Assembly: GCF_023074835.1 (NCBI RefSeq)
Contig: NZ_JALLGW010000001.1
Location: forward strand, 1,922,001-1,986,000
Length of the DNA stretch: 64,000 nucleotides
Origin: Halomarina salina
GTDB lineage: Archaea; Halobacteriota; Halobacteria; Halobacteriales; Haloarculaceae
Direction: 5' to 3'
This document shows, in pieces, positions 1 to 64,000 of the stretch. The notes under the pieces were generated by a model that saw nothing but the letters and a program-made list of their open reading frames with translations, had not been told where the DNA came from and did no database searches. The translations under genes and the position numbers were made by a program. How positions within the stretch are numbered: the first letter of the stretch is position 1; every line of letters begins with the position of its first letter.

Positions 1-253
1 GGGCGGTGAGTCGCTCCGGGTCGACCGAGAGGTCGTGCGTCGCGACGACGTCGCGCATCGCCGCGAGGAACGGGTCGGGGTGGAACGACGCGGAGCGCTC
101 GCGAATCGCCTCGCCGAACGTCGCCAGCAGGTCGTCGCTCGCGGCGAGTCCGTAGTCGGCACAGACGCCGTGGAAGATGCCCGCCGGTTTCGGGTCGTAG
201 GTGACGAGGGTCTCGTCGAGGTCGAACAGGTACCCTCGGTCGGTGGGGGTCAC
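1..253 (-). CDS. HAD-superfamily hydrolase (5' part only; cut by window start)
   Basis: The reading frame starts at a GTG (251-253) and runs off the left edge, so only the first 84 residues are seen. Residues 9-16 read FDLDETLV, the HAD motif I with the nucleophile Asp and the acid/base Asp two residues later. This is followed by a helical cap-like stretch. The family removes phosphate from small substrates such as phosphoglycolate; the substrate cannot be told from this fragment. No ATG is in a better position, and the GTG directly precedes the TPTDRGYLFDLDET opening typical of haloarchaeal HAD proteins. Confidence 0.8.
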   Translation of the reverse strand, partial: MTPTDRGYLFDLDETLVTYDPKPAGIFHGVCADYGLAASDDLLATFGEAIRERSASFHPDPFLAAMRDVVATHDLSVDPERLTA

Positions 254-407
254 TGCAGGTGCGCCGTCGCGTTCTCGTGGTACTCCTCTGTTCGCGTCGA
301 ACTGCCGTCTCCGCTCGGTGTTCGCGTCATCCCCGATGCTCGAACGGTGGTTCGCCGTCGGTGGTGATAACGATACGCCCACGGAACGCAGGTGGTACAA
401 GTTCGAC

Positions 408-908
408 TCAGGCCAGCAGGAGCGAGAACAGCGGGACGAACGCCCAGAGCGAGAGGACGTAGACGGCGACGGAGAGCGCCCACGACCGACGGACCGTCGG
501 GGCGACGGCGCGCTTCCCGCCGCCGAACCGGGGCAGGACGTACAGCGCGAAGAAGCCGTAGAGGAAGAGGCCGGTCACGAGGCCAGCGAGGAGGTGTGGC
601 ACGAGCGGAATCTCGGCGAACGTGGCGACCGGCGGGAGGAGTGTATCGAGTAGCAGGGCGACGACCGCGTAGACGACGCCAGCGAGGATGCCCGCGGTGT
701 AGTGGACCGCCCGCGCCTGTCGCCCCTGTAGCGTCGCGGGCGGTCTGTCGTAGAGGACGCCCGCGGCGACGAGCGACGGCGTCGTTCCCTCCTCCAGTCG
801 GCTCATCGGGAGGTCCATGACCAGCGCCGCGAAGAACCCCCCGAGCATCGCGACGGGAATCCAGCGCGTGACCGCGACGACCAGCGGAAGTGTCGCCACA
901 CCCGTCAT
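408..908 (-). CDS. Predicted membrane protein, translationally coupled to the DUF63 gene
   Basis: A 166-residue protein with about four hydrophobic helices (near residues 5-32, 66-92, 97-120 and 140-165), so an integral membrane protein. I do not recognise the family. Its ATG (906-908) overlaps the TGA of the upstream DUF63 gene (905-907) as ATGA, so the two are one transcript and probably translationally coupled. The frame remains open far upstream, to 1697, but that extension is the arginine-rich antisense or offset shadow of the DUF63 gene, so the coupled ATG is preferred. Confidence 0.75.
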   Translation of the reverse strand: MTGVATLPLVVAVTRWIPVAMLGGFFAALVMDLPMSRLEEGTTPSLVAAGVLYDRPPATLQGRQARAVHYTAGILAGVVYAVVALLLDTLLPPVATFAEIPLVPHLLAGLVTGLFLYGFFALYVLPRFGGGKRAVAPTVRRSWALSVAVYVLSLWAFVPLFSLLLA

Positions 909-1840
909 CGGAGGAACGAGAGGCCGCCGTCGAGCACGAACGGGTGAGTGGCGACGAGCGGCCGGACGGCCGCGGCCAGCGGTTCGAAGGTGACGACGAG
1001 CGATTCGGCGGCGGGCTGGGTCGGCGAGATGCTGAAGAGGATGATGTTGTGCGCGCCGGGGCCGAGACCGACCGCGGCGATGGCCGCCAGCAGCAGGTAG
1101 CCCTCGGTCGGTTCGTCCTCGACGTATCCGGCGATGAGCGCGATGACGACCAGCGCGAGCGTTATCTTGAGCAGGACGAACAGCCACGCGGTGCCGAGCA
1201 GCGGTTCGGTCGGGAGGCCCTCGCCCAGCGAGATGACGACCGCCGACAGCGGCGTCTGCTCGCCGAACCCGAGCTGGTCGACGCCGACGGCCGTCGAGAT
1301 GCCGTCGAGAGTGTGGGCGAACACGACGAGCAAGCCAGCCAGGCCGGTGGTCCGTTGGGCATCCTTCGCGACCTGGCCGAGCAGCACCCACGCGACCATC
1401 GTCAGGACGACGGCGACGACGAGGCCGAGCCCCGGCCAGAGGAGGTGGAGTTCGGTCGTCGTGAGGCCGACGACCAGCGCGATGCCGACGACGGCCAGCA
1501 GCAGGCCACTGCCGAGGACGGCGATGACCATCGTGGCGAGTTCGGGACCACTGGCGAGCGACGACAGCCCCCAGACGAACCCGAGCAGTCCGAAGACGGT
1601 CAGGTAGACGATGGGCGAACTGAAGAACGGTGCCACGACGTCCGGAATCACGTCGACCTGGTACAGCGCGTAGAGACCGGCCCCGACGACCATCCACGGC
1701 GTGAGCGCGAGCACCGTCCCCTCGCGGACGACCGGGCGCGCGAGCGCGAGCGCCAGAACGGCGACCGCCACCAACCCGGCGACGACGACGAGATACTGGA
1801 CGTCGGGCAGTGCGAATCCCGACGGCAGGAGCTGGAACAT
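905..1840 (-). CDS. DUF63 family multi-pass membrane protein
   Basis: A 311-residue protein made almost entirely of hydrophobic segments, about eight to nine helices. The conserved archaeal DUF63 signature is visible around residues 180-190 ([14 protein letters not shown]). The family is restricted to archaea and its function is unknown. The ATG is at 1838-1840; the intergenic region to deoC (1841-1910) is the shared divergent promoter region. The gene leads a two-gene transcript with the 166-residue membrane protein downstream. Confidence 0.88.
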
Positions 1841-1910
1841 ATCAACTACTGTGAGTACTACCCCGAAAGGTTTACTAATCGCTTTTGTGCGCCGAGTCGC
1901 ACGTGGGGGT
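1841..1910. promoter_or_regulatory. Divergent promoter region between the DUF63 gene and deoC
   Basis: This 70-bp AT-enriched spacer separates two divergent starts. A TTTACTAATC stretch at 1871-1880 is a plausible archaeal TATA element for deoC, about 30 nt before a start site near 1901. The AT-rich ATATCAACTACTGTGAGTA segment next to 1841 is available for the opposite gene. This is assigned by position and composition only. Confidence 0.4.
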
Positions 1911-2540
1911 ATGGACTACGAGGAGTTCGCCGCCAGCATCGACCACACGGTCCTCGGCCCGGAGACGACCCTCGACGACGTCCGGCGGGTCGTCGACGAT
2001 GCCGAGGAGTACGGCATGAACGTCTGTATCCCGCCGTGTTACGTCGCCGACATCGAGACGGACGTCACCGTCGCCACCGTCGTCGGGTTCCCCCACGGCC
2101 AGCACGCTACGGGCGCGAAACACGACGAGGCCGAACGCGCGTGGCGCGACGGGACCGACGAACTCGACATGGTCGTCAACGTCGGGCGACTGAAGGCCGG
2201 TGACGACGACGCCGTCCGGGCAGATATCGAGGAGGTCGTCGCCGCGACGCCCTGCCCGGTGAAGGTCATCGTCGAGACGGCGCTGCTGACCGACGACGAG
2301 AAACACCGCGCGTGTCGGGCCGCCGCGGACGCCGACGCCGATATGGTCAAGACCTCGACAGGCTTCGCGGAAGGAGGGGCGACCGTCGAGGACGTGGAAC
2401 TGATGAGCGAGTACCTCCCGGTGAAGGCGTCGGGTGGCGTCGGGAGCTACGAGGAGGCGATGGCGATGCTCGACGCGGGTGCGGTCCGCATCGGCGCGTC
2501 GTCGGGCACGGAGATAGCGGGCGGGCACCCGGACGCGTAG
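1911..2540 (+). CDS. deoC: Deoxyribose-phosphate aldolase
   Basis: The 209-residue enzyme cleaves 2-deoxyribose 5-phosphate to glyceraldehyde 3-phosphate and acetaldehyde, the last step of deoxynucleoside salvage, in the cytoplasm. Family hallmarks are visible: the N-terminal IDHTVLGP, the Asp of [10 protein letters not shown], the Schiff-base Lys in MVKTSTGF (near residue 146) and the second active-site Lys in VKASGGVG (near residue 173). The length is typical of the short archaeal form. ATG 1911 is preferred because the frame upstream of it lacks family sequence. The gene is monocistronic, with the next gene convergent. Confidence 0.95.
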
Positions 2541-2562
2541 GTCGTCCCGTCACGCGGGGTGC

Positions 2563-3789
2563 TCACTCCGACGGTGACGACGCGGTCGACTCCGACGGCC
2601 CCGGTTCGACGGCGACTACCTCCGCACCGTTCTCCAGGACCACCGGGACGTAGAGGACGCCGTCACCGGCCGAGATGTCGGGCGTGACGTGCCCGCCGAG
2701 GTCCATCTTGAACCTGACTGTCCCCCCACCGTCTGCCGGGTCCAGCGCGTAGAGTGCGTCGCCGCCGACGTACACCGTGTCGCCGACGGCGGCGGGTGAC
2801 CCCGTGCCGTCACCGACGTCGAACGACCAGTACTCCTCGCCCGACTCGGTGTCGAACGCCCGGAGCGTGGACCCGTTGACGCTGTAGACGTAGTTGTCCG
2901 TGTACGCGATACCGTGACGGCCCGCCGCCTGGTCTGCGCTCCACTCGACGGCACCGGTGAGCGGTTCCAGCGCGTAGAGCGTCCCGCTGTCGTCGCCGAC
3001 GTAGGCGAAGTCCCGACCGAGCGTCGGCGGGGTGGAGAACCGCGCGGAGAGGTCCTCGTGGACCCCTACCTCGCCACCGGCCCCCAGCGAGTAGACCCCG
3101 CCGGTGCCCGTCGCGACGAACGGTGACGCACCGACAGCCCCCAGCGCGGGATACGAGACCCGACCGACCAGTCGCCGCGACCAGTTCACCGACCCGTCCT
3201 CGGCGGAGACGACGTGGACCGTCTCCCGTTCGCCGACCGTGAGGTACTCGCCCTGGACCGTCGCCGGCATCGTCAGCGGGCCGTCGAACGAGCGCGACCA
3301 CCGCTGCTCGCCGGTCTCGGCGTCGAGCGCCTGGAGGACGTCGTCGGCGACGGTGTAGACGGTTCCGTCGGACACCGACGGCTTGCCCCGCGGCGTCTCC
3401 CCGGCGAGTTCCCACTCCGTCTCGCCGCTCGTGGCGTCGACGACCATCAGACGGTCGGTCTCCGTGACGTAGACTCGCCCGTCGCTCACCGTCGGGGCGC
3501 GGAGCCCGCTCTGCCCGACCCCACGCCGCCAGCGGACGGACGGCTCCTCGCGCGGAGCGCTCCCCCCGTAGTCCCACCGCGTGTTCGCCGCGTCGAACCC
3601 CTCGCTCGACCACTCGCCGTCGCTGGCGAAGACGTGGCGGTCGGGTTCCGGGGGCGGCCCCTCGGTCGAAGGTCGACTGTACTCGGGTCGGTCGTCGCCG
3701 CCGAAGCCGAGACACCCCGCGAGCGCGGTCACGCCCGTGGTTCCCGCGAGCGCGAGGAATCGTCGCCTGGACGGCGTTCTGGAGGGCAT
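2563..3789 (-). CDS. PQQ-like beta-propeller lipoprotein (Tat-exported)
   Basis: A 408-residue protein. The N-terminus has a twin-arginine motif (SRRRFLALAG) and then a lipobox (TALAGC, Cys near residue 23), so it is predicted to be exported folded and lipid-anchored outside the cell. The rest is a run of outer-strand propeller repeats of the type VYVTETDRLMVVDATSGETEW and YALDPADG, about seven or eight blades. Such BamB-like or PQQ-like propellers act as binding scaffolds or dehydrogenases; no catalytic residues can be assigned. The ATG at 3787-3789 is chosen because it places the RR motif at residues 8-10. Confidence 0.9.
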   Translation of the reverse strand: MPSRTPSRRRFLALAGTTGVTALAGCLGFGGDDRPEYSRPSTEGPPPEPDRHVFASDGEWSSEGFDAANTRWDYGGSAPREEPSVRWRRGVGQSGLRAPTVSDGRVYVTETDRLMVVDATSGETEWELAGETPRGKPSVSDGTVYTVADDVLQALDAETGEQRWSRSFDGPLTMPATVQGEYLTVGERETVHVVSAEDGSVNWSRRLVGRVSYPALGAVGASPFVATGTGGVYSLGAGGEVGVHEDLSARFSTPPTLGRDFAYVGDDSGTLYALEPLTGAVEWSADQAAGRHGIAYTDNYVYSVNGSTLRAFDTESGEEYWSFDVGDGTGSPAAVGDTVYVGGDALYALDPADGGGTVRFKMDLGGHVTPDISAGDGVLYVPVVLENGAEVVAVEPGPSESTASSPSE

Positions 3790-4021
3790 GTACAGATGCC
3801 TTTCAGTCTCGACGAAAAAGTACTCTCCCTTGCGCACCGACGGCCGACGCCGAGTCGCGCAGCACGCCGAGCACTCCCGAAGGAGTCGGAACGCGGCGCT
3901 CGGCGAGTCCAGCGACGCGGTCTGACGGGCGTCGTCCGACGGGTGTGGGTGCCTCGTCGTCGCTCGCGACCGTCGGCGGAACGTCGCGTTTTTGGCCGCG
4001 CGGACCACATCCCCGACAGCG

Positions 4022-5272
4022 ATGGCCCGCTACCACATCGAAACCTACGGGTGTACCGCCAACCGTGGCGAGAGTCGCCACATCGAGGCGGCCCTCCGCG
4101 ACGGCGGTCACCACCGCGCGTCCGGTCCCGAGGAGGCCGACGTCGCCATCCTCAACACCTGCACGGTGGTCGAGAAGACGGAGCGTAACATGCTGACGCG
4201 GGCCAAGGAACTGGAGCAGGAGACGAGGGACCTCATCGTCACCGGCTGTATGGCGCTCGCGCAGGGCGAGGAGTTCCGCGACGCGGGCATCGACGCCCAG
4301 GTCGTCCACTGGGACGACGTGCCGAGCGCCGCGCTCAACGGCGAGTGTCCGACGCTGACGCCCGACACCGAACCCATCCTCGACGGCGTCGTCGGCATCC
4401 TCCCCATCGCCCGTGGCTGTATGAGCGACTGTTCGTACTGCATCACGAAGCAGGCGACGGGCAGGATAGACAGCCCGCCCGTCTCCGAGAACGTCGAGAA
4501 GGCTCGCGCGCTCGTCCACGCGGGCGCGAAGGAGATACGTGTCACCGGGCAGGACACCGGCGTCTACGGCTGGGACACGGGCGAGCGCAGACTCCACACG
4601 CTGCTCGACCGCATCTGCGACATCGACGGCGAGTTCCGGGTGCGCGTGGGCATGGCGAACCCGAAGGGCGTCCACGGCATCCGCGAGGAACTCGCCGCGG
4701 TGTTCGCCGAGAACGAGAAGCTCTACAACTTCCTGCACATCCCCGTCCAGTCGGGGAGCGACGACGTGCTGGGCGACATGCGCCGCCAGCACCAGGTCCG
4801 GGAGTTCGAGGAGGTGGTCGAGACGTTCGACCGCCACCTCGACCACTGGACCTGCTCGACGGACTTCATCGTCGGCTTCCCCACCGAGACGGACGACGAC
4901 CACCGACGGAGCCTCGACCTGTTCGAGCGGGTCCGCCCGGAGAAGGTGAACGTCACGCGCTTCTCGAAGCGCCCCGGCACCGACGCGGCCGACATGAAAG
5001 GACTCGGCGGGACGCTGAAGAAGGAGCGCTCGAAGGAGATGGTCGAGTTGAAGATGGACCTCCTGCGTGACGTCCACGAGTCGATGGTCGGGGAGCGCCA
5101 CGAGGTGCTCTGCGTCGAGCAGGGGACGGGCGACTCGGTGAAGTGCTACGACGAGGCCTACCGGCAGGTCATCGTCACGAACGCCGAGGAACGCGGCGTC
5201 GAGCCGGGCGACCTGCTCGACGTCGAAGTGACGAGCGCGGAGACGGTGTACTGCTTCGGCGAGCCGTTGTAA
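4022..5272 (+). CDS. tRNA (t6A37-C2) methylthiotransferase, radical SAM
   Basis: The 416-residue enzyme of the MiaB/MtaB/CDKAL1 group adds a methylthio group to threonylcarbamoyladenosine-37 of tRNAs. The N-terminal UPF0004 domain shows the three cluster cysteines (YGCTANRGE, NTCTVVEKTE, TGCMA). The radical SAM motif CMSDCSYC follows near residue 140, and a C-terminal TRAM-like RNA-binding barrel spans about 355-416. The GTTTTT box at about 3988, 30 nt before the ATG, fits a leaderless transcript. It diverges from the propeller lipoprotein gene. Target specificity is inferred from the archaeal family. Confidence 0.93.
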   Translation: MARYHIETYGCTANRGESRHIEAALRDGGHHRASGPEEADVAILNTCTVVEKTERNMLTRAKELEQETRDLIVTGCMALAQGEEFRDAGIDAQVVHWDDVPSAALNGECPTLTPDTEPILDGVVGILPIARGCMSDCSYCITKQATGRIDSPPVSENVEKARALVHAGAKEIRVTGQDTGVYGWDTGERRLHTLLDRICDIDGEFRVRVGMANPKGVHGIREELAAVFAENEKLYNFLHIPVQSGSDDVLGDMRRQHQVREFEEVVETFDRHLDHWTCSTDFIVGFPTETDDDHRRSLDLFERVRPEKVNVTRFSKRPGTDAADMKGLGGTLKKERSKEMVELKMDLLRDVHESMVGERHEVLCVEQGTGDSVKCYDEAYRQVIVTNAEERGVEPGDLLDVEVTSAETVYCFGEPL

Positions 5273-5575
5273 GAGGCACGTCGTCGACCGCGCCGGTCGG
5301 CGGGCGGCAGTTCCCAGTCTACCGGTGTCGAGTCTATCGCTGCCGAGTTCGTCGCTCCCGAGCCCGGCTCCGTGGGGCGGTGGACTTTTACATTAAAAAT
5401 TTCTGACATCTGCGCGCGAACACGCTCGGACGCTCGACTACGCACTGCGCCTGGCACCGTGTCACGCTCTACCGTCCCCCGTGCGACGTGAACGCATCAG
5501 GCGTGAGAAACGTCCGGTAAAGCGACTATTTTACTCTACGCAACGGCCAACGTCCCCCTCTCGTAAGGTGAATCG
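5273..5575. promoter_or_regulatory. 303-bp intergenic region with promoter of the next lipoprotein gene
   Basis: No coding sequence is seen. An AT-rich block (TTTTACATTAAAAATTTC, 5385-5404) and a second one (TATTTTACTCT, 5528-5538) interrupt GC-rich DNA. The second lies about 40 nt before ATG 5576 and is the more likely TATA element for that gene. The first could serve a distal promoter or act as a T-rich terminator after the methylthiotransferase gene. Confidence 0.4.
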
Positions 5576-6490
5576 ATGAGTCCCCAACGACGTGACTTTC
5601 TGAAACTCGGTAGTGTTGCAGCGGCGACCGCGGTCGCAGGCTGTACTGGCATCATGGGCGGCGACGAGAACGACACCGACGAGACGGAGACTGCCGGCGG
5701 TGGCGGCAACGTCTCGACGGAGGGTCGGAACCAGTCGCTCGACGAGTTCGAGACGACCGAGGTCGGGAAGGACGTCTCCGTCGACGGCACGTCCATCGCC
5801 GTCAGCGAACCGGCGGTGCGCGCCTCCCTGCTCTATCAGACCGAGGACGCCAAAGACCTCGCGTTCAGTACCGGGAGCCACTACCTCCTCGCCCACGTGG
5901 ACGCCGGCGAAGGTGGGCCGGCGGCCGACGCCTTCAAACTCGTCACCGGGTCGCTCGGCAACTACCCGGCGACGGACCCGACGAACGGGAACCCGATGGC
6001 GGAGTACGGACAGAAGTACGACCCCGAGAACGACGCGACGAGCGGCTGGGTCGGGTTCACGATTCCCGGCGGCGTCACGCTGTCGTCGGCCGCCATCGTC
6101 GTCGACGGTAGCCGGAGCGGCTGGCGACTCGCCGACGAGACGGTCGCCGCACTGGCCGAGCCCGTCCCCGCGCTCTCGCTCGACGACGTCGACGCTCCCG
6201 AGAGCGTCGCGCCCGGCGAGCCGTTCGAGGTGACGGCGACGTTCGTGAACGACACCGGAACCGACGGGACGCTCCGCGGCCTCGTCGAGCAGTCGGTCGC
6301 CGAGCCGGCCGTCGAATCGTTCAGCCTCGACGTCGCCGCCGGGGAGAGCGCCGAGTACACGACCGAACTCACCGCGCCCGACGACAACGGTGAGATGACG
6401 TTCACCGTGCGGACGACCGGCGGCAAGCAGGCGACGACGGTCACCGTCGGCTCCGGTCCGAGCAACTCGACGAGCACCACGACCAACTGA
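5576..6490 (+). CDS. Tat-exported lipoprotein with CARDB-like domain
   Basis: A 304-residue protein. Its N-terminus RRDFLKLGSVAAATAVAGC combines a twin-arginine motif with a lipobox Cys at residue 22, so the product is predicted to be anchored outside the cell. A low-complexity D/E/T/G linker follows. Residues about 50-185 form a beta-rich domain with no family that I recognise. Residues about 200-290 (ESVAPGEPFEVTATFVNDTG... LDVAAGESAEYTTEL) look like a CARDB/Ig-like domain. A Ser/Thr-rich tail ends the protein. Function unknown. Confidence 0.85.
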   Translation: MSPQRRDFLKLGSVAAATAVAGCTGIMGGDENDTDETETAGGGGNVSTEGRNQSLDEFETTEVGKDVSVDGTSIAVSEPAVRASLLYQTEDAKDLAFSTGSHYLLAHVDAGEGGPAADAFKLVTGSLGNYPATDPTNGNPMAEYGQKYDPENDATSGWVGFTIPGGVTLSSAAIVVDGSRSGWRLADETVAALAEPVPALSLDDVDAPESVAPGEPFEVTATFVNDTGTDGTLRGLVEQSVAEPAVESFSLDVAAGESAEYTTELTAPDDNGEMTFTVRTTGGKQATTVTVGSGPSNSTSTTTN

Positions 6491-6672
6491 ACCGGACGCG
6501 AGCGGTCGCGCCGCGCCGGCCACCGTTCTCCGTTCTCTCTCGATATCGGCATGGAGTCGGGAGTGACGACCATCGCCCCCGAGACGGTCCGCCTCCGTCA
6601 ATCGCTGCCGGGTCGGCGGCCGGCGAGTCAGCACCGGGCGTGTCGGCGACCGTCGAGTCGGCGACCGCCGGA

Positions 6673-7614
6673 CTACCGACGGTCCGCGTCCGGTCGCCGT
6701 GGTCCGGACTCGCGGGCCGGGATACGTCCGTCGTCGTCCTCCTTCCACTCGCCGAGTTCGCGCGGGTCGAGGTGGACGAACACGTCGTCCACTTCGTCGA
6801 TGGCGCGAATCGCCCTGACGACGTCCGTCTCGATGTCGTGGGCCTCCCGGACGGTCCGGTCGCCCTCGATCTCCAGGTGGAGGCTCACGTCGACCTCGGG
6901 GCCGACGTGGTGGGCGACGACGTCGTGGACGCCCCGGACTTCGGGATGCGTGAGCGCCCGCGCGACGATTTCGTCGCGGAGGTCGGAGTCGGGAGCCTCC
7001 CCCACCAGGTAGCCGACGTTGTCCCGACCGATCTCGTACCCCGTGTAGAGGATGCCGAGGGCGACCACGCCACCAGCCAGTGGGTCGAGGACGGGGTAGC
7101 CGAGCGCGCTTCCGGCGACCCCCGCCAGTGCAGCGACGGCGGTGAGGATGTCCGCGCGATTGTCGAGCGCCGTCGCCCGGAGCGCGGGCGAGTTGAAGTC
7201 CTCGGCCATCCGCGAGCAGTACCGGAAGAGGAGGTACTTCACGACGGCGCTCCCGGCGAGGACGCCAGCGGCGACCGGTCCCGCGACGGCGGCCCCGCCG
7301 GCGAGCGCCGACTGGGCGGCTTGCCACAGCACGCCGACGCCCGCGGCGCCGATGCCGACGGCGACGACGAGGGAGACGAACGGCTCGATGCGCTCGTGGC
7401 CGTGCGGGTGGGTGTCGTCCGCTGGCTGGGTCGTCAGGTAGAGGCCACCGACGACGACGATGCTGTAGGCCGTGTCGGCGAGACTGTTGACCGCCTCGCC
7501 GCCGACGGCGAGGCTGCCCGTCGAGAGGTAGACCGCGCCTTTCGCCAGCGCGAGCACGAGGTTGGCACCGAGGACGAGCAGACCGACCCGCCTGAGTGCC
7601 GAAACGCGGTCCAT
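6673..7614 (-). CDS. Cation diffusion facilitator family transporter
   Basis: The 313-residue protein is predicted to export divalent metal ions across the cytoplasmic membrane in exchange for protons. Six transmembrane helices span residues 10-200; metal-site residues appear in NSLADTAYS (helix II) and ALDNRADILTA (helix V), and a His-rich loop (DDTHPHGHERIEP) lies between helices II and III. The C-terminal cytoplasmic domain (205-295) contains HHVGPEVDVSLHLEI, typical of the ferredoxin-like CDF C-domain. The metal cannot be assigned. The ATG is at 7612-7614. Confidence 0.93.
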   Translation of the reverse strand: MDRVSALRRVGLLVLGANLVLALAKGAVYLSTGSLAVGGEAVNSLADTAYSIVVVGGLYLTTQPADDTHPHGHERIEPFVSLVVAVGIGAAGVGVLWQAAQSALAGGAAVAGPVAAGVLAGSAVVKYLLFRYCSRMAEDFNSPALRATALDNRADILTAVAALAGVAGSALGYPVLDPLAGGVVALGILYTGYEIGRDNVGYLVGEAPDSDLRDEIVARALTHPEVRGVHDVVAHHVGPEVDVSLHLEIEGDRTVREAHDIETDVVRAIRAIDEVDDVFVHLDPRELGEWKEDDDGRIPARESGPRRPDADRR

Positions 7615-7741
7615 ACGACTCGTTAGATGCTCCGCGATAAAGGCGCTGTGGGCTGTGTGCCCCGAACTCTCGGGTTAGCCACGTCGAAACCTCGGGCGAA
7701 CCCGGATGCCCACGGAGGGTCCACTGAGGAGGGGCGACGTC

Positions 7742-8281
7742 TCAGCGGACACGGACCGCGCCCGTCTCGCTCTCCTCGGCGTCCTCCTGGTCGGCGAACG
7801 CCTCGTGGAGTCGGTCGTAGGTGTCCTCGATGGCCTCGACGATGACCTTCGTCTCGCCGATGACGGGCATGAAGTTCGTGTCGCCGCCCCACCGCGGGAC
7901 GACGTGGGTGTGGAGGTGGTCGTCGATGGACCCGCCGGCGGCCCCGCCGAGGTTCAGACCGGCGTTGAACGCCTGTGGCGAGAGCGCGGCGTCTATCGCG
8001 TCGAACGTCCGCTGTTTGAGGCGGGCGTGGTCGAGCAGTTGCTCGTCCGAGAGGTCGCGGTAGTCGCCGCCGTGGTCGTACGGGATGACCATCGCGTGGC
8101 CGGGGTTGTACGGGTAGTTGTTGAGCAGGACGAACGCGTGGTCGCTCCGGGCGACGATGCGGTGCTCGCGGTCGGCGTCGAGGTCCGGGAGCGCGCAGAA
8201 CGGACAGTCGTGGTCCGGAGCGTCGCCCTCACCGCCGCGTTCGACCCACTCGATACGCCACGGCGCGAACAGTTGGTCCAT
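7742..8281 (-). CDS. HIT-family nucleotide hydrolase/transferase
   Basis: A 179-residue protein with the histidine triad HLHTHVVPRW (near residues 125-134), which carries the catalytic His. An N-terminal CPFCALP zinc-type motif is present, as in the Fhit/galT-like archaeal HIT proteins. The family hydrolyses or transfers nucleotidyl groups on AMP-linked or dinucleotide substrates. The ATG at 8279-8281 (MDQLFAPWR) is chosen over an upstream ATG eight codons earlier because the family starts at this point. Promoter sequence lies in the divergent region 8282-8528. Confidence 0.92.
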   Translation of the reverse strand: MDQLFAPWRIEWVERGGEGDAPDHDCPFCALPDLDADREHRIVARSDHAFVLLNNYPYNPGHAMVIPYDHGGDYRDLSDEQLLDHARLKQRTFDAIDAALSPQAFNAGLNLGGAAGGSIDDHLHTHVVPRWGGDTNFMPVIGETKVIVEAIEDTYDRLHEAFADQEDAEESETGAVRVR

Positions 8282-8497
8282 ACGACACTCCCCGATTTGG
8301 GGCATCCTAAGCGTGTCCGTCGGCCACGCGGACCCGCTTGCCCCCAGTTTACCTGTTGTGGCTGCAATCCACTAAACCGGCCTGAAACGGTCTGCTAAAC
8401 AGTTGTGAACGGTTCCACCGGATTCGGGGTATTTCGGCGGAAAATCGCACGACTGCGGACGGTTGCATCGCTGAACGACGCCCAACGGTTTACCCCC

Positions 8498-8506
8498 TTT
8501 ATATTA
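8498..8506 (+). promoter_or_regulatory. TATA box for the 66-residue zinc-ribbon gene
   Basis: TTTATATTA lies in an otherwise GC-rich spacer, centred 27 nt before ATG 8529. That spacing places the transcription start at or next to the start codon, a leaderless arrangement common in haloarchaea. Confidence 0.65.
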
Positions 8507-8528
8507 TCGTGGTCGATAGCGGTGAACG

Positions 8529-8729
8529 ATGGCAGCGACACAGAACAGTCGGAACGACATGACCGAGGACTGCCCGGAGTGTAGCGCCGAAACCGCCCAT
8601 TCGGTCTCGCTCCAGATTCGCACCGAGAGCACGAAGGCTGAGAACGCCCAGTTCTCGCGCGAACCCTACCGCGTCGCCACGTGTCTCGTCTGTGGTCACG
8701 AGACGACGCTGCGCATGAACAACGCCTGA
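8529..8729 (+). CDS. Small zinc-ribbon protein
   Basis: A 66-residue cytoplasmic protein with two CxxC pairs (EDCPECSAET and ATCLVCGHET) that should bind one zinc ion as a beta-ribbon. It belongs to the group of conserved small haloarchaeal zinc-finger proteins of unknown role. The strong TATA box 27 nt upstream supports ATG 8529 as the true start. It is a single-gene transcript. DNA from 8730 to 8998 shows no further gene. Confidence 0.85.
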   Translation: MAATQNSRNDMTEDCPECSAETAHSVSLQIRTESTKAENAQFSREPYRVATCLVCGHETTLRMNNA

Positions 8730-8998
8730 AGAACTCTCCTCGCCCACGTTCGAACACCTCCCGTCAATCGTCGGTCCGTTCTCCACCGACGCTCGACTCG
8801 CCTCTCGCTGGCGTTCGGTCCGTCTCTCCACTGCCGTTCGGTACACGCCACGAACTGCTCGTCGCCTCCCCAGCGACGGGTGACTGCGTCGCGGCAGCCC
8901 ATCACCTCCGCGACCTGTGGTGCTGCTACAGACAGTCGCTTCGCTCGCGGGGCCAGTCGCAGTCGGAGAGTGCGAGAGACGACGGGAACTCGTCGTGA

Positions 8999-9892
8999 CT
9001 AGCGGGACCGGGTCGTCACTTCACAGCCGTCCTCGGTGACGATGACGGTGTGTTCCTTCTGACTGACGAGGCGGCCCTCCTCCTCCTGCAGGACGGGGTA
9101 GCCGTGGACGACGCCCTGCTGTTTGAGGCGGCGGAGCGCCATCTCCGCGCGGTCGGTGTCCAGCCATCGCGTCGCGAACGGGAGCGTGCGGAACTCCTCG
9201 GTGACCTGCTCGATGACCTGGCGAGCCTGCCGGTTGCGGACGCTGCGCTCGTGTTCGAGCGCGAAGATCTCCTCCGTCGCTCCCTCGCCGACCTTCCCGC
9301 TCCCGTCGGTGGCGAACGGCTCGATGGCGACCACGTCGCCCGCTTCGAGTTCGACGCCCGTTTCGACGGCCCGGTTCGGGATGTTCGGCGGCGTGTGCTG
9401 CTGCCAGTGGCCGAGGCCGTGGCCGGTGAGGTTGACGACCGGGTTGAAGCCGTAGCCGTCGATGGTCTCCTCGATGGCCGCGCCTAGCTCGCCCGTGTGG
9501 ACGCCCGGTTCGACGAGTTCGAGGGCGGCGTCGAGCGCCTCCTCGCTGGCGGCCGCGAGGTCGTCGTTGCCCGACAGGTCCACGGTGATGGCGGTGTCGG
9601 CGAGCCAGCCGTCGACGTGCACGCCGATGTCGAGGTTCACCATCTCCTCGCCGAACTCGGCGTCGTCGTCGATGCTCGGCGTGGCGTGGGCCGCCTCGTG
9701 GTCGATGCTGATGTTGACGGGGAACGCCGGCTTGCCACCCAGTTCGCGGATGCGCTCTTCTGCCCACTCCGCGACCTCCAGGTGCTTCACCCCGACGTCG
9801 ACTCGGTCGGCGGCCTCGTCGCGGACCTCGGCGAGAATCTCGCCCGCCTCGCGGTGTTGCTCGTACTGTTCGTCCGTGAGGTCTACGCTCAT
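8999..9892 (-). CDS. map: Methionine aminopeptidase, type II
   Basis: The 297-residue enzyme removes N-terminal Met from nascent proteins. Metal ligands expected for the pita-bread fold are visible: the two Asp in DIGVHVDGWLADTAITVD, the His in LTGHGLGHW, the Glu in AIEPFAT and the last Glu in EEIFALEHE/KEHTVIVTEDG. The insertion with RHEFR-type helical subdomain (VEQVTEEFRTLPFATRWLD) marks type II. ATG 9890-9892 gives MSVDLTDEQYEQH, the standard haloarchaeal start. The neighbours are divergent and convergent, so the gene is monocistronic. Confidence 0.95.
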   Translation of the reverse strand: MSVDLTDEQYEQHREAGEILAEVRDEAADRVDVGVKHLEVAEWAEERIRELGGKPAFPVNISIDHEAAHATPSIDDDAEFGEEMVNLDIGVHVDGWLADTAITVDLSGNDDLAAASEEALDAALELVEPGVHTGELGAAIEETIDGYGFNPVVNLTGHGLGHWQQHTPPNIPNRAVETGVELEAGDVVAIEPFATDGSGKVGEGATEEIFALEHERSVRNRQARQVIEQVTEEFRTLPFATRWLDTDRAEMALRRLKQQGVVHGYPVLQEEEGRLVSQKEHTVIVTEDGCEVTTRSR

Positions 9893-10040
9893 ACTCGGCG
9901 TAATCCGCACCGCGGGAAAGAGGTTGTGCTGTCGGCCGCGAGCGTCGGTTCTCGACTCGTCAGGACGATCAGTGGTCGTCGGGCCACGAACTGGCCTACC
10001 GACACGACCTTTTTGACTGCTCGCCCGCGCAGTACCGACG

Positions 10041-10562
10041 ATGGACCGACTCCCGCCGTTCGACGCCCTCCGGGCGGACGACGCCGTCACGGTCGCCGAG
10101 TCGACTGCCACTCACGCCTCCGACGAGTTCGACTACTGGACGCGACTGGACGGCATCCTCGTCCTCGGCGTCCTCGACACCGACGGGAACGTCCTGCTGA
10201 TGGACAGCAGCCACGGCTGGCGACTCCCGTTCGTGGCCGTCGAGGGCTCCGACTGGGCGTCGGTCGCCCGAACGAGCGCCGAGGCACTTACCGGCGTCGA
10301 GGTGACCGTCGAGAGCGTCGAACGAGTCGAATGCGTCGAGCACCGACCGGACGATAGCGCGGACCGGGTAGATAGCGTCACGCGGACGGTCACCCACGAC
10401 GTCGTGGTGCGAACGACGCCGGTCGCCGAGGGGTCGCTCGCCGCGACGCCTCGGCTCCCCGACTGGGGGGAACTCACCGTCGACTGGTTCGGCGCGGTGC
10501 CCGACGACGCCTACCGAGACCACGACGAGACAGTGGCCGACATCGAGCGGATGCTGGACTGA
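10041..10562 (+). CDS. Nudix-fold-like protein lacking the catalytic box
   Basis: A 173-residue acidic protein. Residues about 30-60 (YWTRLDGILVLGVLDTDGNVLLMDS) and the WRLPFVAVEGSDWASVARTSAEALTGVEV segment follow the order of a Nudix fold. However, the GX5EX7REUXEEXGU motif is absent; the Glu residues that bind metal are replaced. It is therefore probably a non-catalytic or diverged Nudix relative. A CTTTTT box at 10008-10013, about 30 nt before the ATG, suggests a leaderless mRNA. The family assignment is inferred from pattern only. Confidence 0.6.
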   Translation: MDRLPPFDALRADDAVTVAESTATHASDEFDYWTRLDGILVLGVLDTDGNVLLMDSSHGWRLPFVAVEGSDWASVARTSAEALTGVEVTVESVERVECVEHRPDDSADRVDSVTRTVTHDVVVRTTPVAEGSLAATPRLPDWGELTVDWFGAVPDDAYRDHDETVADIERMLD

Positions 10563-10590
10563 GATGGGGCCGACTACTACCGCGAACTGA

Positions 10591-11535
10591 CTACTCTTCG
10601 CTGGCTCCGCTCCCGTCGTCCTCGTCGTCACTCCCGTGAGCGTACCGGGCGGTCTGCATCGCGTCGGAGTTGAACGCGCTTCCGGCCCGTCCCTCGGCGT
10701 CCATCACGACGACGCCCGCGTCGCTGCCCGTGATGTCCTCGAACTCCTCGATGGCGAGTTCGGCGGCCTCCTGCGGGTCCCGGCCGAGTTCGAGGTGGTC
10801 GACGGCGCGGCGGGCGAGCGTGACGCGGACGATATCCTCGCCCGAGCCAGTGGAACTCGCCCCACCCGCGTGCGTGCAGAAGAACCCCGACCCGACCTGC
10901 GGGACGTCGCCGACCCGGCCGGCGAGCGCCCGCCAGCGCCCGCCCGTCGAGGTGAGCGCGGCGACCGTCTCGCCGTCGGTGGCGACCGCACCCACGGTGT
11001 CCGATTCGTGGTGGGCGTCTCGCCCCTCGTTCGACGAGTCGCCCTCCGGTGCGCCGCCGAAGTCCTCCCTGAGCCACTCCAGCTGGGAGCGGACGTCGTC
11101 GTTCGCGGGCGGGTCCTCGTCGGCCCACTGCTCGCGGGTGCGTTCGCTCCACAGGTCGACGCCCACGGGAACGTCGTAGGCGTCGGCGAGGTCGACGGCG
11201 TGGACGCCCGCGACGCAGACGTGGGGCGTCTCCTCCATGACGAGGCGGGCCACCTCGCTGGCGTGTTCGACGCCGGGCATCGAACTCGCCGCGCCGACCG
11301 ACCGGTCGCTGGTCATCACGCCCGCGTCGGTGCGGACGACGCCGTCGGACTGGACCGACCCGCCGACGCCCGCGTTGAACCGCGGCGACGATTCGAGGAC
11401 CCGGACCGTCTCCACGACGGCGTCGAGTGGCGTCGCTGCCGTCCGACCCGCGTCGACGGCCTCGTCGAGGACCGCCTGTCGCGGGACCGGTTCGTCTACC
11501 GGTCCACCCGCGCCGCCGTGTGCGATGACGTACAT
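10591..11535 (-). CDS. Isoaspartyl peptidase / L-asparaginase (Ntn hydrolase)
   Basis: A 314-residue protein beginning VIAHGGAGG, the family opening. The N-terminal half contains RFNAGVGGSVQSDGVVRTDAGVM, the substrate-pocket region. The autocleavage site lies before Thr180 in HESDTVGAVATD; that Thr would become the N-terminal nucleophile of the beta subunit. A second Thr in LTSTGGRW supports the pocket. The enzyme hydrolyses beta-aspartyl dipeptides and Asn. The acidic tail DDEDDGSGASEE is ordinary for a haloarchaeon. The stop is at 10591. Confidence 0.92.
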   Translation of the reverse strand: MYVIAHGGAGGPVDEPVPRQAVLDEAVDAGRTAATPLDAVVETVRVLESSPRFNAGVGGSVQSDGVVRTDAGVMTSDRSVGAASSMPGVEHASEVARLVMEETPHVCVAGVHAVDLADAYDVPVGVDLWSERTREQWADEDPPANDDVRSQLEWLREDFGGAPEGDSSNEGRDAHHESDTVGAVATDGETVAALTSTGGRWRALAGRVGDVPQVGSGFFCTHAGGASSTGSGEDIVRVTLARRAVDHLELGRDPQEAAELAIEEFEDITGSDAGVVVMDAEGRAGSAFNSDAMQTARYAHGSDDEDDGSGASEE

Positions 11536-11708
11536 GGAGTCGGTGGCGTTCGGAGGGGCTTAACGTCTGGCGACTCGCTTCGCAGTGGCCCATTTCTTCG
11601 ACGGTCCGCGTGGAATACTCCAATCGAGACCATTCAGTATAGAAGGTGGCTCCTAACGGGCCGAAAGTCGCGCATAGCTAACCCTCGTCTCGTTGCGCTC
11701 TCGGACGA

Positions 11709-14120
11709 ATGACACGGAAGAAACGCCACGGCAGGCGCACGTTCCTCAAACTCGCTGGTGCGGGCGTCGCAGCGGCGAGCGTCGGGGCCGGGAGCGGTGC
11801 AGCGTTCGCCGCGCCAGGCGAGACGCAGAACGGGTGGACCGAGTACGAGAGTCCAACCAGCAAGACGCTCATGGGCGTCGTCCAGACGGTCGAAGGCCCG
11901 TACGCGGTCGGCGGAGCGGGCGACGTGCTCGCCCGCCGACCCGACGGGTGGGAACTCGTCCTCGACCGCGGGCCGACCGTCCAGTCGAACGGCCTCCGGG
12001 CCGTCGCCGTCACCAACGACGGGCGGAATATATGGTTCTCGGGTGGGTCAGGCGTCGTCGGCCAGTACGACGTCGTCGACGAGCGACTGACCGACTACTC
12101 CGCACCGGGCGGGAAGACCTCGACGTGGGAGGGGGTCGCCGTCACCGGCGCGGCCGGGAGCGAGACGGTCCACCTCACGAACGGCTCCGGTGAGTACCTG
12201 AAGGGGACGAAGAACGCCGAGGGCGGCGTCGACTGGGACGACGCCATCAAACCGGGCGGTGGCTCCACCGCCACGGCCGTCGCCTTCCTCGACGCGTCGA
12301 CCGGCTACATCTGCGACACCAACGGCAAGGTGTACGAGACGACCGACGGCGGCGACTCCTGGGCCGAAATCGGCATCGGGTCCGGCGGCGCGGGCGTCGC
12401 GCTGTACGACGTCGCACCCGTCGCGCCCGACCTGCTGTTCGTCAGCGGCGGGAACGGCTACGTCTACCGCTACGACGGGACGCGCTGGACCCCCGAGAAG
12501 CCCGGCGCGAACGCCATCTACTCCGTCGACCACGACGGCACCGACGGCCTCGCGGCGGGGTCGGGCGGCGTCGTCTACGAGTACGGCACCGCGGGCTGGA
12601 CGCAGGTCCAGACGCCGACGACGAAAGCGCTGCGCGGCGTCGCGCTCGACACCACCGGCCAGTTCCCCGACGCGGCGGTCGGCTCCTCGGGGTCGGTCGT
12701 CGAGCGCGGGGAGTACACGAAGCCGCTGCCGAACAGTATCGCCATCACCACCTCCGCCAGCGAGGAGACGGGCTACCGCCTCGCCGTCGACGGCGCGGTC
12801 GAGACGGGCGACGACGTGGAGAGCGGCGACTCGTTGACGAGCAACCTCGGCACGCCCGACGTGGTGACCGGCACCGTCGGGGGGACCGACGCCAGCGACA
12901 CCTACGCCTACTCCGGCGAGATACTCGACTTCGAGATCACGAGCGGCACCCCGGCGAACGTCGACCTGACGGTCAACGGCACGCCGACCGAGATTCGAGA
13001 GTTGCGCGACCGGCCGTGGCGGGTGGTCGAGTCGCCGACGGGGCAGACGCTGAACGCCGTCGTCCAGGCGACCGAAGGGCCGTACGCCGTCGGCGCGGGC
13101 GGCAACGTCCTCGCGCGTCGTCCCGACGGCTGGGCGTTCGTCGTCGAGTACGGTCCGCTCGCGCGGAGCAACACGCTCACCTGCGCGGGCGTCTCCGACG
13201 ACGGCCGCGACGTCTGGTTCGCGGGTGGCTCCGGCGTCATCGGCCAGTACGACACGGTCGACGAGACGCTGACGAACTACTCCCAGCCGATGGGCAAGAC
13301 CTCGACGTGGGAGGGCATCGCCGTCACCGGGACGACCGACGACGACGTCGTCCACCTCGTCAACGGCTCCGGCGAGTACCTGCGTGGCACACGCCAGTCG
13401 AGCGGTGCGATGCAGTGGAGCGACGTCGTCAAACCCGGCGGCGGCTCCTCGGCGAAGGGCATCTCGTTCCTGAACCGCTCGACGGGCTACATCGTCGACA
13501 CGAACAGCAAGGTGTACGAGACGACCGACGGCGGCGACTCCTGGTCGACCATCGGCATCCCCGGCGGCTCGGCGGGGCTGTACGACGTCGACGCGCAGGC
13601 CGAGGACCGCATCGTCGTGACGGCGGGCGACGGCACGCTCTACCGCTACAACGGCGCGGTCTGGACGAAGCTGTACGCCGGCGGGAAGGCGCTCTACGGC
13701 GTCGACCTGCAGGGCGACACCGGCTACGCCGTCGGCTCTTCGGGGGCGATCTACCAGCTCCGCGACGGGGGCTGGCAACCGGACGACTCGCCCACCTCGA
13801 AGGGCCTGCGGAGCGTCGCGCTCTCCGGCTCCGAGACCATCCCCGACGCCGCGGTCGGTGCGTCGGGCACCATCGTCGAACGACGGGGGTACGTCGCGGC
13901 GCTGCCCGGCTTCGACGCCGCGCCGACGGACCCTGACGGCGACGGCCACTACGAGGACCTGACCGGCGACGGCTCGTTCGGGCAGGCCGACGTGCAGGCG
14001 CTGTACGACCTGCTCGACGACCCGAACGTCTCGGTGAACACGCCCGTCTACGACTTCAACGGCGACGGAACCGTCGACGTGACCGACGTGCAGAAACTCA
14101 ACTCCTGGCTCGACCAATGA
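11709..14120 (+). CDS. Secreted duplicated beta-propeller protein with C-terminal dockerin-like domain
   Basis: An 803-residue protein with a Tat signal (RRTFLKLAGAG). It holds two near-copies of a 330-370 residue YCF48/BNR-like propeller, one starting at WTEYESPTSKTL (about 43), the other at WRVVESPTGQTL (about 436). Both contain YETTDGGDSW, VVKPGGGSS/IKPGGGST and SGEYL. Between them is a beta-rich spacer. Residues about 740-803 carry two EF-hand-type calcium loops (DPDGDGHYED / LTGDGSFGQADV and DFNGDGTVDVTDV), the layout of a type I dockerin. It overlaps by ATGA the next gene, whose N-terminus is cohesin-like. The ligand is unknown. Confidence 0.85.
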   Translation: MTRKKRHGRRTFLKLAGAGVAAASVGAGSGAAFAAPGETQNGWTEYESPTSKTLMGVVQTVEGPYAVGGAGDVLARRPDGWELVLDRGPTVQSNGLRAVAVTNDGRNIWFSGGSGVVGQYDVVDERLTDYSAPGGKTSTWEGVAVTGAAGSETVHLTNGSGEYLKGTKNAEGGVDWDDAIKPGGGSTATAVAFLDASTGYICDTNGKVYETTDGGDSWAEIGIGSGGAGVALYDVAPVAPDLLFVSGGNGYVYRYDGTRWTPEKPGANAIYSVDHDGTDGLAAGSGGVVYEYGTAGWTQVQTPTTKALRGVALDTTGQFPDAAVGSSGSVVERGEYTKPLPNSIAITTSASEETGYRLAVDGAVETGDDVESGDSLTSNLGTPDVVTGTVGGTDASDTYAYSGEILDFEITSGTPANVDLTVNGTPTEIRELRDRPWRVVESPTGQTLNAVVQATEGPYAVGAGGNVLARRPDGWAFVVEYGPLARSNTLTCAGVSDDGRDVWFAGGSGVIGQYDTVDETLTNYSQPMGKTSTWEGIAVTGTTDDDVVHLVNGSGEYLRGTRQSSGAMQWSDVVKPGGGSSAKGISFLNRSTGYIVDTNSKVYETTDGGDSWSTIGIPGGSAGLYDVDAQAEDRIVVTAGDGTLYRYNGAVWTKLYAGGKALYGVDLQGDTGYAVGSSGAIYQLRDGGWQPDDSPTSKGLRSVALSGSETIPDAAVGASGTIVERRGYVAALPGFDAAPTDPDGDGHYEDLTGDGSFGQADVQALYDLLDDPNVSVNTPVYDFNGDGTVDVTDVQKLNSWLDQ

Positions 14121-15121
14121 CGGACACACCATCACGGTTCGGACGCATCGGCATCGCACTACTCGCAGTCCTCGCGGTCGTCGCGGGCGGCACGGCGGTC
14201 ACGGCGCAGGAGGCCGACGGCGGGCAACCGACCGTCGAACTCGTCGCGGCCGGTGGGGGGAGCGGTCCCGCCACCAGCTTCGACGTCGTGGCGTCGAACG
14301 TCAGCGGCGTCGGCGCGTACGAGTACACCGTCGGCGTCGCGGACGACGAGAACGCGACCATCACGCGGGTGACGCCCGGCGGCAACCCGCCGTCGTTCCT
14401 GACGACGGTCGAGTACAGTGATAACCGCACCTCGGCGTTCGTCCGCGTCGCGGGTGCCGACACGAACGACAGCGGTCCCGTCAGCATCGGCACCGTCGAG
14501 TTCTCCGAGGCGGTCGAACGCGAGGACCTCTCGCTCACCGTCGCGGCGCTCGGCGACGAGCAGGGCGAGAGCTACGACGTCCGCGTCCCCGAGCCGTCGG
14601 AGTCGGCGTACTACCAGGTCGACTTCGTCGGCGGCGCGCCCATCGAGGAACTCGGCGAGAACGCGACCTACAGCGGCCAGGACCGCCTGCTGAAGTACCT
14701 CCACGGCTCGACCGAGGAGCCGGTTACTCGCGTCGGCGGGCCGTTCGCCGACGAGAACCTGACGCAGTGCGTCACCGTCGAGTCGTTCGACGTCGCGGAC
14801 GACGAGGCGACCGTCGAGTTCACCGTCGCGGCGGGCTGTGACCTCGACCTCTCGCTGGTCAGCTACGAGAAGACCGGTCCCGGCTGGAACGCCTCGACCG
14901 CTAGCGAACAGGTGCTGTACGACGACGCGCAGGGCACCTTCGGCCCCGGTAACCACACCATGACGGTCGAACTGCCCGGCGACCCCGGAACCCCGGTGGG
15001 CGACGCGAGTGACGACTCGTCCACGGGGTCGTCCGACGAATCGACGACCGAATCGTCGGGCGACTCCTCGGCGGAGGCGTCGGCGAGCGCCGCCTCGCCA
15101 GTCCACGAGGTGCTGGCCTGA
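14117..15121 (+). CDS. Secreted cohesin-like protein with a novel two-cysteine C-terminal domain
   Basis: A 334-residue protein. Residues 1-30 are a Sec signal (cut near AVTAQE). Residues 38-155 are a beta-rich module whose pattern (FDVVASNVSGVGAYEYTV... ITRVTPGG... VSIGTVEF... DLSLTVAAL) resembles a cohesin domain. Residues 165-289 form a second domain with Cys218 and Cys241, RLLKYLHGS and LVSYEKTG. That domain recurs in the cupredoxin at 24954-26231. A Ser/Asp/Thr tail follows, without a clear C-terminal membrane anchor. Its start overlaps the upstream dockerin-bearing gene, so the two are co-translated and may bind each other. Confidence 0.8.
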   Translation: MTDTPSRFGRIGIALLAVLAVVAGGTAVTAQEADGGQPTVELVAAGGGSGPATSFDVVASNVSGVGAYEYTVGVADDENATITRVTPGGNPPSFLTTVEYSDNRTSAFVRVAGADTNDSGPVSIGTVEFSEAVEREDLSLTVAALGDEQGESYDVRVPEPSESAYYQVDFVGGAPIEELGENATYSGQDRLLKYLHGSTEEPVTRVGGPFADENLTQCVTVESFDVADDEATVEFTVAAGCDLDLSLVSYEKTGPGWNASTASEQVLYDDAQGTFGPGNHTMTVELPGDPGTPVGDASDDSSTGSSDESTTESSGDSSAEASASAASPVHEVLA

Positions 15122-15186
15122 GTCGGCGAGCGGACCGACCCGAGACGAGCAGCTTTTTTCGCGCCCGCCGAGCAGTGGCGGCCACG

Positions 15187-15882
15187 ATGATATACGACCG
15201 CGGGGAGGCGACCGGCTACACCGTCGCGGACCGGTTCGACGGCGGCGTCGGCTGGCTGGCCCACCCCGAGGAGACGGGTCGGCGGACGAGCCACGCGTTC
15301 GTCGACGACGGCGACGTCTGGGTCGTCGACCCGCTGGACGCACCGGGTCTCGACGACCTGCTCGCCGAGTACGGCGAGGTAGCGGGCGTCGCGGTGCTGT
15401 CGGGCTTCCACGCGCGCGACGCCGACGCGTTCGCCCGCCGACACGACGTACCCGTCTCGCTCCCGCCGAAGATGGGCCGCGTGGCAGACCGGCTCGACGC
15501 TCCAACGCGCCGACTGCGGAACGGCGACGGCGGGTTCACCTTCCGACAGACCACGCCGCTGCCGGGGTGGCACGAGACGGTCGCATATCGAGAGGGAGAC
15601 GGGACGCTGTACGCCCCGGACTCGCTCGGGACGACGGCGTGGGCGACGGTGGACGAAGAGCGACTCGGCGTCTACCTGTTGGCCCGTCCGGTCCCCCCGC
15701 GCGCCCTGTTCGAGGGGTACGACCCCGACCGGGTGCTCGTGGGGCACGGCGAGGGCGTATTCGAGGACGCGACCGAGGCTCTCGACGATGCCCTTGCGGG
15801 CGCTCGTCGTCGGTTCCCTCGCGCACTGCGGCAGGAGGGTGTGACACAGCTTCGAGCGGTGATAGGCGCGCTCACCGACTGA
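15187..15882 (+). CDS. Metallo-beta-lactamase-fold-like protein, metal motif degenerate
   Basis: A 231-residue protein. The order of elements follows an MBL fold: GWLAHPEE and HAFVDDGDVWVVDPLDAPGLDDLL at the N-terminus, VLSGFHARDADAFARRHDVPV where the HxHxDH motif would be, and VLVGHGEGVFEDATEALDDAL at the end. Only one of the HxHxDH histidines (FHARD) is kept, so metal hydrolase activity is doubtful. ATG 15187 is preferred to a GTG four codons upstream; a CTTTTTT box at 15153-15159 lies about 30 nt before it. Role unknown. Confidence 0.75.
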   Translation: MIYDRGEATGYTVADRFDGGVGWLAHPEETGRRTSHAFVDDGDVWVVDPLDAPGLDDLLAEYGEVAGVAVLSGFHARDADAFARRHDVPVSLPPKMGRVADRLDAPTRRLRNGDGGFTFRQTTPLPGWHETVAYREGDGTLYAPDSLGTTAWATVDEERLGVYLLARPVPPRALFEGYDPDRVLVGHGEGVFEDATEALDDALAGARRRFPRALRQEGVTQLRAVIGALTD

Positions 15883-16004
15883 GGCCAGTGCGACCGGTAG
15901 TACCGCGTCGAGACCTCTGTTCGAGGAGGACGAGAACGGGTGACACGCGGCGTTCTCGTCGGATAACGGCAGACCTTTTACCGCGACGTGTGGAGTTCCC
16001 GCCA

Positions 16005-17261
16005 ATGTCTTACGAGAAGGTCGACGTGCCCGAGGAGGGCGAACCTATCACCGTAGGCGCTGACGAGGACGAACTCGACGTGCCCGAGAACCCCATCATC
16101 CCCATCATCTACGGGGACGGTATCGGGCAGGACGTCGGTCCGGCGGCCCAGACGGTGCTCGACGCCGCGGCCGAGGCGACCGGCCGGGACATCAACTGGA
16201 TGCGACTCTACGCGGGCGAGTCCGCCCGCGAGAAGTACGACGAGAACCTCCCCGACGACACCGTCGAGGCCATCGAGGAGTTCCGCGTCGCCATCAAGGG
16301 TCCGCTGACGACGCCCGTCGGCGCCGGCTTCCGCTCGCTCAACGTCGCGCTCCGGAAGAAGCTCGACCTCTACGCGAACATGCGCCCGACGTTCCACCTC
16401 GACGGCGTCCCCTCGCCGATGAAGAACCCCGGCGCGATGGACATGGTCAACTTCCGCGAGAACACGGAGGACGTCTACGCCGGCATCGAGTGGGAGGCCG
16501 GCAGCGACGAGGTCCAGCAGGTCCGCGAGTTCGTCGAGGACGAGATGGGCTTCGACTCCACCATCCACGACGGCCCGGTCGGCATCGGCGTCAAACCCAT
16601 CACCGAGTTCGGGACGAAACGCCTCGTCCGCAAGGCCATCGACTACGCGCTGAACAACGACCGCGACTCGGTGACGCTCGTCCACAAGGGCAACATCATG
16701 AAGTTCACCGAGGGGGCGTTCCGCGACTGGGGCTACGAGGTCGCCGAGGAGTACGGCGACGAGGTCATCACCGAGGACACGCTCTGGGAGGAGCGCGACG
16801 GTGACGCTCCCGAGGACGCCGTCGTCGTCAACGACCGCATCGCCGACAACATGCTCCAGCAGATCATGACGCGCACCGAGCAGTACGACGTGCTCGCCAT
16901 GCCGAACCTCAACGGCGACTACCTCTCGGACGCCGCCGGCGCACAGATCGGCGGCCTCGGCATCGCGCCGGGCGCGAACATCGGCGACGGCCGCATGCTC
17001 GCCGAACCCGTCCACGGCAGCGCGCCGAAGTACGCGGGTCAGGACAAGGTCAACCCGTCCGCGCTCATCCTCTCGGGCCGCATCATGCTCGAGTACCTCG
17101 GCTGGACCGACGCCGCGGACCTCGTCCGCGACGCCATCGAGGAGACCATCTCCGCCGGCGAGGTCACCTACGACATCGAGCGCCAGATCGACGGCGGCGA
17201 GAAACTCGCCACCAGCGAGTTCGCCGAGCGCGTCGCCGAGCGCATCCGCGACAAGGCGTAA
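16005..17261 (+). CDS. icd: Isocitrate dehydrogenase, NADP-type
   Basis: The 418-residue TCA-cycle enzyme oxidatively decarboxylates isocitrate to 2-oxoglutarate. Substrate-binding residues appear in FRSLNVALRKKLDLYANMRP (near 107-127) and NFRENTEDVYAGIEW, the catalytic Lys region in LVHKGNIMKFTEG, and the metal-binding Asp in PNLNGDYLSDAAGAQIGG. The length and N-terminus (MSYEKVDVPEEGE) match haloarchaeal homologues. CTTTTA at 15975-15980 lies 28 nt before the ATG, so the mRNA is probably leaderless. Confidence 0.97.
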   Translation: MSYEKVDVPEEGEPITVGADEDELDVPENPIIPIIYGDGIGQDVGPAAQTVLDAAAEATGRDINWMRLYAGESAREKYDENLPDDTVEAIEEFRVAIKGPLTTPVGAGFRSLNVALRKKLDLYANMRPTFHLDGVPSPMKNPGAMDMVNFRENTEDVYAGIEWEAGSDEVQQVREFVEDEMGFDSTIHDGPVGIGVKPITEFGTKRLVRKAIDYALNNDRDSVTLVHKGNIMKFTEGAFRDWGYEVAEEYGDEVITEDTLWEERDGDAPEDAVVVNDRIADNMLQQIMTRTEQYDVLAMPNLNGDYLSDAAGAQIGGLGIAPGANIGDGRMLAEPVHGSAPKYAGQDKVNPSALILSGRIMLEYLGWTDAADLVRDAIEETISAGEVTYDIERQIDGGEKLATSEFAERVAERIRDKA

Positions 17262-17364
17262 CCGACCTGCAGTTCTCTTCGCTCTTCGAATCTCCTCTCT
17301 CCCGTTCTCCCGCTATCCACTGACGACCAGAGCGGGAGACAGCCCTAGCACGACAGCTGATGCG

Positions 17365-17703
17365 TCACTCTCCCCACGGCACCTCCTCGCGAGGCGGTGA
17401 GAACACCTCGACGCCGGTGACGACCTCCTCCCCGTCGTTGCGCGCGGCGTGCGGTTCGTCGCTCGGGATGTCGTAGGCGTCGCCCGGTCCTACCGATAGT
17501 TCCTCACCGTCGACGACGAACGTGAGCGTCCCCTGGACGACGTAGCCGGTCTGTTCGTGTGGGTGGCTGTGCTCGGGGACGTCCGCGCCGGGTTCGATGT
17601 GGAAGTACTGGAGGCTCACCGACTCGCCGACGACGAGTTGCCCGAGTTCGACGCCCTCGGCCGCCTCGGCCGTCTCCCACTCCTCGCTGCTGACGATGTC
17701 CAT
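17365..17703 (-). CDS. Single-domain cupin protein
   Basis: A 112-residue protein with the two cupin motifs. Motif 1 is GADVPEHSHPHEQTGYVVQG (His-x-His-x3-Glu type) and motif 2 is GDAYDIPSDEPHAARN. The three His and one Glu would bind a metal ion in the barrel. Function cannot be deduced: single cupins range from isomerases to dioxygenases and sugar-binding proteins. ATG at 17701-17703. No operon partner is on this strand. Confidence 0.88.
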   Translation of the reverse strand: MDIVSSEEWETAEAAEGVELGQLVVGESVSLQYFHIEPGADVPEHSHPHEQTGYVVQGTLTFVVDGEELSVGPGDAYDIPSDEPHAARNDGEEVVTGVEVFSPPREEVPWGE

Positions 17704-17839
17704 ACCGGCGACTCGTCGCCGACCGTCCTATCAGTTCGGGGTCGCCGGGCCTCATCCGAACAGCGTCGTCGTATTCGGACACGGCCGTCGACCGCGAGGC
17801 AGTCCGAGGCTTTTCGACCGTGGGCGCGGTAGTCGACCC

Positions 17840-18364
17840 ATGTACACGGTGGTCGGCTGTCCGGAGTGCAGGGCGTTGAAGATAGTCGACGGGCGGCCGG
17901 AGACGACCAAGTGCCCGCGGTGTGGGCGCACCTCGCAGTTCCAGAAGCTCCGCGCGTTCTACAAGAGCGAGGACGTCGACACCGCCCGCGAGGTGCGCGC
18001 CCGGCTGCTCGCCGACCGCTCGGGCCACGGCGACGCGTACGAGGACCTCGGCACGTTCTCGGAACTGGACGAGGACGCCGACAGCGCCGGCATGAGCACC
18101 ACCGAGTTCCTCGAACGTTCGGGCCTCGACGTCAACGAGGTCGGCGCGGCGGGCGACCGCGCCGAGAGCGGAACCGGTGGCTCGATGAGCCGCAAGGAGA
18201 CCGTCGAGACGGCGCTCCGGGACCTCGACCGGCCGACCGAGGAGGAGATCGTCGACTACGCCGCCGACCACGGGGTCCCGGCCGACTACGTCCGCTCGGC
18301 GCTCGACCGACTCACGCGTCGCGGCCACGCGACCGAGACCGGCGGCCGCTACCGCCTCCTCTGA
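17840..18364 (+). CDS. DUF5817-type zinc-ribbon and winged-helix protein
   Basis: A 174-residue protein. Residues 7-28 hold two CxxC pairs (GCPECRAL, KCPRCGRT) forming a zinc ribbon. A charged helical middle follows. The C-terminal 55 residues (MSRKETVETALRDLDRPTEEEIVDYAADHG... LDRLTRRGHATETGGRYRLL) look like a winged helix. The layout suggests a nucleic-acid-binding regulator conserved in haloarchaea. It is followed after one base by a GTG-started membrane protein, so the two probably form an operon. Confidence 0.8.
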   Translation: MYTVVGCPECRALKIVDGRPETTKCPRCGRTSQFQKLRAFYKSEDVDTAREVRARLLADRSGHGDAYEDLGTFSELDEDADSAGMSTTEFLERSGLDVNEVGAAGDRAESGTGGSMSRKETVETALRDLDRPTEEEIVDYAADHGVPADYVRSALDRLTRRGHATETGGRYRLL

Positions 18365-18365
18365 C

Positions 18366-18791
18366 GTGCGTCGAGACCACGAGGAGCGGACGGACGCCGC
18401 ATCCGAGACCGACGAGCACTGGCCGGGCGACGAACTGCTGGACGACGACCGCCCAGGCCTCGACCCGATGCCGCTCGTCGTCGGGGCGTTCGTCGCTGTC
18501 TCAGGAATCCTCCTGTTCGTCCAGCCGGTCGTCCGGGTCGTGACGCTGTTCGGGCGACCGGTCCCGCCGTTCGTGCTCGCGCCCGCGCCGCTGTCGCTCG
18601 GATTGGCCATCGGGACGTTCGGCTTCGCGCGTCGCGGCGAGCGGACGGTCGCCATCGCCCACGGCGTCGGCGCGGTGGGGTTCGGCCTCATGTTCCTCGC
18701 CACCGGCGTCGGGACCGTCGTGTTCCTCTGGCTGGGGCTCGCTGTCGTCCTCGGCGGCGTCGTCTTCCTGGTCCTCGACGCGCGGCGGTGA
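18366..18791 (+). CDS. Predicted four-helix membrane protein
   Basis: A 141-residue protein starting with GTG one base after the previous stop, which supports co-translation with the zinc-ribbon gene. An acidic 30-residue N-terminal tail precedes four hydrophobic segments (about 35-55, 67-85, 92-113 and 118-138). I do not recognise a family. Confidence 0.7.
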   Translation: MRRDHEERTDAASETDEHWPGDELLDDDRPGLDPMPLVVGAFVAVSGILLFVQPVVRVVTLFGRPVPPFVLAPAPLSLGLAIGTFGFARRGERTVAIAHGVGAVGFGLMFLATGVGTVVFLWLGLAVVLGGVVFLVLDARR

Positions 18792-18878
18792 AACGACGTC
18801 GAACGAGGACGGACGACACTGCTCGCCGAGAGACGGCGAAACGACACGCTGAAACGGCCACTCCGAAAACCCGCGGTC

Positions 18879-19250
18879 ATGGACGTGGAGCAGTCGACGA
18901 CGCTGGTGCAGGGGGTCGGGTTCATCGTCGGTGGCGCGCTCGCGTTGCTCGGTGCCGGGACCGACGCGAGCGTCGGTGGCGTGACGCTCACCGCCCTCGG
19001 CGTCGGCGTCGTCGCCGTCGGGTTCGTCGTCGCCACGGTCGGGTCGCTCCTCACCAGTTCGCGGGCCACCTCGCGGTCGGTCACCGCGGACAAACGCATC
19101 CAGGCCGGTCTGCAGGGACTCGCCGCCGCCGGGTTCGTCGTCCTGTTCGTCGCGCTGGCGGCCGACCTCGGACTGGTCGCCGTGCTCGCCGGTGCGGCGC
19201 TGATTCTCGCCGCGCTCGCCGCCCGGTGGTACCTCGAGAAGCGCGAGTGA
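18879..19250 (+). CDS. Predicted four-helix membrane protein
   Basis: A 123-residue protein with four hydrophobic helices rich in Ala, Val, Leu and Gly (about 9-27, 31-57, 76-95 and 97-116) and a charged end (RWYLEKRE). It lies 87 bp after the preceding membrane gene on the same strand. No family is recognised. Confidence 0.7.
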   Translation: MDVEQSTTLVQGVGFIVGGALALLGAGTDASVGGVTLTALGVGVVAVGFVVATVGSLLTSSRATSRSVTADKRIQAGLQGLAAAGFVVLFVALAADLGLVAVLAGAALILAALAARWYLEKRE

Positions 19251-19286
19251 GCGAGGGTCGGGTCCGACGGCGTCTCGGGCGCTGCG

Positions 19287-19475
19287 TCACTCCTCGCCGG
19301 TAGCCCCGACCGCGACGATTCCGCCGCCGACCACCACGCCGACGGCCAGCGGCAGTGCGAACGCGGCGACACCCCGGAGTCCGAGTTCGTGGGCGACGAC
19401 GGCGACGGCAACGACGAGGAGCACCCCGGCGACGGTCATCGCCACGATGGGTCGGTTCGCGTTCACGGCCGTCAC
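19287..19475 (-). CDS. Small two-helix membrane protein
   Basis: A 62-residue protein with helices at about 9-30 and 34-57 (GVLLVVAVAVVAHEL and ALPLAVGVVVGGGIVAVGA). It lies between convergent neighbours. The composition and codon bias are those of a real haloarchaeal gene. Function unknown. Confidence 0.6.
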   Translation of the reverse strand: MTAVNANRPIVAMTVAGVLLVVAVAVVAHELGLRGVAAFALPLAVGVVVGGGIVAVGATGEE

Positions 19476-19546
19476 TCACGCGTCGCCGGCCAAGAAATGT
19501 CGGGCCTCCGTCCGGTTCTCCCCTCGTCGTCCGCCTCGCCGTCGGA

Positions 19547-20797
19547 CTACCGCCCCAGTTGCTCGTGGGCGCTGGCGAGGTGCGAGGACGCGAGCGCACC
19601 GAGCAGCGAGAGTTCGCCCGCCAGCGTCGCGGTGGCGACGACTTCGGCGAGCGCGTCGGCGTTCGTCCCCGGCGGGTCGCCGCCGCCGCGGACGCCGACC
19701 ACGTCGAGGCCCTCGGACTGCGTCGGGAGCTTCGTCCCGCCGCCGACCGTCCCGAGTTCGAGCGAGGCGAGCGTGACGCTGGCGTACAGCGACTCGTTGC
19801 CCTCGTCGTCGGTGCGCACGTCGGCCGTGGTGATGGTGTTCGACCCCTCGACGACCTGCGCGGGGTCCTGCCCGGTGGCGAGGAACGCGGCCGCGACGAC
19901 GTTGGCCGCCTGCGCGTTGAACCCGAGTGCGCCCGCCTTCGCCGACCCGACGTGGTTCTTTCGGGTGTTCGCCTCCGCGATGGCCGCGGGGGTGGTCTTG
20001 AGCACGTCGCCCACCGCGTCGGCGGGGATCTCCACGTCCGCCGAGACGGTCCGCCCGCGCCCCTCGACGGCGTTGATGGCGGCGGGCTTCTTGTCCGAAC
20101 AGAGGTTGCCCGAGAGCGCGACGAGCGAGGCCGGCGTCTCGGCCTCGACCACCTCGCAGGCCTCCTGCGTCGCGATGGTGGCCATGTTCATCCCCATCGC
20201 GTCCTTCGAGTCGTAGCCGAACCGCAGGAAGACGTTGTCGCCGACGACGTAGGGCGTCACGTCGACGAGTTCGCCGTGGCTCGTGGTGGACTCGGCCGCG
20301 TCCCGCAACCGGTCCTCGTTCGCCCGGACCCACGAGACGACCTCGCTGGCCTCCGCCACGTCCGCGACCCGGAAGACGGGCGCACGGGTCATCGCCGACT
20401 TGAGGACGCGAGCGGTCGCACCCCCACCGGCGCGGATGGCCGCACAGCCACGGTTCACCGACGCGAGGAGCGCCCCCTCGGTGGTCGCCAGCGGGAGGTA
20501 GTGTTCCTCGCTTGCGGCCTCCCCGTCGAGGTGGACGGGGCCGACGACACCGACGGGTACCTGCACCGCGCCGGTCATGTTCTCGATGTTCGACCCGGTG
20601 GCTTCGTTCGCCGGGAACGAGTAGTCGCCGACCGTCGAGAGGTCCGCGTCCGTCTCGCGTTCGAGCAGGACGCGCCGGGCCATCGCGGCCGTGTCGGCGT
20701 CGGCGTGTGCTTCGAGTTCGTACAGTCGCAACTCCCCGTCCTGCACCCGGTCCGCGAGGTCGGCGGCGACCTCCTCGTCGGCGTCTGCGGCGGTCAT
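19547..20797 (-). CDS. hmgA: 3-hydroxy-3-methylglutaryl-CoA reductase
   Basis: The 416-residue NADPH-dependent enzyme makes mevalonate, the committed step to archaeal isoprenoid lipids; it is the target of statins used as haloarchaeal selection. Class I motifs are present: ENMTGAVQVPVGV, the catalytic Glu in LATTEGALLAS, the Lys in LCSDKKPAA, the Asp in SKDAMGMNMAT, GTVGGGT, and the catalytic His near the end (SSHLASAH). There is no membrane anchor, as in other archaeal forms. ATG at 20795-20797. Confidence 0.97.
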   Translation of the reverse strand: MTAADADEEVAADLADRVQDGELRLYELEAHADADTAAMARRVLLERETDADLSTVGDYSFPANEATGSNIENMTGAVQVPVGVVGPVHLDGEAASEEHYLPLATTEGALLASVNRGCAAIRAGGGATARVLKSAMTRAPVFRVADVAEASEVVSWVRANEDRLRDAAESTTSHGELVDVTPYVVGDNVFLRFGYDSKDAMGMNMATIATQEACEVVEAETPASLVALSGNLCSDKKPAAINAVEGRGRTVSADVEIPADAVGDVLKTTPAAIAEANTRKNHVGSAKAGALGFNAQAANVVAAAFLATGQDPAQVVEGSNTITTADVRTDDEGNESLYASVTLASLELGTVGGGTKLPTQSEGLDVVGVRGGGDPPGTNADALAEVVATATLAGELSLLGALASSHLASAHEQLGR

Positions 20798-20887
20798 ACG
20801 GTGGGGTCGGACGGGGGGAGGCTAAGGATTCGGATTCTGGCTAGGAGTCGTTGGAATTGGATGGAATCGAGTCATCACCGAGTACAC

Positions 20888-21196
20888 CTCGAAAGCCCCT
20901 GAACTCTCGTGGCCTGCGACTCGCTGCGCGCGCTCCCTCCGGTCGCGTGCTTACTTCGTCACCAGAACGCTTCGCGTTCTGGCTGGCTCGAAAGACGCAG
21001 AGCGTCTTTCGAACGTCTCGGCTCACGAGAGTTCAGCCCCTTTCAGTCCGCCCGCGATAGCTGGGCGAACTGTCGATGTGGGTGGACTGAAAGGGGCGAG
21101 GCTCAGGGCGAAGGACGACGACGTAAGCACCACAGGGAGCGAAGCGACCGAGGAGCGCAGCGAGTCGCCCGAGTCCTGAGCCTCGGGGCTTTCGAG
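20888..21196. repeat. 309-bp nested inverted-repeat element
   Basis: Perfect 12-bp terminal inverted repeats (CTCGAAAGCCCC at 20888-20899 and its complement at 21185-21196) enclose several further perfect palindromes. These are GAACTCTCGTG (20901-20911) with 21024-21034; a 9-bp hairpin at 20962-20982 with a 3-nt loop; a 10-bp hairpin at 20989-21011 with a 3-nt loop; and a 14-bp pair GCCCCTTTCAGTCC (21036-21049) with 21084-21097. There is no gene in it. It fills most of the 445-bp gap between hmgA and the GNAT gene. The purine-rich GCGACCGAGGAGCGCAGCGAG stretch is a sequence type often seen in haloarchaeal intergenic DNA. Confidence 0.75.
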
Positions 21197-21242
21197 TTGT
21201 TACTGATATCGACGATGTATCGTCAGACGTTCGAAACCGCAC

Positions 21243-21770
21243 CTAGCGCCACTCGTGGGCCAGCAGGCCGAAGTAGTGCTCGTCGTGGAACGCGCCGTCG
21301 GCGAAGCGCTCCTCGCGGTGGACGCCCTCCTCTGTGAAGCCGAGCGAGTCCATCAGCGCCATCGACGCCTCGTTGAAGTCGAAGACGGTCGCCACGACCT
21401 TGTGCAGGCCGTGCTGGTCGAACGCCCAGTCGAAGAGGAGTTCGCTGGCGGCCGTGGCGTAGCCCCGGCCCTGCGACTCGGGGGTGATCCAGATGCCGTA
21501 GGTGCCGACGTTGCCCTGCGGTTCCTCCTGTCGGAGCGTCACGAGGCCGACGTAGCCGCCCTCGGCGCAGACGACGAACGCGGTGTTGCCCTCGTTCCGG
21601 AGCCAGTCCACGAACTCGGTGACGGACTCGCCGTCGGCCGGTCCGGTCGGCCCGCCACCGGGGACGCGGATGTCGGGGTGGTTCATGTCGCTCCCGATGT
21701 CGTCGTGGTCCTCTTCTTCCATGGTGTGGAGTTCGACGCGGTCGTTCGCGGCGAACAGCGGGCCGGGCAT
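21243..21770 (-). CDS. GNAT-family N-acetyltransferase (RimJ/RimL-like)
   Basis: A 175-residue protein. The acetyl-CoA binding motif appears as ITPESQGRGYATAASELLFDWAF (Q/R-x-x-G-x-G/A). It is preceded by beta strands FVVCAEGGYVGLVTLR and followed by NEASMALMDSLGFTEEGV, the conserved motif B/C region of RimJ/RimL-type enzymes that modify protein N-termini. The actual substrate is unknown. The ATG at 21768-21770 starts MPGPLFAANDRVELH, the family-typical beginning. Confidence 0.88.
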   Translation of the reverse strand: MPGPLFAANDRVELHTMEEEDHDDIGSDMNHPDIRVPGGGPTGPADGESVTEFVDWLRNEGNTAFVVCAEGGYVGLVTLRQEEPQGNVGTYGIWITPESQGRGYATAASELLFDWAFDQHGLHKVVATVFDFNEASMALMDSLGFTEEGVHREERFADGAFHDEHYFGLLAHEWR

Positions 21771-21902
21771 GAGTCGGCGTTCACGGGTCGGCGTGATGAA
21801 CGGTTCGGAGCGGTCGGGGACCGTCCGTACTCCGGTGAGCGGCGGGCAGGGGCAAGACCACCGTTGATAACCCGGGGACGTGTAGCCGACGGGAACGACC
21901 AG

Positions 21903-22760
21903 ATGTCGGAGAACAAGCGTCACCCGTCGGCGACCGACGCCCGGAAGTTCGCGGGCGTGTTCAGGCAGCAGGTCGAGAGCGCGATTCGAGAGATGCGGCG
22001 CTCGACCGTCGCGCTCGCGTTCTCGGGCGTGACCGCCGGTCTCGGCGTGAGCTTCGGGGCGCTGTTCATGGGGATGGCGCTCACCTACTCGGGCGGGTTC
22101 GAGTCGAAGCTCCTCCAGCAGTTCGTGCTGGCCAACGCCTCCGCGGTGGGGTTCCTACTGGTGATGCTCGGGCAGACCGAACTGTTCACGGCCCACACCA
22201 CGATGGCGTGGCTCCCGATACTCTCGGGAGACGCGTCGCTGTCGGACCTCGGACGACTCTGGGGCGTCGTCTACGTGGCGAACCTCGTCGGCTGCGCGGC
22301 GTTCGCGGCGCTCGTCGCCGTCCTCGGACCGTCCATGGGCATCGTCGAGCCGAGCGCGTTCGGGTCGATGGCCGACGCACTGCTTCCGTACTCGGGGACG
22401 ACCATCCTGCTGAGCGGGGTCGTCGCGGGGTGGCTGATGGGGATGGTGACGTGGCTCGCGTCGGCCAGTCGCGACACCGTCGGCGAGGTGCTCGTCGTCT
22501 GGGTCGTCACCGCCGGTATCGGCTTCGGCCCGTTCCACCACGCGCTGCTCGGGACGACGGAGGTGCTCGGGGCGATGTTCCTCGGCCAGGGCGTGACGCT
22601 CCTCGACTTCGGTCGGTTCCTGCTGTGGACGACCCTCGGCAACGTCGTCGGCGGGACGGTGTTCGTCGCCGCGCTCAACTACGGCCAGATAGCGTTCGGC
22701 GACACGCCGGAGGACGTCGAGGTGGACCCGCTGGAGGACTCGGAGGGGTCGGAGGTCTGA
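21903..22760 (+). CDS. Formate/nitrite transporter (FNT) family channel
   Basis: A 285-residue protein with six transmembrane helices, each repeat broken in the FNT manner. The conserved first-helix stretch is ALAFSGVTAGLGVSFGALF and the pore His lies in GFGPFHHALLGTTEVL. The N-terminal cytoplasmic helix (RKFAGVFRQQVESAIREMRRS) matches the gating segment. The family moves small monovalent anions such as formate, nitrite or hydrosulfide. The anion is not evident here and no linked metabolic gene is present. Confidence 0.9.
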   Translation: MSENKRHPSATDARKFAGVFRQQVESAIREMRRSTVALAFSGVTAGLGVSFGALFMGMALTYSGGFESKLLQQFVLANASAVGFLLVMLGQTELFTAHTTMAWLPILSGDASLSDLGRLWGVVYVANLVGCAAFAALVAVLGPSMGIVEPSAFGSMADALLPYSGTTILLSGVVAGWLMGMVTWLASASRDTVGEVLVVWVVTAGIGFGPFHHALLGTTEVLGAMFLGQGVTLLDFGRFLLWTTLGNVVGGTVFVAALNYGQIAFGDTPEDVEVDPLEDSEGSEV

Positions 22761-22833
22761 GGAGGCGGTCCGAGCAGTCCGCACGCTACTGCCCCTCGAC
22801 TACGCTTTTGTCCCCTCGCCGCGCGCTCACGGT

Positions 22834-24462
22834 ATGACCGCTCCCGCGGACCTCGTGCTGACGAACGCCGAGGTCCACACGCTCGACTCGCCCGACGAGA
22901 CGTACGAGGCGCTCGCGGTCCGCGACGGCGAACTCGTCCGCCTCTGCGACGCCTACGAGGTCGAGTTCCTCGTCGGGGCCGAGACCGAGGTGCTCGACTG
23001 CGAGGGCGGCGTCGTCCTGCCGGGGTTCGTCGACGCCCACACGCACCTCCCGATGGTCGGGCGACGCCTCGTCCACGCCGACCTCTCGGTGGCCGACTCG
23101 CCCGACGAGGCGGTCGACCTGCTCCGGGAGGACACCGACGCGGCTGCAGACGAGACCAAAGCGGCTGCAGACGACACCGACGTGACTGGACAGGGCTCCG
23201 ACGCGGTCGACGCCACGGACTGGATTCAGGGGTTCGGCTACGACGAGAGCGCGTGGGCCGAGTCGCGCTACCTCACTCGCACCGACCTCGACGCGGTGAG
23301 CGAGACGCGGCCGGTGGTCGCCTTCCGCGAGGACATGCACACGGCCGGGCTGAACTCGGTCGCACTGGACCGACTGGCCGACGGGATGCCCGACGACGAC
23401 GTGCGAACCGAGGGCGGCGACCCCACCGGCGTCGTCGTCGAGGAGGCCGTCGACGCGGTGTGGGACGCCGTCGAACCGGACGCCGCCGAGATGCGCTCGC
23501 TCGTCCGGGCCGCGCGAGACTTCGCCCACGAGCAGGGCGTGACCGGCGTCCACGACATGGTCCGCAACAGCGAGGCACCGCGCGTCTACCGCGAACTCGA
23601 CGACTCCGAGGACCTGGACCTGCGCGTCCGCATCAACTACTGGACGGACCACCTCGACGCGCTGGTCGACCTCGGCGCACGGACGAACCACGGTAGCGAC
23701 CTCGTCCGGGTAGGCGGCGTCAAGAGCTTCACGGACGGGAGCTTCGGCGGCCGGACGGCGAAGCTCTCCGAACCGTACGCCGACGCTGGGGACGAATCGG
23801 AGGGCGGCACCGATGCTACCGGCCAGTGGGTCGTCTCGCCCGACAACCTCGCGGCGTACGTCGCCCGAGCGGACGACGCGGGGTTGCAGTTCACCGCCCA
23901 CGCCATCGGCGACGAGGCGATTCGGACCGTCCTCGGCGCCTACGCCGGGACGGGTGCTCCAGGTGAGGCCCGACACCGCGTCGAACACGCCGAACTGCTC
24001 ACCGACGACCTCGTCGAGCGGTTCGCGGACCTCGGCGTCGTCGCCTCGGTCCAGCCGAACTTCCTGAAGTGGGCGCGCGAGGGCGGCCTCTACGACACCC
24101 GCCTCGGCGAGGAACGAGCACGCTCGACGAATCGGTACCGCGACCTGCTGGACGCGGGCGTCCCGCTGGCGTTCGGGAGCGACTGCATGCCGCTCGGACC
24201 GCTGTTCGGCGTCCGACAGGCCGTCACCGCGCCGAGCGAGGGCCAGCGACTCACCGTGACGGAGGCGCTCCGGGCGTACACGCGCGGGGCCGCGTACGCG
24301 GGATTCGACGAGGACCGACTCGGGACCATCACGGTCGGCAAGCGCGCCGACCTGGTCGTGCTCGACGACTCGCCGTGGGACGTGACTCCCGGGACCGTCG
24401 ACGACGTCGAGGTGACGCACACGCTCGTCGACGGCGAGGTCGTCTATCGGCGGGACGACTGA
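22834..24462 (+). CDS. YtcJ-like amidohydrolase
   Basis: A 542-residue TIM-barrel metal-dependent hydrolase of the amidohydrolase family 3 (COG1574). Metal ligands are visible in VDAHTHLPM near residue 70, GVKSFTDGSFGG, TAHAIGDEAI, RVEHAEL and the late Asp in AFGSDCMPLGP. The C-terminal RLGTITVGKRADLVVLDDSPW is the beta-sandwich closing strand. A short Ala/Asp-rich insertion near 108-122 is unusual. Substrates of this group are poorly known. A CTTTT box about 30 nt upstream suggests a leaderless transcript. Confidence 0.9.
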   Translation: MTAPADLVLTNAEVHTLDSPDETYEALAVRDGELVRLCDAYEVEFLVGAETEVLDCEGGVVLPGFVDAHTHLPMVGRRLVHADLSVADSPDEAVDLLREDTDAAADETKAAADDTDVTGQGSDAVDATDWIQGFGYDESAWAESRYLTRTDLDAVSETRPVVAFREDMHTAGLNSVALDRLADGMPDDDVRTEGGDPTGVVVEEAVDAVWDAVEPDAAEMRSLVRAARDFAHEQGVTGVHDMVRNSEAPRVYRELDDSEDLDLRVRINYWTDHLDALVDLGARTNHGSDLVRVGGVKSFTDGSFGGRTAKLSEPYADAGDESEGGTDATGQWVVSPDNLAAYVARADDAGLQFTAHAIGDEAIRTVLGAYAGTGAPGEARHRVEHAELLTDDLVERFADLGVVASVQPNFLKWAREGGLYDTRLGEERARSTNRYRDLLDAGVPLAFGSDCMPLGPLFGVRQAVTAPSEGQRLTVTEALRAYTRGAAYAGFDEDRLGTITVGKRADLVVLDDSPWDVTPGTVDDVEVTHTLVDGEVVYRRDD

Positions 24463-24571
24463 GCGCCGCTCGCGCCGGGAGTCCGACTGGCGACGCTGCG
24501 CCGACCGTCGAGAGCGTCGAAACCACCGAAACCACCGTAACGGTTAACAGGTCGATTCGACGAGTTGTCCC

Positions 24572-24748
24572 ATGGTTCCCCTCCAGGCCGTCGGCACCCT
24601 GTTCGTGGCGGTGTTCCTCGCGCTCGCCGTCCTCGCACCGCTCGTCCTCTACTCGCTCGTCCGGTCCGAACACGACGGTCGAACGACGATGTCCCGCGAG
24701 GAGGGCGAACGCGCCGCGCGTCGAGACTCGCGTGACGATTTCCGCTAG
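24572..24748 (+). CDS. Small single-helix membrane protein
   Basis: A 58-residue protein: one hydrophobic helix (residues 5-30, GTLFVAVFLALAVLAPLVLYSL) followed by a strongly charged tail (REEGERAARRDSRDDFR). Third-position GC is high as in neighbouring genes, which supports coding. An AT-rich CGTAACGGTTAACAG lies about 20-35 nt before the ATG. Such single-pass proteins with charged tails are common in haloarchaea; role unknown. Confidence 0.6.
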   Translation: MVPLQAVGTLFVAVFLALAVLAPLVLYSLVRSEHDGRTTMSREEGERAARRDSRDDFR

Positions 24749-24953
24749 CACTGCCTCGTCACCGTGCGCTGACCGTCCCGGCAGCGCCCTGGCCGGGCGT
24801 CTCCAGGTAGCCGTCGGCTCCCGACCGCTCGAATCGGCTGTAGAGCGCTCTTCCCGTCGGAGCTGGCCGGTCGTGACTCTCAGAATCAACTGTCAATTTA
24901 TCGTGTCATATCGCTAGCTAACTATCATCCGATACTCGTAGGCTCTCCCCGTC

Positions 24954-26231
24954 ATGTCAGACGACTTCGACACTGACGAGGTATCACAGCGGCGACGACG
25001 CGTCCTGCAGGCGTTCGGCGTCGGAGCGGCGGCGACGGCGCTCGGCTCGGCGGGGGTGGTCGGCGCACGGTCGAACCAGGCCGACGACGGCGACGGACTC
25101 GACCCGAACCTCGGGTTCGCGGCGCTGACCCCGGAGACCGACCTCCCCGTGGAACCGGACCACGAGGTGCAACTGCTCGTCGGGCCGCCACGGGAGCAGG
25201 GACGGCCGCTCCCGGAGTTCTTCTACCAGCCGACCGGGCTGGCGGTCGAACCGGGAGACGTCGTCGCGTTCCGGTTCACGACGCCCGGCCACACCGTCTC
25301 CGCGTACCACCCGTACGCGGGTCGCCAGCAGCGGATTCCCGACGACGGCGACGGCCTGGCGTGGTTCTCGTCGCCGTATCTCGGCGGCGGGGCGACCTGG
25401 CTCTACCGCTTCGACACGCCGGGCGTGTACGACTACTACTGCGGGCCGCACGAGGTGTTCGGACACGCCGGCCGCATCGTCGTCGGGGATGCGACCGAGG
25501 CACCACCGGTGCCGGACCCGTGTGCGCCCCCTGCCGAGGCGGGCGAGAGCGGCGAGGGGGGCGGTGGGGAGGGTGAGAACGCCGACGGTGCCGGCGGCGA
25601 GGAGGGCGCAGCGAGCGAAGAGGGCGAGGGTGGTGGCGGCCAGGAACTCCGTCCCCCCGCGCTGACCTCGGCGCTCGTCCTGCGGGACCCGGCGCTCGAC
25701 CCGCAGAACATCGTGGACTCCGGCGCGGTCGGCTGGGAGGAGATCGCCCAGGAGAACAAACAGCTGTTCGTCGAGTTCGTCACCCCGGACGTCTGTGGCC
25801 TGCCAGCACCCGAACCGGAGCCGTCGGCGACGGCCTACCAGGTCGACCTCGTGCTCGGCGAGCCCGAAGCCGTCCTCGGCGAGGACCCGGACGACTTCTA
25901 CGGCCAGCAGGGCCGACTGCTCCGGTACCTCCACGGGTCGAGCGAGACGCCGGTCGTGCGGACCGGAACGGGCGGTGCACTCGACGACGTCGCGGACTGT
26001 CTCGACAGCGACGTCATCGCCGTCGCCGACGGGACCGCGACCGTCACGCTCGACGTGCAGGACGGCTGTGAGGAGACCGTCTCTCTCGTCAGCTACGTCA
26101 ACCCGGCCGGCGCGGGGACGTTCGACCCGTCGGTCGAGCAGGAGTCCTACGACGCGACCACGGAGACCGTCGGGCCGGGCGAGCACGTCCTCTCGGTCGC
26201 GCTCCCCGGCGACGAGAGCGATGGCGAGTGA
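24954..26231 (+). CDS. Tat-exported cupredoxin with a shared two-cysteine C-terminal domain
   Basis: A 425-residue protein. The signal contains RRRRVLQAFGVGAA. Residues 85-178 form a plastocyanin/halocyanin-like domain: copper ligands His113 (PGHTVSAYH), Cys163 and His166 (YYCGPHEVFGH). The axial Met expected after the His is His171. A Gly/Glu-rich linker spans about 195-230. Residues 295-420 match the C-terminal domain of the cohesin-like protein at 14117-15121 (YQVD, LGE, RLL-YLHGS-E-PV, two Cys at 349 and 372, SLVSY, GPG-H, LPGD). Predicted extracellular electron carrier or copper protein with a partner-binding domain. The AT-rich TCAATTTATCG at 24893-24903 is a possible promoter. Confidence 0.85.
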   Translation: MSDDFDTDEVSQRRRRVLQAFGVGAAATALGSAGVVGARSNQADDGDGLDPNLGFAALTPETDLPVEPDHEVQLLVGPPREQGRPLPEFFYQPTGLAVEPGDVVAFRFTTPGHTVSAYHPYAGRQQRIPDDGDGLAWFSSPYLGGGATWLYRFDTPGVYDYYCGPHEVFGHAGRIVVGDATEAPPVPDPCAPPAEAGESGEGGGGEGENADGAGGEEGAASEEGEGGGGQELRPPALTSALVLRDPALDPQNIVDSGAVGWEEIAQENKQLFVEFVTPDVCGLPAPEPEPSATAYQVDLVLGEPEAVLGEDPDDFYGQQGRLLRYLHGSSETPVVRTGTGGALDDVADCLDSDVIAVADGTATVTLDVQDGCEETVSLVSYVNPAGAGTFDPSVEQESYDATTETVGPGEHVLSVALPGDESDGE

Positions 26232-26246
26232 CGACTGCTCCGGCGC

Positions 26247-27794
26247 TCACTCCAGCAGCGACTCCCCGGTCATGGGCGCCGGCTGGTCGACGCCGAGCAG
26301 TTCGAGAAGCGTCGGGGCGAGCGCCGCGAGTCCGGCGTCGTCCCGAACCGAGTGACCGCCGTCACCTGCCCCGCCGTCCACGTCGGGCGAGAGCAGAATC
26401 AGCGGCACGGGGTTCAGCGTGTGGGCGGTGTGCGGGTCCTCGACGGTGCCCATGTCGTCGGCGTTGCCGTGGTCGGCGGTGAGAATCACGTCCGCGCCCG
26501 CGTCGAGCAGCGCCGGAACGAGGCGGCCGACCTGCTCGTCGACGGCCTCGCAGGCAGCTCTCGCGGCGTCGAAGTCCCCGGTGTGGCCGACCATGTCCGC
26601 GTTCGCGTAGTTGAGCACGAGGAGGTCCGGGTCCGACTCGTCGACCATCGCCAGCGCCTCGTCGGTCAGTTCGGGGGCGCTCATCGCGGGCGTCTCGTCG
26701 TACGTCGGCACGTCGGGGCTGGGAACTATCTCGCGGACCTCGCCGTCGAACGCCACCTCCCGGCCGCCGTTGAGGAAGTAGGTGACGTGAGCGTACTTCT
26801 CGGTCTCCGCGAGGCGACCCTGCGTCCAGCCCCGGTTCGCGACCACCTCGCCGAGCGTGTCGGTCGGCTGGTGGGGCGGGAACGCGACGGGCAGGTCGAA
26901 CGTCTCGTCGTACTCGGTCATCGTCACCAGTCGCGTCTCGGGCGGGTCGGTGTCGAACTCCCAGTCCGGCCGAACGTCGGCGAGCATCCGAACCAGCTGG
27001 CGCGCCCGGTCCGAGCGGAAGTTGACGAACACTATCGAGTCGCCGTCGTTCAGGGCGGGGCCGCCCTCGACGAGCGTCGATTCGACGAACTCGTCCGTCT
27101 CACCGCGTTCGTAGGACTGCTCGACGGCCGCGACGGCGCTGTCGGCCTCGTGGTCGGCCTCGCGGTTCACGACGGCGTCGTAGGCGCGTTTCGTCCGGTC
27201 CCAGTGCTGGTCGCGGTCCATCGCGTAGTACCGACCGGTCACGGTGGCGACGTGGCCCGTCCCGGCCGCCTCGGCGACGCTCTCCAGTTCGCGCAGGTAG
27301 CCCGCGCCGCCGTTGGGAGCGGTGTCCCGGCCGTCGGTGAACGCGTGGGTGACGGCCTCGACGCCGTGGTCAGCGGCGGCGCGGACCAGCGCGTGGAGGT
27401 GCGTCTGGAGCGAGTGGACGCCACCGTCGCTGACGAGGCCCATGAGGTGGACCCGGCCGTCGTGCTCGCGAGCGTAGTCGAAGGTGCTGGCGATGTTCTC
27501 GTTCGCACCGAGTCCGTGCCCGTCGACGGCCGCGTTGATGCGCGTCGCGTCCTGTTCGACGATTCGTCCCGCGCCGATGGTGAGGTGGCCGACCTCGCTG
27601 TTGCCCATCTGACCCTCCGGGAGGCCGACCCAGGGACCGTGCGTTTCGAGGGTGCCGAACGCCCCCCGCTCTCGGTAGTCGTCGACGGTCGGCGTGTCGG
27701 CGGCGGCGACCGCGTCGCGGCCGCCGCCGTCCGGTCCGCGTTCGTCTCCCGTGCCGAGTCCCCAGCCGTCGAGGATGACGAGGGCTGCTCTCAT
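26247..27794 (-). CDS. gpmI: 2,3-bisphosphoglycerate-independent phosphoglycerate mutase
   Basis: The 515-residue enzyme interconverts 3- and 2-phosphoglycerate in glycolysis and gluconeogenesis. It opens VILDGWGLG with the metal-binding Asp. The phosphorylated Ser66 lies in GQMGNSEVGH, and the second metal-site cluster is ILTADHGNADDM near residue 440. The inserted transferase domain (HLMGLVSDGGVHSLQTHLHAL, FTDGRDTAPNG) is complete. The ATG at 27792-27794 is favoured over one six codons upstream because MRAALVILDGWG is the family start. Confidence 0.96.
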   Translation of the reverse strand: MRAALVILDGWGLGTGDERGPDGGGRDAVAAADTPTVDDYRERGAFGTLETHGPWVGLPEGQMGNSEVGHLTIGAGRIVEQDATRINAAVDGHGLGANENIASTFDYAREHDGRVHLMGLVSDGGVHSLQTHLHALVRAAADHGVEAVTHAFTDGRDTAPNGGAGYLRELESVAEAAGTGHVATVTGRYYAMDRDQHWDRTKRAYDAVVNREADHEADSAVAAVEQSYERGETDEFVESTLVEGGPALNDGDSIVFVNFRSDRARQLVRMLADVRPDWEFDTDPPETRLVTMTEYDETFDLPVAFPPHQPTDTLGEVVANRGWTQGRLAETEKYAHVTYFLNGGREVAFDGEVREIVPSPDVPTYDETPAMSAPELTDEALAMVDESDPDLLVLNYANADMVGHTGDFDAARAACEAVDEQVGRLVPALLDAGADVILTADHGNADDMGTVEDPHTAHTLNPVPLILLSPDVDGGAGDGGHSVRDDAGLAALAPTLLELLGVDQPAPMTGESLLE

Positions 27795-27863
27795 TGGGTG
27801 GGATGACTCCACGGATGGGTAAAGAGCGTTCGGAGGCTGTCCTCTTGCGGGGCTGGTCTCCGG

Positions 27864-28427
27864 TCAGTACTCACCGGAGTGCTGCACTTCGTACGTGAGC
27901 ACCGCGAACTCGTCCCCGTGTCTCTCTGCGTCGGCCAGTGTCAGGGGCGGGTCCGTGATTCTGCGCGGCAGCAGTGGTGCTCCCGACCCGAGCGTGACGG
28001 GGGCGATGGTGAGGATGATCTCGTCGAGGAGTCCCTGTTCGTGGAACTGTCCGACGAGGTCCCCGCCACCGACGAGCCAGACGTTCTCACCGTCGGCAGC
28101 CTCGACCATCTCCGCGTGGACGGGCGAGACGTCCCCCCGAACGACGGTGACGTCCGCACCGTCGACGACCGGTAGCTCCCGTGTGCTGAACACCCACGTT
28201 GGAATCTCGTACGGCCACTGCTCCGGGTTCTCCAGCAGGTTCTCGTGCTCGACGACCCACTCGTAGGTCGTCGAACCCATGGCGATGGCACCGACCCGGT
28301 CGACGAACTGGGCGTACCCCTCTTCAGACTCTTCACTGTCTCCGAACTGGAAGAGCCAGTCGAGGGAGTTCTCCTCGTCGGCGATGTACCCGTCGATGCT
28401 CGTCGCGGTGTAGTACTGGGTCTTCAT
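27864..28427 (-). CDS. RibD C-terminal / dihydrofolate reductase-fold protein
   Basis: A 187-residue protein with the DHFR-like fold used by riboflavin reductases: TATSIDGYIADEENSLDWL at the N-terminus, IAMGSTTYEWV in the middle, NVWLVGGGDLVGQFHEQGLLDEIILTIAPVTLGSGAPLL as the nucleotide-binding and closing region. The family reduces pyrimidine or pterin-like substrates with NADPH, but stand-alone copies of this type are mostly uncharacterised. The ATG is at 28425-28427. There is no riboflavin gene nearby. Confidence 0.88.
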   Translation of the reverse strand: MKTQYYTATSIDGYIADEENSLDWLFQFGDSEESEEGYAQFVDRVGAIAMGSTTYEWVVEHENLLENPEQWPYEIPTWVFSTRELPVVDGADVTVVRGDVSPVHAEMVEAADGENVWLVGGGDLVGQFHEQGLLDEIILTIAPVTLGSGAPLLPRRITDPPLTLADAERHGDEFAVLTYEVQHSGEY

Positions 28428-28544
28428 CTGCTCGATTACCCTTCGGGAAGCGCTCCGACGCGATAAGGCTGCGTACCAACGTCGGATGGCCCGGTCGTCC
28501 CGCTCTCGTGGTCCGGCGACTGTCGTCGCGGGTCCGGCGATCGT

Positions 28545-28856
28545 TCAGCGTTCTCGTTTCGCCTCGTGGCCGAGGTGCTCCTCGACGGCGTCGACCTTCT
28601 CGCGGGCGGTCTGGTCGCTGGTGCGCTTGTCGTCCACCTTCAGGAGGGTGCTGACGCGGTCGCCGTCGACGGCCTCGTGGGCGGCCTGTGCGGCCGCGAA
28701 CAGGTCGTCGACGCTGTCGGCCTCGATGGTCGTCCCCATCGGGGTGGTCTCGTAGGAGACGTCGAACTCGTCGAGGGCGGCGACGGCCTTCGCCACCTCC
28801 TCGCCCATCGAGCCCTCCTGTACCGGTGCGACGCTGAGGAATCCGATGACGGTCAT
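28545..28856 (-). CDS. MTH1187/UPF0045-type thiamine-binding protein
   Basis: A 103-residue protein: VIGFLSVAPVQEGSMGEEVAKAVAALDEFDVSYETTPMGTTIEAD matches the ferredoxin-like MTH1187/YkoF-type family, whose members bind thiamine or a related ligand as tetramers. A C-terminal helix continues with basic and acidic residues. The ATG 28854-28856 is chosen because the beta strand starts directly after it. Convergent or divergent neighbours leave it as a single gene. Confidence 0.85.
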   Translation of the reverse strand: MTVIGFLSVAPVQEGSMGEEVAKAVAALDEFDVSYETTPMGTTIEADSVDDLFAAAQAAHEAVDGDRVSTLLKVDDKRTSDQTAREKVDAVEEHLGHEAKRER

Positions 28857-28989
28857 GGTCGCGTCGCCGTTCGCGGCCACGCGGCGAAAGCGTGGCGGTG
28901 GCGAGTGCAAGACGGCCCCGAGTTCGTGTAGGTAAAACGACCGTTTGTTCCTTGGGGCGTGTTAGGTACTGGCACTACGACGCTCGTCC

Positions 28990-29907
28990 ATGGTCTCACG
29001 CAGACGCGTCGCGGTCGTCCTCGGAGTGCTCTGTCTCGTCGTACTCGCCGGCTGTGGAACCGGGGGGAGCGGTGGCGACGCTGGCAACGCCGCACCGAAC
29101 GGGAGCGGCGGTAGCTCCGGTGGCGCGGGGGGTGGTGCGGCCGACGGCGGCGGTGGCGGCGCGGCGACCGAGCAGGCGGCACGCGGTTCGAACGACGGTA
29201 GCGCGGCGACGGGCGCACAGGCTGCCGAGCGCGCGCTCGTCCGCGACGGGACGATTCGCCTCGAGGTCTCGGCGTACGACGCCGCGCGGGCGAACCTCAC
29301 CGCTGCCGTCGCCGCGAACGGCGGGTTCGTCGCCGAGTCCAGCGAGGAGGTCCACGAGGCGGCCAACGAGACGTTCACGACCGGTCGTATCGTGTTCCGC
29401 GTACCCTCGGGGAACTTCTCGGCGTTCGTCGAGCGGGTCGGGGCGACGGGCGAGGTGCTCTCCTCCCAGTCGACCACCGAGGACGTGACCGACCGGCTGG
29501 TCGACCTGCGAGCGCGGCTGTCGAACGCCGAAGCCGAGCGCGACCGACTCAGGAACCTCTACGAGTCGGCCAACGAGACCGAGGACGTGCTGGCGGTGAG
29601 CCGGGAACTGAGCGCCGCCCAGGAACGCGTCGAACGCCTCGACGCCCAGCTGGCCGCGCTGGAGGGTCGGGTCGCGCTCTCGACGGTGACGGTCGACCTG
29701 CGCGAACCGCACCCCGAACCCGCCGCGGCCGAAGCGGGGACGGCGTTCCACGAGACGGACGTCGTCGCGGCGCTCGCCTGGTCGGTGGGCGGGGTCGTGC
29801 GCCTCGTCCGGTCGCTGGTGGTCGCGCTCGCCTACGCGCTGCCGTACCTGGTCGTCCTCGCGGTTCCGGTCGGTGTGGCGGCCGCCCTCTACCGGCGCGT
29901 CGGGTGA
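28990..29907 (+). CDS. DUF4349 lipoprotein
   Basis: A 305-residue protein. The Sec signal ends in a lipobox (VVLAGC, Cys at 20). A Gly/Ala/Ser-rich linker of about 50 residues follows. Residues 78-245 are the DUF4349 domain: DGTIRLEVSAYDAARANLTAAVAANGGFV, then a coiled coil (LRARLSNAEAERDRLRNLYESANETEDVLAVSRELSAAQERVERLDAQLAALEG). A C-terminal transmembrane helix (about 270-300) is typical. It is predicted to face the outside; the family function is unknown. Confidence 0.88.
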   Translation: MVSRRRVAVVLGVLCLVVLAGCGTGGSGGDAGNAAPNGSGGSSGGAGGGAADGGGGGAATEQAARGSNDGSAATGAQAAERALVRDGTIRLEVSAYDAARANLTAAVAANGGFVAESSEEVHEAANETFTTGRIVFRVPSGNFSAFVERVGATGEVLSSQSTTEDVTDRLVDLRARLSNAEAERDRLRNLYESANETEDVLAVSRELSAAQERVERLDAQLAALEGRVALSTVTVDLREPHPEPAAAEAGTAFHETDVVAALAWSVGGVVRLVRSLVVALAYALPYLVVLAVPVGVAAALYRRVG

Positions 29908-30018
29908 GTCGGGGACGAACCTGACAGGCGTCCGAACCGCCGTCTCGGGTCGTGTCGAGTCGTCTCCTGGGCTGCCGCGGCCCCGCGGTTATTTGCTGAC
30001 CGGTCGCGTCCGGTGGGT

Positions 30019-31101
30019 ATGGGCGGTGTCTCCGAGACGATCGACCGACACGAGGGGCGACTGGAACGAGCCGAGGAGGTGCTCCGTGCCATCGTGCGCG
30101 AGGCGCGGGTCGAGAAGCTGACGTTTATGGCCGGTTCCATCGCCTACCACGCGTTCGTCTCGCTGTTGCCCGCACTGGTCCTCCTGTTCGCCGTCTCCTC
30201 CACGCTCGGCGTCTCGGTCCAGGGCGGCATCGAGGAACTCACCGGCACGCTCCTCTCGCAGGACGTCTCGAGGCAACTCATCGACGACATCACCTCGACG
30301 AACCAGTCGACGAGCCTCTCCATCGTCGGACTGGCGGTGCTCGTCTGGGGGAGCCTCCGCATCTTCCGGGGCCTCGACACGGCCTTCTCGGACATCTACG
30401 AGTCCGAGGCCGCCAACACGTTCACCGACCAGATTACCGACGGAGTACTGGTGCTCGGGACGTTCGCGGTCGCCATCGTCGCGGCCGTCTGGGTCCAGTC
30501 TCGCTTCCCCATCACGGGCGGCGGTCCCCTGGTCGCGCTGGTCGGGGGTCTCGTCACCGTCGTCGGCCTCACCGTCGCGTTCCTCCCGATGTACTACGTG
30601 TTCCCTGACGCGGACGTCAGCGTCACGGAGGTCCTTCCGGGGGTCGTCGTCGCCTCCGTCGGTCTGACGCTGTTCGCACTGCTGTTCAAGGTGTACATCA
30701 CCTTCTCGGGGAACGCGGACTCGGCGCAGTCGGGGAGCCTCGTCGCCGCCATCATCCTCCTGCTGACGTGGCTCTACTTCAGCAGCCTCGTCATCCTGCT
30801 GGGCGTCGCGGTCAACGCCGTCCTCTCGAACCGCTCGCGGGACGTGAGCATCGACCCGGTCGTCGGGGGCGTCCCACGCGGTGAGCGCCGGAAACTCGCC
30901 ACCCGCGACGAACTCGTCGCGGAACTGGAGGCGTTCGCCACGCTGCTCGACGACGACCCCGAGACGTTCGTCGCACACATCGACGACCAGGAGGTGTCGC
31001 TACACCCGCCGCAGGCAATCACGGTCGATACGGACCCGGAACTCGGCTTCGGAGACGGCTCGGTCGCCGTCGAGTTGCGCTGGACGCCCCGAGAGGAGTG
31101 A
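30019..31101 (+). CDS. YihY/virulence factor BrkB family membrane protein
   Basis: A 360-residue protein with six predicted helices from residue 40 to 275. Family signatures are MAGSIAYHAFVSLLPALVLLFAV, the WGSLRIFRGLDTAFSDIYE region, FPDADVSVTEVLPGVVVASV, and a last helix ending SSLVILLGVAVNAVLSNRS. A cytoplasmic tail of about 85 residues follows. The family is often misnamed RNase BN; its true role is unsettled (envelope or transport suggested). ATG 30019 is used in place of a GTG two codons earlier. Confidence 0.9.
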   Translation: MGGVSETIDRHEGRLERAEEVLRAIVREARVEKLTFMAGSIAYHAFVSLLPALVLLFAVSSTLGVSVQGGIEELTGTLLSQDVSRQLIDDITSTNQSTSLSIVGLAVLVWGSLRIFRGLDTAFSDIYESEAANTFTDQITDGVLVLGTFAVAIVAAVWVQSRFPITGGGPLVALVGGLVTVVGLTVAFLPMYYVFPDADVSVTEVLPGVVVASVGLTLFALLFKVYITFSGNADSAQSGSLVAAIILLLTWLYFSSLVILLGVAVNAVLSNRSRDVSIDPVVGGVPRGERRKLATRDELVAELEAFATLLDDDPETFVAHIDDQEVSLHPPQAITVDTDPELGFGDGSVAVELRWTPREE

Positions 31102-31144
31102 GGCCCGTCTGGGCCTGGAAAGGAGCGCGAGCGATTCGGCGATA

Positions 31145-32089
31145 CTACCGGAAGGACCCGACGGTCCGACCGACCGTACTGACGCCCTTCGCCGCCACGT
31201 ACCGACCGGCCATCGTCACGAACGACCGCGGGTCCTCGGCGAACCGGACGAAGAGCGGGTCGTACCCGAACTCGTCGGCGGCCTCCCCCGGCGGAATCAC
31301 CTGGTTCTCGTCGAAGCAGTACACCGGCTTCTCCGCCTGCCGGGCGATGACGATTGCCTGATGTCGCGAACTCTCGACGAACGACGACGCACCGGTCGCC
31401 TCGTACACGTCGGCCTTGTACTCGCCGTGGCCGCCCCGTTCGTCCCTGACGGCCTTGCTCGGCAGGTCCCACATCACGAGTTCGTCGTACTCGATGCCGT
31501 GTTCGTCCAGCCACTGCTCGGTCTCGGGGCGGTACTGCTCCAGCCGACAGGTGACGAGCCACCCGACGCGCGTGTCGGGAATCAACCGTGGCTCGACCGT
31601 CGTGAGGAACTCCCGGTAGCGCGGGCCGTCGTCGTTCTCCTCGGGCGTCGGGTCACGACAGAGCACGCCGTCGATGTCGACGCAGGCGTTTCCGAGCGTC
31701 TCCGGGTGCAACAGTTCCCACTCGAACGCACACGGGTCCGCGACGGTCTCGGTCCAGTAGTCGGGCCGGTCGGCTGCACGCTCGGAGACGTACACCGCCG
31801 CGCTCCGCACAGTGGCGGAATCGGCGAGGTCGCTCGGCCGGACCCGTCTCTCGACCGACTCGTCGGGTCCGACGTGGTCCGCGAGAACCAGGAGGACCTC
31901 GCCGTCCACCGCCTCCTCGCCTCGAATCTCCTCGGTGTCGACGACCGGCAGTCCCGTCGTCTGCTGGAGCAGGCTCGCCGCCACCGAACTGCTACCGTCG
32001 AGGTGGACGATGCGGTCGACGTCGTTCGGCAGGTCCCAGGCCAGGCGACGGACGGCCGCGTTCAGGTCGTCGACGCTGCGATAGTCCAT
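31145..32089 (-). CDS. Fusion of a phosphoribosyltransferase-like and a HAD-like domain
   Basis: A 314-residue protein. Residues 1-115 resemble a type I PRTase fold, with GEVLLVLADHVGPDESVERRV in the place of the PRPP loop. Residues 130-290 resemble a HAD phosphatase: CVDIDGVLCRDPT (motif I, DxDG), GWLVTCRLEQYRPETEQWLDEHGI (motif II region), and SRHQAIVIARQAEKPVYCFDENQV. Such PRTase-HAD fusions are known from surface polysaccharide loci, but no such locus is here. The role is inferred only. The ATG is at 32087-32089. Confidence 0.75.
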   Translation of the reverse strand: MDYRSVDDLNAAVRRLAWDLPNDVDRIVHLDGSSSVAASLLQQTTGLPVVDTEEIRGEEAVDGEVLLVLADHVGPDESVERRVRPSDLADSATVRSAAVYVSERAADRPDYWTETVADPCAFEWELLHPETLGNACVDIDGVLCRDPTPEENDDGPRYREFLTTVEPRLIPDTRVGWLVTCRLEQYRPETEQWLDEHGIEYDELVMWDLPSKAVRDERGGHGEYKADVYEATGASSFVESSRHQAIVIARQAEKPVYCFDENQVIPPGEAADEFGYDPLFVRFAEDPRSFVTMAGRYVAAKGVSTVGRTVGSFR

Positions 32090-32256
32090 CGTCTACGCTC
32101 TCCACCGGCCGACGCATTAATTCATCGTACAGAGAACGTAGTAGCGCCACTGACCGGTCGAATGAGATACTGTGACATTGCGAGGGTTCCCGCCGGCGAC
32201 GACGATTCGCCACGACTCGCGCCTCGACAGAGACGTGTCGGCCGGTGGTCAGAACG

Positions 32257-32457
32257 TCAGCGAGCGATGTACCGTGCGACGAAGACGATCGGGACGACCG
32301 GTATCGCCAACCCCGTTACGACCAGGAAGACGGCGATGAGTATCCGCTCGCCGGTGGTCGAGTCGCCCCACACGGACTGCCAGGCGTCGTCGATAGCCTC
32401 CGCGGTTCGTCGAATCAGGTCGGCCTTGCCCGATTCGTGACGCCGAGTGCCCCGCAA
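32257..32457 (-). CDS. Small single-helix membrane protein (TTG start)
   Basis: About 66 residues: a charged N-terminal half (DLIRRTAEAIDDAWQSVWGDSTTGER) and one hydrophobic helix (ILIAVFLVVTGLAIPVVPIVFVARYIAR). No ATG or GTG is in frame before the conserved-looking part; the first usable codon is TTG at 32455-32457, so the start is uncertain. The gene faces the DNA containing the tRNA remnant. Function unknown. Confidence 0.5.
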   Translation of the reverse strand: MRGTRRHESGKADLIRRTAEAIDDAWQSVWGDSTTGERILIAVFLVVTGLAIPVVPIVFVARYIAR

Positions 32458-32600
32458 CGCTTTCCCTGCGTCAGGACCCGTGAACGCTCGACCACGACGA
32501 GGACCCGTGGCCTCGTGAACGCCCGACTCGACTCAGCGTCGTCTACACGCCGATTTCGAGAGGTTACGCAGACGAAGTCTCTGCGCGGAGTAGAACTCGG

Positions 32601-32627
32601 GAGAAGTGCACCGACCGAGATTTGAAC
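32601..32627 (-). repeat. Partial copy of the 3' end of tRNA-Gly
   Basis: These 27 bases repeat the bases at 32754-32780 with one difference (C for T). The copied part covers the 3' acceptor strand, discriminator base and 3' half of the T-arm of the intact tRNA-Gly gene plus six flanking bases. The copy sits 153 bp away in the same orientation. It continues into a 9-bp inverted repeat (AGATTTGAA near 32618, TTCAAATCT near 32674). It may be a remnant attachment site or a decayed duplication. Confidence 0.6.
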
Positions 32628-32759
32628 CACGGTCGCTCGCTTCCTCGCTCTGCTCGGACTGCGTGCTCCCTGCTTCAAATCTCTTCGTCGAGAATTCACG
32701 GGGACCACTCAGTTGCAGCGCGACGAGACGCGCTGCTGGAATCGTTGGTTCCTGAGAAG

Positions 32760-32830
32760 TGCACTGACCGAGATTTGAACTCGGGTTGTGACCATGGCAA
32801 GGTCACGTGATACCACTACACTATCAGTGC
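32760..32830 (-). tRNA. tRNA-Gly(GCC)
   Basis: A 71-nt cloverleaf read on the minus strand: acceptor GCACTGA pairs with TCAGTGC, D-arm with AGTGGTAT, anticodon stem TGACC/GGTCA around the loop TTGCCAT giving anticodon GCC, and T-stem CCGAG/CTCGG around TTCAAAT. The discriminator is A and no CCA is encoded. A TATA-like AATAAAAA (plus-strand 32862-32869) lies about 35 nt upstream of its 5' end. No intron. Confidence 0.95.
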
Positions 32831-32970
32831 GCTTTCTGCATCCCAACCTGGGACGGAGAGGAATAAAAACGTACCGGAGTATCGGTGTCGGTGAACCCTC
32901 GTGGCATGGGACTGTCTCTCACCGAAAACGGTCGTGTGAGGCCCCCACACGCCCGTAGGGAAACGCTACC

Positions 32971-32978
32971 CTTTTAGG
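32971..32978 (+). promoter_or_regulatory. Candidate promoter of the ribosomal protein operon
   Basis: CTTTTAGG, preceded by the purine/C-rich CGCTACC, is the only AT-rich box in the 200 bp before the SPOUT methyltransferase gene. It would start transcription near 33000, leaving a leader of about 35 nt before ATG 33033. This probably drives the operon from the methyltransferase through rpl15. Confidence 0.45.
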
Positions 32979-33032
32979 AGCGCACTGGGTACCACTGGAA
33001 TAGTCTCGTGTACAGCGAGGAAGCGCATCGGC

Positions 33033-33938
33033 ATGACACGCACCGTACTCGTGCCGTCGTCGCTGGTTCGAGAGTCCCGTGACAAACGGGAGGCGACCCG
33101 AAAGCTCGGGTACGTCGCCCGTGCCGCCACGGTCTTTCGAATCGACCGCCTGCTCGTCTATCCGGACCCGGATGGCGAGGGGCGCTGGGACGACGGGTTC
33201 GTCCGCACCGTGCTGGCCTACGCGGCCACACCCCCGTACCTCCGAAAGGAGGCGTGGGGGCGGCGCGACGAACTGGAGTGCGTCGGTGTCCTGCCGCCGC
33301 TCCGCGCTGTCGCGCAGACCGGCTCCGAATCTGACGGTTCGGGGTCGTTAAGACAAGGAATCGTGACCGAGGTCGGACCTGACGGGCGCGTTCGGGTCAA
33401 TTGCGGACTGCAACACCCAGTCTCCCTGCTCGTCCCGCCGCAGATGGCGGTCGAGGAGGGGGAACGCGTGACCATCAGGGTCTCTTCGCGACGGCCGCTC
33501 CGGGCCCGCATCGTCGACGAGTCCCTTCCGGGACTCTCGGTGTGGGGCGAGGAGCTGGATACGGCACTCTCCCGGGCCGACGCTGGCGTCTCTATCGCCG
33601 CGTCGCGCCACGGTGAGGAACTCGACGTCGCACTGCTGGGCGAAGTCGCCCCGCGTGTGCGCGATGGGTTCACTGCCGTCTTCGGCTCGCCGGAACGCGG
33701 CCTCCCGGAGATTCTTGGCGTCCACCCGCCGCGGGTGGACCCACGCGACGAGCAATGGTCGCCCGACGGCGACCACGAGTCCCGAGACGGGGGTACCGAA
33801 CCCGCCGACGGGACGCGGTCTCACGAACCGGCAGCCCGGTTCGACCTCTGGTTGAACACGGTTCCGCACCAGGGCAGCGAGGTGGTGCGAACGGAAGAAG
33901 CACTGTTCGCCACCCTCGCCTGCCTCAACCTGAGGTAA
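33033..33938 (+). CDS. SPOUT-family RNA methyltransferase (putative uridine-N3 type)
   Basis: A 301-residue protein of the COG2106 group, which is linked to rpl3 in many archaea. VLVPSSLVRESRDKREATRKLGYVARAATVFRIDRLLVYPD is the N-terminal SPOUT strand-helix, TPPYLRKEAW the family signature and an inserted OB-like barrel lies at about 105-165 (RQGIVTEVGPDGRVRVNCG). The C-terminal EVVRTEEALFATLACLNL is the knot closure. Predicted to methylate rRNA, by analogy to the eukaryotic C9orf114/SPOUT1 relatives. It is first in the operon; rpl3 starts 3 nt after its stop. Confidence 0.85.
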   Translation: MTRTVLVPSSLVRESRDKREATRKLGYVARAATVFRIDRLLVYPDPDGEGRWDDGFVRTVLAYAATPPYLRKEAWGRRDELECVGVLPPLRAVAQTGSESDGSGSLRQGIVTEVGPDGRVRVNCGLQHPVSLLVPPQMAVEEGERVTIRVSSRRPLRARIVDESLPGLSVWGEELDTALSRADAGVSIAASRHGEELDVALLGEVAPRVRDGFTAVFGSPERGLPEILGVHPPRVDPRDEQWSPDGDHESRDGGTEPADGTRSHEPAARFDLWLNTVPHQGSEVVRTEEALFATLACLNLR

Positions 33939-33941
33939 ACC

Positions 33942-34943
33942 ATGCCACAACCAAGCAGACCACGCAAAGGCTCGATGGGCTTCGGCCCCCGCGTCCGCGC
34001 GTCCAGCGAGGTGCCGCGTCTCAAGACGTGGCCCGAGGACGACGGACAGTCGGGGCTCCAGGGATTCGCCGGCTACAAGGCCGGCATGTCCCACGTCGTG
34101 ATGGTCAACGACGAGCCCAACTCCCCCCGTGAGGGGCAGGAGGAGACCGTCCCCGTGACGGTCGTGGAGACGCCGCCAATGCGCGCGGTGGCGCTCCGAG
34201 CCTACGAAGACACGCCGTACGGCCTGCGACCACTCACCGAGGTCTGGACCGGCGAGTTCCACGAGGACCTCTCCCGGACTCTCGACCTCCCCGAGTCGGC
34301 AGGTCAGGAACAGCTCATTCGCGACGCGCTGGAAGCGGGCGACCTGGGCGACGTGCGTCTCATCACGCACACCGTCCCGAACGCCACGAGCGTCCCGAAG
34401 AAGAAGCCCGACGTGATGGAGACGCGAGTCGGCGGTGGCTCGCTCGACGAGCGCGTGGAGTACGCGCTCGACCTCATCGAGGACGGCGGCGAGCACTCGT
34501 TCTCGGACGTGTTCCGAGCGGGCGAGTTCGCCGACGTCGCAGGCATCACGAAGGGGAAGGGCACCCAGGGCCCGGTCAAGCGCTGGGGCGTCCAGAAGCG
34601 CAAGGGGAAACACGCCCGGCAGGGGTGGCGCCGACGCATCGGCAACCTCGGCCCGTGGAACCCCTCGCGCGTGCGCTCGACGGTCCCCCAGCAGGGGCAG
34701 ACCGGCTACCACCAGCGCACCGAACTGAACAAGCGCATCGTCGCCATCGGCGACGAGGACGTCACGCCCGACGGCGGCTTCGTCAACTACGGCGAGGTCG
34801 AGGGCGACTACGTGCTCGTCAAGGGGTCGCTGCCGGGCCCGAACAAGCGCCTCGTGCGCTTCCGCCCGGCGGTCCGACCGGCCGAACAGCCGCGTCTCGA
34901 CCCCGAAGTGCGCTACGTCTCCACGGAGAGTAACCAAGGATGA
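33942..34943 (+). CDS. rpl3: Ribosomal protein uL3
   Basis: 333 residues. The N-terminal SRPRKGSMGFGPRVRASSEVPRLKTWP and the loop GITKGKGTQGPVKRWGVQKRKGKHARQG, which reaches towards the peptidyl-transferase centre, are characteristic of archaeal/eukaryotic L3. Its TGA overlaps the rpl4 ATG as ATGA. It starts the ribosomal part of the operon and assembles early on 23S rRNA. Confidence 0.97.
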   Translation: MPQPSRPRKGSMGFGPRVRASSEVPRLKTWPEDDGQSGLQGFAGYKAGMSHVVMVNDEPNSPREGQEETVPVTVVETPPMRAVALRAYEDTPYGLRPLTEVWTGEFHEDLSRTLDLPESAGQEQLIRDALEAGDLGDVRLITHTVPNATSVPKKKPDVMETRVGGGSLDERVEYALDLIEDGGEHSFSDVFRAGEFADVAGITKGKGTQGPVKRWGVQKRKGKHARQGWRRRIGNLGPWNPSRVRSTVPQQGQTGYHQRTELNKRIVAIGDEDVTPDGGFVNYGEVEGDYVLVKGSLPGPNKRLVRFRPAVRPAEQPRLDPEVRYVSTESNQG

Positions 34944-35680
34944 CTGTCGTATACGACCTGGAGGGCGAGGAGACGGGGGAGATCGACCTCCCCGAGGTCT
35001 TCGAGACGCCGTACCGTCCGGACCTCATCCAGCGGACCGTCCGCGCCGCCCAGGCCAACCGGAAGCAGGACTACGGTGCGGACCCCTACGCGGGGATGCG
35101 CACCCCGGCCGAATCGTTCGGTAGCGGTCGCGGCATGGCCCACGTCCCCCGTGAGAACGGGCAGGGTCGCCGCGTCCCGCAGACGGTCGGTGGCCGCAAG
35201 GCCCACCCGCCGAAAGCGGAGAAGGACCGCTCCGAGAAGGTGAACAAGAAGGAGCGACAGCTCGCGACCCGCTCGGCGCTCGCCGCGACGGTGGACGCCG
35301 AACGCGTGGCCGAGCGCGGTCACCGGTTCGACGGTGACTCGCTCCCGCTCGTCGTCAGCGACGAGTTCGAGGACCTCGTGAAGACCAAGGAGGTCGTCGC
35401 GCTGCTCGAATCGCTCGGCGTCTACGCCGACGTACAGCGCGCCGACGAGGGCAAGAAGGTGAAAAGCGGCCGCGGGACGACCCGTGGCCGCAAGTTCCGA
35501 CGCCCTTCGTCCATCCTCTTCGTCACGACCGGCGAGCCGTCGAAGGCCGCCCGCAACCTCGCGGGCGTCGACGTCGCCACCGCGAAAGAGGTCAACGCGG
35601 AGGACCTCGCACCCGGCGGACAGGCCGGTCGACTGACCGTCTTCACCGAGTCCGCCATCGAGGAGGTAGCCAACCGATGA
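34940..35680 (+). CDS. rpl4: Ribosomal protein uL4
   Basis: 246 residues. The internal loop that lines the exit tunnel is seen in GMRTPAESFGSGRGMAHVPRENGQGRRVPQTVGGRKAHPPK. The C-terminal globular part (VDVATAKEVNAEDLAPGGQAGRLTVFTESAIEEV) matches archaeal L4. ATGA overlaps occur at both ends (with rpl3 and rpl23), so translation is coupled. Confidence 0.97.
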   Translation: MTVVYDLEGEETGEIDLPEVFETPYRPDLIQRTVRAAQANRKQDYGADPYAGMRTPAESFGSGRGMAHVPRENGQGRRVPQTVGGRKAHPPKAEKDRSEKVNKKERQLATRSALAATVDAERVAERGHRFDGDSLPLVVSDEFEDLVKTKEVVALLESLGVYADVQRADEGKKVKSGRGTTRGRKFRRPSSILFVTTGEPSKAARNLAGVDVATAKEVNAEDLAPGGQAGRLTVFTESAIEEVANR

Positions 35681-35928
35681 GCATCATCAAACACCCGAAC
35701 GTCACGGAGAAGGCGATGAACGAGATGGACTTCCACAACAAGCTCCAGTTCATCGTCGACGCCGACGCGACGAAGCCGGAGATCCGTGACGCGCTGGAAG
35801 AACAGTTCGACATCGGCATCGACGACGTGAACACCCAGATCACGCCGAAAGGGAACAAGAAGGCGACCGTGCGTCTGTCCGAGGACGACGACGCACAGGA
35901 AGTCGCCTCGCGCATCGGGGTGTTCTGA
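35677..35928 (+). CDS. rpl23: Ribosomal protein uL23
   Basis: 83 residues, the short archaeal form: [43 protein letters not shown] and the C-terminal strand [23 protein letters not shown]. It sits at the tunnel exit and contacts SRP. The start overlaps the rpl4 stop; rpl2 follows after one base. Confidence 0.96.
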
Positions 35929-35929
35929 G

Positions 35930-36664
35930 ATGGGGCGACGAATCCAGGGCCAGCGCCGTGGCCGCGGGACGCCGACGTTCCGCGCACCGAGCCACCGCTA
36001 CAAGGCCAACCTCGACCACCGGACGGTCGAGACGGACGTCGTCCGCGGCGAGGTCGTCGGCATCGAGCACGACCCCGCACGCAGCGCGCCCGTCGCCGCC
36101 GTCGAGTTCGAGGACGGCGACCAGCGCCTCGTCCTCGCCCCCGAGGGCGTCGCGGTCGGCGACGACATCCAGGTGGGTGTCAGCGCCGAAATCGCGCCCG
36201 GGAACACGCTCCCGCTGCGGGAGATTCCCGAGGGCGTCCCCGTCTGTAACGTCGAGCGACAGGCCGGCGACGGTGGGAAGTTCGCCCGTTCGTCGGGCGT
36301 CAGTGCGACCCTGCTGACCCACGACCGCAAGGCCGCGGTCGTCCAGCTCCCGAGCGGCGAGATCCGCCGCCTCAGCCCGGACTGCCGGGCGACCATCGGC
36401 GTCGTCGCCGGTGGGGGTCGCACCGAGAAACCGTTCGTCAAGGCCGGGAACAAGCACCACAAGATGCGTGCCCGCGGTACGAAGTGGCCGCGCGTCCGTG
36501 GTGTGGCGATGAACGCCGTCGACCACCCGTTCGGTGGCGGCGGCCGCCAGCACCCCGGTCGACCGAAGAGCGTCTCCCGAGACGCGCCGCCGGGCCGGAA
36601 GGTCGGTGACATCGCGTCCCGCCGGACGGGCCGCGGCGGCAAAGGAGGGCGAGACAAGAAATGA
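35930..36664 (+). CDS. rpl2: Ribosomal protein uL2
   Basis: 244 residues: [28 protein letters not shown] at the N-terminus and the conserved peptidyl-transferase region with [20 protein letters not shown], whose His is essential in the family. The basic tail [14 protein letters not shown] binds rRNA. The stop overlaps the rps19 ATG. Confidence 0.97.
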
Positions 36665-37089
36665 GTTCAGACTACCAGATCGGCCGCGACAAGGACGAGG
36701 AGTTCACGTACCGCGGTCACACGCTGGAGGAGCTCCGCGAGATGGACCTCGAGGAGTTCGCGGAACTGCTACCCGCACGCAAGCGGCGAACCATCGAGCG
36801 CGGCCTGACCGAGGAGCACCAGAAGCTGCTCGCGAAAGCCGACAAGCGCGACGCCGAGACGTCCGCGAACAACCCGCTCCGAACGCACCTGCGCGACATG
36901 CCCATCGTGCCGGAGTTCGTCGGGAAGACGTTCGCCGTCTACAGCGGTCAGGAGTTCGAGCGCGTCGACGTAGAGCCCGAGATGCTCGGGCACTACCTCG
37001 GCGAGTTCGTCCTCACGCGCAAGTCGGTGACGCACGGTCAGGCGGGTATCGGGGCGACGCGCTCCTCGAAGTTCGTCCCGCTCAAGTGA
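36661..37089 (+). CDS. rps19: Ribosomal protein uS19
   Basis: 142 residues. The core [43 protein letters not shown] is the conserved S19 fold at the 30S head. The N-terminal 60 residues ([33 protein letters not shown]) are the archaeal/eukaryotic extension. It overlaps rpl2; rpl22 follows two bases after its stop. Confidence 0.96.
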
Positions 37090-37091
37090 CC

Positions 37092-37553
37092 ATGGGAATC
37101 AGTTACAGCGTCGACGCCGACCCGGAGACCACGGCGAAAGCCATGCTCCGAGAGCGTCATATGTCCCACAAGCACAGCAAGGAGATCGCGCGAACCATCA
37201 AGGGCGAGACCGTCGCTGACGCCGTCGAGTACCTCGAAGCGGTACTCGCTGGCGAGCGCTCGGTCCCGTTCAAGTCCCACAACTCGGGCGTCGGACACCG
37301 TTCCGACATCGAGGGCTGGGACGCGGGTCGCTACCCCGAGAAGGCCACCGAGGCGTTCCTCGACCTGCTGGAGAACGGCGTCTCGAACGCCGACCACCAG
37401 GGGTTCGACGGGGACAGCATGCGCATCATGCACGTCGCCGCCCACAAGGTCGGCGAGTCCCCGGGGCGCAAGCCCCGCGCGTTCGGTCGCGCCACCTCGT
37501 GGAACACGCCACAGGTCGACGTCGAACTCATCCTCGAAGAGGTGGATGACTGA
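37092..37553 (+). CDS. rpl22: Ribosomal protein uL22
   Basis: 153 residues. [36 protein letters not shown] is the archaeal start; the long beta-hairpin that lines the exit tunnel is in [31 protein letters not shown] 37092 is chosen because the frame open upstream is a shadow of rps19. The last base of its TGA is the first base of the rps3 ATG. Confidence 0.96.
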
Positions 37554-38647
37554 TGGCAGACGAACACGAGTTCATCGAGAACGGCCTGCAGCGCACCCAG
37601 ATCGACGAGTTCTTCGGTGAAGAGCTCGCTCGCGCCGGCTACGGCGGCATGGAGGTCGCGAAGACCCCCATGGGCGTCCAGATCGTCCTCCGGGCGGAGA
37701 AGCCCGGGATGGTCATCGGCAAGGGCGGGAAGAACATCCGCAAGATCACGACCGAACTGGAGACGCGCTTCGACCTCGACGACCCGCAGATCGACGTGCA
37801 GGAGGTCGACGAACCCGACCTCAACGCACAGATCGTCGCGGACCGACTCGCGAACGCGCTCGAACGTGGCTGGTACTTCCGGAAGGCCGGCCACACGACC
37901 ATCGACCGCATCATGGACGCCGGCGCGCTGGGTGCCGAGATCGTCCTCAGCGGGAAGGTGACGGGCGCACGCTCGCGCGTCGAGAAGTTCAACCGCGGCT
38001 ACATCAAGCACAACGGCGAACCCGCCGAATCCATCGTGGACGAGGGTCAGGGCGTCGCGGTGATGAAGCTCGGTACCATCGGCGTGACGGTGAAGATCAT
38101 CCCGCCCGGAGCGCGCCTCCCCGACGACTTCCAGGTCGCCGAGGACGCCGACGTCTCCGAGTGGATCGTCGAACCCGAGGAGGACGAGGGTGTCGAGGAG
38201 CTGCTCGACCGCGACCCCGACGAGGTCGCCGACACGGGCACCGAGCCCGTCACCGAGGCCGAGGCCGACGACGAGAGTCCGCCGACCGCCGACGAGGAGG
38301 TCGTCGAGGAGGAGGTCCTCGACGAGGAGCAGGAGGTCGCTCCCCCCGAGGACGGCGACGTCGAAGAGGAACTCGACGACCTCGAAGAGGCCGTCGAGGG
38401 CGAACTCTCCGAGGAGAGCGAGTCCGAAGCCGAGGACCTGCTCGACGAGATGGAGAACGAGGACGCCGCCGAAGCGGACGTCGAAGAGACCGTCGAGGGC
38501 GAGGACGACGAGGCTGGCGGGACCGACCGCGCCGCCGGTGCTCCCCAGGCCGACGCCGACACCGAACCCGAGGAGGGCGAGGACAGCGAGGCCGCTGCCT
38601 CGGACAGCGAGGCCGCCGACTCCGAAGACGAGGAGGGCGATAACTGA
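37553..38647 (+). CDS. rps3: Ribosomal protein uS3 with long acidic extension
   Basis: 364 residues. The KH domain is seen at [20 protein letters not shown] (residues 43-62) and the C-terminal S3 domain at about 90-195 ends [14 protein letters not shown]. From about residue 205 to 364 the sequence is almost wholly Glu, Asp, Ala, Ser and Gly with no hydrophobic core. Other haloarchaeal S3 proteins carry shorter acidic tails of this kind. The extension is probably disordered, and salt adaptation is an inference. Coupled to rpl22 and rpl29 by 1-nt overlaps. Confidence 0.96.
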
Positions 38648-38868
38648 TGGCCATCCTCTACACCGACGAGATCCGCGACATGACGCCCGCCGAACGACAG
38701 TCCGAACTCGAGGAGCTCGAGACGGAACTGCTCAACGCAAACGCCGTCCAGGCCGCCGGTGGCGCACCGGAGAACCCGGGTCGCATCAGCGAGATGCGCC
38801 GGACCATCGCCCGCATCAAGACGATCCAGGGTGAGGAAGGCGACGACGTGGGCGGAGGAGTCGAATAG
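38647..38868 (+). CDS. rpl29: Ribosomal protein uL29
   Basis: 73 residues: the helical hairpin [52 protein letters not shown] is standard for archaeal L29. It binds near the tunnel exit. Its ATG shares a base with the rps3 stop, and rnp1 begins directly after its stop. Confidence 0.95.
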
Positions 38869-39195
38869 ATGTTGACCGCCGAGACCCTGCCGCGACACGA
38901 ACTCGTCGGCCTGCACGTGCGGGTCGCCGACTCGTCGGACCCGACGCTCGTCGGGACCGAGGGCGAGGTCGTCTCCGAGACGACCAACACCCTCGTCGTT
39001 AGCGTTGCGCGCGAGAGCGGGCGACGTCAGGGGTCTCGGTCCGTGCGGGTGCCGAAGGCGGTCGCGACGTTCGAGTTCCGTCTGGACGGCGAGTGTTCGG
39101 AGGACGCCTCCGAGTTCGTCGTCGTCGAGGGAGACCGACTCGTCGCGCGCCCGGCCCGACGCACCGAACGCACAGGTGATTCACGATGGCAATAG
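38869..39195 (+). CDS. rnp1: Ribonuclease P protein component 1 (Rpp29/Pop4)
   Basis: 108 residues. [35 protein letters not shown] and TFEFRLDG match the Sm-like barrel of the archaeal RNase P subunit that, with Rpp21, supports the specificity domain of RNase P RNA in tRNA 5' processing. Its location between rpl29 and rps17 is conserved in archaea. It overlaps rps17 by 10 nt. Confidence 0.93.
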
Positions 39196-39614
39196 GACTG
39201 AACGTACCAGAGCCAGAGGAGACCTGCTCCGACCCGAACTGCCCGTTCCACGGCGAACTGTCCGTGCGCGGTCAGACGATCGAAGCCGAGGTCGCCTCCA
39301 CGGCGATGGACAAGACCGTCGTCGTCGAGCGAGAGTACGACGTGCGCGTGCCCAAGTACGACCGGTACATGAAGCGCCGGTCGCGCATTCCGGCACACCA
39401 CCCCGCATGTCTCGACCTCTCGTCCGGCGACATCGTACGTATCGCAGAGACTCGACCGCTGTCGAAGACGAAATCCCACGTCGTAGTGGAGATCGTCGAG
39501 GCGGCCGAGGAGTCGGGCGGCATCACTGCCCCCGCGACAGAGACCACCGAGGACACCGACGGTGACGTCACCGAGGGTGCCTCCGGAGACCGCTCGCCCG
39601 AGGGTGAGAGCTGA
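39186..39614 (+). CDS. rps17: Ribosomal protein uS17
   Basis: 142 residues. An N-terminal [10 protein letters not shown] could bind metal, as in archaeal/eukaryotic S17. The OB-fold core [54 protein letters not shown] is complete. The last 30 residues are an acidic Thr/Glu/Gly tail. It shares bases with rnp1 and rpl14 at its ends. Confidence 0.96.
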
Positions 39615-40012
39615 TGCAAGCGTTGAACGCCGACGTGACGCAGGGCCTGGAGAAGGGTTCGCTCGTCAACTGCGCCGACAACACCGGCGCGCGCGAACTC
39701 AAGGTCATCAGCGTCTCGGGCTACCACGGCACGAAGAACCGCCACCCCAAGGCCGGCGTCGGTGACAAGGTCACCGTCTCGGTCACGAAGGGGACGCCGG
39801 AGATGCGACGTCAGGTGCTGGAGGCCGTTATCGTCCGCCAGCGCAAGTCCATCCGCCGGCCCGACGGCGTCCGCGTCAAGTTCGAAGACAACGCGGCCGT
39901 CATCGTCGACGAGAACGAGGACCCCCGCGGCACGGAGATCAAGGGGCCCATCGCTCAGGAGGTCGGCGAGCGGTTCGGCAGCATCGCCAGCACGGCGACC
40001 ATGATGTACTAA
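39614..40012 (+). CDS. rpl14: Ribosomal protein uL14
   Basis: 132 residues: [54 protein letters not shown] is the typical five-stranded barrel, and [25 protein letters not shown] the C-terminal helical end. It contacts 16S rRNA in an intersubunit bridge. ATG shares a base with the rps17 TGA; rpl24 follows two bases later. Confidence 0.97.
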
Positions 40013-40014
40013 CG

Positions 40015-40371
40015 ATGACGAAACAACCACGCAAACAGCGCAACCGACGTGCCAACGCGCCGCTCCACGAGCGCCAGAAGCAGGTCCGCGCGACCCTCAC
40101 GCCCGACCTCCGCGACGAGTACGGGCAGCGGTCCGTCCGCGTCAACGCCGGAGACACCGTCGAGGTACTCCGGGGCGACGGGGCCGGAACCGAGGCGGAG
40201 GTCCAGAAGGTGGACCTCCGGAGCGCGACCATCCACGTCGAGGGCGTCACGATTCAGAAGGCCGACGGCGAGGACGTCCAGAAGGGCATCGACGCCTCGA
40301 ACGTCCGCGTCACCGGCCTCGACCTCGACGACGATCAGCGCGAGGCACGACTAGAGGGTGATGACGAATGA
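40015..40371 (+). CDS. rpl24: Ribosomal protein uL24
   Basis: 118 residues with the KOW motif in [30 protein letters not shown]. The basic N-terminus [35 protein letters not shown] is archaeal-type. It initiates large-subunit assembly. ATGA overlap with rps4e. Confidence 0.96.
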
Positions 40372-41159
40372 GTGACCACCAGAAACGACTGTCCGCACCG
40401 ACGTCGTGGCCGGTCGCACGCAAGACGAAGAAGTACACCGTCAAGGCGGGCGCGGGCCCCCACGGTCAGGACGGGGTTCCGCTGCTCATCCTGCTTCGCG
40501 ACGTGCTCGGCTACGTCGACTCGAAGAAGGAGGCACGCTACGCGCTCGAACAGGGCAGCGTCGTCGTCAACGGCCAGCAGGCCACCGACGAGCGACGCCC
40601 CATCGGGATGTTCGACATCCTGGGCTTCGTCGAGCGAGACGAGTACTACCGCGTGTTCCCCGACGAGGGCGGTCGGCTGGCGCTGACCCCCATCGACGCC
40701 GAGAGCGCCGACTCGAAGCTCGGCAAGGTCGTCGGCAAGACGACCGTCTCGGGCGGGCGCACGCAGTTGACGCTCCACGACGGGCAGACGCTGCTCGTCG
40801 AGGACGACGCCATCGGCGGCAGCGACTCCGTCGTCGTCGACAACGACGACAAGAGCGTCGTCGCGCACTTCCCCTACGAGGAGGGTGCGCTCGTCACGGC
40901 CGTCCGCGGTCAGCACGCGGGCGAGATCGGTACCGTCGGCGACATCGCCATCACGGCCGGCTCCGGCCCGAACAACGTCACCGTCGAACAGGACGGTGAC
41001 GCGGGCTTCGAGACGGTCGAGGACTACGTCGTCGTCATCGACGAGAACTTCGTCGAGGGCGACGGCGAGAGCGCCGACGCGCCCGAGGACGCGACCGAAG
41101 AAGCGTCCTCGGACGTCGAGGCGGACACGAGTGACGACGACGAGGTGAGCGACGAATGA
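40368..41159 (+). CDS. rps4e: Ribosomal protein eS4
   Basis: 263 residues: an S4-like RNA-binding domain ([47 protein letters not shown]), a central beta domain, and a KOW motif ([22 protein letters not shown]). An acidic tail of about 30 residues ends the protein. This archaeal/eukaryotic protein has no bacterial counterpart. ATGA overlaps occur with rpl24 and rpl5. Confidence 0.96.
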
Positions 41160-41683
41160 GCTCCGAGAGCGAGAGCGACGGACTCCACGAGATGCGCTCG
41201 CCGACCGTCGAGAAGGTCGTCGTCCACATGGGTATCGGCGAAGGTGGGCAGCCGCTCGCCAACGCCGAGGAGATCCTGCACGAGGTCACCGGTCAGGACC
41301 CGGTCCGGACCGTCGCCAAGCGCACGGTGCCGGAGTTCAACATCCGCGAGGGCGACCCCATCGGTGCGAAGGTGACCCTCCGGGGGGACCTGGCCTACGA
41401 GTTCCTCGACACGGCGCTGCCGCTGGTCGACATCAGCGGGAGCCAGTTCGACGAGACGGGGAACTTCAGCTTCGGTGTCGACGAACACACCGAGTTCCCG
41501 AGCCAGGAGTACGACCCGAGCATCGGCATCTACGGGCTGGACGTGACGGTCAACCTCGTCCGCCCCGGCTACCGCGTCCGCAAGCGCGACGTGGCCACCC
41601 AGCAGATTCCGTCGCGACACCGTCTGAACGTCGAGGACGCGGTGCGGTTCCTCCAGACGGAGTTCGACGTGGAGGTCAACTGA
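41156..41683 (+). CDS. rpl5: Ribosomal protein uL5
   Basis: 175 residues. [63 protein letters not shown] is the conserved 5S rRNA-binding fold; [34 protein letters not shown] is the C-terminal half. It overlaps rps4e by 4 nt. rps14 begins one base after its stop. Confidence 0.97.
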
Positions 41684-41684
41684 G

Positions 41685-41861
41685 ATGAGCGAAAGCGAGA
41701 CAGAAGAGACGGGCGACTCCGACTCCCCGCGAACCGGCCAGCTCGAAGCGTGTCAGCGCTGCGGCCGCAAGCAGGGACTCATCGGGAAGTACGACGTGTG
41801 GCTCTGCCGCCAGTGCTTCCGAGAGATCGCCCGCAACATGGGATTCAAGAAGTACAGCTAA
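41685..41861 (+). CDS. rps14: Ribosomal protein uS14, zinc-binding form
   Basis: 58 residues. The zinc site is formed by [10 protein letters not shown] and LCRQCF; the C-terminus [13 protein letters not shown] is the conserved S14 end. The first 18 residues are Ser/Glu/Asp-rich, an extension beyond the minimal protein. It lies between rpl5 and rps8, as in all archaeal operons of this type. The final A of TAA (41861) is the first base of the rps8 ATG. Confidence 0.96.
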
Positions 41862-42253
41862 TGACGGGCAACGATCCACTGGCCAGCGCGCTGTCGGAGC
41901 TCAACAACGCCGAGAGCGTCGGCCATCTCAACCAGACGGTCCAGCCCGCCTCGAACATCATCGGCTCCATCCTCGAGGTCTTCTACGACCGAGGATACGT
42001 CGACGGCTTCCAGTTCGTCGACGACGGTAAGTCGGGCCGATTCGAGGTCGAACTGAAAGGTGCCATCAACGAGTGTGGCCCCGTGAAACCGCGCTACTCC
42101 GCCAAGGCGGACGGCTACGAGAAGTGGGAGAAACGGTTCCTCCCCGCGCGCGACTACGGGACGCTCATCGTCTCCACATCGGAGGGCATCATGAGCCACT
42201 ACGAGGCCCGCGACTCGGGCATCGGTGGCCAGGTAATCGCCTACGTGTACTGA
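41861..42253 (+). CDS. rps8: Ribosomal protein uS8
   Basis: 130 residues: DPLASALSELNNAESVGHLNQTVQPASNIIGSILEVFYDRGYVDGF is the N-terminal helical domain and GTLIVSTSEGIMSHYEARDSGIGGQVIAYVY the conserved C-terminal rRNA-binding part. ATG 41861 shares a base with the rps14 stop; its own stop shares a base with the rpl6 ATG. Confidence 0.97.
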   Translation: MTGNDPLASALSELNNAESVGHLNQTVQPASNIIGSILEVFYDRGYVDGFQFVDDGKSGRFEVELKGAINECGPVKPRYSAKADGYEKWEKRFLPARDYGTLIVSTSEGIMSHYEARDSGIGGQVIAYVY

Positions 42254-42828
42254 TGAGAACGCATATCGAACTTCCGGACGACGTGGACGCGTCGCTCGAC
42301 CACCTTGACCTCACCGTCGAGGGTTCCAACGGGTCGGTGACGCGCAAGCTGTGGTACCCGGACGTGACGGTCTCCGTCGAGGAGGTCACCGTCGAAGGCG
42401 ACGAGGACGAGGACGACCGACAGGTCGACGCCGTCGTCGTCGAGAGCACCGAGGACGACCGCAAGACGGTCGCCACGGTCGGCACCTTCGAGAGCCACGT
42501 GCGGAACATGGTGTTCGGCGTGACCGACGGGTGGGAGTACCAGATGGAGGTCTTCTACTCTCACTTCCCGATGCAGGTGAAGGTCGAGGGCGACGACGTC
42601 GTCATCTCGAACTTCCTCGGGGAGAAGTCGCCGCGCCGCACCCCCATCCACGGTGACACACAGGTACTGGTCGACGGCGAGGAACTCGTCCTCAGCGGTC
42701 CCAACATCGAGGACGTGGGCCAGACCGCCGCCGACATCGAACAGCTCACGCGCGTGAACGACAAGGACACCCGCGTGTTCCAGGACGGCGTGTACATCAC
42801 GCAGAAACCGAAGCGAGGTGAGGCCTGA
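42253..42828 (+). CDS. rpl6: Ribosomal protein uL6
   Basis: 191 residues in two repeated alpha/beta domains. [38 protein letters not shown] begins the first, and [29 protein letters not shown] begins the second. It sits near the sarcin-ricin loop. Overlaps by one base with rps8 and rpl32e. Confidence 0.97.
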
Positions 42829-43796
42829 TGGCAGTTCCAGAGACTCTCGAAGACATCGACGGCGTCGGCCCGAGTAAGGCAGAAGCACTCCGAGAGGCGG
42901 GCTACGAGTCCGTCGAGGACGTTCAGGCCGCGACCGTCGAGGACCTGACCGAGGTCGAGGGCATCAGCGAGTCCCTCGCCGAGGACATCCTCGCGGACGT
43001 CGTCGCCGAAGAGTCCCCGGAGACGGGGACGGCACAGGACGACGACGCCGAGGCGGCGGCCGACGACGAGTCGACCGACGCCGACGAGGAACCGGAGGGT
43101 CCCGCGGACATCGAGGACATCTCCGGCGTCGGCCCGAGCAAGGCCGACGCGCTCCGCGACGCTGGCTTCGAGACGGTCGACGACGTGCGCGGGGCCAGCC
43201 AGTCCGAACTCGCGGACGTCGAGGGCATCGGGAACGCGCTCGCCGCTCGTATCAAGGCCGACGTCGGCGGACTCGAGGTTCGCGACGAGGAGGAGACCGA
43301 GGCCGAAGTCGAGGACGAGGGCGAACCCGAGGCGGCAGTCGACGAGGACGTGGAGACGGAGCTCCAGGCCCGTGGACACGCCGACAAGACGCCCGACCTC
43401 GACGACGAGGCACAGCGACTCCTGACCCAGCGGAAACGCGAGGGCAAACCCGCGTTCCGCCGCCAGGACTACCACAAGAAGAAGCGCACGCCCGAGTCGT
43501 GGCGACGCCCCCGCGGCCAGCTCTCGAAACAGCGCCGCGGCCAGAAGGGCAAGGGGCCGAAGGTCGCCTCCGGCTACCGGACGCCGAAGGAGGTCCGCGG
43601 ACTCCACCCGAGCGGCTTCGAGGAGGTCCACGTCGAGAACGTGAACGACCTCGAGGGTGTCGACGGCGACACGCAGGCCGTGCGCATCGCCTCCACCGTC
43701 GGCGCTCGCAAGCGCGAGCGCATCGAGGAGGAGGCCGAGGACGCCGAGATTCGCGTCCTCAACCCGACCTACGTCGAAGTGGAGGTCGACCAATGA
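42828..43796 (+). CDS. rpl32e: Ribosomal protein eL32 with two helix-hairpin-helix units
   Basis: 322 residues. The conserved eL32 core is the C-terminal 130 residues ([58 protein letters not shown]). Before it are two similar helix-hairpin-helix repeats: residues 6-58 ([23 protein letters not shown]... [12 protein letters not shown]) and 96-150 ([23 protein letters not shown]... [12 protein letters not shown]). An acidic linker separates them. Known haloarchaeal L32e proteins of about 240 residues carry one such unit, so this one is extended by a duplication. 4-nt overlap with rpl19e. Confidence 0.95.
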
Positions 43797-44239
43797 GTGA
43801 CCTGAGTACCCAGAAACGACTGGCAGCCGACGAACTCGACGTCGGGAAGAACCGCATCTGGTTCGACCCCGACGCCGGTGGTGACATCGCGGACGCCATC
43901 ACCCGCGAAGACATCCGCGAACTCATCGCGGACGGCTCCATCGACACGAAGCGAGAGGCGCGAAGCAACTCCCGCGGTCGTGCACGCGAACGCAACGAGA
44001 AGCGCTCGTACGGCCACCGCAAGGGCCCCGGCTCCCGGAAGGGACGCAAGGGCGCTCGTGACGGGAAGAAAGACCAGTGGATGCGACGCATCCGCGCACA
44101 GCGTCGCCGCCTGCGCGAACTCCGCGACGAGGAGGAGCGGCTCGACCGCTCCGAGTACCGTGAAGTGTACGGGATGGCCTCGGGTGGGGAGTTCGACAGT
44201 GTGAGCGACCTCGAACGATACGTGGAGAACAACTACTGA
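43793..44239 (+). CDS. rpl19e: Ribosomal protein eL19
   Basis: 148 residues: [46 protein letters not shown] is the globular start; the long basic helix [56 protein letters not shown] follows, as in archaeal/eukaryotic L19e. ATG 43793 overlaps the rpl32e stop; the reading frame upstream is a shadow. Confidence 0.97.
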
Positions 44240-44240
44240 T

Positions 44241-44795
44241 ATGGCAAGCGGACCACGCTACAAAGTGCCTATGCGGCGACGCCGCGAGGCACGCACGGAC
44301 TACCATCAGCGGTTGCGCCTGCTGAAATCCGGCAGAGCACGCCTCGTTGCTCGCACGAGCAACAAGCACGTCAGGGCGCAGCTGGTGACTACAGGAGACC
44401 AGGGAGACAGAACGCTCGCTTCCGCACACTCGTCGGACCTCGCCGAGTACGGCTGGGAGGCACCCACGGGCAACCTGCCCGCGGCCTACCTCACCGGCTT
44501 CCTCGCGGGCAAACGCGCGCTCGCCGAGGGCGTCGAGGACGCGGTCCTCGACATCGGCCTCAACACCGCGACACCGGGCAGCAAGGTGTTCGCGGTGCAG
44601 GAGGGGGCCATCGACGCCGGACTGCAGGTCCCGCACAACGACGACGTGTTCGCGGAGTGGGAGCGAACCCGCGGCGGACACATCGCCGAGTACGCGGAAC
44701 AGCTCGACGACCCGCTGTACAGCGGCGACTTCGACGCGACCGACCTACCGGACCACTTCGATGACGTACGACAACGCATGGAGGACGAGCAATGA
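44241..44795 (+). CDS. rpl18: Ribosomal protein uL18
   Basis: 184 residues. [46 protein letters not shown] is the 5S rRNA-binding N-terminus and [55 protein letters not shown] the core. The basic start contrasts with the acidic end. ATGA overlap with rps5. Confidence 0.97.
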
Positions 44796-45424
44796 GTGAC
44801 GGCTGGGAGCCGCGAACGCGCCTCGGACAGCAGGTGCTCGACGGCGACATCACGACGATGCGCGAGGCCCTCGACTCGGGCCTCCCGCTCCGTGAAGCGG
44901 AGGTCGTCGACCGACTGGTGCCGGACCTGGAGGACAACGTCCTCGACATCAACATGGTCCAGCGCATGACCGACTCCGGGCGCCGGGTGAAGTTCCGGTG
45001 CTCGGTCGTCGTCGGCAACCGCGACGGCCTCGTCGGCTACGCGGAGGGCCGCGACGACCAGGTCGGCGGCGCCATCCAGAAGGCCATCGGCATCGCGAAG
45101 CTGAACATCATCGACGTCTCCCGTGGCTGTGGCTCGTGGGAGTGTGGCTGTGGGCGACCCCACACCGTCGCGCTCCGCACGACCGGCAAGGCGGGCAGCG
45201 TCGAGGTCGAACTCCAGCCCGCACCGCGCGGGCTGGGCCTCGCGGGCGGGGAGACCGTCCGCTCGGTGCTCGAACTCGCCGGTATCGAGGACATCTGGAC
45301 CCGCTCGTCCGGGCAGACCCGGACGACGGTCAACTTCGCGAAGGCGACGTTCAACGCGCTGCGCAACACGGCCGAAGCCCGTGTGCCCCAGCGCGCCGCC
45401 GAGAAGCGCGAGGTGATAGAATGA
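44792..45424 (+). CDS. rps5: Ribosomal protein uS5
   Basis: 210 residues. The double-stranded RNA-binding fold is seen at [56 protein letters not shown]. The archaeal insertion [17 protein letters not shown] carries three Cys. The C-terminal half is [49 protein letters not shown]. It acts in decoding accuracy. Overlaps rpl18 and rpl30 by 4 nt. Confidence 0.97.
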
Positions 45425-45885
45425 GGGCGCTCGTGCAGGTTCGCGGCGAGGTCGACATGAGCTACGAGGTGCAGGACACCATCGACATGCTCAACCTCGG
45501 TCGCGTCAACCACTGCGTCCTCGTCCCGGACACCGACACCTACCGCGGGATGGTCACGAAGGTCAACGACTGGGTCGCCCACGGCGAACCCAGCGCCGAC
45601 GTCGTGGCCGAACTCGTCCGGACGCGCGCCGAACCCGCGAAGGGTGACGACGACGTCTCCGACGAGTGGGTCTCGGAGAACACGGAGTACGACAGCATCG
45701 ACGCGCTGGCAGAGGCGCTCGTGGACGAGGAGACGACGCTGCGCGAGCAGGGTCTCTCGCCCACGCTCCGCCTCCACCCGCCGCGTGGCGGGCACGACGG
45801 CATCAAGCACCCGACGAAGGAGGGTGGCCAGCTCGGCAAACACAGCACCGAGGAGATAGACAGCCTCCTCACCCAGATGCGATGA
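45421..45885 (+). CDS. rpl30: Ribosomal protein uL30
   Basis: 154 residues, the long archaeal form. [55 protein letters not shown] is the conserved fold. The C-terminal 60 residues ([38 protein letters not shown]) are the archaeal/eukaryotic extension. 4-nt overlaps on both sides. Confidence 0.97.
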
Positions 45886-46391
45886 CGAGCAAGAAACGAC
45901 GACAGCGCGGCTCGCGCACGCACGGCGGCGGAACCCACAAGAACCGGCGCGGTGCCGGTCACCGTGGTGGCCGTGGTCGCGCAGGGCGCGCGAAACACGA
46001 GTTCCACAACTACGAACCGCTCGGCAAACACGGGTTCGACCGCCCGGAGAAGGCCAAGGAGACGGTCGCGACCGTCTCCCTGCAGAAGCTCGACGAGGAC
46101 GTCGCGGTGTACGCCGCCGAGGGCCTCGCCGAGGAGACCGGCGACGGCTACGCGCTCGACGCGCGCGCCATCGTCGACCCGGCCGCGGAGGTCGACTACG
46201 TCAAGGTGCTGGGCGCGAACCAGCTCCACACCTCGCTCGAAGTGACCGCCGACGCGTTCTCCGAGAGCGCCGTCGAGCTCCTCGAGTCCGAGGGCGGCGA
46301 GGCCGTCCTCACCGAACGCGGTGAGGAGCGCGCCGAGGCGATGGCCGACGACGAGGAGTCCGAGGCCGACGACGAAGACGCAGACCAGTAA
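45882..46391 (+). CDS. rpl15: Ribosomal protein uL15
   Basis: 169 residues: [43 protein letters not shown] is the glycine/arginine-rich rRNA-threading N-terminus, followed by the globular domain and an acidic tail. This is the last ribosomal protein of the operon. A 202-bp gap with its own promoter-like DNA separates it from secY. Confidence 0.97.
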   Translation: MTSKKRRQRGSRTHGGGTHKNRRGAGHRGGRGRAGRAKHEFHNYEPLGKHGFDRPEKAKETVATVSLQKLDEDVAVYAAEGLAEETGDGYALDARAIVDPAAEVDYVKVLGANQLHTSLEVTADAFSESAVELLESEGGEAVLTERGEERAEAMADDEESEADDEDADQ

Positions 46392-46593
46392 CTCCGATTC
46401 GCCGCCGTTTCTTCGCCCGTTGCCGCTCCAGCGACTGCACTCGCTCGCTACCGAATCAGCGACCGCCCTGGCTCTGTCGTTTCTTCCCACCGGCAGGGCT
46501 CAATATGTGCCCGACGGCGGACGGGTTGGCTGGGCGAGGGCTAGTCAGTGAGTCGAAGGACATACATGGGGCCGAAGGTTACCCTGCGTCAGA
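46392..46593. promoter_or_regulatory. Spacer between rpl15 and secY with candidate secY promoter
   Basis: A T-rich stretch (CGTTTCTTCGCCCG near 46404 and CTGTCGTTTCTTCCC near 46476) could terminate the ribosomal operon. GGACATACATGGG at 46558-46570 is the only AT-rich box close to secY (about 30 nt before ATG 46594). This assignment is positional only. Confidence 0.35.
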
Positions 46594-48072
46594 ATGAGTT
46601 GGAAGGAGACCGCCGCACCCGTACTCACGCGGATGCCCACCGTGGCTCGACCGGAGGGCCACGTCCCGTTCAAGCGAAAGCTCACCTGGACGGGTGGCGT
46701 CCTCGTGCTGTACTTCTTCCTGACGAACGTCCTTCTGTTTGGACTTCAGGGTCAGGGTAGTGACGCATTCGGGCAGTTCAGAACGATTCTCGCAGGAGGG
46801 CAGGGAAGTATCCTCCAGCTGGGTATCGGACCCATCGTCACCGCGAGCATCGTCCTGCAGTTGCTCGGTGGGGCGGACCTCCTCGGGTTGGACACCAACG
46901 ACCCCCGCGACCAGGCGCTGTATCAGGGCCTCCAGAAGCTCCTGGTGGTCGTGATGATCTTCCTGACGGGTATCCCCCTCGTCTTCCTCGGCGGGTTCCT
47001 GCCCGCGAGCCCGCAGCTCGCCCAGCAGTTCGGCGTCTCCCAGTTCGTCATCAGCTGTCTCATCTTCGCGCAGATCGCGGTCGGCGGTATCCTCATCCTG
47101 TTCATGGACGAGGTCATCTCGAAGTGGGGCGTCGGCTCCGGTGTCGGGCTGTTCATCGTCGCCGGCGTGAGCCAGGCCCTCGTCGGCGGGTTCTTCGGCT
47201 GGTCGGGGCTCACGAACCGGACCGGCTTCCTGGAGGCGTGGTACAACATCCTCACCGGGTCGGCCACGACGCCGCCCCTGTTCTCGATGGAGGGCCTCCA
47301 GTTCCTCATCGGCTCGGGCGGTGGGCAACTGCTCGCACTGTTCACGACGCTGCTCATCTTCGGCATCGTCGTCTACGCCGAGTCCGTCCGCGTCGAGATT
47401 CCGCTCAGCCACGCGAAGGTCCGCGGTGCACGCGGTCGCTTCCCGGTGAAGCTCATCTACGCGAGCGTCCTGCCGATGATCCTCGTCCGCGCGCTGCAGG
47501 CGAACATCCAGTTCCTCGGGCGCATCCTCTACTCACAGATGGGCGAGGGGATGCCGAACTGGCTGGGCGTCTACGCACAGAGCAACGGACAGCTCACCCC
47601 GACCGGCGGGCTGTTCTACTACTTCGCACCCATCTACTCGCCACAGGGGTGGGTCAACGCCATCCAGACCAACACCGTAGACATCCTCATCCGCATCAGC
47701 GTCGACCTGACGTTCATGGTCATCGGCGGAGCCATCTTCGCGGTGTTCTGGGTCGAGACCTCCGGGATGGGCCCGGACGCCACGGCGAAACAGATCCAGA
47801 ACTCCGGGATGCAGATCCCCGGCTTCCGGAAGAGTCCGAAGGTGATGGAGAAGGTGCTCGAACGCTACATCCCGCAGGTGACCGTCATCGGCGGCGCACT
47901 CGTCGGCCTGCTCGCCGTCGCGGCGAACATGCTCGGCACCATCGGGGCCGTCTCCGGGACGGGCCTGCTGCTGACGGTCTCCATCACGTACAAGCTGTAC
48001 GAGGAGATCGCCGAGGAGCAGCTCATGGAGATGCACCCCATGATGCGACAGGTGTTTGGCAGCGCTGACTGA
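46594..48072 (+). CDS. secY: Preprotein translocase subunit SecY
   Basis: The 492-residue channel-forming subunit of the Sec translocon has ten transmembrane helices. The plug region is near LFGLQGQGSDAFGQFRTILAGGQGSILQLGIGPIVTASIVLQLLGGA, and the cytoplasmic loops VEIPLSHAKVRGARGRFPVKLIYASVLPMILVRALQANIQ bind the ribosome. The end MEMHPMMRQVFGSAD is typical. In most haloarchaea adk follows; here the next DNA is the accessory region. Confidence 0.97.
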   Translation: MSWKETAAPVLTRMPTVARPEGHVPFKRKLTWTGGVLVLYFFLTNVLLFGLQGQGSDAFGQFRTILAGGQGSILQLGIGPIVTASIVLQLLGGADLLGLDTNDPRDQALYQGLQKLLVVVMIFLTGIPLVFLGGFLPASPQLAQQFGVSQFVISCLIFAQIAVGGILILFMDEVISKWGVGSGVGLFIVAGVSQALVGGFFGWSGLTNRTGFLEAWYNILTGSATTPPLFSMEGLQFLIGSGGGQLLALFTTLLIFGIVVYAESVRVEIPLSHAKVRGARGRFPVKLIYASVLPMILVRALQANIQFLGRILYSQMGEGMPNWLGVYAQSNGQLTPTGGLFYYFAPIYSPQGWVNAIQTNTVDILIRISVDLTFMVIGGAIFAVFWVETSGMGPDATAKQIQNSGMQIPGFRKSPKVMEKVLERYIPQVTVIGGALVGLLAVAANMLGTIGAVSGTGLLLTVSITYKLYEEIAEEQLMEMHPMMRQVFGSAD

Positions 48073-48179
48073 ATATCTGCAGAGAAGAGGTGTTGAGACA
48101 CGCTGAACACCTATCCCTCTTCGCCGTAGTATTAAGCGATAAATCTCCTGTGAAAACAGGCTCGGATGCTGTTACTACC
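48073..48179. terminator. Hairpins between the convergent secY and zinc-ribbon genes
   Basis: Two short inverted repeats lie in this 107-bp spacer. One is AGGTGTT/AACACCT (arms 48088-48094 and 48106-48112) 15 bp after secY. The other is CCTGT-GAAA-ACAGG (48147-48160), on the far side, near the end of the minus-strand gene. Each is placed where the 3' end of one transcript would lie. Archaeal termination usually relies on T-runs, which are weak here, so the function is uncertain. Confidence 0.35.
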
Positions 48180-48353
48180 CTACTGGGAGACGTACGCGAC
48201 AAATCCGTCGCCGCACCCTCCACATGTGATTTCCTCGGCGTTCCCCGCGCGGAAGATGTTGTGCTGACGCCGTTCCTTCACATCGTGCACAGTGTGCGCA
48301 TCTACTTTTGCGGTTGAGCCACAGTGCGGACAAGATACTGATTTCATCGTCAT
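48180..48353 (-). CDS. 57-residue zinc-ribbon microprotein
   Basis: A short frame from the ATG at 48351-48353 to TAG at 48180-48182. Two zinc-binding pairs, CPHCGS (residues 8-13) and CGGCGD (44-49), are separated by a polar segment with several His (AHTVHDVKERRQHN). This is the layout of a small treble-clef or ribbon protein. A second ATG two codons later is an alternative start. It is convergent to secY and divergent from the 85-residue zinc-ribbon gene at 48529. Function unknown; such proteins are abundant on haloarchaeal plasmids and proviruses. Confidence 0.7.
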   Translation of the reverse strand: MTMKSVSCPHCGSTAKVDAHTVHDVKERRQHNIFRAGNAEEITCGGCGDGFVAYVSQ

Positions 48354-48472
48354 TGCACCACATCCTACGCGCCACTGTAATGTAATTCTAACTGAATATC
48401 TAGTTAAGTGATGATATGAGTCGAGGTACCGCGGTAGGACGTACCAGTTCTACGAGAATCACACTGTCTTGA

Positions 48473-48484
48473 TTTACTATATAA
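48473..48484 (+). promoter_or_regulatory. TATA box of the 85-residue zinc-ribbon gene
   Basis: TTTACTATATAA is the strongest TATA-like element in this region. It predicts a transcription start about 27 nt downstream, near 48505, inside the 18-bp palindrome at 48502-48519. Confidence 0.6.
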
Positions 48485-48501
48485 TTGACATATGGCTGCG
48501 A

Positions 48502-48519
48502 ACCGTCTGTTCAGACGGT
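48502..48519. promoter_or_regulatory. 18-bp palindromic operator candidate
   Basis: ACCGTCTG-TT-CAGACGGT is a perfect inverted repeat with 8-bp arms. It ends 9 bp before ATG 48529 and overlaps the predicted transcription start of that gene. A repressor dimer bound here would block initiation, so autoregulation by a nearby DNA-binding protein is possible. In RNA it could also form a small stem over the start region. Confidence 0.55.
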
Positions 48520-48528
48520 GTTCACAAA

Positions 48529-48786
48529 ATGACTGACGATATCGACTGGCACAGAAACCAGTCCATGGGCGGCAAGACGACCCGGGTCCGGCCAGCAATC
48601 ATCTCGCGCGGGCATAACGTCAAGGACGTCCCAGACGCGCTCGTGGAGGACATCATCGAACACACAACCGCGCGCATCGTCTGTCCGGACTGTAAGGACG
48701 ATAGCTTCTACTTCATACCAGAATTCGGTGGTCGCCCGCAGCCGGAGTGTCAGGGCGGCTGTGGCAACACGTTTGTCTTGCGCTGA
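48529..48786 (+). CDS. 85-residue zinc-ribbon protein
   Basis: A small protein whose C-terminal half holds VCPDCKDDSFYFIPEFGG...ECQGGCGNTFVLR, two Cys pairs that would bind zinc. The N-terminal half (HRNQSMGGKTTRVRPAIISRGHNVKDVPDALVEDIIEHTTA) is polar. ATG 48529 is chosen because it lies just behind the TATA box and palindrome. Family not recognised. Confidence 0.75.
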   Translation: MTDDIDWHRNQSMGGKTTRVRPAIISRGHNVKDVPDALVEDIIEHTTARIVCPDCKDDSFYFIPEFGGRPQPECQGGCGNTFVLR

Positions 48787-48841
48787 CTACTCCTTACCCG
48801 TCCGGGGGCGACATGGACCGTTCGCGTGCCTCGCCTGAGAG

Positions 48842-49006
48842 CTATTCTGCAGTCTCTCGCGCTCGTTCGATGATGTTTGGGCTGCGATGGTAGTATGCCA
48901 GCGCCTCATAGACGTCTCTCACAGTGATGTTGTAGTCGTGGGCTATCAGCTCGGCATCGATGTCGTAGACTTCGTAGGCGTCGTAGACCTCCAATACTGA
49001 GGGTTG
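48842..49006 (-). pseudogene. DUF433-like fragment without a start codon
   Basis: The open stretch reads QPSVLEVYDAYEVYDIDAEL then IAHDYNITVRDVYEALAYYH and RSPNIIERARETAE before TAG. The helix ITVRDVYEALAYYH matches the end of DUF433 domains (antitoxin-like, often paired with a PIN-type toxin). There is no ATG or GTG in frame and a TGA directly precedes the stretch (49007-49009). The conserved N-terminal half of DUF433 is missing. It is therefore a truncated remnant. The remaining DNA up to 49194 shows nothing else. Confidence 0.5.
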
Positions 49007-49194
49007 TCAGTAATTTCTGCCCGCCGAGCTATCGCTCATATCCCAACTCGAAGTCGATAGGGTTCACACGCATGCTCTGAAGAGGTCTTCAAACTACGTC
49101 TGTTATGTGTCACAATCTGAATCTCTCATAGAGATTCGTCGTTCTCCACCAACACGCCACCAAACCTTTGCGGTTGTTGGAGACTCGATGAAAC

Positions 49195-49875
49195 ATGGCA
49201 ATTGACAAGACTGCACGTCGCATCCTCACGGTTCTCGACGAGCACGGCGAACTGCCAGGACCGCGTATCGCTGACCGCTTGGATGTCGCATCGGGGTCAG
49301 TATCGCACTCGATGCGCGAGCACCTGCTCCCGCGGGGACTCGTCGAGACGGTTCGAACGGAGACGAACCCAGGTTCGGCAAGAGACACGCACCATTATCA
49401 GCTGACTGAACAGGGTCAGGGGTGGCTGGACGAGCACGGGGACAAGGTCACTATCGACTCGTTGGATGACCTGCAGGATGGAGTCGAGCAGGCGGTTGAG
49501 GTCGCGGAGTCGGCGCGTGAGTCCGTGCAGAGCTATCGGCAGAAGCTGGCGAGAGCTAACGACCGTAGCAAGGAGAACAAGGACCGTATCGACGAGATAG
49601 ATGGCGACTATGCCTCAATGGTCGAACTGCTGCGCATCCAGAAGAACGCCCGCGAACACGCTGACGAGCACGCGGACGACCTGGACGCGCGTATCGATTA
49701 CACTCAGGAATCCACCAAGAAAACGCTCCAGAGGCTTGCTCGCGAGTTGGACGCGCAGCGGAACCGTGTCATTGACCGAATCGAGGAACTCGAAGAGACT
49801 GTCGCGAACCAGCAGGAGCGCATCGACGAGCAGGCGGAGCAGATTGAGGGACTGGAGTCTCGTCGTTGGTTTTGA
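49195..49875 (+). CDS. Winged-helix DNA-binding protein with long coiled coil
   Basis: A 226-residue protein. Residues 1-82 form a winged helix (ARRILTVLDEHGELPGPRIADRLDVASGSVSHSMREHLLPRGLVETV... HHYQLTEQGQGWLDEHG). Residues about 92-222 are heptad-rich helix (VEQAVEVAESARESVQSYRQKLARANDRSKENKDRIDEID... RIEELEETVANQQERIDEQAEQIEGLE), a probable coiled coil. A DNA-binding protein that oligomerises through its tail is a reasonable inference. Such proteins are typical of haloarchaeal plasmids and proviruses; the target is unknown. Confidence 0.85.
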   Translation: MAIDKTARRILTVLDEHGELPGPRIADRLDVASGSVSHSMREHLLPRGLVETVRTETNPGSARDTHHYQLTEQGQGWLDEHGDKVTIDSLDDLQDGVEQAVEVAESARESVQSYRQKLARANDRSKENKDRIDEIDGDYASMVELLRIQKNAREHADEHADDLDARIDYTQESTKKTLQRLARELDAQRNRVIDRIEELEETVANQQERIDEQAEQIEGLESRRWF

Positions 49876-50226
49876 CGGGCAACCATGATAGTGAATTAAT
49901 TTTATTTGTCTGTCATTCATAGTCTCGCTGTCGGGTTGTCAGACCCGGCTGTCAGGGGCTCCTTCCCATTCCCCTCTCGTCCCCTGTTGGAGCCCTTTCT
50001 CAAACTGACTCTCTTGAATGAATTTGATTGTCAGCCGTTGGTTTGATTGGTCTTCACTGGATGGTTTCGGCCGCTGGGTCACACCCGGTGGGCGACCACT
50101 GTCGCTGCCATCATCACGACGGTGGTCGCGCTTCCCGTTGACTTCGATTGGGGTCCTTGGACCCTACTTATATACGAATCAGTTCTGCAGCGCCTCACGC
50201 CGACGAAAAGCCAGGGGTATTCGCGC
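49876..50226. other. 351-bp region without a convincing gene
   Basis: An AT-rich patch (GTGAATTAATTTTATTTG, 49891-49908) and a short inverted repeat CGGGT-TGTCAG-ACCCG (49932-49947) follow the coiled-coil gene and may end its transcript. A TTG-started plus-strand frame (50047-50298) and a 34-codon minus-strand frame (50227-50331, ending HEDYVFVRYRLGDNF) have partly coding-like composition but no recognisable family. Confidence 0.4.
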
Positions 50227-50364
50227 TCAGAAGTTGTCGCCGAGACGATATCGAACAAAGACGTAGTCCTCGTGTCGTGGTGGGCGCTGGTGCGGTAGGG
50301 GTGGCAGGTGCGGATGGGCGTGTTCGTCCATTGCATCGGCCTCGCGAGCGCCCGCGGAGGAGTC

Positions 50365-50595
50365 TCAATTGACGATGATGACTCGCCCATCATCATCTCC
50401 GGGAGTCGGGGCAAGGTCCTCGACGACCTCGGCGACAGCATCGTCGAACTGGTTTTCGTACGCGAGCCCGTCGTGGATGTGCTTGGTCGTCTGGTTCTTT
50501 TCGGCGCTTGCTCTGGCCTCGGCGCGGACGTTGTCGAGTCGGTCAGTGATGTACTCGTCCCATGTGCTGCTGACCCAGTTGTCGTTAGTCTACAT
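50365..50595 (-). pseudogene. Acidic ~76-residue ORF whose ATG is followed directly by TAG
   Basis: The frame reads ATG-TAG (50595-50590), then TNDNWVSSTWDEYITDRLDN, VRAEARASAEKNQTTKHIHD, GLAYENQFDDAVAEVVEDLA and PTPGDDDGRVIIVN before TGA. The downstream part has haloarchaeal codon bias (G/C third positions), acidic composition and helical periodicity, so it was or is a protein. No other start codon is available. A nonsense mutation at codon 2 is the simplest reading. The same frame continues after the TGA into the 34-codon stretch ending near 50227. Confidence 0.5.
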
Positions 50596-50858
50596 CACAA
50601 CTAATTGACTTATCGACGGGTGCAACGGGGTTGGGGTGCTCGTAGAAGAGCAATAGGGCGCTGGCAGACTCGATGCTCTGGGGGCTGCAATATCGCCTCC
50701 ATCCGACTCGTGCAATCACGCTTGTCGAACATGTAATTCGGGCGTCCTGCGTGTCGCCCGTGGGAACAAAATCGACGAGGATGCAGCAGGACATATCCAG
50801 ATTCCGAACGTCGGGTACGGCCTTCGACTTCGACCTCGACGAGGGAGCGGACGGTCAC
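50585..50858 (-). pseudogene. Probably frameshifted ORF following the tiny membrane genes
   Basis: A GTG at 50858 overlaps the preceding stop as GTGA and opens MTVRSLVEVEVEGRTRRSES, with good third-position GC. That signal then moves between frames: ILVDFVPTGDTQDA in the frame starting at 50794, NYMFDKRDCTSRMEAILQPPE in the first frame, then IESASALLLFYEHPNPVAPVDKS again in the second. Either two overlapping short genes (50610-50858 and 50585-50794) exist, or one gene has several frameshifts. The latter fits better with the codon bias. Confidence 0.4.
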
Positions 50859-51031
50859 CGCTGAGCCCCCGCGTGGAGGTCGCCCAGCGCCACGCCAATG
50901 ACGAAGATAGCGAGAAGGCTCACACTGACGACGACCGTGGTCGGCACTGCGCCGTTCGCGAGCTCCGTCGCACCGTAGGCGAGTATTAGTTCACCCGCGC
51001 CGAAGGCAACGGTCGTCCGAACGAGACTCAT
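50855..51031 (-). CDS. 58-residue membrane protein B of a tiny-gene operon
   Basis: A short protein with an N-terminal amphipathic or membrane segment (TTVAFGAGELILAYGATELA) and a clear helix (VPTTVVVSVSLLAIFVIGVALG). Its ATG (51029-51031) overlaps the stop of protein A as ATGA, and its own stop overlaps the next GTG as GTGA. The overlaps and codon bias support coding. Strings of tiny overlapping membrane genes are common in haloarchaeal viruses and proviruses. No family is recognised. Confidence 0.6.
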   Translation of the reverse strand: MSLVRTTVAFGAGELILAYGATELANGAVPTTVVVSVSLLAIFVIGVALGDLHAGAQR

Positions 51032-51195
51032 CGGGTGGGGCGAAGGGCGCTAGCGACGAAGAAGACGAGGGGTGCGGCGAGGATGAGCGCGAGCATCCCG
51101 CCGTCGTAGCCGCCGACCGCGTAGGCGGTGGTGACGGCGAGAGCGAACGCGAGGAGGCCGGTCGGGATGGCGAGGGTCTCGCGGGTGACGCTCAT
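51028..51195 (-). CDS. 55-residue membrane protein A of a tiny-gene operon
   Basis: Two hydrophobic segments (LAIPTGLLAFALAVTTAYAV and GGMLALILAAPLVFFVASAL) separated by GGYDG. The ATG is at 51193-51195. Nearly every codon ends in C or G, in contrast with the AT-richer DNA around it. It is the first of the three-gene overlap chain A-B-C. Function unknown. Confidence 0.6.
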   Translation of the reverse strand: MSVTRETLAIPTGLLAFALAVTTAYAVGGYDGGMLALILAAPLVFFVASALRPTR

Positions 51196-51318
51196 GGGTG
51201 CGTGTCAGTCGGTGGCTCGCATAGTGGTTGGGGTCAGCCGCCAGAGGTAGCTGAAGTTTTCACTCGACGCGAGGGGTGGTGGGTCGCGTTCGGCGACTCT
51301 ATAAAAATGGGCAACACA

Positions 51319-51328
51319 TTTAGTATAG
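51319..51328 (+). promoter_or_regulatory. TATA box of the 41-residue membrane peptide gene
   Basis: TTTAGTATAG lies 21-30 nt before ATG 51349, a spacing expected for a leaderless haloarchaeal transcript. An additional TATAAAAAT block at 51300-51308 may serve another start or the opposite strand. Confidence 0.5.
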
Positions 51329-51348
51329 AGTAATTCTCGTGTTAGTAT

Positions 51349-51474
51349 ATGTTGGCTCTGCAATCGGCGGGGTTTTTCGACGCGATAGCGTGGGCGCTCA
51401 CCAAGGGATTCTGGGGGGTCGTTCTCGCGGTCCTGGTCTTCGGTGGTATCTGGCTGTGGAACAACCCGACGTGA
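51349..51474 (+). CDS. 41-residue membrane peptide
   Basis: A micro-gene encoding one strongly hydrophobic, Trp-rich helix (AIAWALTKGFWGVVLAVLVFGGIWLWN). The well-placed TATA box and the TGA after 41 codons support expression. It is divergent from the A-B-C tiny-gene operon. Single-helix peptides of this size occur in haloviruses and in toxin-like systems; no assignment can be made. Confidence 0.5.
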   Translation: MLALQSAGFFDAIAWALTKGFWGVVLAVLVFGGIWLWNNPT

Positions 51475-51577
51475 TTGCCGTGGAGCTGGTGAGTACTCGT
51501 CTGTATCGCGGCTGCGACAGTTTCACTTCCAGTGGGCACATTGCGACCCTTTTTGTCGATTCCCAGTAACTCTGGGT

Positions 51578-52156
51578 ATGCGGAATCGTCTGGAGACGGT
51601 CGTACTCGGCATCATAGGGAGCATCATCACATATTTCATTCTCCCGTTCCTTCCCACGACCCCTACTGCTGTTGACTTCCTTCAGTACGGGAACGACCCT
51701 CGGGTTCGGTTTGTCTTGTTTCTCGCCGTGGTTTGGTACGGTCTCTGGCGTGGCCTCGATGCATTTCGGAACCGACGAGCAGCGAAGAAGCGTGGCTCTG
51801 GCGTCTATACGTTCAATATGGGGCAGCGAGAAATCAGATTCGTCGACTGGTCGGGCGTCAGACGGCACTTCGGCGTGGACTGGGAGGTGACGTACGGGTC
51901 GACAATGATTGGTAAGGACTCGATGGCTCGCGTCGATGGTCCGTATTGCCCCGAGTGTGGGACGGAGCTGATGAAACACGAACAAGAGCGTTACATCCAG
52001 TGGAACCGAAAGATGTGGAAATGCCCCGGCTGTGGCTTCAAGCACGCGCGGCCCAAGGAGTTCCTCTACGAGGAGCGAGAGGCGGTGGCCAAGGTCGTTG
52101 AGCGTGACCAGGAGGTAGAGACGAACCGACTTGATGACCTCGCCCCCCCGAGCTGA
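51578..52156 (+). CDS. Membrane protein with C-terminal zinc ribbon
   Basis: A 192-residue protein. Two transmembrane helices (about 7-24 and 41-57) are followed by a cytoplasmic domain. It ends in a zinc ribbon with Cys pairs YCPECGTEL and KCPGCGFKH separated by about 25 residues. A helical acidic tail completes it. ATG 51578 (MRNRLETVVLGIIGS) is chosen because a CCTTTTTGTCG box lies about 30 nt before it. The family is not recognised. Confidence 0.75.
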   Translation: MRNRLETVVLGIIGSIITYFILPFLPTTPTAVDFLQYGNDPRVRFVLFLAVVWYGLWRGLDAFRNRRAAKKRGSGVYTFNMGQREIRFVDWSGVRRHFGVDWEVTYGSTMIGKDSMARVDGPYCPECGTELMKHEQERYIQWNRKMWKCPGCGFKHARPKEFLYEEREAVAKVVERDQEVETNRLDDLAPPS

Positions 52157-52266
52157 ACGAGAACGAGGGGTGACCGTCTCGGACCGTGGTCAGCGGGCAC
52201 CCCACCGTTGAGCTCTCGCCGACTACGAGGGAGACGTTTTTATCGATTCTTCACCCTGGTGTGGGT

Positions 52267-52845
52267 ATGACTGTTGATGGATATGACACCTATATTCCCG
52301 AATTCACTCCAAACGAAGAGGCTCCGGACGCATCGTTTATCCGAGGTAACCTCTCGAAGCGGTTTGATAGGATTGACCGAATGGCTGCGGAGTACAGCGA
52401 GCTATCTGATGCGTTCTTCGACGGCGAACAGACAGTCACAGAGGTGGAAACATCGAAAGTGTTAGAGCTGCAGAATGGGTTGGATGATGAGCTCCGACTG
52501 TTCTTCGTAATCGCGAACGCGACGTTCAATTTCAACTGCGCCTCTATCGCCTACCAGTATCTCGTTCGGCCAGAGCTTCGGACGGGGGCGCTTCTGGAGT
52601 TATTTTTAGAAGAGGTTCCACAAGACGCACTGGAGCAGATGTTGGTTCGGACGGGGTTACTCGGAACAACGTTGGTCGGACACATGTCCAATATTCAAGG
52701 GAAGCGGGCGATGTTCTCTCATGACGTAGTTGTTACCTCGGATTGGGAGGGGACGTTGCGTCCGTGGGCGTCCCGTACGTTGCGTATCAACGAAGCATTG
52801 TACGACTTCAATCCACGCGAGAGTATCGAAGGGGAGATGGAGTGA
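52267..52845 (+). CDS. Hypothetical soluble helical protein
   Basis: A 192-residue protein, mostly helical by composition (FDRIDRMAAEYSELSDAFFDGEQTVTEVETSKVLELQNGLDDELRLFFVIANATFNFN... TGALLELFLEEVPQDALEQMLVRTGLLGTTLVGHM). No motif or membrane segment is clear. A TTTTTATCG box about 30 nt upstream of ATG 52267 supports this start. It follows the zinc-ribbon membrane gene by 110 bp. Function unknown. Confidence 0.7.
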   Translation: MTVDGYDTYIPEFTPNEEAPDASFIRGNLSKRFDRIDRMAAEYSELSDAFFDGEQTVTEVETSKVLELQNGLDDELRLFFVIANATFNFNCASIAYQYLVRPELRTGALLELFLEEVPQDALEQMLVRTGLLGTTLVGHMSNIQGKRAMFSHDVVVTSDWEGTLRPWASRTLRINEALYDFNPRESIEGEME

Positions 52846-53057
52846 GCGAGGTGGTCTCTCTATCGTAGCTCCGCTGTTCCACCAGTCTACCTCAGCTGAC
52901 TCAGATACACCACGTAACGCCAGTACGTCACTACCGTCATCACAGCCACCGTAGTTCACCATGCCAGCGACGATATCCCAACGCGCGCGTTGGTTCACAA
53001 ACGTGAAACGCTCCTTCCGGACGCCGTGCCCAGGGCGTTGCATCGATTGCCGGTACT

Positions 53058-53082
53058 GATAGACGTAGAGCGTGAGTCTATC
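53058..53082 (-). repeat. Hairpin module class I, minus orientation
   Basis: Perfect arms GATAGAC/GTCTATC with an 11-nt loop; flanking bases extend the stem to 9 bp (53056-53084). On the minus strand the loop reads TCACGCTCTAC. It begins 8 bp downstream of the stop of the minus-strand membrane gene (53091-53606) and is in the sense orientation of that gene. Confidence 0.85.
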
Positions 53083-53090
53083 AGAGGCTA

Positions 53091-53606
53091 TCACTCCTCT
53101 TGCAACGGGATACTGTGGTCTCTCAATACGCGTTTGCCCGTTTCGAACTGCTGTTGGGCTCCGAATCCATGCATATCCATGTACACCTGCCTGACCTGTG
53201 ATTCATCATCGTACACGATGCGAAAGCGGGGACTCCTGATGCCCTTCGCGGACCGTATCGAGACGTAATTCACTCTCTCTAACTCGATTGGCGTCTCAAG
53301 GGTGAACGTCGACTGGTAGAGGTTAAATCCCGCGATTGCCACGACTGGAACGCCAATGATAATCAGATTCCGAACCGCTCGCTCCCGGTTGACCAAGTAG
53401 ATGCCGGGGTCGACAATGAGCCCTATCAGCGTCGAGACCACGATGAAGAGGGCGCTCACGCAGAGCGTGGCGACGATGAGTTTGTGCTGTCGGTAGTGGC
53501 GTCTGAGCGGTTTGAGGCGTTGCGTCTCGAAGTGAAGCGCTCCGTTCTCGACCCACAGGTAGCCATTTCGATAGTGGAACCCCGACTGTGATTCGCGGTC
53601 TGGCAT
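53091..53606 (-). CDS. Two-helix membrane protein with PH-like C-terminal part
   Basis: A 171-residue protein. A soluble N-terminus (HYRNGYLWVENGALHFETQRLKPLRRHYR) resembles the strand of a small beta domain; helices lie at about 43-66 (LIVATLCVSALFIVVSTLIGLIV) and 82-98 (NLIIIGVPVVAIAGFNL). The C-terminus (PIELERVNYVSIRSAKGIRSPRFRIVYDD... VYMDMHGFGAQQQFETGKRVLRDHSIPL) looks like a PH/GRAM-like barrel. A membrane sensor or scaffold is possible, but this is only inference. A hairpin module follows its stop. Confidence 0.7.
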   Translation of the reverse strand: MPDRESQSGFHYRNGYLWVENGALHFETQRLKPLRRHYRQHKLIVATLCVSALFIVVSTLIGLIVDPGIYLVNRERAVRNLIIIGVPVVAIAGFNLYQSTFTLETPIELERVNYVSIRSAKGIRSPRFRIVYDDESQVRQVYMDMHGFGAQQQFETGKRVLRDHSIPLQEE

Positions 53607-53694
53607 CTGTTGTGTATCGTCGCACGCCTGTTCAAGAAATAATATCTCGCATTAGAGAGACCGTGCCAGCGACGGTCAGTACCACGAAGGAGGT

Positions 53695-53719
53695 GATACA
53701 CACGCGGCACAAGTCTATC
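53695..53719 (-). repeat. Hairpin module class II, minus orientation
   Basis: Arms GATACAC and GTCTATC (one C-C mismatch) around the 11-nt loop ACGCGGCACAA, which on the minus strand is TTGTGCCGCGT. It lies between the divergent membrane gene (ends of its promoter region) and the recombinase gene at 53813. A weak minus-strand hydrophobic frame (53632-53730) overlaps it. Confidence 0.7.
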
Positions 53720-53777
53720 AGTTGAATCAGCGAATATCGGGCGAAATTAACGCATGGACTGGTGCGGACGCGGGCCC

Positions 53778-53786
53778 ATATGATTT
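53778..53786 (+). promoter_or_regulatory. Candidate TATA box of the recombinase gene
   Basis: ATATGATTT, centred about 31 nt before ATG 53813, is the only well-spaced AT-rich box. It supports the ATG start in preference to the TTG at 53798. Confidence 0.45.
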
Positions 53787-53812
53787 GATTCGAGACATTG
53801 TTCGAAGCAATC

Positions 53813-54655
53813 ATGACGGTCCGCCCAACGCGTCTGGGTGCGATGTCTCAGCCCCATCGCGGAGGCCCGGTCCCTCCGTACGACGGTGCAGAGCGTACAG
53901 ACCACGTGACCGAAGCTCCCTCGACAGCCCGCTCGGGCCGTGAGTTCTGGCGTGACCACCTGACCGGCACTGCCTCGACAACCACCTCGAAGGAGGACGC
54001 GCTCACCGACCGCCAGTTCCAGTTACTGTTGGAGGGAGCGCGTCGCCTCGACGACCCGTTCGCGCGGCAGGCGCGGTTCGTCATCTTCGCGACTGGTCGG
54101 TTGGGGATGCGAGCGGGCGAAGTCACCCATATGACCGCCGAGTGGATTGACTGGCGCGAGAAGACGATTCACGTTCCCTCGTTCGACCGCTGTACGAAGG
54201 GCCGTGGTGGCAATGGCCCCTGTGGATACTGCCGCGAGCAGGCTCAGTCGATAGCGGCCAACAACGAGGACATCACCGTCGAGCAGGCACTGTCGACGCG
54301 CTGGGCTCCGAAGACGGCCGCCGGAGCGCGGGCGATACCGTTCGACTTCGAGACGCGTGTCGAGATGACCGTTGAACGATTCTTCGAAGCATATGACACG
54401 TATCCGCACTCGTGTGCGAGCATCAACCGCCGGGTGAATCGCGCCGCGGAGGCAGCCGATGACCTCGACAGCCAGCGGGTTTACCCCCATGGTCTCCGCG
54501 CGACCGCGAGTACGTTCCACGCGGCGCGGGGACTCACCGGATTACCGCTCCAGTCGTTCATGGGCTGGGAGAAGCTCGCCACCGCCGAGACCTACCTCAA
54601 CGGAACGACCGAAGCGACCCGCCGCGCCCTCCGCTCGGTTCACTCCTCGCGGTAG
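53813..54655 (+). CDS. Tyrosine recombinase (site-specific integrase)
   Basis: A 280-residue protein. Catalytic residues are in order: the first Arg in GRLGMRAGEVTHM (about residue 105), the HxxR box HGLRATASTF (near 227) and the Tyr in GWEKLATAETYLNGT (near 262). A Cys-rich insertion DRCTKGRGGNGPCGYCREQ after the first Arg is typical of a haloarchaeal integrase group and may bind zinc. The family cuts and joins DNA through a 3'-phosphotyrosine. It marks this region as mobile or formerly mobile. No attachment site next to it is evident. Confidence 0.9.
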   Translation: MTVRPTRLGAMSQPHRGGPVPPYDGAERTDHVTEAPSTARSGREFWRDHLTGTASTTTSKEDALTDRQFQLLLEGARRLDDPFARQARFVIFATGRLGMRAGEVTHMTAEWIDWREKTIHVPSFDRCTKGRGGNGPCGYCREQAQSIAANNEDITVEQALSTRWAPKTAAGARAIPFDFETRVEMTVERFFEAYDTYPHSCASINRRVNRAAEAADDLDSQRVYPHGLRATASTFHAARGLTGLPLQSFMGWEKLATAETYLNGTTEATRRALRSVHSSR

Positions 54656-54695
54656 CTCCCACGCTTTATTCCGCCGAAAGTTGCGCGATTCAACT

Positions 54696-54720
54696 GATTG
54701 ACTCGTGCCGCGAGTGTATC
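54696..54720 (+). repeat. Hairpin module class II
   Basis: Arms GATTGAC and GTGTATC around loop TCGTGCCGCGA; two flanking pairs (CT/AG) lengthen the stem. It lies between the convergent recombinase (stop 54655) and the small protein ending at 54719; the right arm overlaps that gene's stop codon. Confidence 0.65.
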
Positions 54721-54895
54721 AGTCTCGATTCCGCTTGACGCGGAGTATCTCCACATCGTAGCCTCCTCCGTGCGGAGTCGTGACTGCATATCCTCCTTCC
54801 ACATTGACTCCATTACGTTCAGCGGCGTTGATGAGACTGCTCAGTTTGTCGTGCAACGCCGCCTCGCTGTCGATGGATTCTGTCGGTTCGGACAT
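54719..54895 (-). CDS. Small protein family member 1 (58 residues)
   Basis: The protein has the pattern EAALHDKLSSLINAAERNGVNVEGGYAV... GGGYDVEILRV. Two other proteins in this region (55313-55483 and 59551-59724) share the same order: an aL...l...A..nGvdVeG core and a terminal YDv strand. So the three are paralogues. The predicted structure is one amphipathic helix followed by two or three strands. There is no zinc site or membrane segment. ATG at 54893-54895. Function unknown. Its stop overlaps a hairpin module. Confidence 0.75.
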   Translation of the reverse strand: MSEPTESIDSEAALHDKLSSLINAAERNGVNVEGGYAVTTPHGGGYDVEILRVKRNRD

Positions 54896-55240
54896 AGGCT
54901 GGCTTTGAACGAGTGGTCGACGAGTCAGAAACACGTTTCAACGAATCCGGCGTTCTCGGCGGCGTGCTACGGTGTGAATGAACGCTCCGCACTCGTTCCC
55001 GCCTGTATGCACACTTGAAATAAATAAAAATATGGCATGGTCAGTCATGCCACGACAGCAAACGGGGGGATGGGAGCCACGCCCACCTGCATGACATGGG
55101 GGCAGTGGGCATAATCGGAGCTAACGTGCTACTGACACTTGCCCCCATTCGGGTATGGCCGTGAGTGTATGTAAATCTGCGCTACTCCCGTCTTCGAGGA
55201 CTCTACCCCATCACTGAAGATACCGCCCCGATACCGTAGT
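54896..55240. other. 345-bp intergenic region with palindromes
   Basis: An AT-rich block (AAATAAATAAAAATATGG, 55018-55035) is followed by a palindrome TGGCATG-GTCAGT-CATGCCA (55033-55052). A 9-bp inverted repeat ATGGGGGCA (55096-55104) with TGCCCCCAT (55140-55148) spans a 22-codon frame (MGAVGIIGANVLLTLAPIRV...) that starts at its left arm. I cannot decide whether that frame is expressed. No other gene is seen. Confidence 0.4.
55033..55052. repeat. Palindrome GGCATG-GTCAGT-CATGCC, copy 1
   Basis: A 7-bp perfect stem with a 6-nt loop, directly after an AT-rich TATA-like block. A diverged copy GGCGTG-GTCATC-CATGCC is at 55543-55560, 500 bp away. Possible operator pair or small mobile palindrome. 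Confidence 0.5.
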
Positions 55241-55303
55241 GATATTCTCTCCCGCTCGCTCTCTCGAACGGACCGTTGGATAGAGCTGTGCCGTGGGTGT
55301 ACC
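55241..55303 (+). repeat. Composite hairpin element (class I + 13 nt + class II), decayed
   Basis: Class I part 55241-55265 (arms GATATTC and CTCTCTC, loop TCTCCCGCTCG), a 13-nt spacer GAACGGACCGTTG, and class II part 55279-55303 (arms GATAGAG and GTGTACC, loop CTGTGCCGTGG). Stem pairing is weak, but module length, loop words and spacing match the other composite at 56276-56338. It ends 9 bp before the stop of the minus-strand small protein 2. Confidence 0.6.
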
Positions 55304-55312
55304 AGTGGGGAA

Positions 55313-55483
55313 CTACCGACGCACTGGATTCACCTGTACATCGTAGAGCGACCGGTGAGTCGTCGTCTCGCACTCATAGGACCCGGCGACATCGATGCCG
55401 TTCTTCTCGGCTTCGTCTAAGAGGTCGGTCAAACGCGTTCGAAGCCCGTCTTGGTCGTGGATTGGCTGTGAATCGTCGGTCAT
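55313..55483 (-). CDS. Small protein family member 2 (56 residues)
   Basis: A paralogue of the proteins at 54719-54895 and 59551-59724: DGLRTRLTDLLDEAEKNGIDVAGSYECE... YDVQVNPV. The N-terminus MTDDSQPIHDQ is polar. The ATG at 55481-55483 is supported by a CTAATACTG box about 33 nt upstream on the minus strand (55513-55521). A decayed composite hairpin element lies just downstream of the stop. Confidence 0.75.
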   Translation of the reverse strand: MTDDSQPIHDQDGLRTRLTDLLDEAEKNGIDVAGSYECETTTHRSLYDVQVNPVRR

Positions 55484-55542
55484 GCGTACCTCGGCGGACA
55501 CCCCGCTCGTCACAGTATTAGGGGGTAGCCAGTTAACACTGT

Positions 55543-55560
55543 GGCGTGGTCATCCATGCC
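55543..55560. repeat. Palindrome GGCGTG-GTCATC-CATGCC, copy 2
   Basis: Six-base arms with one G-T pair and the same 6-nt loop start (GTCA) as copy 1 at 55033-55052. It lies upstream of small protein 2, between it and the divergent Bat-type HTH remnant. Confidence 0.45.
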
Positions 55561-55655
55561 TTGATTCATCAGACTGTGACTCCCACTTTTAACCGCCATT
55601 GTATCAATCATAAAACAGACTCAAGTAGAACGGGCGATAAGGAAGTAGCGCCAGT

Positions 55656-55889
55656 ATGAGTGAAGACTATCCAAACGGGGTGCCGCTCACCCACCGAGAA
55701 CAGGAACTGCTTCAGACCGCACTGAATAGTGGATAATTCGAGGTCCCTCGCCGGACGAGCACGGTTGCACTCGCTGACGAGGTGGGGGCTTCCTCACGCG
55801 AGGTCTCCGAGCAACTCCATCAGGCCATGGGGAAGGTCCTCCGGCATTCGAACTGGACTGTATCATCCTCCGTCACTGGGAACGAATGA
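55656..55889 (+). pseudogene. Bat-type HTH gene interrupted by an in-frame TAA
   Basis: From ATG 55656 the frame reads MSEDYPNGVPLTHREQELLQ, TALNSG, then TAA (55734-55736), then FEVPRRTSTVALADEVGASS, REVSEQLHQAMGKVL and a short tail before TGA 55887-55889. This is the HTH_10 domain of bacterio-opsin-activator-like regulators, whose consensus here is GYFEVPR. The TAA stands exactly where TAC or TAT for Tyr is expected. So a single base change has truncated a 77-residue stand-alone HTH protein. Readthrough cannot be excluded. Confidence 0.75.
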
Positions 55890-55901
55890 GAACAACTGAC
55901 T

Positions 55902-55951
55902 GAGGGACCCACGCACTGGGTCTCTCGTCGGACTCGTGCTACGTGTGTATC
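55902..55951 (+). repeat. Composite hairpin element (class I directly followed by class II)
   Basis: Class I 55902-55926: arms GAGGGAC and GTCTCTC pair fully (one G-T), with loop CCACGCACTGG; its third stem pair is G-C where most copies have T-A, a compensated change. Class II 55927-55951: arms GTCGGAC and GTGTATC (weak), loop TCGTGCTACGT. Total 50 bp with no spacer. It begins 12 bp after the stop of the interrupted HTH gene, in sense orientation. Confidence 0.75.
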
Positions 55952-56275
55952 GCGTCAAACGTATCGAGTTGCCGGATGCTATCGAGAGTTGGACACTCAA
56001 TCTGTCATCCGAAATCAATAAATGCCGTCGGTATTGTACCAAAACGCGACGACGACACCCCAATCGGAATGAGGTTGTCAGAGGCACACTCCTGTGGGGA
56101 GTCTGTCGTCAGGAACTAATCGTTTCGAGTAACGGACAAGCATCCTCACACTCGCCACCTGTTGTCCGTTCCAACGAGTGTTCCTACCCACGGATTTGGG
56201 TCAGATACTCATAACGCTACCGACAAGTATAGGACTCGAACAGTATCTCCTAATTGTGTTGCTTTACTCAGGAGT
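55952..56275. other. 324-bp region without a gene
   Basis: Plus- and minus-strand frames here are rich in Arg, Cys and Ser with no third-position bias. They look non-coding. Nothing else is recognised except AT-rich patches near 56020 and 56255. Confidence 0.5.
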
Positions 56276-56338
56276 GATACACTCACGCTCAGTCTCTATC
56301 GAATAGGCCGAGTGAGCGACGTGTACCGCGAGTGTATC
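56276..56338 (+). repeat. Composite hairpin element (class I + 13 nt + class II)
   Basis: Class I 56276-56300 (GATACAC ... CTCTATC, loop TCACGCTCAGT), spacer GAATAGGCCGAGT, class II 56314-56338 (GAGCGAC ... GTGTATC, loop GTGTACCGCGA). The outer ends GATACAC and GTGTATC are perfect complements of each other, although the inner stems are imperfect. Confidence 0.75.
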
Positions 56339-56698
56339 GCCTGCAAATTCTACTTTCGATGGAATTTCATGTCGTCTTACTCTCAACGCAATCCTCAGTG
56401 TAGATTTGTCTAACAGTACTTTCCGTGAAACTATCGGACACAATTATGCAGATTCCCCCACAACCGTTACTTGGGTGCCTCGTTCGGATGCGGGAGGATG
56501 GGGACGAGGAATGCTGGAAGAGACTCCCAACGTGCTCCGGGCGAGTGGCCTAACGCGGGGACAGTGCCTCTGACAGCCTTTTCCCCCGTTTCCGCACGTA
56601 ATCGAGATGCCTGCAACGAGTATCAAGGCTCTCCCCAAATACTCGGGTATGACGTGGCTTCTCAACCCAATCTGGCGCAGCTTCGAGTACATGGGTCT
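56339..56698. other. 360-bp region without a convincing gene
   Basis: Short frames exist, for example from ATG 56608 (MPATSIKALPKYSGMTWLLN...) running into the next hairpin element, but they lack codon bias and a recognisable family. Nothing else is seen. Confidence 0.45.
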
Positions 56699-56757
56699 GA
56701 TAGACTCACGCTCTCTGTCTATCGAACGGACAAGCGAGAGTTGGTTGTGTGTCTATC
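56699..56757 (+). repeat. Hairpin module class I with diverged class II tail
   Basis: Class I 56699-56723 is perfect (GATAGAC / GTCTATC, loop TCACGCTCTCT). It is followed by GAACGGACAAGCGAGAG and ends in a further GTCTATC (56751-56757), a longer and altered second module. It precedes the lipoprotein gene at 56813. Confidence 0.8.
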
Positions 56758-56812
56758 GGGATGTCTGCGAATCTCCCGAACAATAATGTTTTTGTAGAAA
56801 TGTTTTCAACTC

Positions 56813-57373
56813 ATGGTCCCTGCCCGCTCTCGCTCTCTCATCCTCTTGGTCGCCTGTGTAGTCCTGTTAGCAGGTTGCACAGGGTTCGGAGGGACGCCGT
56901 CACCAACCACATCGACGACAGCGTCCGCTATCAGTGCCGAAACCACATCGTTCGCCTTCGACCCAGCCTATGCGAGTGATGAACAGGGGGAGCCCGACTA
57001 CTTCGAACATCCGGCAGATTCCCGGGAAGCTGTTCAGGTCAGGTGGTCAGACGACCACCTCATCGTCTCGGGGGCCACTATCGGTATCGGCGACCAGAAC
57101 TGCATCGACGTACAACTCATAGAGGCGCGAGCAGTGAACGCGACCGCGCTCAGCGTCGTCATCGAAAACGATGCAGTCGTCCCATCGGACAAAAGCGGGT
57201 GTAATGGGTCTGCAGCCCCCTACGAATACCGGGCGAACATCAGTATCTCGGGGAACTCTCCCGAGCAGGTGATTGTGACGCATCGAGCTGGTGGAACTGG
57301 AGAGACACAGTTCGAGACGGTCGTTCGGCGGGCGCAGAACGGAACCGTCATCCCGTCGATTCAGGACCCCTGA
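56813..57373 (+). CDS. Lipoprotein of unknown function
   Basis: A 186-residue protein. The signal ends in a lipobox VVLLAGC (Cys 21), followed by a Thr/Ser/Pro linker. Residues about 45-180 are beta-rich (EAVQVRWSDDHLIVSGATIGIGDQNCIDVQLIEARAVNATALSVVIEND... YRANISISGNSPEQVIVTHRAGG), with two Cys (105 and 139) that may form a disulfide. An AT-rich AATAATGTTTTTGTAG at 56781-56796 is the probable promoter. Predicted to be membrane-anchored on the outside. Confidence 0.8.
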   Translation: MVPARSRSLILLVACVVLLAGCTGFGGTPSPTTSTTASAISAETTSFAFDPAYASDEQGEPDYFEHPADSREAVQVRWSDDHLIVSGATIGIGDQNCIDVQLIEARAVNATALSVVIENDAVVPSDKSGCNGSAAPYEYRANISISGNSPEQVIVTHRAGGTGETQFETVVRRAQNGTVIPSIQDP

Positions 57374-57418
57374 ACCGATACGGCCCCGCTCACCACGACG
57401 GAACCTACTCTTGGAGAT

Positions 57419-57443
57419 GAAACACTCACGCTCTGGGTCAACC
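57419..57443 (+). repeat. Hairpin module class I, decayed stem
   Basis: GAAACAC, loop TCACGCTCTGG, GTCAACC: the loop is intact but only three of seven stem pairs remain. It lies 46 bp after the lipoprotein stop, in sense orientation. Confidence 0.6.
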
Positions 57444-57521
57444 GATTGCCAGAACGGTGGGACGTACGCTCCATGCATTCTGAGCTCTGAGACATTACAG
57501 TCTCGGCTTCGGGGTGCCCTG

Positions 57522-57830
57522 TCACAGTGGTGGTTCCGATGCCGTGATGATGATTCGCTCCGGCGTGACACCGACATTATAGTCACAGTACTCGAACCAC
57601 ACAGAAACGGAGGTCGCTCCCGAAGTACTATCGTCCATTAGCAAGGCGTCAAGTGCCCCCGGGTCAACCGCCTCGTACAGCGGCTCGGGGAGTTTTCGTG
57701 GGTCACACTCCATGACTTCTGCTAGTGCATTGACGACAGCGATGCTCCTTGGTACATCTCGGTCCACCTCGAATACTGCGCGGTTGGGCTGTTCCGAATC
57801 GTCGTGTGGTGTCAACTCACTCTCGGCCAT
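57522..57830 (-). CDS. HalOD1 output-domain protein
   Basis: A 102-residue protein. SIAVVNALAEVMECDPRKLPEPLYEAVDPGALDALL followed by VSVWFEYCDYNVGVTPERIII is the haloarchaeal HalOD1 domain, found in proteins thought to act downstream of two-component or light-sensing signalling. The N-terminal 30 residues are acidic. ATG 57828-57830 (MAESELTPHDDSEQPN) is chosen because the frame further upstream is not family-like. Its neighbour on the same strand is a DUF7344 regulator, a frequent pairing. Confidence 0.85.
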   Translation of the reverse strand: MAESELTPHDDSEQPNRAVFEVDRDVPRSIAVVNALAEVMECDPRKLPEPLYEAVDPGALDALLMDDSTSGATSVSVWFEYCDYNVGVTPERIIITASEPPL

Positions 57831-58275
57831 CGACGGGCCCCCACGCTCCGACGCATCGTCGCGCGACGGTGTCGCTGAGTGTAGTCGACTCGCACTGGAA
57901 TACTGTTGAACTGAAAGACGCTCGTGCCTCTGACATAATTTTTCTGAACGAGTAGCCGTGGTACAGGGACAGTTCTCAGAGAAGTCGGTCTCCACAGGGG
58001 GATGTCACGGTCGGCAGGAACCGACGGTGAGTCGTTCGTATCGTGTACCCGCAGCCCCACGGATAGCTGTTATCGTTAGCCTCACCGGCCTCTATCCCCT
58101 CTTCAAGACCGACAGGAGCACTGGAGTGTACTAGGGTAGCGATTGACTCCCCTCGGGGACGACCTCACAGTGAGTGCGGTCGTGAACGATGCAACGAGAG
58201 ACTGGCTATCAGCCATAGCCCACCCTCTGAGTCGTTCGTTCAGTCGAATCGACGGAGTGGTCAGTCGGCTGAAAG
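57831..58275. other. 445-bp intergenic region
   Basis: No gene is seen. A perfect hairpin GGCTAT-CAGCC-ATAGCC (58204-58220) lies 56 bp downstream of the DUF7344 gene and could end its transcript. A short CCCCTC-GGGG palindrome lies near 58150. AT-rich CATAATTTTTCTGA at 57934-57947 may belong to the HalOD1 promoter. Confidence 0.4.
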
Positions 58276-58596
58276 TTAGAGGAGCGGGTCGAGGTCATCG
58301 ATGTGGTCACCTGTCGTGACACGCTCGTTCTCGAAATCGAACTCGACGACATCGGCGTCGGCGAGCTTCGGCAGGTCCCGATGGAGCAGAGCAACGACGA
58401 CGCGTTTCTGGTGCTCCTCGCCGACGTCACTGGGTTGGATGTCTGATTCACGGGCAACGAGTTCAGTCGCGAGGCTGCTGACATCCCACTCCTCGCTCTG
58501 ATTCAACAGGAGGCGGAGTGTCTCGCGACGAAGCTCCTCGGCCACGAGGTCGTATGCCTCGTCCTTCGAGAGGTCATCGGGTGTCCACTCATTCAT
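58276..58596 (-). CDS. DUF7344-type winged-helix regulator
   Basis: A 106-residue protein with a winged-helix pattern: DEAYDLVAEELRRETLRLLLNQSEEWDVSSLATELVARESD, then EEHQKRVVVALLHRDLPKLADADVVEFDFENERVTTGDHIDDLDPLL. The helix-wing phrase VVVALLHRDLPKLADADVVEFD is characteristic of the haloarchaeal DUF7344 group of small transcription factors. The ATG is at 58594-58596. It shares strand with the HalOD1 gene 445 bp away. Confidence 0.85.
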   Translation of the reverse strand: MNEWTPDDLSKDEAYDLVAEELRRETLRLLLNQSEEWDVSSLATELVARESDIQPSDVGEEHQKRVVVALLHRDLPKLADADVVEFDFENERVTTGDHIDDLDPLL

Positions 58597-58657
58597 ATCT
58601 GAACATACTTGCTGCTGAACTGGTAGGACTTGGGGCCGCTGCCGCAAGGGACTGACT

Positions 58658-58682
58658 GATAGACTTACGCTCTAGATGTTTC
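58658..58682 (+). repeat. Hairpin module class I, decayed right arm
   Basis: GATAGAC, loop TTACGCTCTAG, ATGTTTC, followed by GAACGG as in other copies. Only four stem pairs remain. It lies upstream of the DUF7344 gene, on the opposite strand, and before the Bat-type gene. Confidence 0.6.
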
Positions 58683-58824
58683 GAACGGTCCGAAGGAAGG
58701 GATAGATAGCATAAGTGGCTATTAAGTCACGATTCTCGAATAATTCGGTTGCAGACTGCCGGTACTTTTATTCTAAATCACATCTTCGACCCTGATATAC
58801 AATGGTGGTCTGTCAGGGGTGTTT

Positions 58825-59547
58825 ATGCTGATGATTGTCGAGTTCACGATTGACCAGCCCACGCTTCTCCAGTCGTTGCGACAGGTACCGTCGACTCGTA
58901 TCACGTGGGAGCAGACCGATACGACGGCCAACGACGAACGACTCATGCTGTTCTGGGCCGAGTCCGACGATTACGACGCCTTCGAGACAGCGATGTACCA
59001 CGACTCAACCGTGACTGCCCCTCGAACGCTTACGAGGTTCAGCGACAGGCGGTTGTATCAGGTCGAACAGGTCGGTGAGGGTGTCGCGCAGTCCATCTAT
59101 CCGACAACCGTGGAGGCCGGAGGAATCATCCAGCAGGGGACGGCGACATACGCGGGCTGGTGGTTTCAGGTCGCCTTCCCCGACAACGACGCGCTCAGGC
59201 ACGTACACGAGACCTGCACGGAACACGACCTCGACTTCTCTCTCGAACGCAAGTACGAGCTCGCCACCGAAGATACCCCTGCAACCAGCTATGGACTCAC
59301 CGAGAAACAACGCGATATGCTCATCCACGCCGTCCAGCAGGGGTACTACGACGTCCCACGGGCGACGTCCCTCGACTGCATCGCAGACGAGCAGGACATC
59401 TCCCACCAAGCCGCCTCGGAACGCCTCCGACGAGCAATCGACGTTCTAGCGCGAAACACGATTGTGACCAGTCGCGAACAGACCGACCAGTCGGCAAAGA
59501 TGGGGAAGGGAGACGAGGCTGGTGATGATAGCCGATGGGCGAACTGA
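58825..59547 (+). CDS. Bat-type (HTH_10) transcriptional regulator
   Basis: A 240-residue protein. Residues 1-155 are the N-terminal sensory-like domain of the bacterio-opsin activator family (MIVEFTIDQPTLLQSLRQVP... WWFQVAFPDNDALRHVHETCTEHDLDFSLERKYEL). Residues 160-215 are HTH_10: GLTEKQRDMLIHAVQQGYYDVPRATSLDCIADEQDISHQAASERLRRAIDVLARN. The start is ATG 58825 or 58831; the upstream GTG is less likely. The stand-alone interrupted HTH at 55656 is a relative. Target genes unknown. Confidence 0.88.
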   Translation: MLMIVEFTIDQPTLLQSLRQVPSTRITWEQTDTTANDERLMLFWAESDDYDAFETAMYHDSTVTAPRTLTRFSDRRLYQVEQVGEGVAQSIYPTTVEAGGIIQQGTATYAGWWFQVAFPDNDALRHVHETCTEHDLDFSLERKYELATEDTPATSYGLTEKQRDMLIHAVQQGYYDVPRATSLDCIADEQDISHQAASERLRRAIDVLARNTIVTSREQTDQSAKMGKGDEAGDDSRWAN

Positions 59548-59550
59548 CGC

Positions 59551-59724
59551 TTACGCTGGCGTGACTGCAGAGACGAGGAGTTCGTAGTCCATCGGCGTCT
59601 CGGTGTCTCGACAGGTCCACGCTCCTTCGACATCGACGCCATGGTGGTGTGCTGACTCAATGATAGCGGCGAACTGGTCGACCAACGCTGCTTCAGTCGT
59701 GATGGGGAGATGTGATTCGTCCAT
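59551..59724 (-). CDS. Small protein family member 3 (57 residues)
   Basis: A paralogue of the proteins at 54719-54895 and 55313-55483: EAALVDQFAAIIESAHHHGVDVEGAWTCR... MDYELLVSAV. ATG 59722-59724 aligns with the other two starts; a further ATG 13 codons upstream would add unrelated residues. It is convergent with the Bat-type gene, with 3 bp between stops. Function unknown. Confidence 0.75.
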   Translation of the reverse strand: MDESHLPITTEAALVDQFAAIIESAHHHGVDVEGAWTCRDTETPMDYELLVSAVTPA

Positions 59725-60193
59725 TCGTTGTAGCTGTGACACCAACGTACTCTCGCCCGCCAACTATGCGATTTTCTGCGCGACGGAAGAACGCCCGCAG
59801 TTGTCTGCATCTCTAGCAACGCCGCTCGGACGAATAGGGACACCGCCTGCGCTGGCAGGACGGTACTGACGGGGGAGAAGGTGGAGATAGCCTCTGACAC
59901 TGCCCGGTCCCCATATTCGTAATAACGTGACAGACACAATAGAATTTTGCCTGCGAATCAATACCGCTCGCCGATTGTGAGCGCCGCGAGTCCACACGGA
60001 GGTAAGTCGACCACTGCTGGCGATACACTCAATAGAGTATGGTTATTGGTACCGGCTGACTCGACGACCGTTCACAGGGTGGAACTGGTCACCTCAGCTG
60101 ACGTGGCAAGACGTGACGAGTCAGACCCCGAGACACTGGCACAGGACGAACAGTTCTGTTAGATGTCGATGAGGTACGAATCGCACGTGTCGA
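59725..60193. other. 469-bp region without a convincing gene
   Basis: A frame ending at 60162 contains VWLLVPADSTTVHRVELVTS and a polar tail, which could be a gene remnant, but no start or family is evident. A half-module GATACACTC occurs at 60022-60030. A promoter for the MazG-like gene is not obvious. Confidence 0.4.
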
Positions 60194-60218
60194 GTTAGAC
60201 CCGTGCTGCGAGTGTATC
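60194..60218 (+). repeat. Hairpin module class II
   Basis: GTTAGAC, loop CCGTGCTGCGA, GTGTATC; five of seven pairs. It lies about 70 bp upstream of the MazG-like gene. Confidence 0.6.
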
Positions 60219-60290
60219 AGCGACACACCGAAACGGAGGCTCTCTCGTCAAACCAGTAGTGCTTCGGGAGAGCCCGCGGTTTCTCAGACC

Positions 60291-60605
60291 ATGGCAGACG
60301 AATACGACAAGCTGGTTCGAGACGACATCCCAGAGATAATCGAAGCGAACGGTGAACGCCCCGTTGTTCACCACGTTGAGGGCGAAGAGTACACACAACG
60401 GCTGCTCGACAAATTAGACGAAGAAGTCGGCGAGTACCGGTCGGACCAGACCGTCGAGGAGTTGGCCGATGTACTCGAAGTTGTCCATGCGCTCTGTGAG
60501 ACCCACGGCGTTGACTGGAGTGAACTCCAACACCAACGAGAACAGAAAGCCGACCGACGGGGACACTTCAAGAACGGAGTCATGCTTGAGCGCGTCGAGA
60601 GATAG
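60291..60605 (+). CDS. MazG-like nucleotide pyrophosphohydrolase
   Basis: A 104-residue protein: YDKLVRDDIPEIIEANGERPVVHHVEGEEYTQRLLDKLDEEVGEYRSDQTVEELADVLEVVHALCETHG. The LDEEVGEY...EELADVLEV pattern is the ExxE...ExxD metal site of the all-alpha NTP pyrophosphatase superfamily (COG4997 type). It probably removes aberrant nucleotides or acts on phosphoribosyl-ATP-like molecules. Its TAG stop (60603-60605) lies inside a hairpin module. Length is typical. Confidence 0.88.
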   Translation: MADEYDKLVRDDIPEIIEANGERPVVHHVEGEEYTQRLLDKLDEEVGEYRSDQTVEELADVLEVVHALCETHGVDWSELQHQREQKADRRGHFKNGVMLERVER

Positions 60606-60621
60606 ACGCTCTCAGTGTATC
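60601..60621 (+). repeat. Hairpin module class I with shortened loop
   Basis: GATAGAC and GTGTATC arms (one G-G mismatch) with a 7-nt loop GCTCTCA in place of 11 nt. The left arm contains the TAG stop codon of the MazG-like gene. Confidence 0.7.
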
Positions 60622-60655
60622 GCTCATCTCGGACTGCTACTAATCATATATCGCA

Positions 60656-61330
60656 CTATCGGTGTTCTCTACCTCTGTCATTTGTCAGCCCGAGCATCTG
60701 TGCCGTTGGAAGTCTCCAGCCGTAGTTAACTGCGGCCAGACGTGTCCCAACGGTTACGACAGCACAGACCGCGACGGCGATACGTTCTGCCCCCATACCA
60801 GCTGTCACTATCCAATAGGCACTCCCACCCAGAACGGCACAACTCGCGTAGAAGTCCTCGAAGAGGATGAACGGCGGCCGGTCCAGTAGAATATCGGCGA
60901 CCGCGCCACCCCCGACCGCGTTAATCGTCGCAATCGCAACGACACCAACGGCCGAGACGCCACTGTCTGTTGCCACAATCGCGCCAGCCGTAGCGAACGC
61001 GGCGAGCCCCACCGCATCAGCAACGAGTGTGAACGGATGGTCCTCTGGAGACCCAAGTACCACACAGACTCCGAGTGCGACCCCCACACCGAGTGCTCCG
61101 AACCCGATTTCGCCCAATGACTGGAGGGCCAGCGGCACGCGATTCACGAGAAGGTCTCGCATCGTCCCCCCGGCGAACGCTGTGGCGAGTCCGACGACGA
61201 CGATTCCGAAGACATCGAAGTCCTCACGGATTGCCTTGGTCGCCCCGACCAGCGCAAACGCGACGAGACCGACTGCGTTCATCACAGTGAACGGGTCAAC
61301 GGGCAACACCCCGGTGAGGTCCTGAATCAC
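60656..61330 (-). CDS. TRIC / UPF0126 family cation channel
   Basis: A 224-residue protein with seven predicted helices. The two UPF0126 repeats show NAVGLVAFALVGATKAIREDFDVFGIVVVGLATAFAGGTMRDLLVNRVPL and ADAVGLAAFATAGAIVATDSGVSAVGVVAIATINAVGGGAVADILLDRPP, each with the conserved GGG-x-D/RD element. Prokaryotic members form trimeric cation channels. GTG 61328-61330 is the best start: it gives MIQDLTGVLPVDPFTVMNAVGL, as in haloarchaeal relatives. An internal ATG at 61280-61282 would cut helix 1. Confidence 0.88.
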   Translation of the reverse strand: MIQDLTGVLPVDPFTVMNAVGLVAFALVGATKAIREDFDVFGIVVVGLATAFAGGTMRDLLVNRVPLALQSLGEIGFGALGVGVALGVCVVLGSPEDHPFTLVADAVGLAAFATAGAIVATDSGVSAVGVVAIATINAVGGGAVADILLDRPPFILFEDFYASCAVLGGSAYWIVTAGMGAERIAVAVCAVVTVGTRLAAVNYGWRLPTAQMLGLTNDRGREHR

Positions 61331-61411
61331 TACGTCGACATATGGAATCGAGAGTATTGAGCCCACGGTATCGGCACACACCGATTGTGGCCCTCTGATA
61401 ACGAGAAAAAA

Positions 61412-61461
61412 GATAGACTCACGCTCTGGGTCTCTCGTTCGGTGGATGCCGCGTGTGTATC
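61412..61461 (+). repeat. Composite hairpin element (class I directly followed by class II)
   Basis: Class I 61412-61436 (GATAGAC / GTCTCTC, one mismatch, loop TCACGCTCTGG) abuts class II 61437-61461 (GTTCGGT / GTGTATC, loop GGATGCCGCGT). Exactly 50 bp, as at 55902-55951. It lies in the divergent spacer between the TRIC gene and the lipoprotein at 61517. Confidence 0.8.
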
Positions 61462-61516
61462 TGTATACGGTGGCCACCACCAGAAGGTACTTGTTCGCCA
61501 ATAGATACCACTTCGT

Positions 61517-61996
61517 ATGAAGCGCCGTGCCCTCCTCGGCCTCTCTGGGGCCGTACTCAGCGGTCTCGCAGGCTGTTCGACGGGAGCGACAGACAGTAGC
61601 GGAGCGCCGAAGCGGGTCGCCACCGGTCCTGCTGGTGGATGTCAGAGCAAAATCACGGCACAGCAGTATCCAGACCCCCCATCGACCCTCACTGAAGAAC
61701 GCGTCGTTGAGTTCGTGAAACGATACGAGCGGGCGCAAATTATCAATCAATCCGCAGGCGACCACGGCAGCCTGAGCGTCCGAATTACGGTTGAGTCCGT
61801 GAGCCAGACGGACGATGGCTGGCTGATTCAGCTTGGGGGCGGTATGTCACAGGAGGGCTGTGGCGACGGAAATTCGTACGTTTCCGACGGCATAGTTGCC
61901 GCTCACTACTTCGTCAACGAAACTGCCGTCTATCGGGCCGATACGTTCGCCGAAACCGCTGGTGACCCGCGGCAGAACGGAACGAAAGTCGCGTAG
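61517..61996 (+). CDS. Tat-type lipoprotein of unknown function
   Basis: A 159-residue protein: MKRRALLGLSGAVLSGLAGC has a twin Arg and a lipobox Cys at 20. The mature part is beta-rich (LSVRITVESVSQTDDGWLIQLGGGMSQEGCGDGNSYVSDGIVAAHYFVNETAVYRADTF), with Cys 42 and 114 possibly disulfide-bonded. It resembles the lipoprotein at 56813 only in general type. A perfect hairpin module follows its stop by 17 bp. Confidence 0.8.
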   Translation: MKRRALLGLSGAVLSGLAGCSTGATDSSGAPKRVATGPAGGCQSKITAQQYPDPPSTLTEERVVEFVKRYERAQIINQSAGDHGSLSVRITVESVSQTDDGWLIQLGGGMSQEGCGDGNSYVSDGIVAAHYFVNETAVYRADTFAETAGDPRQNGTKVA

Positions 61997-62016
61997 ATTC
62001 TGTGCGCCCTCGAATT

Positions 62017-62041
62017 GATAGACCCACGCTCTCTGTCTATC
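62017..62041 (+). repeat. Hairpin module class I, perfect 10-bp stem
   Basis: GATAGAC / GTCTATC with loop CCACGCTCTCT; flanking ATT/AAT extend the perfect stem to 10 bp (62014-62044). It is in sense orientation behind the lipoprotein gene. Confidence 0.9.
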
Positions 62042-62179
62042 AATATGCAGGCCCCAGTCGGCGCACTCTCTGCTTCGCGTCGCTCTTGAACCACTGACAG
62101 CTACGAGCAACCGCGCGGGGAGACTGTGACTATTATGTATTCACACAAGAGTTATACAAAGATAGCAGATTCGTGAGAT

Positions 62180-62671
62180 ATGGAACGACGCACGGTATCG
62201 ATTGTCCTCCTCCTCCTGAGTTTGCCACTGTTCGCAGCCCCTGCAATGTTACCGGTCGAAGACGTTCGAATGCACGACACCACATCCTACCTCGGAGAGA
62301 ACGCCACCGTTACTGACAGCCCCGCTGTCCGGGTCGTCGCCTACGAAAATCTCAGCACCCACGCCCAAGACCTGTACCGGCAAACCCTCGAACACGATGG
62401 CACGTACAGAGTGGCCATCGATGACGGAGCCAGCGATTACAGGTACTACAATGGCAACGGCCAGTTCAAATCACTCGTGATTGAGCGTCCAGCGAACAGT
62501 ACACTGCCACCCGCAGATGAGTCCTATCACCCGCAGTACGAACTCATGACCACATCCACCGTCCGCCCACCACTGTTCTCCGGCGCGTACGTCCCCCAGA
62601 TGATGCTGCTCTTCCTCGCCATCTGTTCGCTTCTCAGCGGGCTGTACCTGTTCTTCAACGACCACGCGTAG
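62180..62671 (+). CDS. Two-helix membrane protein with extracytoplasmic domain
   Basis: A 163-residue protein. An uncleaved signal-like helix (RRTVSIVLLLLSLPLFAAPAML) starts it and a second helix (VPQMMLLFLAICSLLSGLYLFF) ends it. Between them is a polar domain, including NATVTDSPAVRVVAYENLSTHAQDLYRQTLEHDGTYRVAIDDGASDYRYY, with glycosylation-type sequons. Such small proteins with a DLY-x-x-TL-x-x-GTY pattern are common in haloarchaea; role unknown. A hairpin module follows 16 bp after the stop. Confidence 0.75.
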   Translation: MERRTVSIVLLLLSLPLFAAPAMLPVEDVRMHDTTSYLGENATVTDSPAVRVVAYENLSTHAQDLYRQTLEHDGTYRVAIDDGASDYRYYNGNGQFKSLVIERPANSTLPPADESYHPQYELMTTSTVRPPLFSGAYVPQMMLLFLAICSLLSGLYLFFNDHA

Positions 62672-62687
62672 TCACCCGTCGGTATCT

Positions 62688-62712
62688 GATACACCTACGC
62701 TCTGCGTGTATC
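62688..62712 (+). repeat. Hairpin module class I, compensated stem
   Basis: GATACAC / GTGTATC, perfect 7-bp stem, loop CTACGCTCTGC. Relative to GATAGAC / GTCTATC the fifth pair is C-G for G-C, so both arms changed together. It follows the membrane gene in sense orientation and is followed by GAACGG. Confidence 0.9.
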
Positions 62713-62819
62713 GAACGGCTGAGCGAGAGAATCGACTGCCGAACCGAGCGTACCTCCCACTCAAAGACGTGACTCACCCCTATCAAGGGTTATACCCACC
62801 GACCTCTACTCTCTTCGAC

Positions 62820-64000
62820 ATGAACGATAGCGACGACAATTCGCTCGCTCCCGACTCAGAGACGGGCGCACCACTTCGACTGGAGGTGAAGCCGACGTAC
62901 TCGAACGTGGTCGGGCGGAATGACGCACGCGTCGGCCCTGACGTGATACAAGTCCTCGAACTCAGTCCGGGTGATTGTGTCGAACTCGCGGGCGACAGGA
63001 CGACTGTGGCCACGGTGTGGCGCACTGATGTCGACGACTGGGGCACCGGGACGGTCCTGCTCGACGAGTTTACCCGCGAGAACGCAGGCGTCAGCGTCGG
63101 TGAGACAATTGACGTTCGACCCGCCATCGTCAGCGATGCGACGTCGCTCACCGTTCAGTCCTCGACGGACCGTCCAATATCGTTCGATTCCTCCGAGATG
63201 AATCGGGTCAGGGACGGCCTGTCGTACCGCGTCCTCACGGAGGAGGATATCGTCTCGATTCGAGATGCTTCGGGGTCGGCAGCTTCTCCCTCCCACCCGT
63301 GGGCGGTTCGTGTCCACACCACCGACCCACGCGGTCCGGTCCGTGTGACGCCTGAGACGACTATCGAGTTTCAGGACCCTCAGTCGGATACTGACCGCGC
63401 GACAGTTCCCGACTCGGGGACGGACGACGCGGTCCGACTCCCGGTGAGAGAGATGTACGAGGGGAGCGTGGGAAACAACGCTGCCTGCATTGGGCATAGC
63501 GTAATGGAGCTTCCACCCTACCATCAGAACAACCGTGCAGACCAGACGCTGTACGTCAGACCGGGCGACTACGTCGAACTCACCGGCGAGAACACGACCG
63601 TTGCGCGGGTCTCACCCACCGATAAAGCAGACTGGGATACTGAAACCATTCTTCTCGACGAGTTTACCCGTGAGAACGCGGGCGTCGCTATCGATGACAC
63701 GGTCGTGGTTCGGCCAGCAACCGTCGAGGACGCCACCTCGATAACCGTTCACTCCTCGACGGACCGTCCGGTGTCGTTCGATGAGGAGACCGTGGCGGTG
63801 GTCGGAGAGCGCCTGTACAAGTGGGTCCTTGTGGAAGGAGACATCGTCCCACTACCGGGCACGGACGGCCCAGTGCCGGTCTCCGAGGCCAGTGCGGTGC
63901 GGGTCGTCGACACCGACCCAGCCGGACCGGTCCGTGTGACCTCAGTGACTGACATCGAGATGCAGGACCCTCACTCGGGCGACTCATCCCACTACCGAAG
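62820..64000 (+). CDS. Protein with tandem Cdc48/VAT N-domains (3' end beyond window)
   Basis: The frame is open from ATG 62820 to the window end (393 residues seen). Residues 19-102 match the double-psi barrel of Cdc48/VAT N-domains (LRLEVKPTYSNVVGRNDARV... LELSPGDCVELAG... LLDEFTRENAGVSVGETIDVRPA). Residues 103-187 match the second N-subdomain (DRPISFD... GPVRVTPETTIEFQDP). The same set recurs at about 230-385 (RPGDYVELTGENTTVARV, LLDEFTRENAGVAIDDTVVVRPA, GPVRVTSVTDIEMQDP). No AAA domain is seen yet; whether one follows cannot be told. Confidence 0.8.
   Translation, partial: MNDSDDNSLAPDSETGAPLRLEVKPTYSNVVGRNDARVGPDVIQVLELSPGDCVELAGDRTTVATVWRTDVDDWGTGTVLLDEFTRENAGVSVGETIDVRPAIVSDATSLTVQSSTDRPISFDSSEMNRVRDGLSYRVLTEEDIVSIRDASGSAASPSHPWAVRVHTTDPRGPVRVTPETTIEFQDPQSDTDRATVPDSGTDDAVRLPVREMYEGSVGNNAACIGHSVMELPPYHQNNRADQTLYVRPGDYVELTGENTTVARVSPTDKADWDTETILLDEFTRENAGVAIDDTVVVRPATVEDATSITVHSSTDRPVSFDEETVAVVGERLYKWVLVEGDIVPLPGTDGPVPVSEASAVRVVDTDPAGPVRVTSVTDIEMQDPHSGDSSHYR

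Follow-up and report, generated by a model that had tools for sequence, protein, structure and literature searches.

The 25-bp inverted-arm modules that we analysed in a 64,000-nt stretch of Halomarina salina DNA (the window) are very probably, at roughly 0.85 on sequence evidence, double-stranded DNA recombination sites that serve a gene-cassette system and its tyrosine recombinase, encoded at 53798-54655. Our best reading is a system that would function like an integron and be laid out like the dif modules of Acinetobacter, with a recombinase of the Int1 type. It is not an integron by descent. The archaeon thus appears to gather and reorder genes in the manner of bacterial integrons, the textbook gene-collecting device of bacteria, by means of an unrelated enzyme.

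The initial annotation described 18 dispersed modules of a single design (7-nt arm, 11-nt loop, 7-nt arm), absent from 1-48 kb. We found the described elements at all 18 coordinates (21 bp in the case of 60601-60621), and they form one family. Using two consensus strings, we detected 13, 17 and 18 sites at up to 3, 4 and 5 mismatches, respectively, in window positions 52,001-64,000 and none in 1-52,000. The shuffled window yielded on average 0.12 sites and at most 1 (60 first-order shuffles). The modules are not fragments of an IS or members of a known Rfam family (an Rfam search gave no match at the module sites). The copy at 55241-55265 is badly degenerate, and 60601-60621 is a real reduced site with a 94%-identical counterpart at C1:1864710. 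The modules are not simply scattered but form oriented arrays between genes, adjoining the recombinase.

Both proposed loop classes proved real on inspection of all 18 copies; they are the two halves of one bipartite site. A simple site of 25 bp consists of an R box (GATASACYCRCG), a short spacer and an L box (GTSTMTC). Class II is class I inverted (R''-L'' in class I, L'-R' in the inverted class II), and the two pair into composites of 50 or 63 bp, the halves lying ≈ 13 bp apart in the longer form. A 4-bp part of the spacer reads CTCT in type I and GCAC in type II, a mismatch that a classical type I × type II crossover, needing identical overlap, would not tolerate.

The genome of the organism contains 93 matches to the site pattern versus 1 to the reversed pattern, and 115 matches to the model. 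Combining the genome search with fetched stretches, we count ≈ 110 copies in all; ≈ 100 copies additional to the described modules are located elsewhere in the genome. This array ends just past the window, with a terminal site at C1:1986042-1986066. Many of its composites are degraded, and it may therefore be partly fossil. Among 85k genomes, the exact pattern was matched in Halomarina rubra and H. oriensis only (records of the genome itself were possibly excluded), and no match was found in viral contigs.

Genome-wide, the copies are arranged in same-strand arrays whose intervals each hold a single gene or a few. The 83 intervals between sites have a median length of 659 bp, of which the longest ORF covers 77% (median). 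Cassette genes were called as longest ORFs because a codon-usage caller that had the GC-rich portion of the window as its training set was unsuited to the atypical cassette genes. ORFs of at least 120 aa crossed a site in 27 cases versus 84 expected (minimum 64 in 200 shifts). Some intervals are without a convincing ORF (e.g. 55952-56275), and a few hold two or more genes. The R boxes point inward at cassette ends, one of which is a type II site (L'-R') and the opposite one a type I site (R''-L''); adjoining cassettes are joined by a composite, R''L''-VTS-L'R'. Type I and type II sites alternate inward and outward, as they do in Natrinema salinisoli. Platform ends retain a single half-site beside a conserved flank: flank A follows 20/92 type I ends and flank B 14/71 type II ends, the exceptions, which we take as evidence of inversion, being 4 type I ends with B and 2 type II ends with A. 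In the window, two B-flanked half-sites surround the recombinase, and both array ends are half-sites. The cargo is rich in small lipoproteins, membrane proteins and regulators.

Table. Sites, flanks and genes of the cassette region (window coordinates; C1 and C2 denote genome coordinates)
Feature	Position	Strand	Remark
Flank A (AGTACCGGCAATCGATGCAACGCC), outer end of leftward one-gene element	53034..53057	-	A-type flank genome-wide
Type I simple site (R''-spacer-L''), right end of leftward element	53058..53082	-	0 mismatches
Cassette ORF, 171 aa, membrane-like, sole gene of leftward element	53091..53606	-	
Type II simple site (L'-spacer-R'), left end of leftward element	53695..53719	-	
Flank B (ends TGATTCAACT) between leftward element and recombinase	53720..53770	-	
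Tyrosine recombinase, 285 aa, sole copy in genome	53798..54655	+	PF00589
Flank B of rightward array	54658..54695	+	
Type II simple site, left end of rightward array	54696..54720	+	0 mismatches in R half
Small ORF of cassette 1, ≈ 57-71 aa	54719..54934	-	
Degenerate 63-bp composite (class I 55241-55265 + class II 55279-55303)	55241..55303	+	Model match C1:1977255-1977302
Small ORF of cassette 2, similar to cassette 1 ORF	55313..55513	-	
50-bp composite site	55902..55951	+	
63-bp composite site	56276..56338	+	61 bits
Composite, second half degenerate	56699..56757	+	32 bits over 56699-56740
Cassette ORF, lipoprotein	56813..57373	+	LAGC lipobox
Type I half-site	57419..57443	+	
Cassette ORF, HalOD1 domain	57522..57830	-	PF18545
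Cassette ORF, DUF7344	58276..58596	-	PF24035; 79% DNA match to cassette C2:608876-609348
Type I half-site, VTS degraded	58658..58682	+	
Cassette ORF, Bat/HTH_10 regulator; same family in 7 cassettes	58819..59547	+	PF04967, PF15915
Type II half-site	60194..60218	+	
Cassette ORF, weak MazG-like match (under curated cut-off)	60291..60605	+	
Reduced 21-bp junction site	60601..60621	+	Counterpart C1:1864710
Cassette ORF, TRIC/glycine-transporter family	60656..61405	-	PF03458; 94% identical copy in C1:1861-1868 kb array
50-bp composite site	61412..61461	+	
Cassette ORF, lipoprotein	61517..61996	+	
Type I half-site	62017..62041	+	
Cassette ORF, secreted/membrane protein	62180..62671	+	
Composite, second half degraded	62688..62741	+	33.5 bits
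Last cassette ORF, 417 aa, extends past window	62769..64000	+	Terminal type I site + flank A at genome C1:1986042

The recombinase retains the invariant catalytic residues R105, K172, H231/R234 (HxxR), W257 and Y266. It is the only recombinase associated with the sites and is unique in this Halomarina genome. The best characterised relative is Int1 of phiCh1 (45% identity over 76% of the protein). The integron-integrase profile TIGR02249 gave no match, XerA/XerC profiles matched only weakly (27.3 bits versus a cut-off of 220), and a PDB search with the protein gave no match. Halomarina genomes with a close recombinase contain 89, 28 and 30 sites, the remaining genomes of the genus 0-8. From adjacency, co-occurrence and homology to Int1, we infer that the recombinase acts on these sites.

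Comparison of loci and species revealed cassette turnover. The platform at C1:1861-1868 kb holds ≈ 10 cassettes here, H. oriensis has one and three relatives are without any; homology stops exactly at R''. The content of the platform at C2:401-405 kb differs in all three species compared. A 325-bp cassette is 99% identical at C2:602.6 and C1:884.6 kb, and a cassette at C1:2270 kb is 93% identical to one on an H. oriensis contig. In the shared cassettes (325-bp, TRIC and C1:2270 kb), differences start in the spacer/L box; the junction VTS was not carried along with the TRIC cassette. Whole inserts were also found in inverted orientation. In some cases, homologous recombination of the flanks may have been the transfer route. 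The recombinase would exchange strands in the spacer/L region, as judged from only some five pairs; between like-oriented sites, exchange would excise or insert cassettes together with their junction, and between inverted sites it would flip them. The outcome would be a shuffling store of genes.

An enzyme like phiCh1 Int1 or that of a shufflon might instead merely flip segments to switch expression (phase variation), the arrays growing by duplication and ordinary recombination. The nearest characterised enzyme is indeed an invertase, the sites flanking each cassette are inverted, and two platforms are fully and two partly inverted relative to flanks A/B. However, platform content differs wholesale among species and single cassettes occur at unrelated loci, so gain and loss are needed; moreover, neighbouring type I sites less than 5 kb apart share a strand in 63/67 cases, which disfavours free flipping. 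We consider inversion on its own unlikely. MITE- or IS-like transposons with the sites as terminal inverted repeats are far less probable still, even though single-gene units with inverted 25-bp ends exist (53058-53719; C1:884 kb) and Haloquadratum offers a precedent: small mobile repeats there end in terminal inverted repeats and lack target duplications (PMC3119063). Such elements have a common interior, or a transposase and target duplication; here, the interiors are mutually unrelated, a transposase is lacking, no target-site duplication was found at the compared cassette ends, orientation is fixed within arrays, junctions are bipartite and the sites co-occur with a tyrosine recombinase.

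The annotation had also regarded the stems as compensated, and this did not hold: paired cells amounted to 68.1% in the observed and 68.1% in the shuffled alignment, with covariation scores of 0.053 and 0.055 (30 full sites). The key G/C position pairs in 13/25 copies, ≈ 12 being predicted under independence. The loops are, as it had noted, better conserved than the stems, which are weak. An attC-like folded strand fared no better: the box layout fits, but folding is weak and the long fold likewise showed no covariation. RNA or DNA hairpins selected for their stem (terminators, processing signals, small RNAs) are the least credible explanation, since perfect arms in several copies and one composite that folds better than 98% of shuffles stand against the lack of covariation and of an Rfam match, other composites that do not outfold the majority of shuffles (z 0.21, -1.29), nothing to indicate a stable RNA hairpin, conservation of sequence rather than pairing, and an orientation that tracks the array instead of the neighbouring gene (59 along, 24 against). 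We prefer to interpret the inverted arms as two putative binding boxes of a tyrosine-recombinase site, and the 'loop' as one extended box plus the presumed strand-exchange spacer.

Archaeal integrons have been described from metagenome-assembled genomes (Ghaly et al. 2022; PMC9668308). With integrons (IntI, attC), including these, the Halomarina system shares a dedicated tyrosine recombinase beside a cassette array, the bipartite R''-L''-VTS-L'-R' layout, usually one-gene cassettes, one strand per array and recombinase-less arrays elsewhere in the genome. In contrast, its recombinase falls outside the IntI family by the profile test, its boxes and spacers differ, and we detected no selection for single-strand folding at its sites, although the box layout fits. 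Integrons have a single attI by intI and cassette-borne downstream attC sites; Halomarina has neither arrangement. Its arrays terminate at either end in a half-site, the flanks there (A and B) being distinct; inserts are found in both orientations, and the recombinase lies between two diverging arrays.

The dif modules (pdif modules) of Acinetobacter plasmids are used by XerCD, dif consisting of two boxes and a 6-bp spacer (PMC13141974). They likewise comprise genes bounded by inversely oriented short sites, alternate with one box internal and then the other, and undergo inversion and module replacement. They depend on the host XerC/XerD, whereas Halomarina has its own Int1-type recombinase; its alternate modules are mostly spacers of 0-13 bp, and the system is chromosomal, with many platforms and a 7-11-7 site that is not dif. 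In shufflons (Rci), too, a single tyrosine recombinase is combined with several short sites in inverted orientation, but their segments are partial coding ends, whereas Halomarina gains and loses whole genes.

Int1 of phiCh1, phiH1 and ChaoS9 mediates tail-fibre inversion (PMC6210493) and is a homologous recombinase (45%) lying between inverted sites. Comparison of phiCh1 with pNMAG03 revealed that the region around int1 is inverted, with GATGGAC-N11-GTCCATC sites at the ends of the inversion; these 25-bp inverted-box sites match the Halomarina sites in 7-11-7 geometry, and the box is similar (GATASAC in Halomarina). The virus has one invertible segment and no cassettes, in contrast to ≈ 110 sites and dozens of genes in Halomarina.

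By a box-spacer-box scan near recombinases, we found a second site family, TGCTGAAT-N11-ATKCAGCA, which in many haloarchaea adjoins homologous recombinases; a generic search for repeats near distant recombinases returned only coding-repeat noise. To our knowledge, the archaeal integrons reported to date are of the IntI type and come from metagenome-assembled genomes. We lean towards the view that haloarchaea have their own integron counterpart, in which Int1-family recombinases and family-specific inverted double-stranded site pairs (GATASAC in Halomarina; TGCTGAAT in many haloarchaea, Natrinema among them) capture and store single genes and exchange them between genera and families without any part played by IntI/attC. 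If so, gene capture would have been solved a second time and independently, in cultivated haloarchaea; the system could account for part of the heavy haloarchaeal gene exchange and could yield recombination tools, and the cargo would comprise dozens of unstudied small surface and regulatory genes. An ArsR gene common to other Natrialbaceae is not counted as evidence of movement because the copies there have no sites around them. Natrinema salinisoli carries 18 second-family sites, 0 of them within a CDS; the composites separate single annotated genes and the integrase lies between two sites, an arrangement that suggests an independent recurrence of the layout.

The 18 modules of the initial annotation, each an 11-nt loop between 7-nt arms (a reduced 21-bp copy at 60601-60621), were all present, and its claim that such modules are absent from 1-48 kb of the window was confirmed. 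Using two consensus strings at ≤ 5 mismatches, we found 18 sites at 52-64 kb and none at 1-52 kb; shuffled window sequence gave a mean of 0.12. The window occupies positions 1922001-1986000 of contig C1 in the 4.46-Mb H. salina genome. The analysed parts of this genome yielded 92 type I (class I) and 71 type II (class II) half-sites, distributed over the four arrays listed in the table and a dozen short ones. Among ≈ 85,000 species searched, only Halomarina rubra and H. oriensis matched the exact site pattern, and kinship tables assign the window to this genus too.

Two loop classes exist, as had been proposed, but they are not separate: class II is inverted class I, and the two are halves of one composite. 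This 63-bp composite reads GATASAC-YCACGCTCTNN-GTSTMTC-GAACGGACCGAGT-GAGCGAC-GCGTGCCGCGA-GTSTATC (boxes R'', L'', L' and R', named after the attC convention); a second, 50-bp form lacks the central 13 bp. Arrays end in a single half-site, either type II adjoining conserved flank B (...GTGACTCAGCT) or type I with conserved flank A (ANTACCGGCAATCGATGCA), and at some loci both flanks are fused into a long linker between two cassettes. The proposal of compensated, covarying stems failed. In 30 sites neither a hairpin nor a long attC-like fold showed pairing or covariation above shuffles, and the fifth arm bases (G/C) varied nearly independently (13 of 25 full-length sites paired; ≈ 12 expected from base counts). 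The conserved feature is DNA sequence, with GATASACYCACGCTCT on one side and GTSTMTC on the other. The motif in flank B (table) might act as a promoter directed at the recombinase, or else bind an accessory factor.

Coordinates of features in the window and on H. salina contigs C1, C2, C4 and C5
Feature	Location	Remarks
Site array	C1:1976-1986 kb	window array; ends just beyond the window
Site array	C1:1861-1868 kb	
Site array	C2:602-621 kb	
Site array	C4:84-94 kb	
Tyrosine recombinase gene	window 53798-54655	between two diverging B-flanked half-sites
Deleted recombinase gene, with remnants of its two ends	C4:84052-84254	between two B-flanked half-sites; adjacent orphan array retains ~12 cassettes
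Conserved CTTTCTTTCA / GAAATWAA-like motif	e.g. window 54658-54695	flank B, ~30 bp outside L'
Empty cassette	C4:89126-89175	pair of back-to-back type I sites, R boxes in contact
Cassette protein family, ~57 aa	window 54719-54934(-), 55313-55513(-); C1:423 kb	in several cassettes; small, often encoded on strand opposing array
TGCTGAAT-N11-ATKCAGCA sites	C5:35260-35286(-); C5:47450-47476(+); C1:1443315	three copies; one just within a GATASAC-type platform
Rfam L4-Archaeoglobi ribosomal leader match	window 33379-33478(+)	70.7 bits; cut-off 34.5

The sites delimit genes. Across 83 inter-site intervals with a median length of 659 bp, a median of 77% of the interval was taken up by its longest ORF, and ORFs crossing sites were three times rarer than expected (27 versus 84). 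Lipobox proteins were encoded in 25 intervals, membrane-like proteins in 35 and Bat/HTH_10 regulators in 7. Gene direction was mixed (59 along the array, 24 against); therefore, site orientation follows the array and not the gene.

Cassettes turn over within fixed borders. At C1:1861-1868 kb, both outer flanks match H. oriensis, the match on one side extending as far as the initial R'' base, and the H. oriensis counterpart carries one unrelated cassette. This platform (the locus carrying the array) is missing in three other relatives, one of which has 94 bp between the flanking homologies. The C2:401-405 kb platform holds different cassettes in each of three species. Cassettes also recur at unrelated loci (325 bp at 99%, the TRIC/glycine-transporter family gene at 94% and 901 bp at 93% identity), and one shared by H. 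salina and H. oriensis is 93% identical, compared with 83-88% at most shared flanking loci. In recurring pairs, the R box and CTCT (or GCAC) travel with the cassette while the L box and flank remain, which places the exchange point between them. Flanks A and B are swapped at two platforms and partly swapped at two more; the insert can therefore occupy either direction.

The window recombinase is single-copy and intact (R, K, HxxR, W and Y invariant). A test against the integron integrase family ruled out that identity. Across the genus, site counts are 89, 28 and 30 in genomes that encode a close recombinase and 0-8 in those that lack one. The large C4 array is orthologous to the H. oriensis recombinase platform, but its recombinase gene is reduced to fragments. 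The nearest characterised relative, phiCh1 Int1 (45% identity), lies within an invertible tail-fibre segment (PMC6210493, PMC4284463). By sequence comparison, plasmid pNMAG03 holds the opposite orientation, and the inversion ends inside GATGGAC-N11-GTCCATC sites equal in length and geometry to the Halomarina sites, with a similar box. Thus, recombinase family and site geometry belong together. The tail-fibre coding repeats of phiCh1 and pNMAG03 contain many partial copies of the GATGGAC-N11-GTCCATC sequence, which would allow inversion at several alternative positions.

The array layout, the cassette turnover and the cassette borders are observed; the chemistry of recombination at the sites is our inference. 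Each cassette is a module that encloses R boxes, and the intervening space is a module that encloses L boxes, in most cases 0-13 bp long and in one case housing the recombinase; the dif modules of Acinetobacter show the same alternation, of C and D modules (PMC13141974). Sites of one type, I or II, are direct repeats of each other, and recombination between two of them would excise or insert a cassette plus junction; recombination between inverted sites would turn around a single cassette or a series of them. The open-access literature on haloarchaeal integrons, shufflons, gene cassettes or Halomarina integrases yielded no description, and the archaeal integrons of PMC9668308, whose main text does not mention haloarchaea, are IntI-based; we therefore regard this as a new form of recombinase-driven cassette system. 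It is similar to integrons in working and to dif modules in build, and on present evidence it is related by origin to neither.

Recombinases of 45-50% identity adjoin another site family, TGCTGAAT-N11-ATKCAGCA, found in 175 of 293 genomes of the order; control patterns matched none of the genomes listed in this order-wide search. One genome had 57 matches (both strands, palindromic sites counted twice). Two spacer types, AGAGGATGA and GGGCGCGA, are paired at a 66-bp offset in many haloarchaeal genomes. Plasmid NZ_CP084470.1 of Natrinema salinisoli has 18 of these sites; none lies inside an annotated gene, they divide single genes from one another, and the integrase fills the space between two of them. 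The methyltransferase cassette of this plasmid has an 87%-identical copy in Halalkalicoccus (another family), alone between two sites of this kind. In H. salina, the GATASAC and TGCTGAAT systems may coexist or be nested.

Follow-up and report, generated by a model that had tools for sequence, protein, structure and literature searches.

A tandem Cdc48-type N-domain protein without an ATPase, carried on an integrated element in a haloarchaeal-type genome

The protein P0001 is, with near certainty, a motor-free tandem Cdc48-type N-domain protein. It arose by internal duplication, has been kept by selection and travels as the cargo of a mobile element. The fuller account proposed here adds that it acts in trans as a decoy; we put the probability of that whole account at about 40%. 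The gene lies at the edge of the window, meaning the 64,000-nt stretch of DNA analyzed here (contig C1, 1922001–1986000, of a 4.46-Mb haloarchaeal-type genome). The initial annotation described it at 62820–64000 on the + strand. Its start, an ATG at 62820, stands; its end lies further on, since the open frame, read together with the sequence beyond the window, runs to a stop at window-equivalent 64020–64022 (L002:821–2023 in the numbering of a locus that extends past the window), such that the window ends 22 nt before the gene does. The whole is one gene of 400 aa, with no ATPase.

P0001 consists of two complete Cdc48 N-domain sets, with a short linker between them and a 15-residue basic tail at the end. 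Both sets had been proposed from the sequence and are real: CDC48_N (E = 2.6e-40) and CDC48_2 (E = 5.6e-15) each match twice in Pfam. The first set, delimited by Pfam and AlphaFold2, spans aa 17–188 (62868–63383, + strand), with CDC48_N at aa 20–102 and CDC48_2 at aa 122–188. The linker, aa 189–203 (63384–63428, + strand), is predicted to be flexible, with pLDDT below 50 at aa 189–201. The second set (N2), delimited by alignment and by a separate AlphaFold2 model, covers about aa 204–385 (63429–63974, + strand), and half-versus-half alignment shows that its barrel has 12 extra residues, ELPPYHQNNRAD, specific to N2. The basic tail, GDSSHYRRRRDYAY, begins at 63975, reaches the end of the window at 64000 and continues to 64019 on the + strand; it ends in Y-A-Y, which is not a match to HbYX, the motif for docking on the proteasome. 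The repeated words described in the initial annotation are present in both halves, LLDEFTRENAG at 63057–63089 and 63651–63683, and SSTDRP at 63159–63176 and 63753–63770. The repetition extends to the DNA, where both words fall inside a 227-nt direct repeat with a spacing of 594 and 72% identity.

AlphaFold2 was run with an alignment drawn from whole-genome loci only. The full-length model (pLDDT 73.9) orders the N-domain elements alike in both halves and leaves the linker disordered at aa 189–201; its pTM of 0.50 means that the mutual arrangement of the halves is not interpretable. In this model, residues 16–190 match MSMEG_0858 with Z = 15.8 (3.6 Å, 167 aligned) and p97-N with Z = 15.2 (2.7 Å, 146 aligned), and matches of the first half to these two proteins lie overall at Z 14–16. 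The second half, modeled alone (pLDDT 84.2, pTM 0.81), matches MSMEG_0858 with Z = 21.5 (3.9 Å, 176 aligned) and p97-N with Z = 19.5, or about 19 (2.0 Å, 155 aligned). Over the two halves, the VIA matches to p97-N/Cdc48-N span Z 15–21. VAT-N, under a profile that also takes in Cdc48 N-domains, ranks first in a sequence-profile search. Haloarchaeal Cdc48 N-domains have 32 conserved positions, and 22 of these are retained in each half; both halves lack parts of the GRG turn, and in both the invariant Pro near the subdomain junction has become Ser. Because the halves are without some conserved Cdc48 positions, their ligand may differ.

No AAA module follows P0001 in the 12 kb read onward, and the gene stops 15 codons past the second set. 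Nor is there an AAA remnant in the element that carries the gene: tblastn with the N-terminal 588 aa of the genome's own Cdc48a, a query that includes the first AAA module, matched just the two N sets. The AAA domain was thus tested for and is absent, which places P0001 outside the AAA family. Hence, of the two readings offered earlier, a double-N protein without an ATPase holds, while a new AAA layout is excluded by the sequence past 64000. Three full Cdc48 genes lie elsewhere in the host genome.

How does P0001 compare with known proteins? It resembles the Cdc48/VAT AAA ATPases (PF02359, PF02933 and AAA) in its N-domain, which in both sequence and model is a double-psi barrel plus a second subdomain. 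However, those proteins carry one or two AAA ATPase domains with Walker motifs, whereas P0001 has no AAA and its N set is doubled, with about 35% identity between these sets and the N-domains of the host Cdc48 proteins. The initial annotation started from one N-domain in proteins of this kind; that leaves out Pex1 and Pex6, in each of which two N-domains, homologous to the one in Cdc48, stand in tandem (PMC5070193, PMC10777020). P0001 shares the tandem arrangement with Pex1 and Pex6, but these are eukaryotic proteins with D1 and D2 ATPase domains, both of which P0001 lacks, and their N domains are far diverged from each other, whereas the two in P0001 are 54% identical. Tandem N-domains with an ATPase (Pex1/Pex6) and an ATPase-less relative (Ufd1) are already known; P0001 combines tandem N-domains with the lack of an ATPase. 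In the limited open-access literature searched, we found no description of an ATPase-less tandem-N protein or of N-only proteins on archaeal mobile elements.

Judged by sequence comparison, P0001 is the product of an old internal duplication with both copies under constraint. The halves are identical at 97 of 178 residues and align with a score of 408, where 300 shuffles gave no more than 65; either half shares at most about 35% identity with any N-domain of the three host Cdc48 proteins. The third codon positions of the halves match in only 47% of cases. Between the halves, dN is about 0.39 and dS about 0.9–1.1, giving a dN/dS of about 0.36–0.42 which, coming from two halves of one gene, is an average over the time since duplication. 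A dN/dS of about 0.4 argues that both copies are constrained and, together with a dS near 1, that the duplication is old and selected rather than a mis-assembly. In a tree, the halves group as sisters (support 100/99). A plasmid sequence on a very long branch, P0003, also joins their group beside N1, with weak support and flagged as unsure by the tool.

These values also bear on two explanations that would deprive the gene of meaning. The initial annotation would have yielded to a demonstration that the gene is an ordinary Cdc48 with a mis-assembled duplicate of its 5′ part, for which nothing speaks beyond the general possibility of such artefacts. The halves differ at 46% of residues and at more than half of their third codon positions, the dS between them is near 1, their identity to the host Cdc48 proteins is low, and the gene sits within an element that is coherent and has att repeats; this case is therefore excluded for practical purposes. 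Alternatively, P0001 could be a decaying, functionless fragment of Cdc48. Such fragments do arise, since a plasmid of H. salinarum carries a cdc48 that is truncated, and the searches described below gave no P0001 orthologue, but the frame is intact across 400 codons, the halves have been constrained, the N sets have been duplicated and there is no AAA remnant; we therefore regard decay as very unlikely. The truncated H. salinarum gene (pKBTZ03_355, L041:3001–3850) is unannotated, lies behind an Hsp20 gene and is apparently cut just past the first Walker A region and joined to unrelated sequence.

The P0001 gene is cargo of a 28.3-kb element that is integrated in the 3′ end of secY and bounded by 34-nt repeats. 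The attL-like repeat at 48039–48072 (+ strand) comprises the last secY codons and the stop; its partner is at L072:2337–2370 (C1 1998337–1998370), with 3 mismatches, and the repeat restores the end of SecY. The left part of the element, 48073–64000, is in the window, and the element ends at C1 1998370. GC content is about 0.69 outside, falls to 0.55–0.64 from after secY and recovers 28 kb later. A 512-aa tyrosine integrase adjoins the right repeat at the element end (L072:754–2292, − strand). The assignment of the gene as cargo follows from the repeats at the secY end, this adjoining integrase and the drop in GC. A second tyrosine integrase/recombinase is encoded inside the element (53798–54655, + strand; Pfam PF00589, PHROG integrase), and the next gene after P0001, 66 nt away and convergent, encodes a serine recombinase (L002:2090–2761; Pfam Resolvase, 6e-31). 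The element also encodes a UvrD-like helicase and a primase-like protein, the latter related to proteins of haloarchaeal plasmids, of which several are small (11–24 kb). The UvrD-like and primase-like neighbors weakly match GajB and DRT models. Anti-phage defense was considered for P0001 and rejected: there is no PADLOC model for it, the neighbors' matches are weak, and the plasmid relatives of the primase point to a replication module. There is likewise no PHROG family for P0001.

A second double-N protein, for which the initial annotation had suggested searching, was not found at the level of order, class or phylum (391–392 genomes each). Among the candidates scored, whole-protein BLAST gave none at E ≤ 1e-31 in 392 genomes of the order; a tandem profile scored 597 bits for P0001, whereas elsewhere in 391 genomes of the class no score passed 286 bits, over one half only; and in 392 genomes of the phylum it gave only P0001 at E ≤ 1e-86. 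These searches scored some candidates per genome, so a very diverged double could escape. Peptide-pattern scans of genome contigs and viral contigs, and tblastn in phages, found no P0001 orthologue.

Single N sets without an AAA module are found in other haloarchaeal proteins (P0002, P0003, P0004 and those encoded at L017 and L074) and in an IMG/VR contig protein (L078:3956–4594), often on plasmids, islands or virus contigs. These are like P0001 in lacking the ATPase but differ in having a single set, with varied fusions, where P0001 has two. Four of 41 near-complete relatives, for which the listing is full, encode ATPase-less N proteins: the source genome, G004, G398 and G105. The protein of G004, a genome of the same genus, has 336 aa (L017:1516–2526, − strand), with an unknown N-terminal domain of ~165 aa followed by one N set and no ATPase. 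That of G398 has 255 aa (L074:5441–6208, − strand) and by Pfam consists of PF02359 followed by a C-terminal HNH domain (PF01844, 1.2e-6), and that of G105 has 178 aa and is encoded on a plasmid. More single-N proteins occur on Haladaptatus and Halobacterium plasmids. Two IMG/VR contigs (L078 and L079; 35 and 45 kb) share an identical stretch that encodes a 212-aa ATPase-less single-N protein, 41% identical to a haloarchaeal Cdc48a N-domain, with its gene just ahead of a dCMP deaminase. TerL (PF03354) was not found in these contigs, so their viral label rests on IMG/VR. In the tree, the single-N proteins form scattered long branches and no single family with confidence. A further genome, G031, has a weak, short N frame that could represent a frameshifted copy. 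The single-N protein of the G105 plasmid is the same as that encoded on Halorientalis pHOS100, where its gene overlaps a convergent gene for a type B DNA polymerase (PolB; L039:5965–8584), and on the Halobacterium plasmid pKBTZ03_58 a single-N gene is followed by a convergent recombinase gene (L040:2986–4234), an arrangement like that at L002:821–2761.

What might P0001 do? Both functions first suggested for it, adaptor and inhibitor, are plausible, and it plausibly works like a Cdc48 cofactor. We consider it probable that P0001 acts in trans on the Cdc48 pathway. More specifically, and tentatively, we propose a bivalent N-domain decoy that targets the Cdc48–SAMP–proteasome pathway in trans. 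P0001 would keep the ligand-binding head of Cdc48, for substrates, partner proteins and possibly SAMP-modified proteins, and would compete with the host's three Cdc48 proteins for N-domain ligands. With the head kept but no motor, ligands would be captured without being unfolded; captured ligands, or proteins of the element, would be shielded from unfolding and degradation, and the duplication would raise avidity for ligands with several binding sites. A decoy is suggested, first, by the models, in which each half resembles a Cdc48/p97 N-domain, together with the two Pfam N sets and no AAA. Second, the dN/dS between the halves indicates constraint on both copies. Third, the gene is on an integrated element, and its host has three full Cdc48 genes. 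Elements such as the plasmids and the virus-like contig that carry ATPase-less N proteins might benefit from interfering with proteolysis in the host. The N-terminal region of PAN is of another kind than that of Cdc48, making PAN an unlikely direct target. For archaeal VAT, removal of the N-domain increases activity, and this domain has been called regulatory, although its role is also given as unclear (PMC5423775). Haloferax Cdc48a associates with complexes of the ubiquitin-like SAMP1, and SAMP-linked degradation of TBP2 depends on Cdc48c (PMC10470531, PMC4895103). Cofactors of p97 bind its N-domain, and Ufd1–Npl4, a major p97 adaptor, does so as well (PMC5042407). Against a decoy, the searched genomes and viral contigs gave no orthologue that would attest conservation over long times, and P0001 has no recognized AAA-docking motif.

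By analogy with Ufd1 and p97, P0001 might instead be an adaptor, with one N set docking on the host Cdc48 ring or N-domains and the other holding a client for delivery to Cdc48 and the proteasome. The N-terminal part of Ufd1 has the same kind of bilobed N fold, and Ufd1 is, like P0001, an ATPase-less N-fold protein, known to act on Cdc48/p97 in trans. Giant-virus UFD1 models are among the matches in a structure search with the P0001 model. Two head domains would suit bridging, and the insertion found only in N2 suggests a divergence in role between the halves. However, Ufd1 has one N set, an SHP box and an Npl4 partner, whereas P0001 has two N sets, and by eye its 400 aa have no SHP box (F-x-G-x-G-like) and no recognized AAA-docking motif. 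We know of no archaeal docking motifs, nor of isolated N-domains that bind the Cdc48 ring stably. Pfam gives no match of P0001 to the Ufd1 domain PF03152 at E ≤ 1, although the folds are distant and sequence may miss kinship. The adaptor function is, in our estimate, rather unlikely.

We also rate as unlikely that P0001 is a repurposed binding module unrelated to Cdc48, serving the element, for example, as a regulator or as a partner of the recombinase, primase or helicase. Such a role would fit the variety of the single-N relatives (the HNH fusion at L074:5441–6208, the 165-aa domain at L017, the PolB neighbor at L039), the partial loss of conserved Cdc48 positions and the two cases in which an N gene adjoins a recombinase gene (L002 and L040). 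Against it, the N fold is well kept, and the two recombinases are just 29% identical, so the pairing may be chance.

A broader proposal, which we regard as speculative and somewhat improbable as it stands, is that mobile elements and viruses of archaea have on several occasions separated the Cdc48 N-domain from the ATPase and turn it, doubled in the present case, on the host unfoldase–SAMP–proteasome system, either as a weapon in trans or as an adaptor. This would then be the prokaryotic counterpart, encoded by parasites, of Ufd1 and of the tandem-N proteins Pex1 and Pex6. With P0001 and its single-N cousins, one could test for interference by archaeal parasites with the Cdc48–SAMP–proteasome pathway. 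As a natural motor-free bivalent N-domain, P0001 is also a ready-made bait for finding ligands of archaeal Cdc48 N-domains. These proteins show that prokaryotes use the Cdc48 N-domain as a free module, in one case fused to an HNH nuclease.

Upstream of the P0001 gene, a TATA-like TTATAC is read at 62790–62795 (+ strand), 25–30 nt ahead of the ATG at 62820, a placing that would fit, weakly, a leaderless haloarchaeal transcript.
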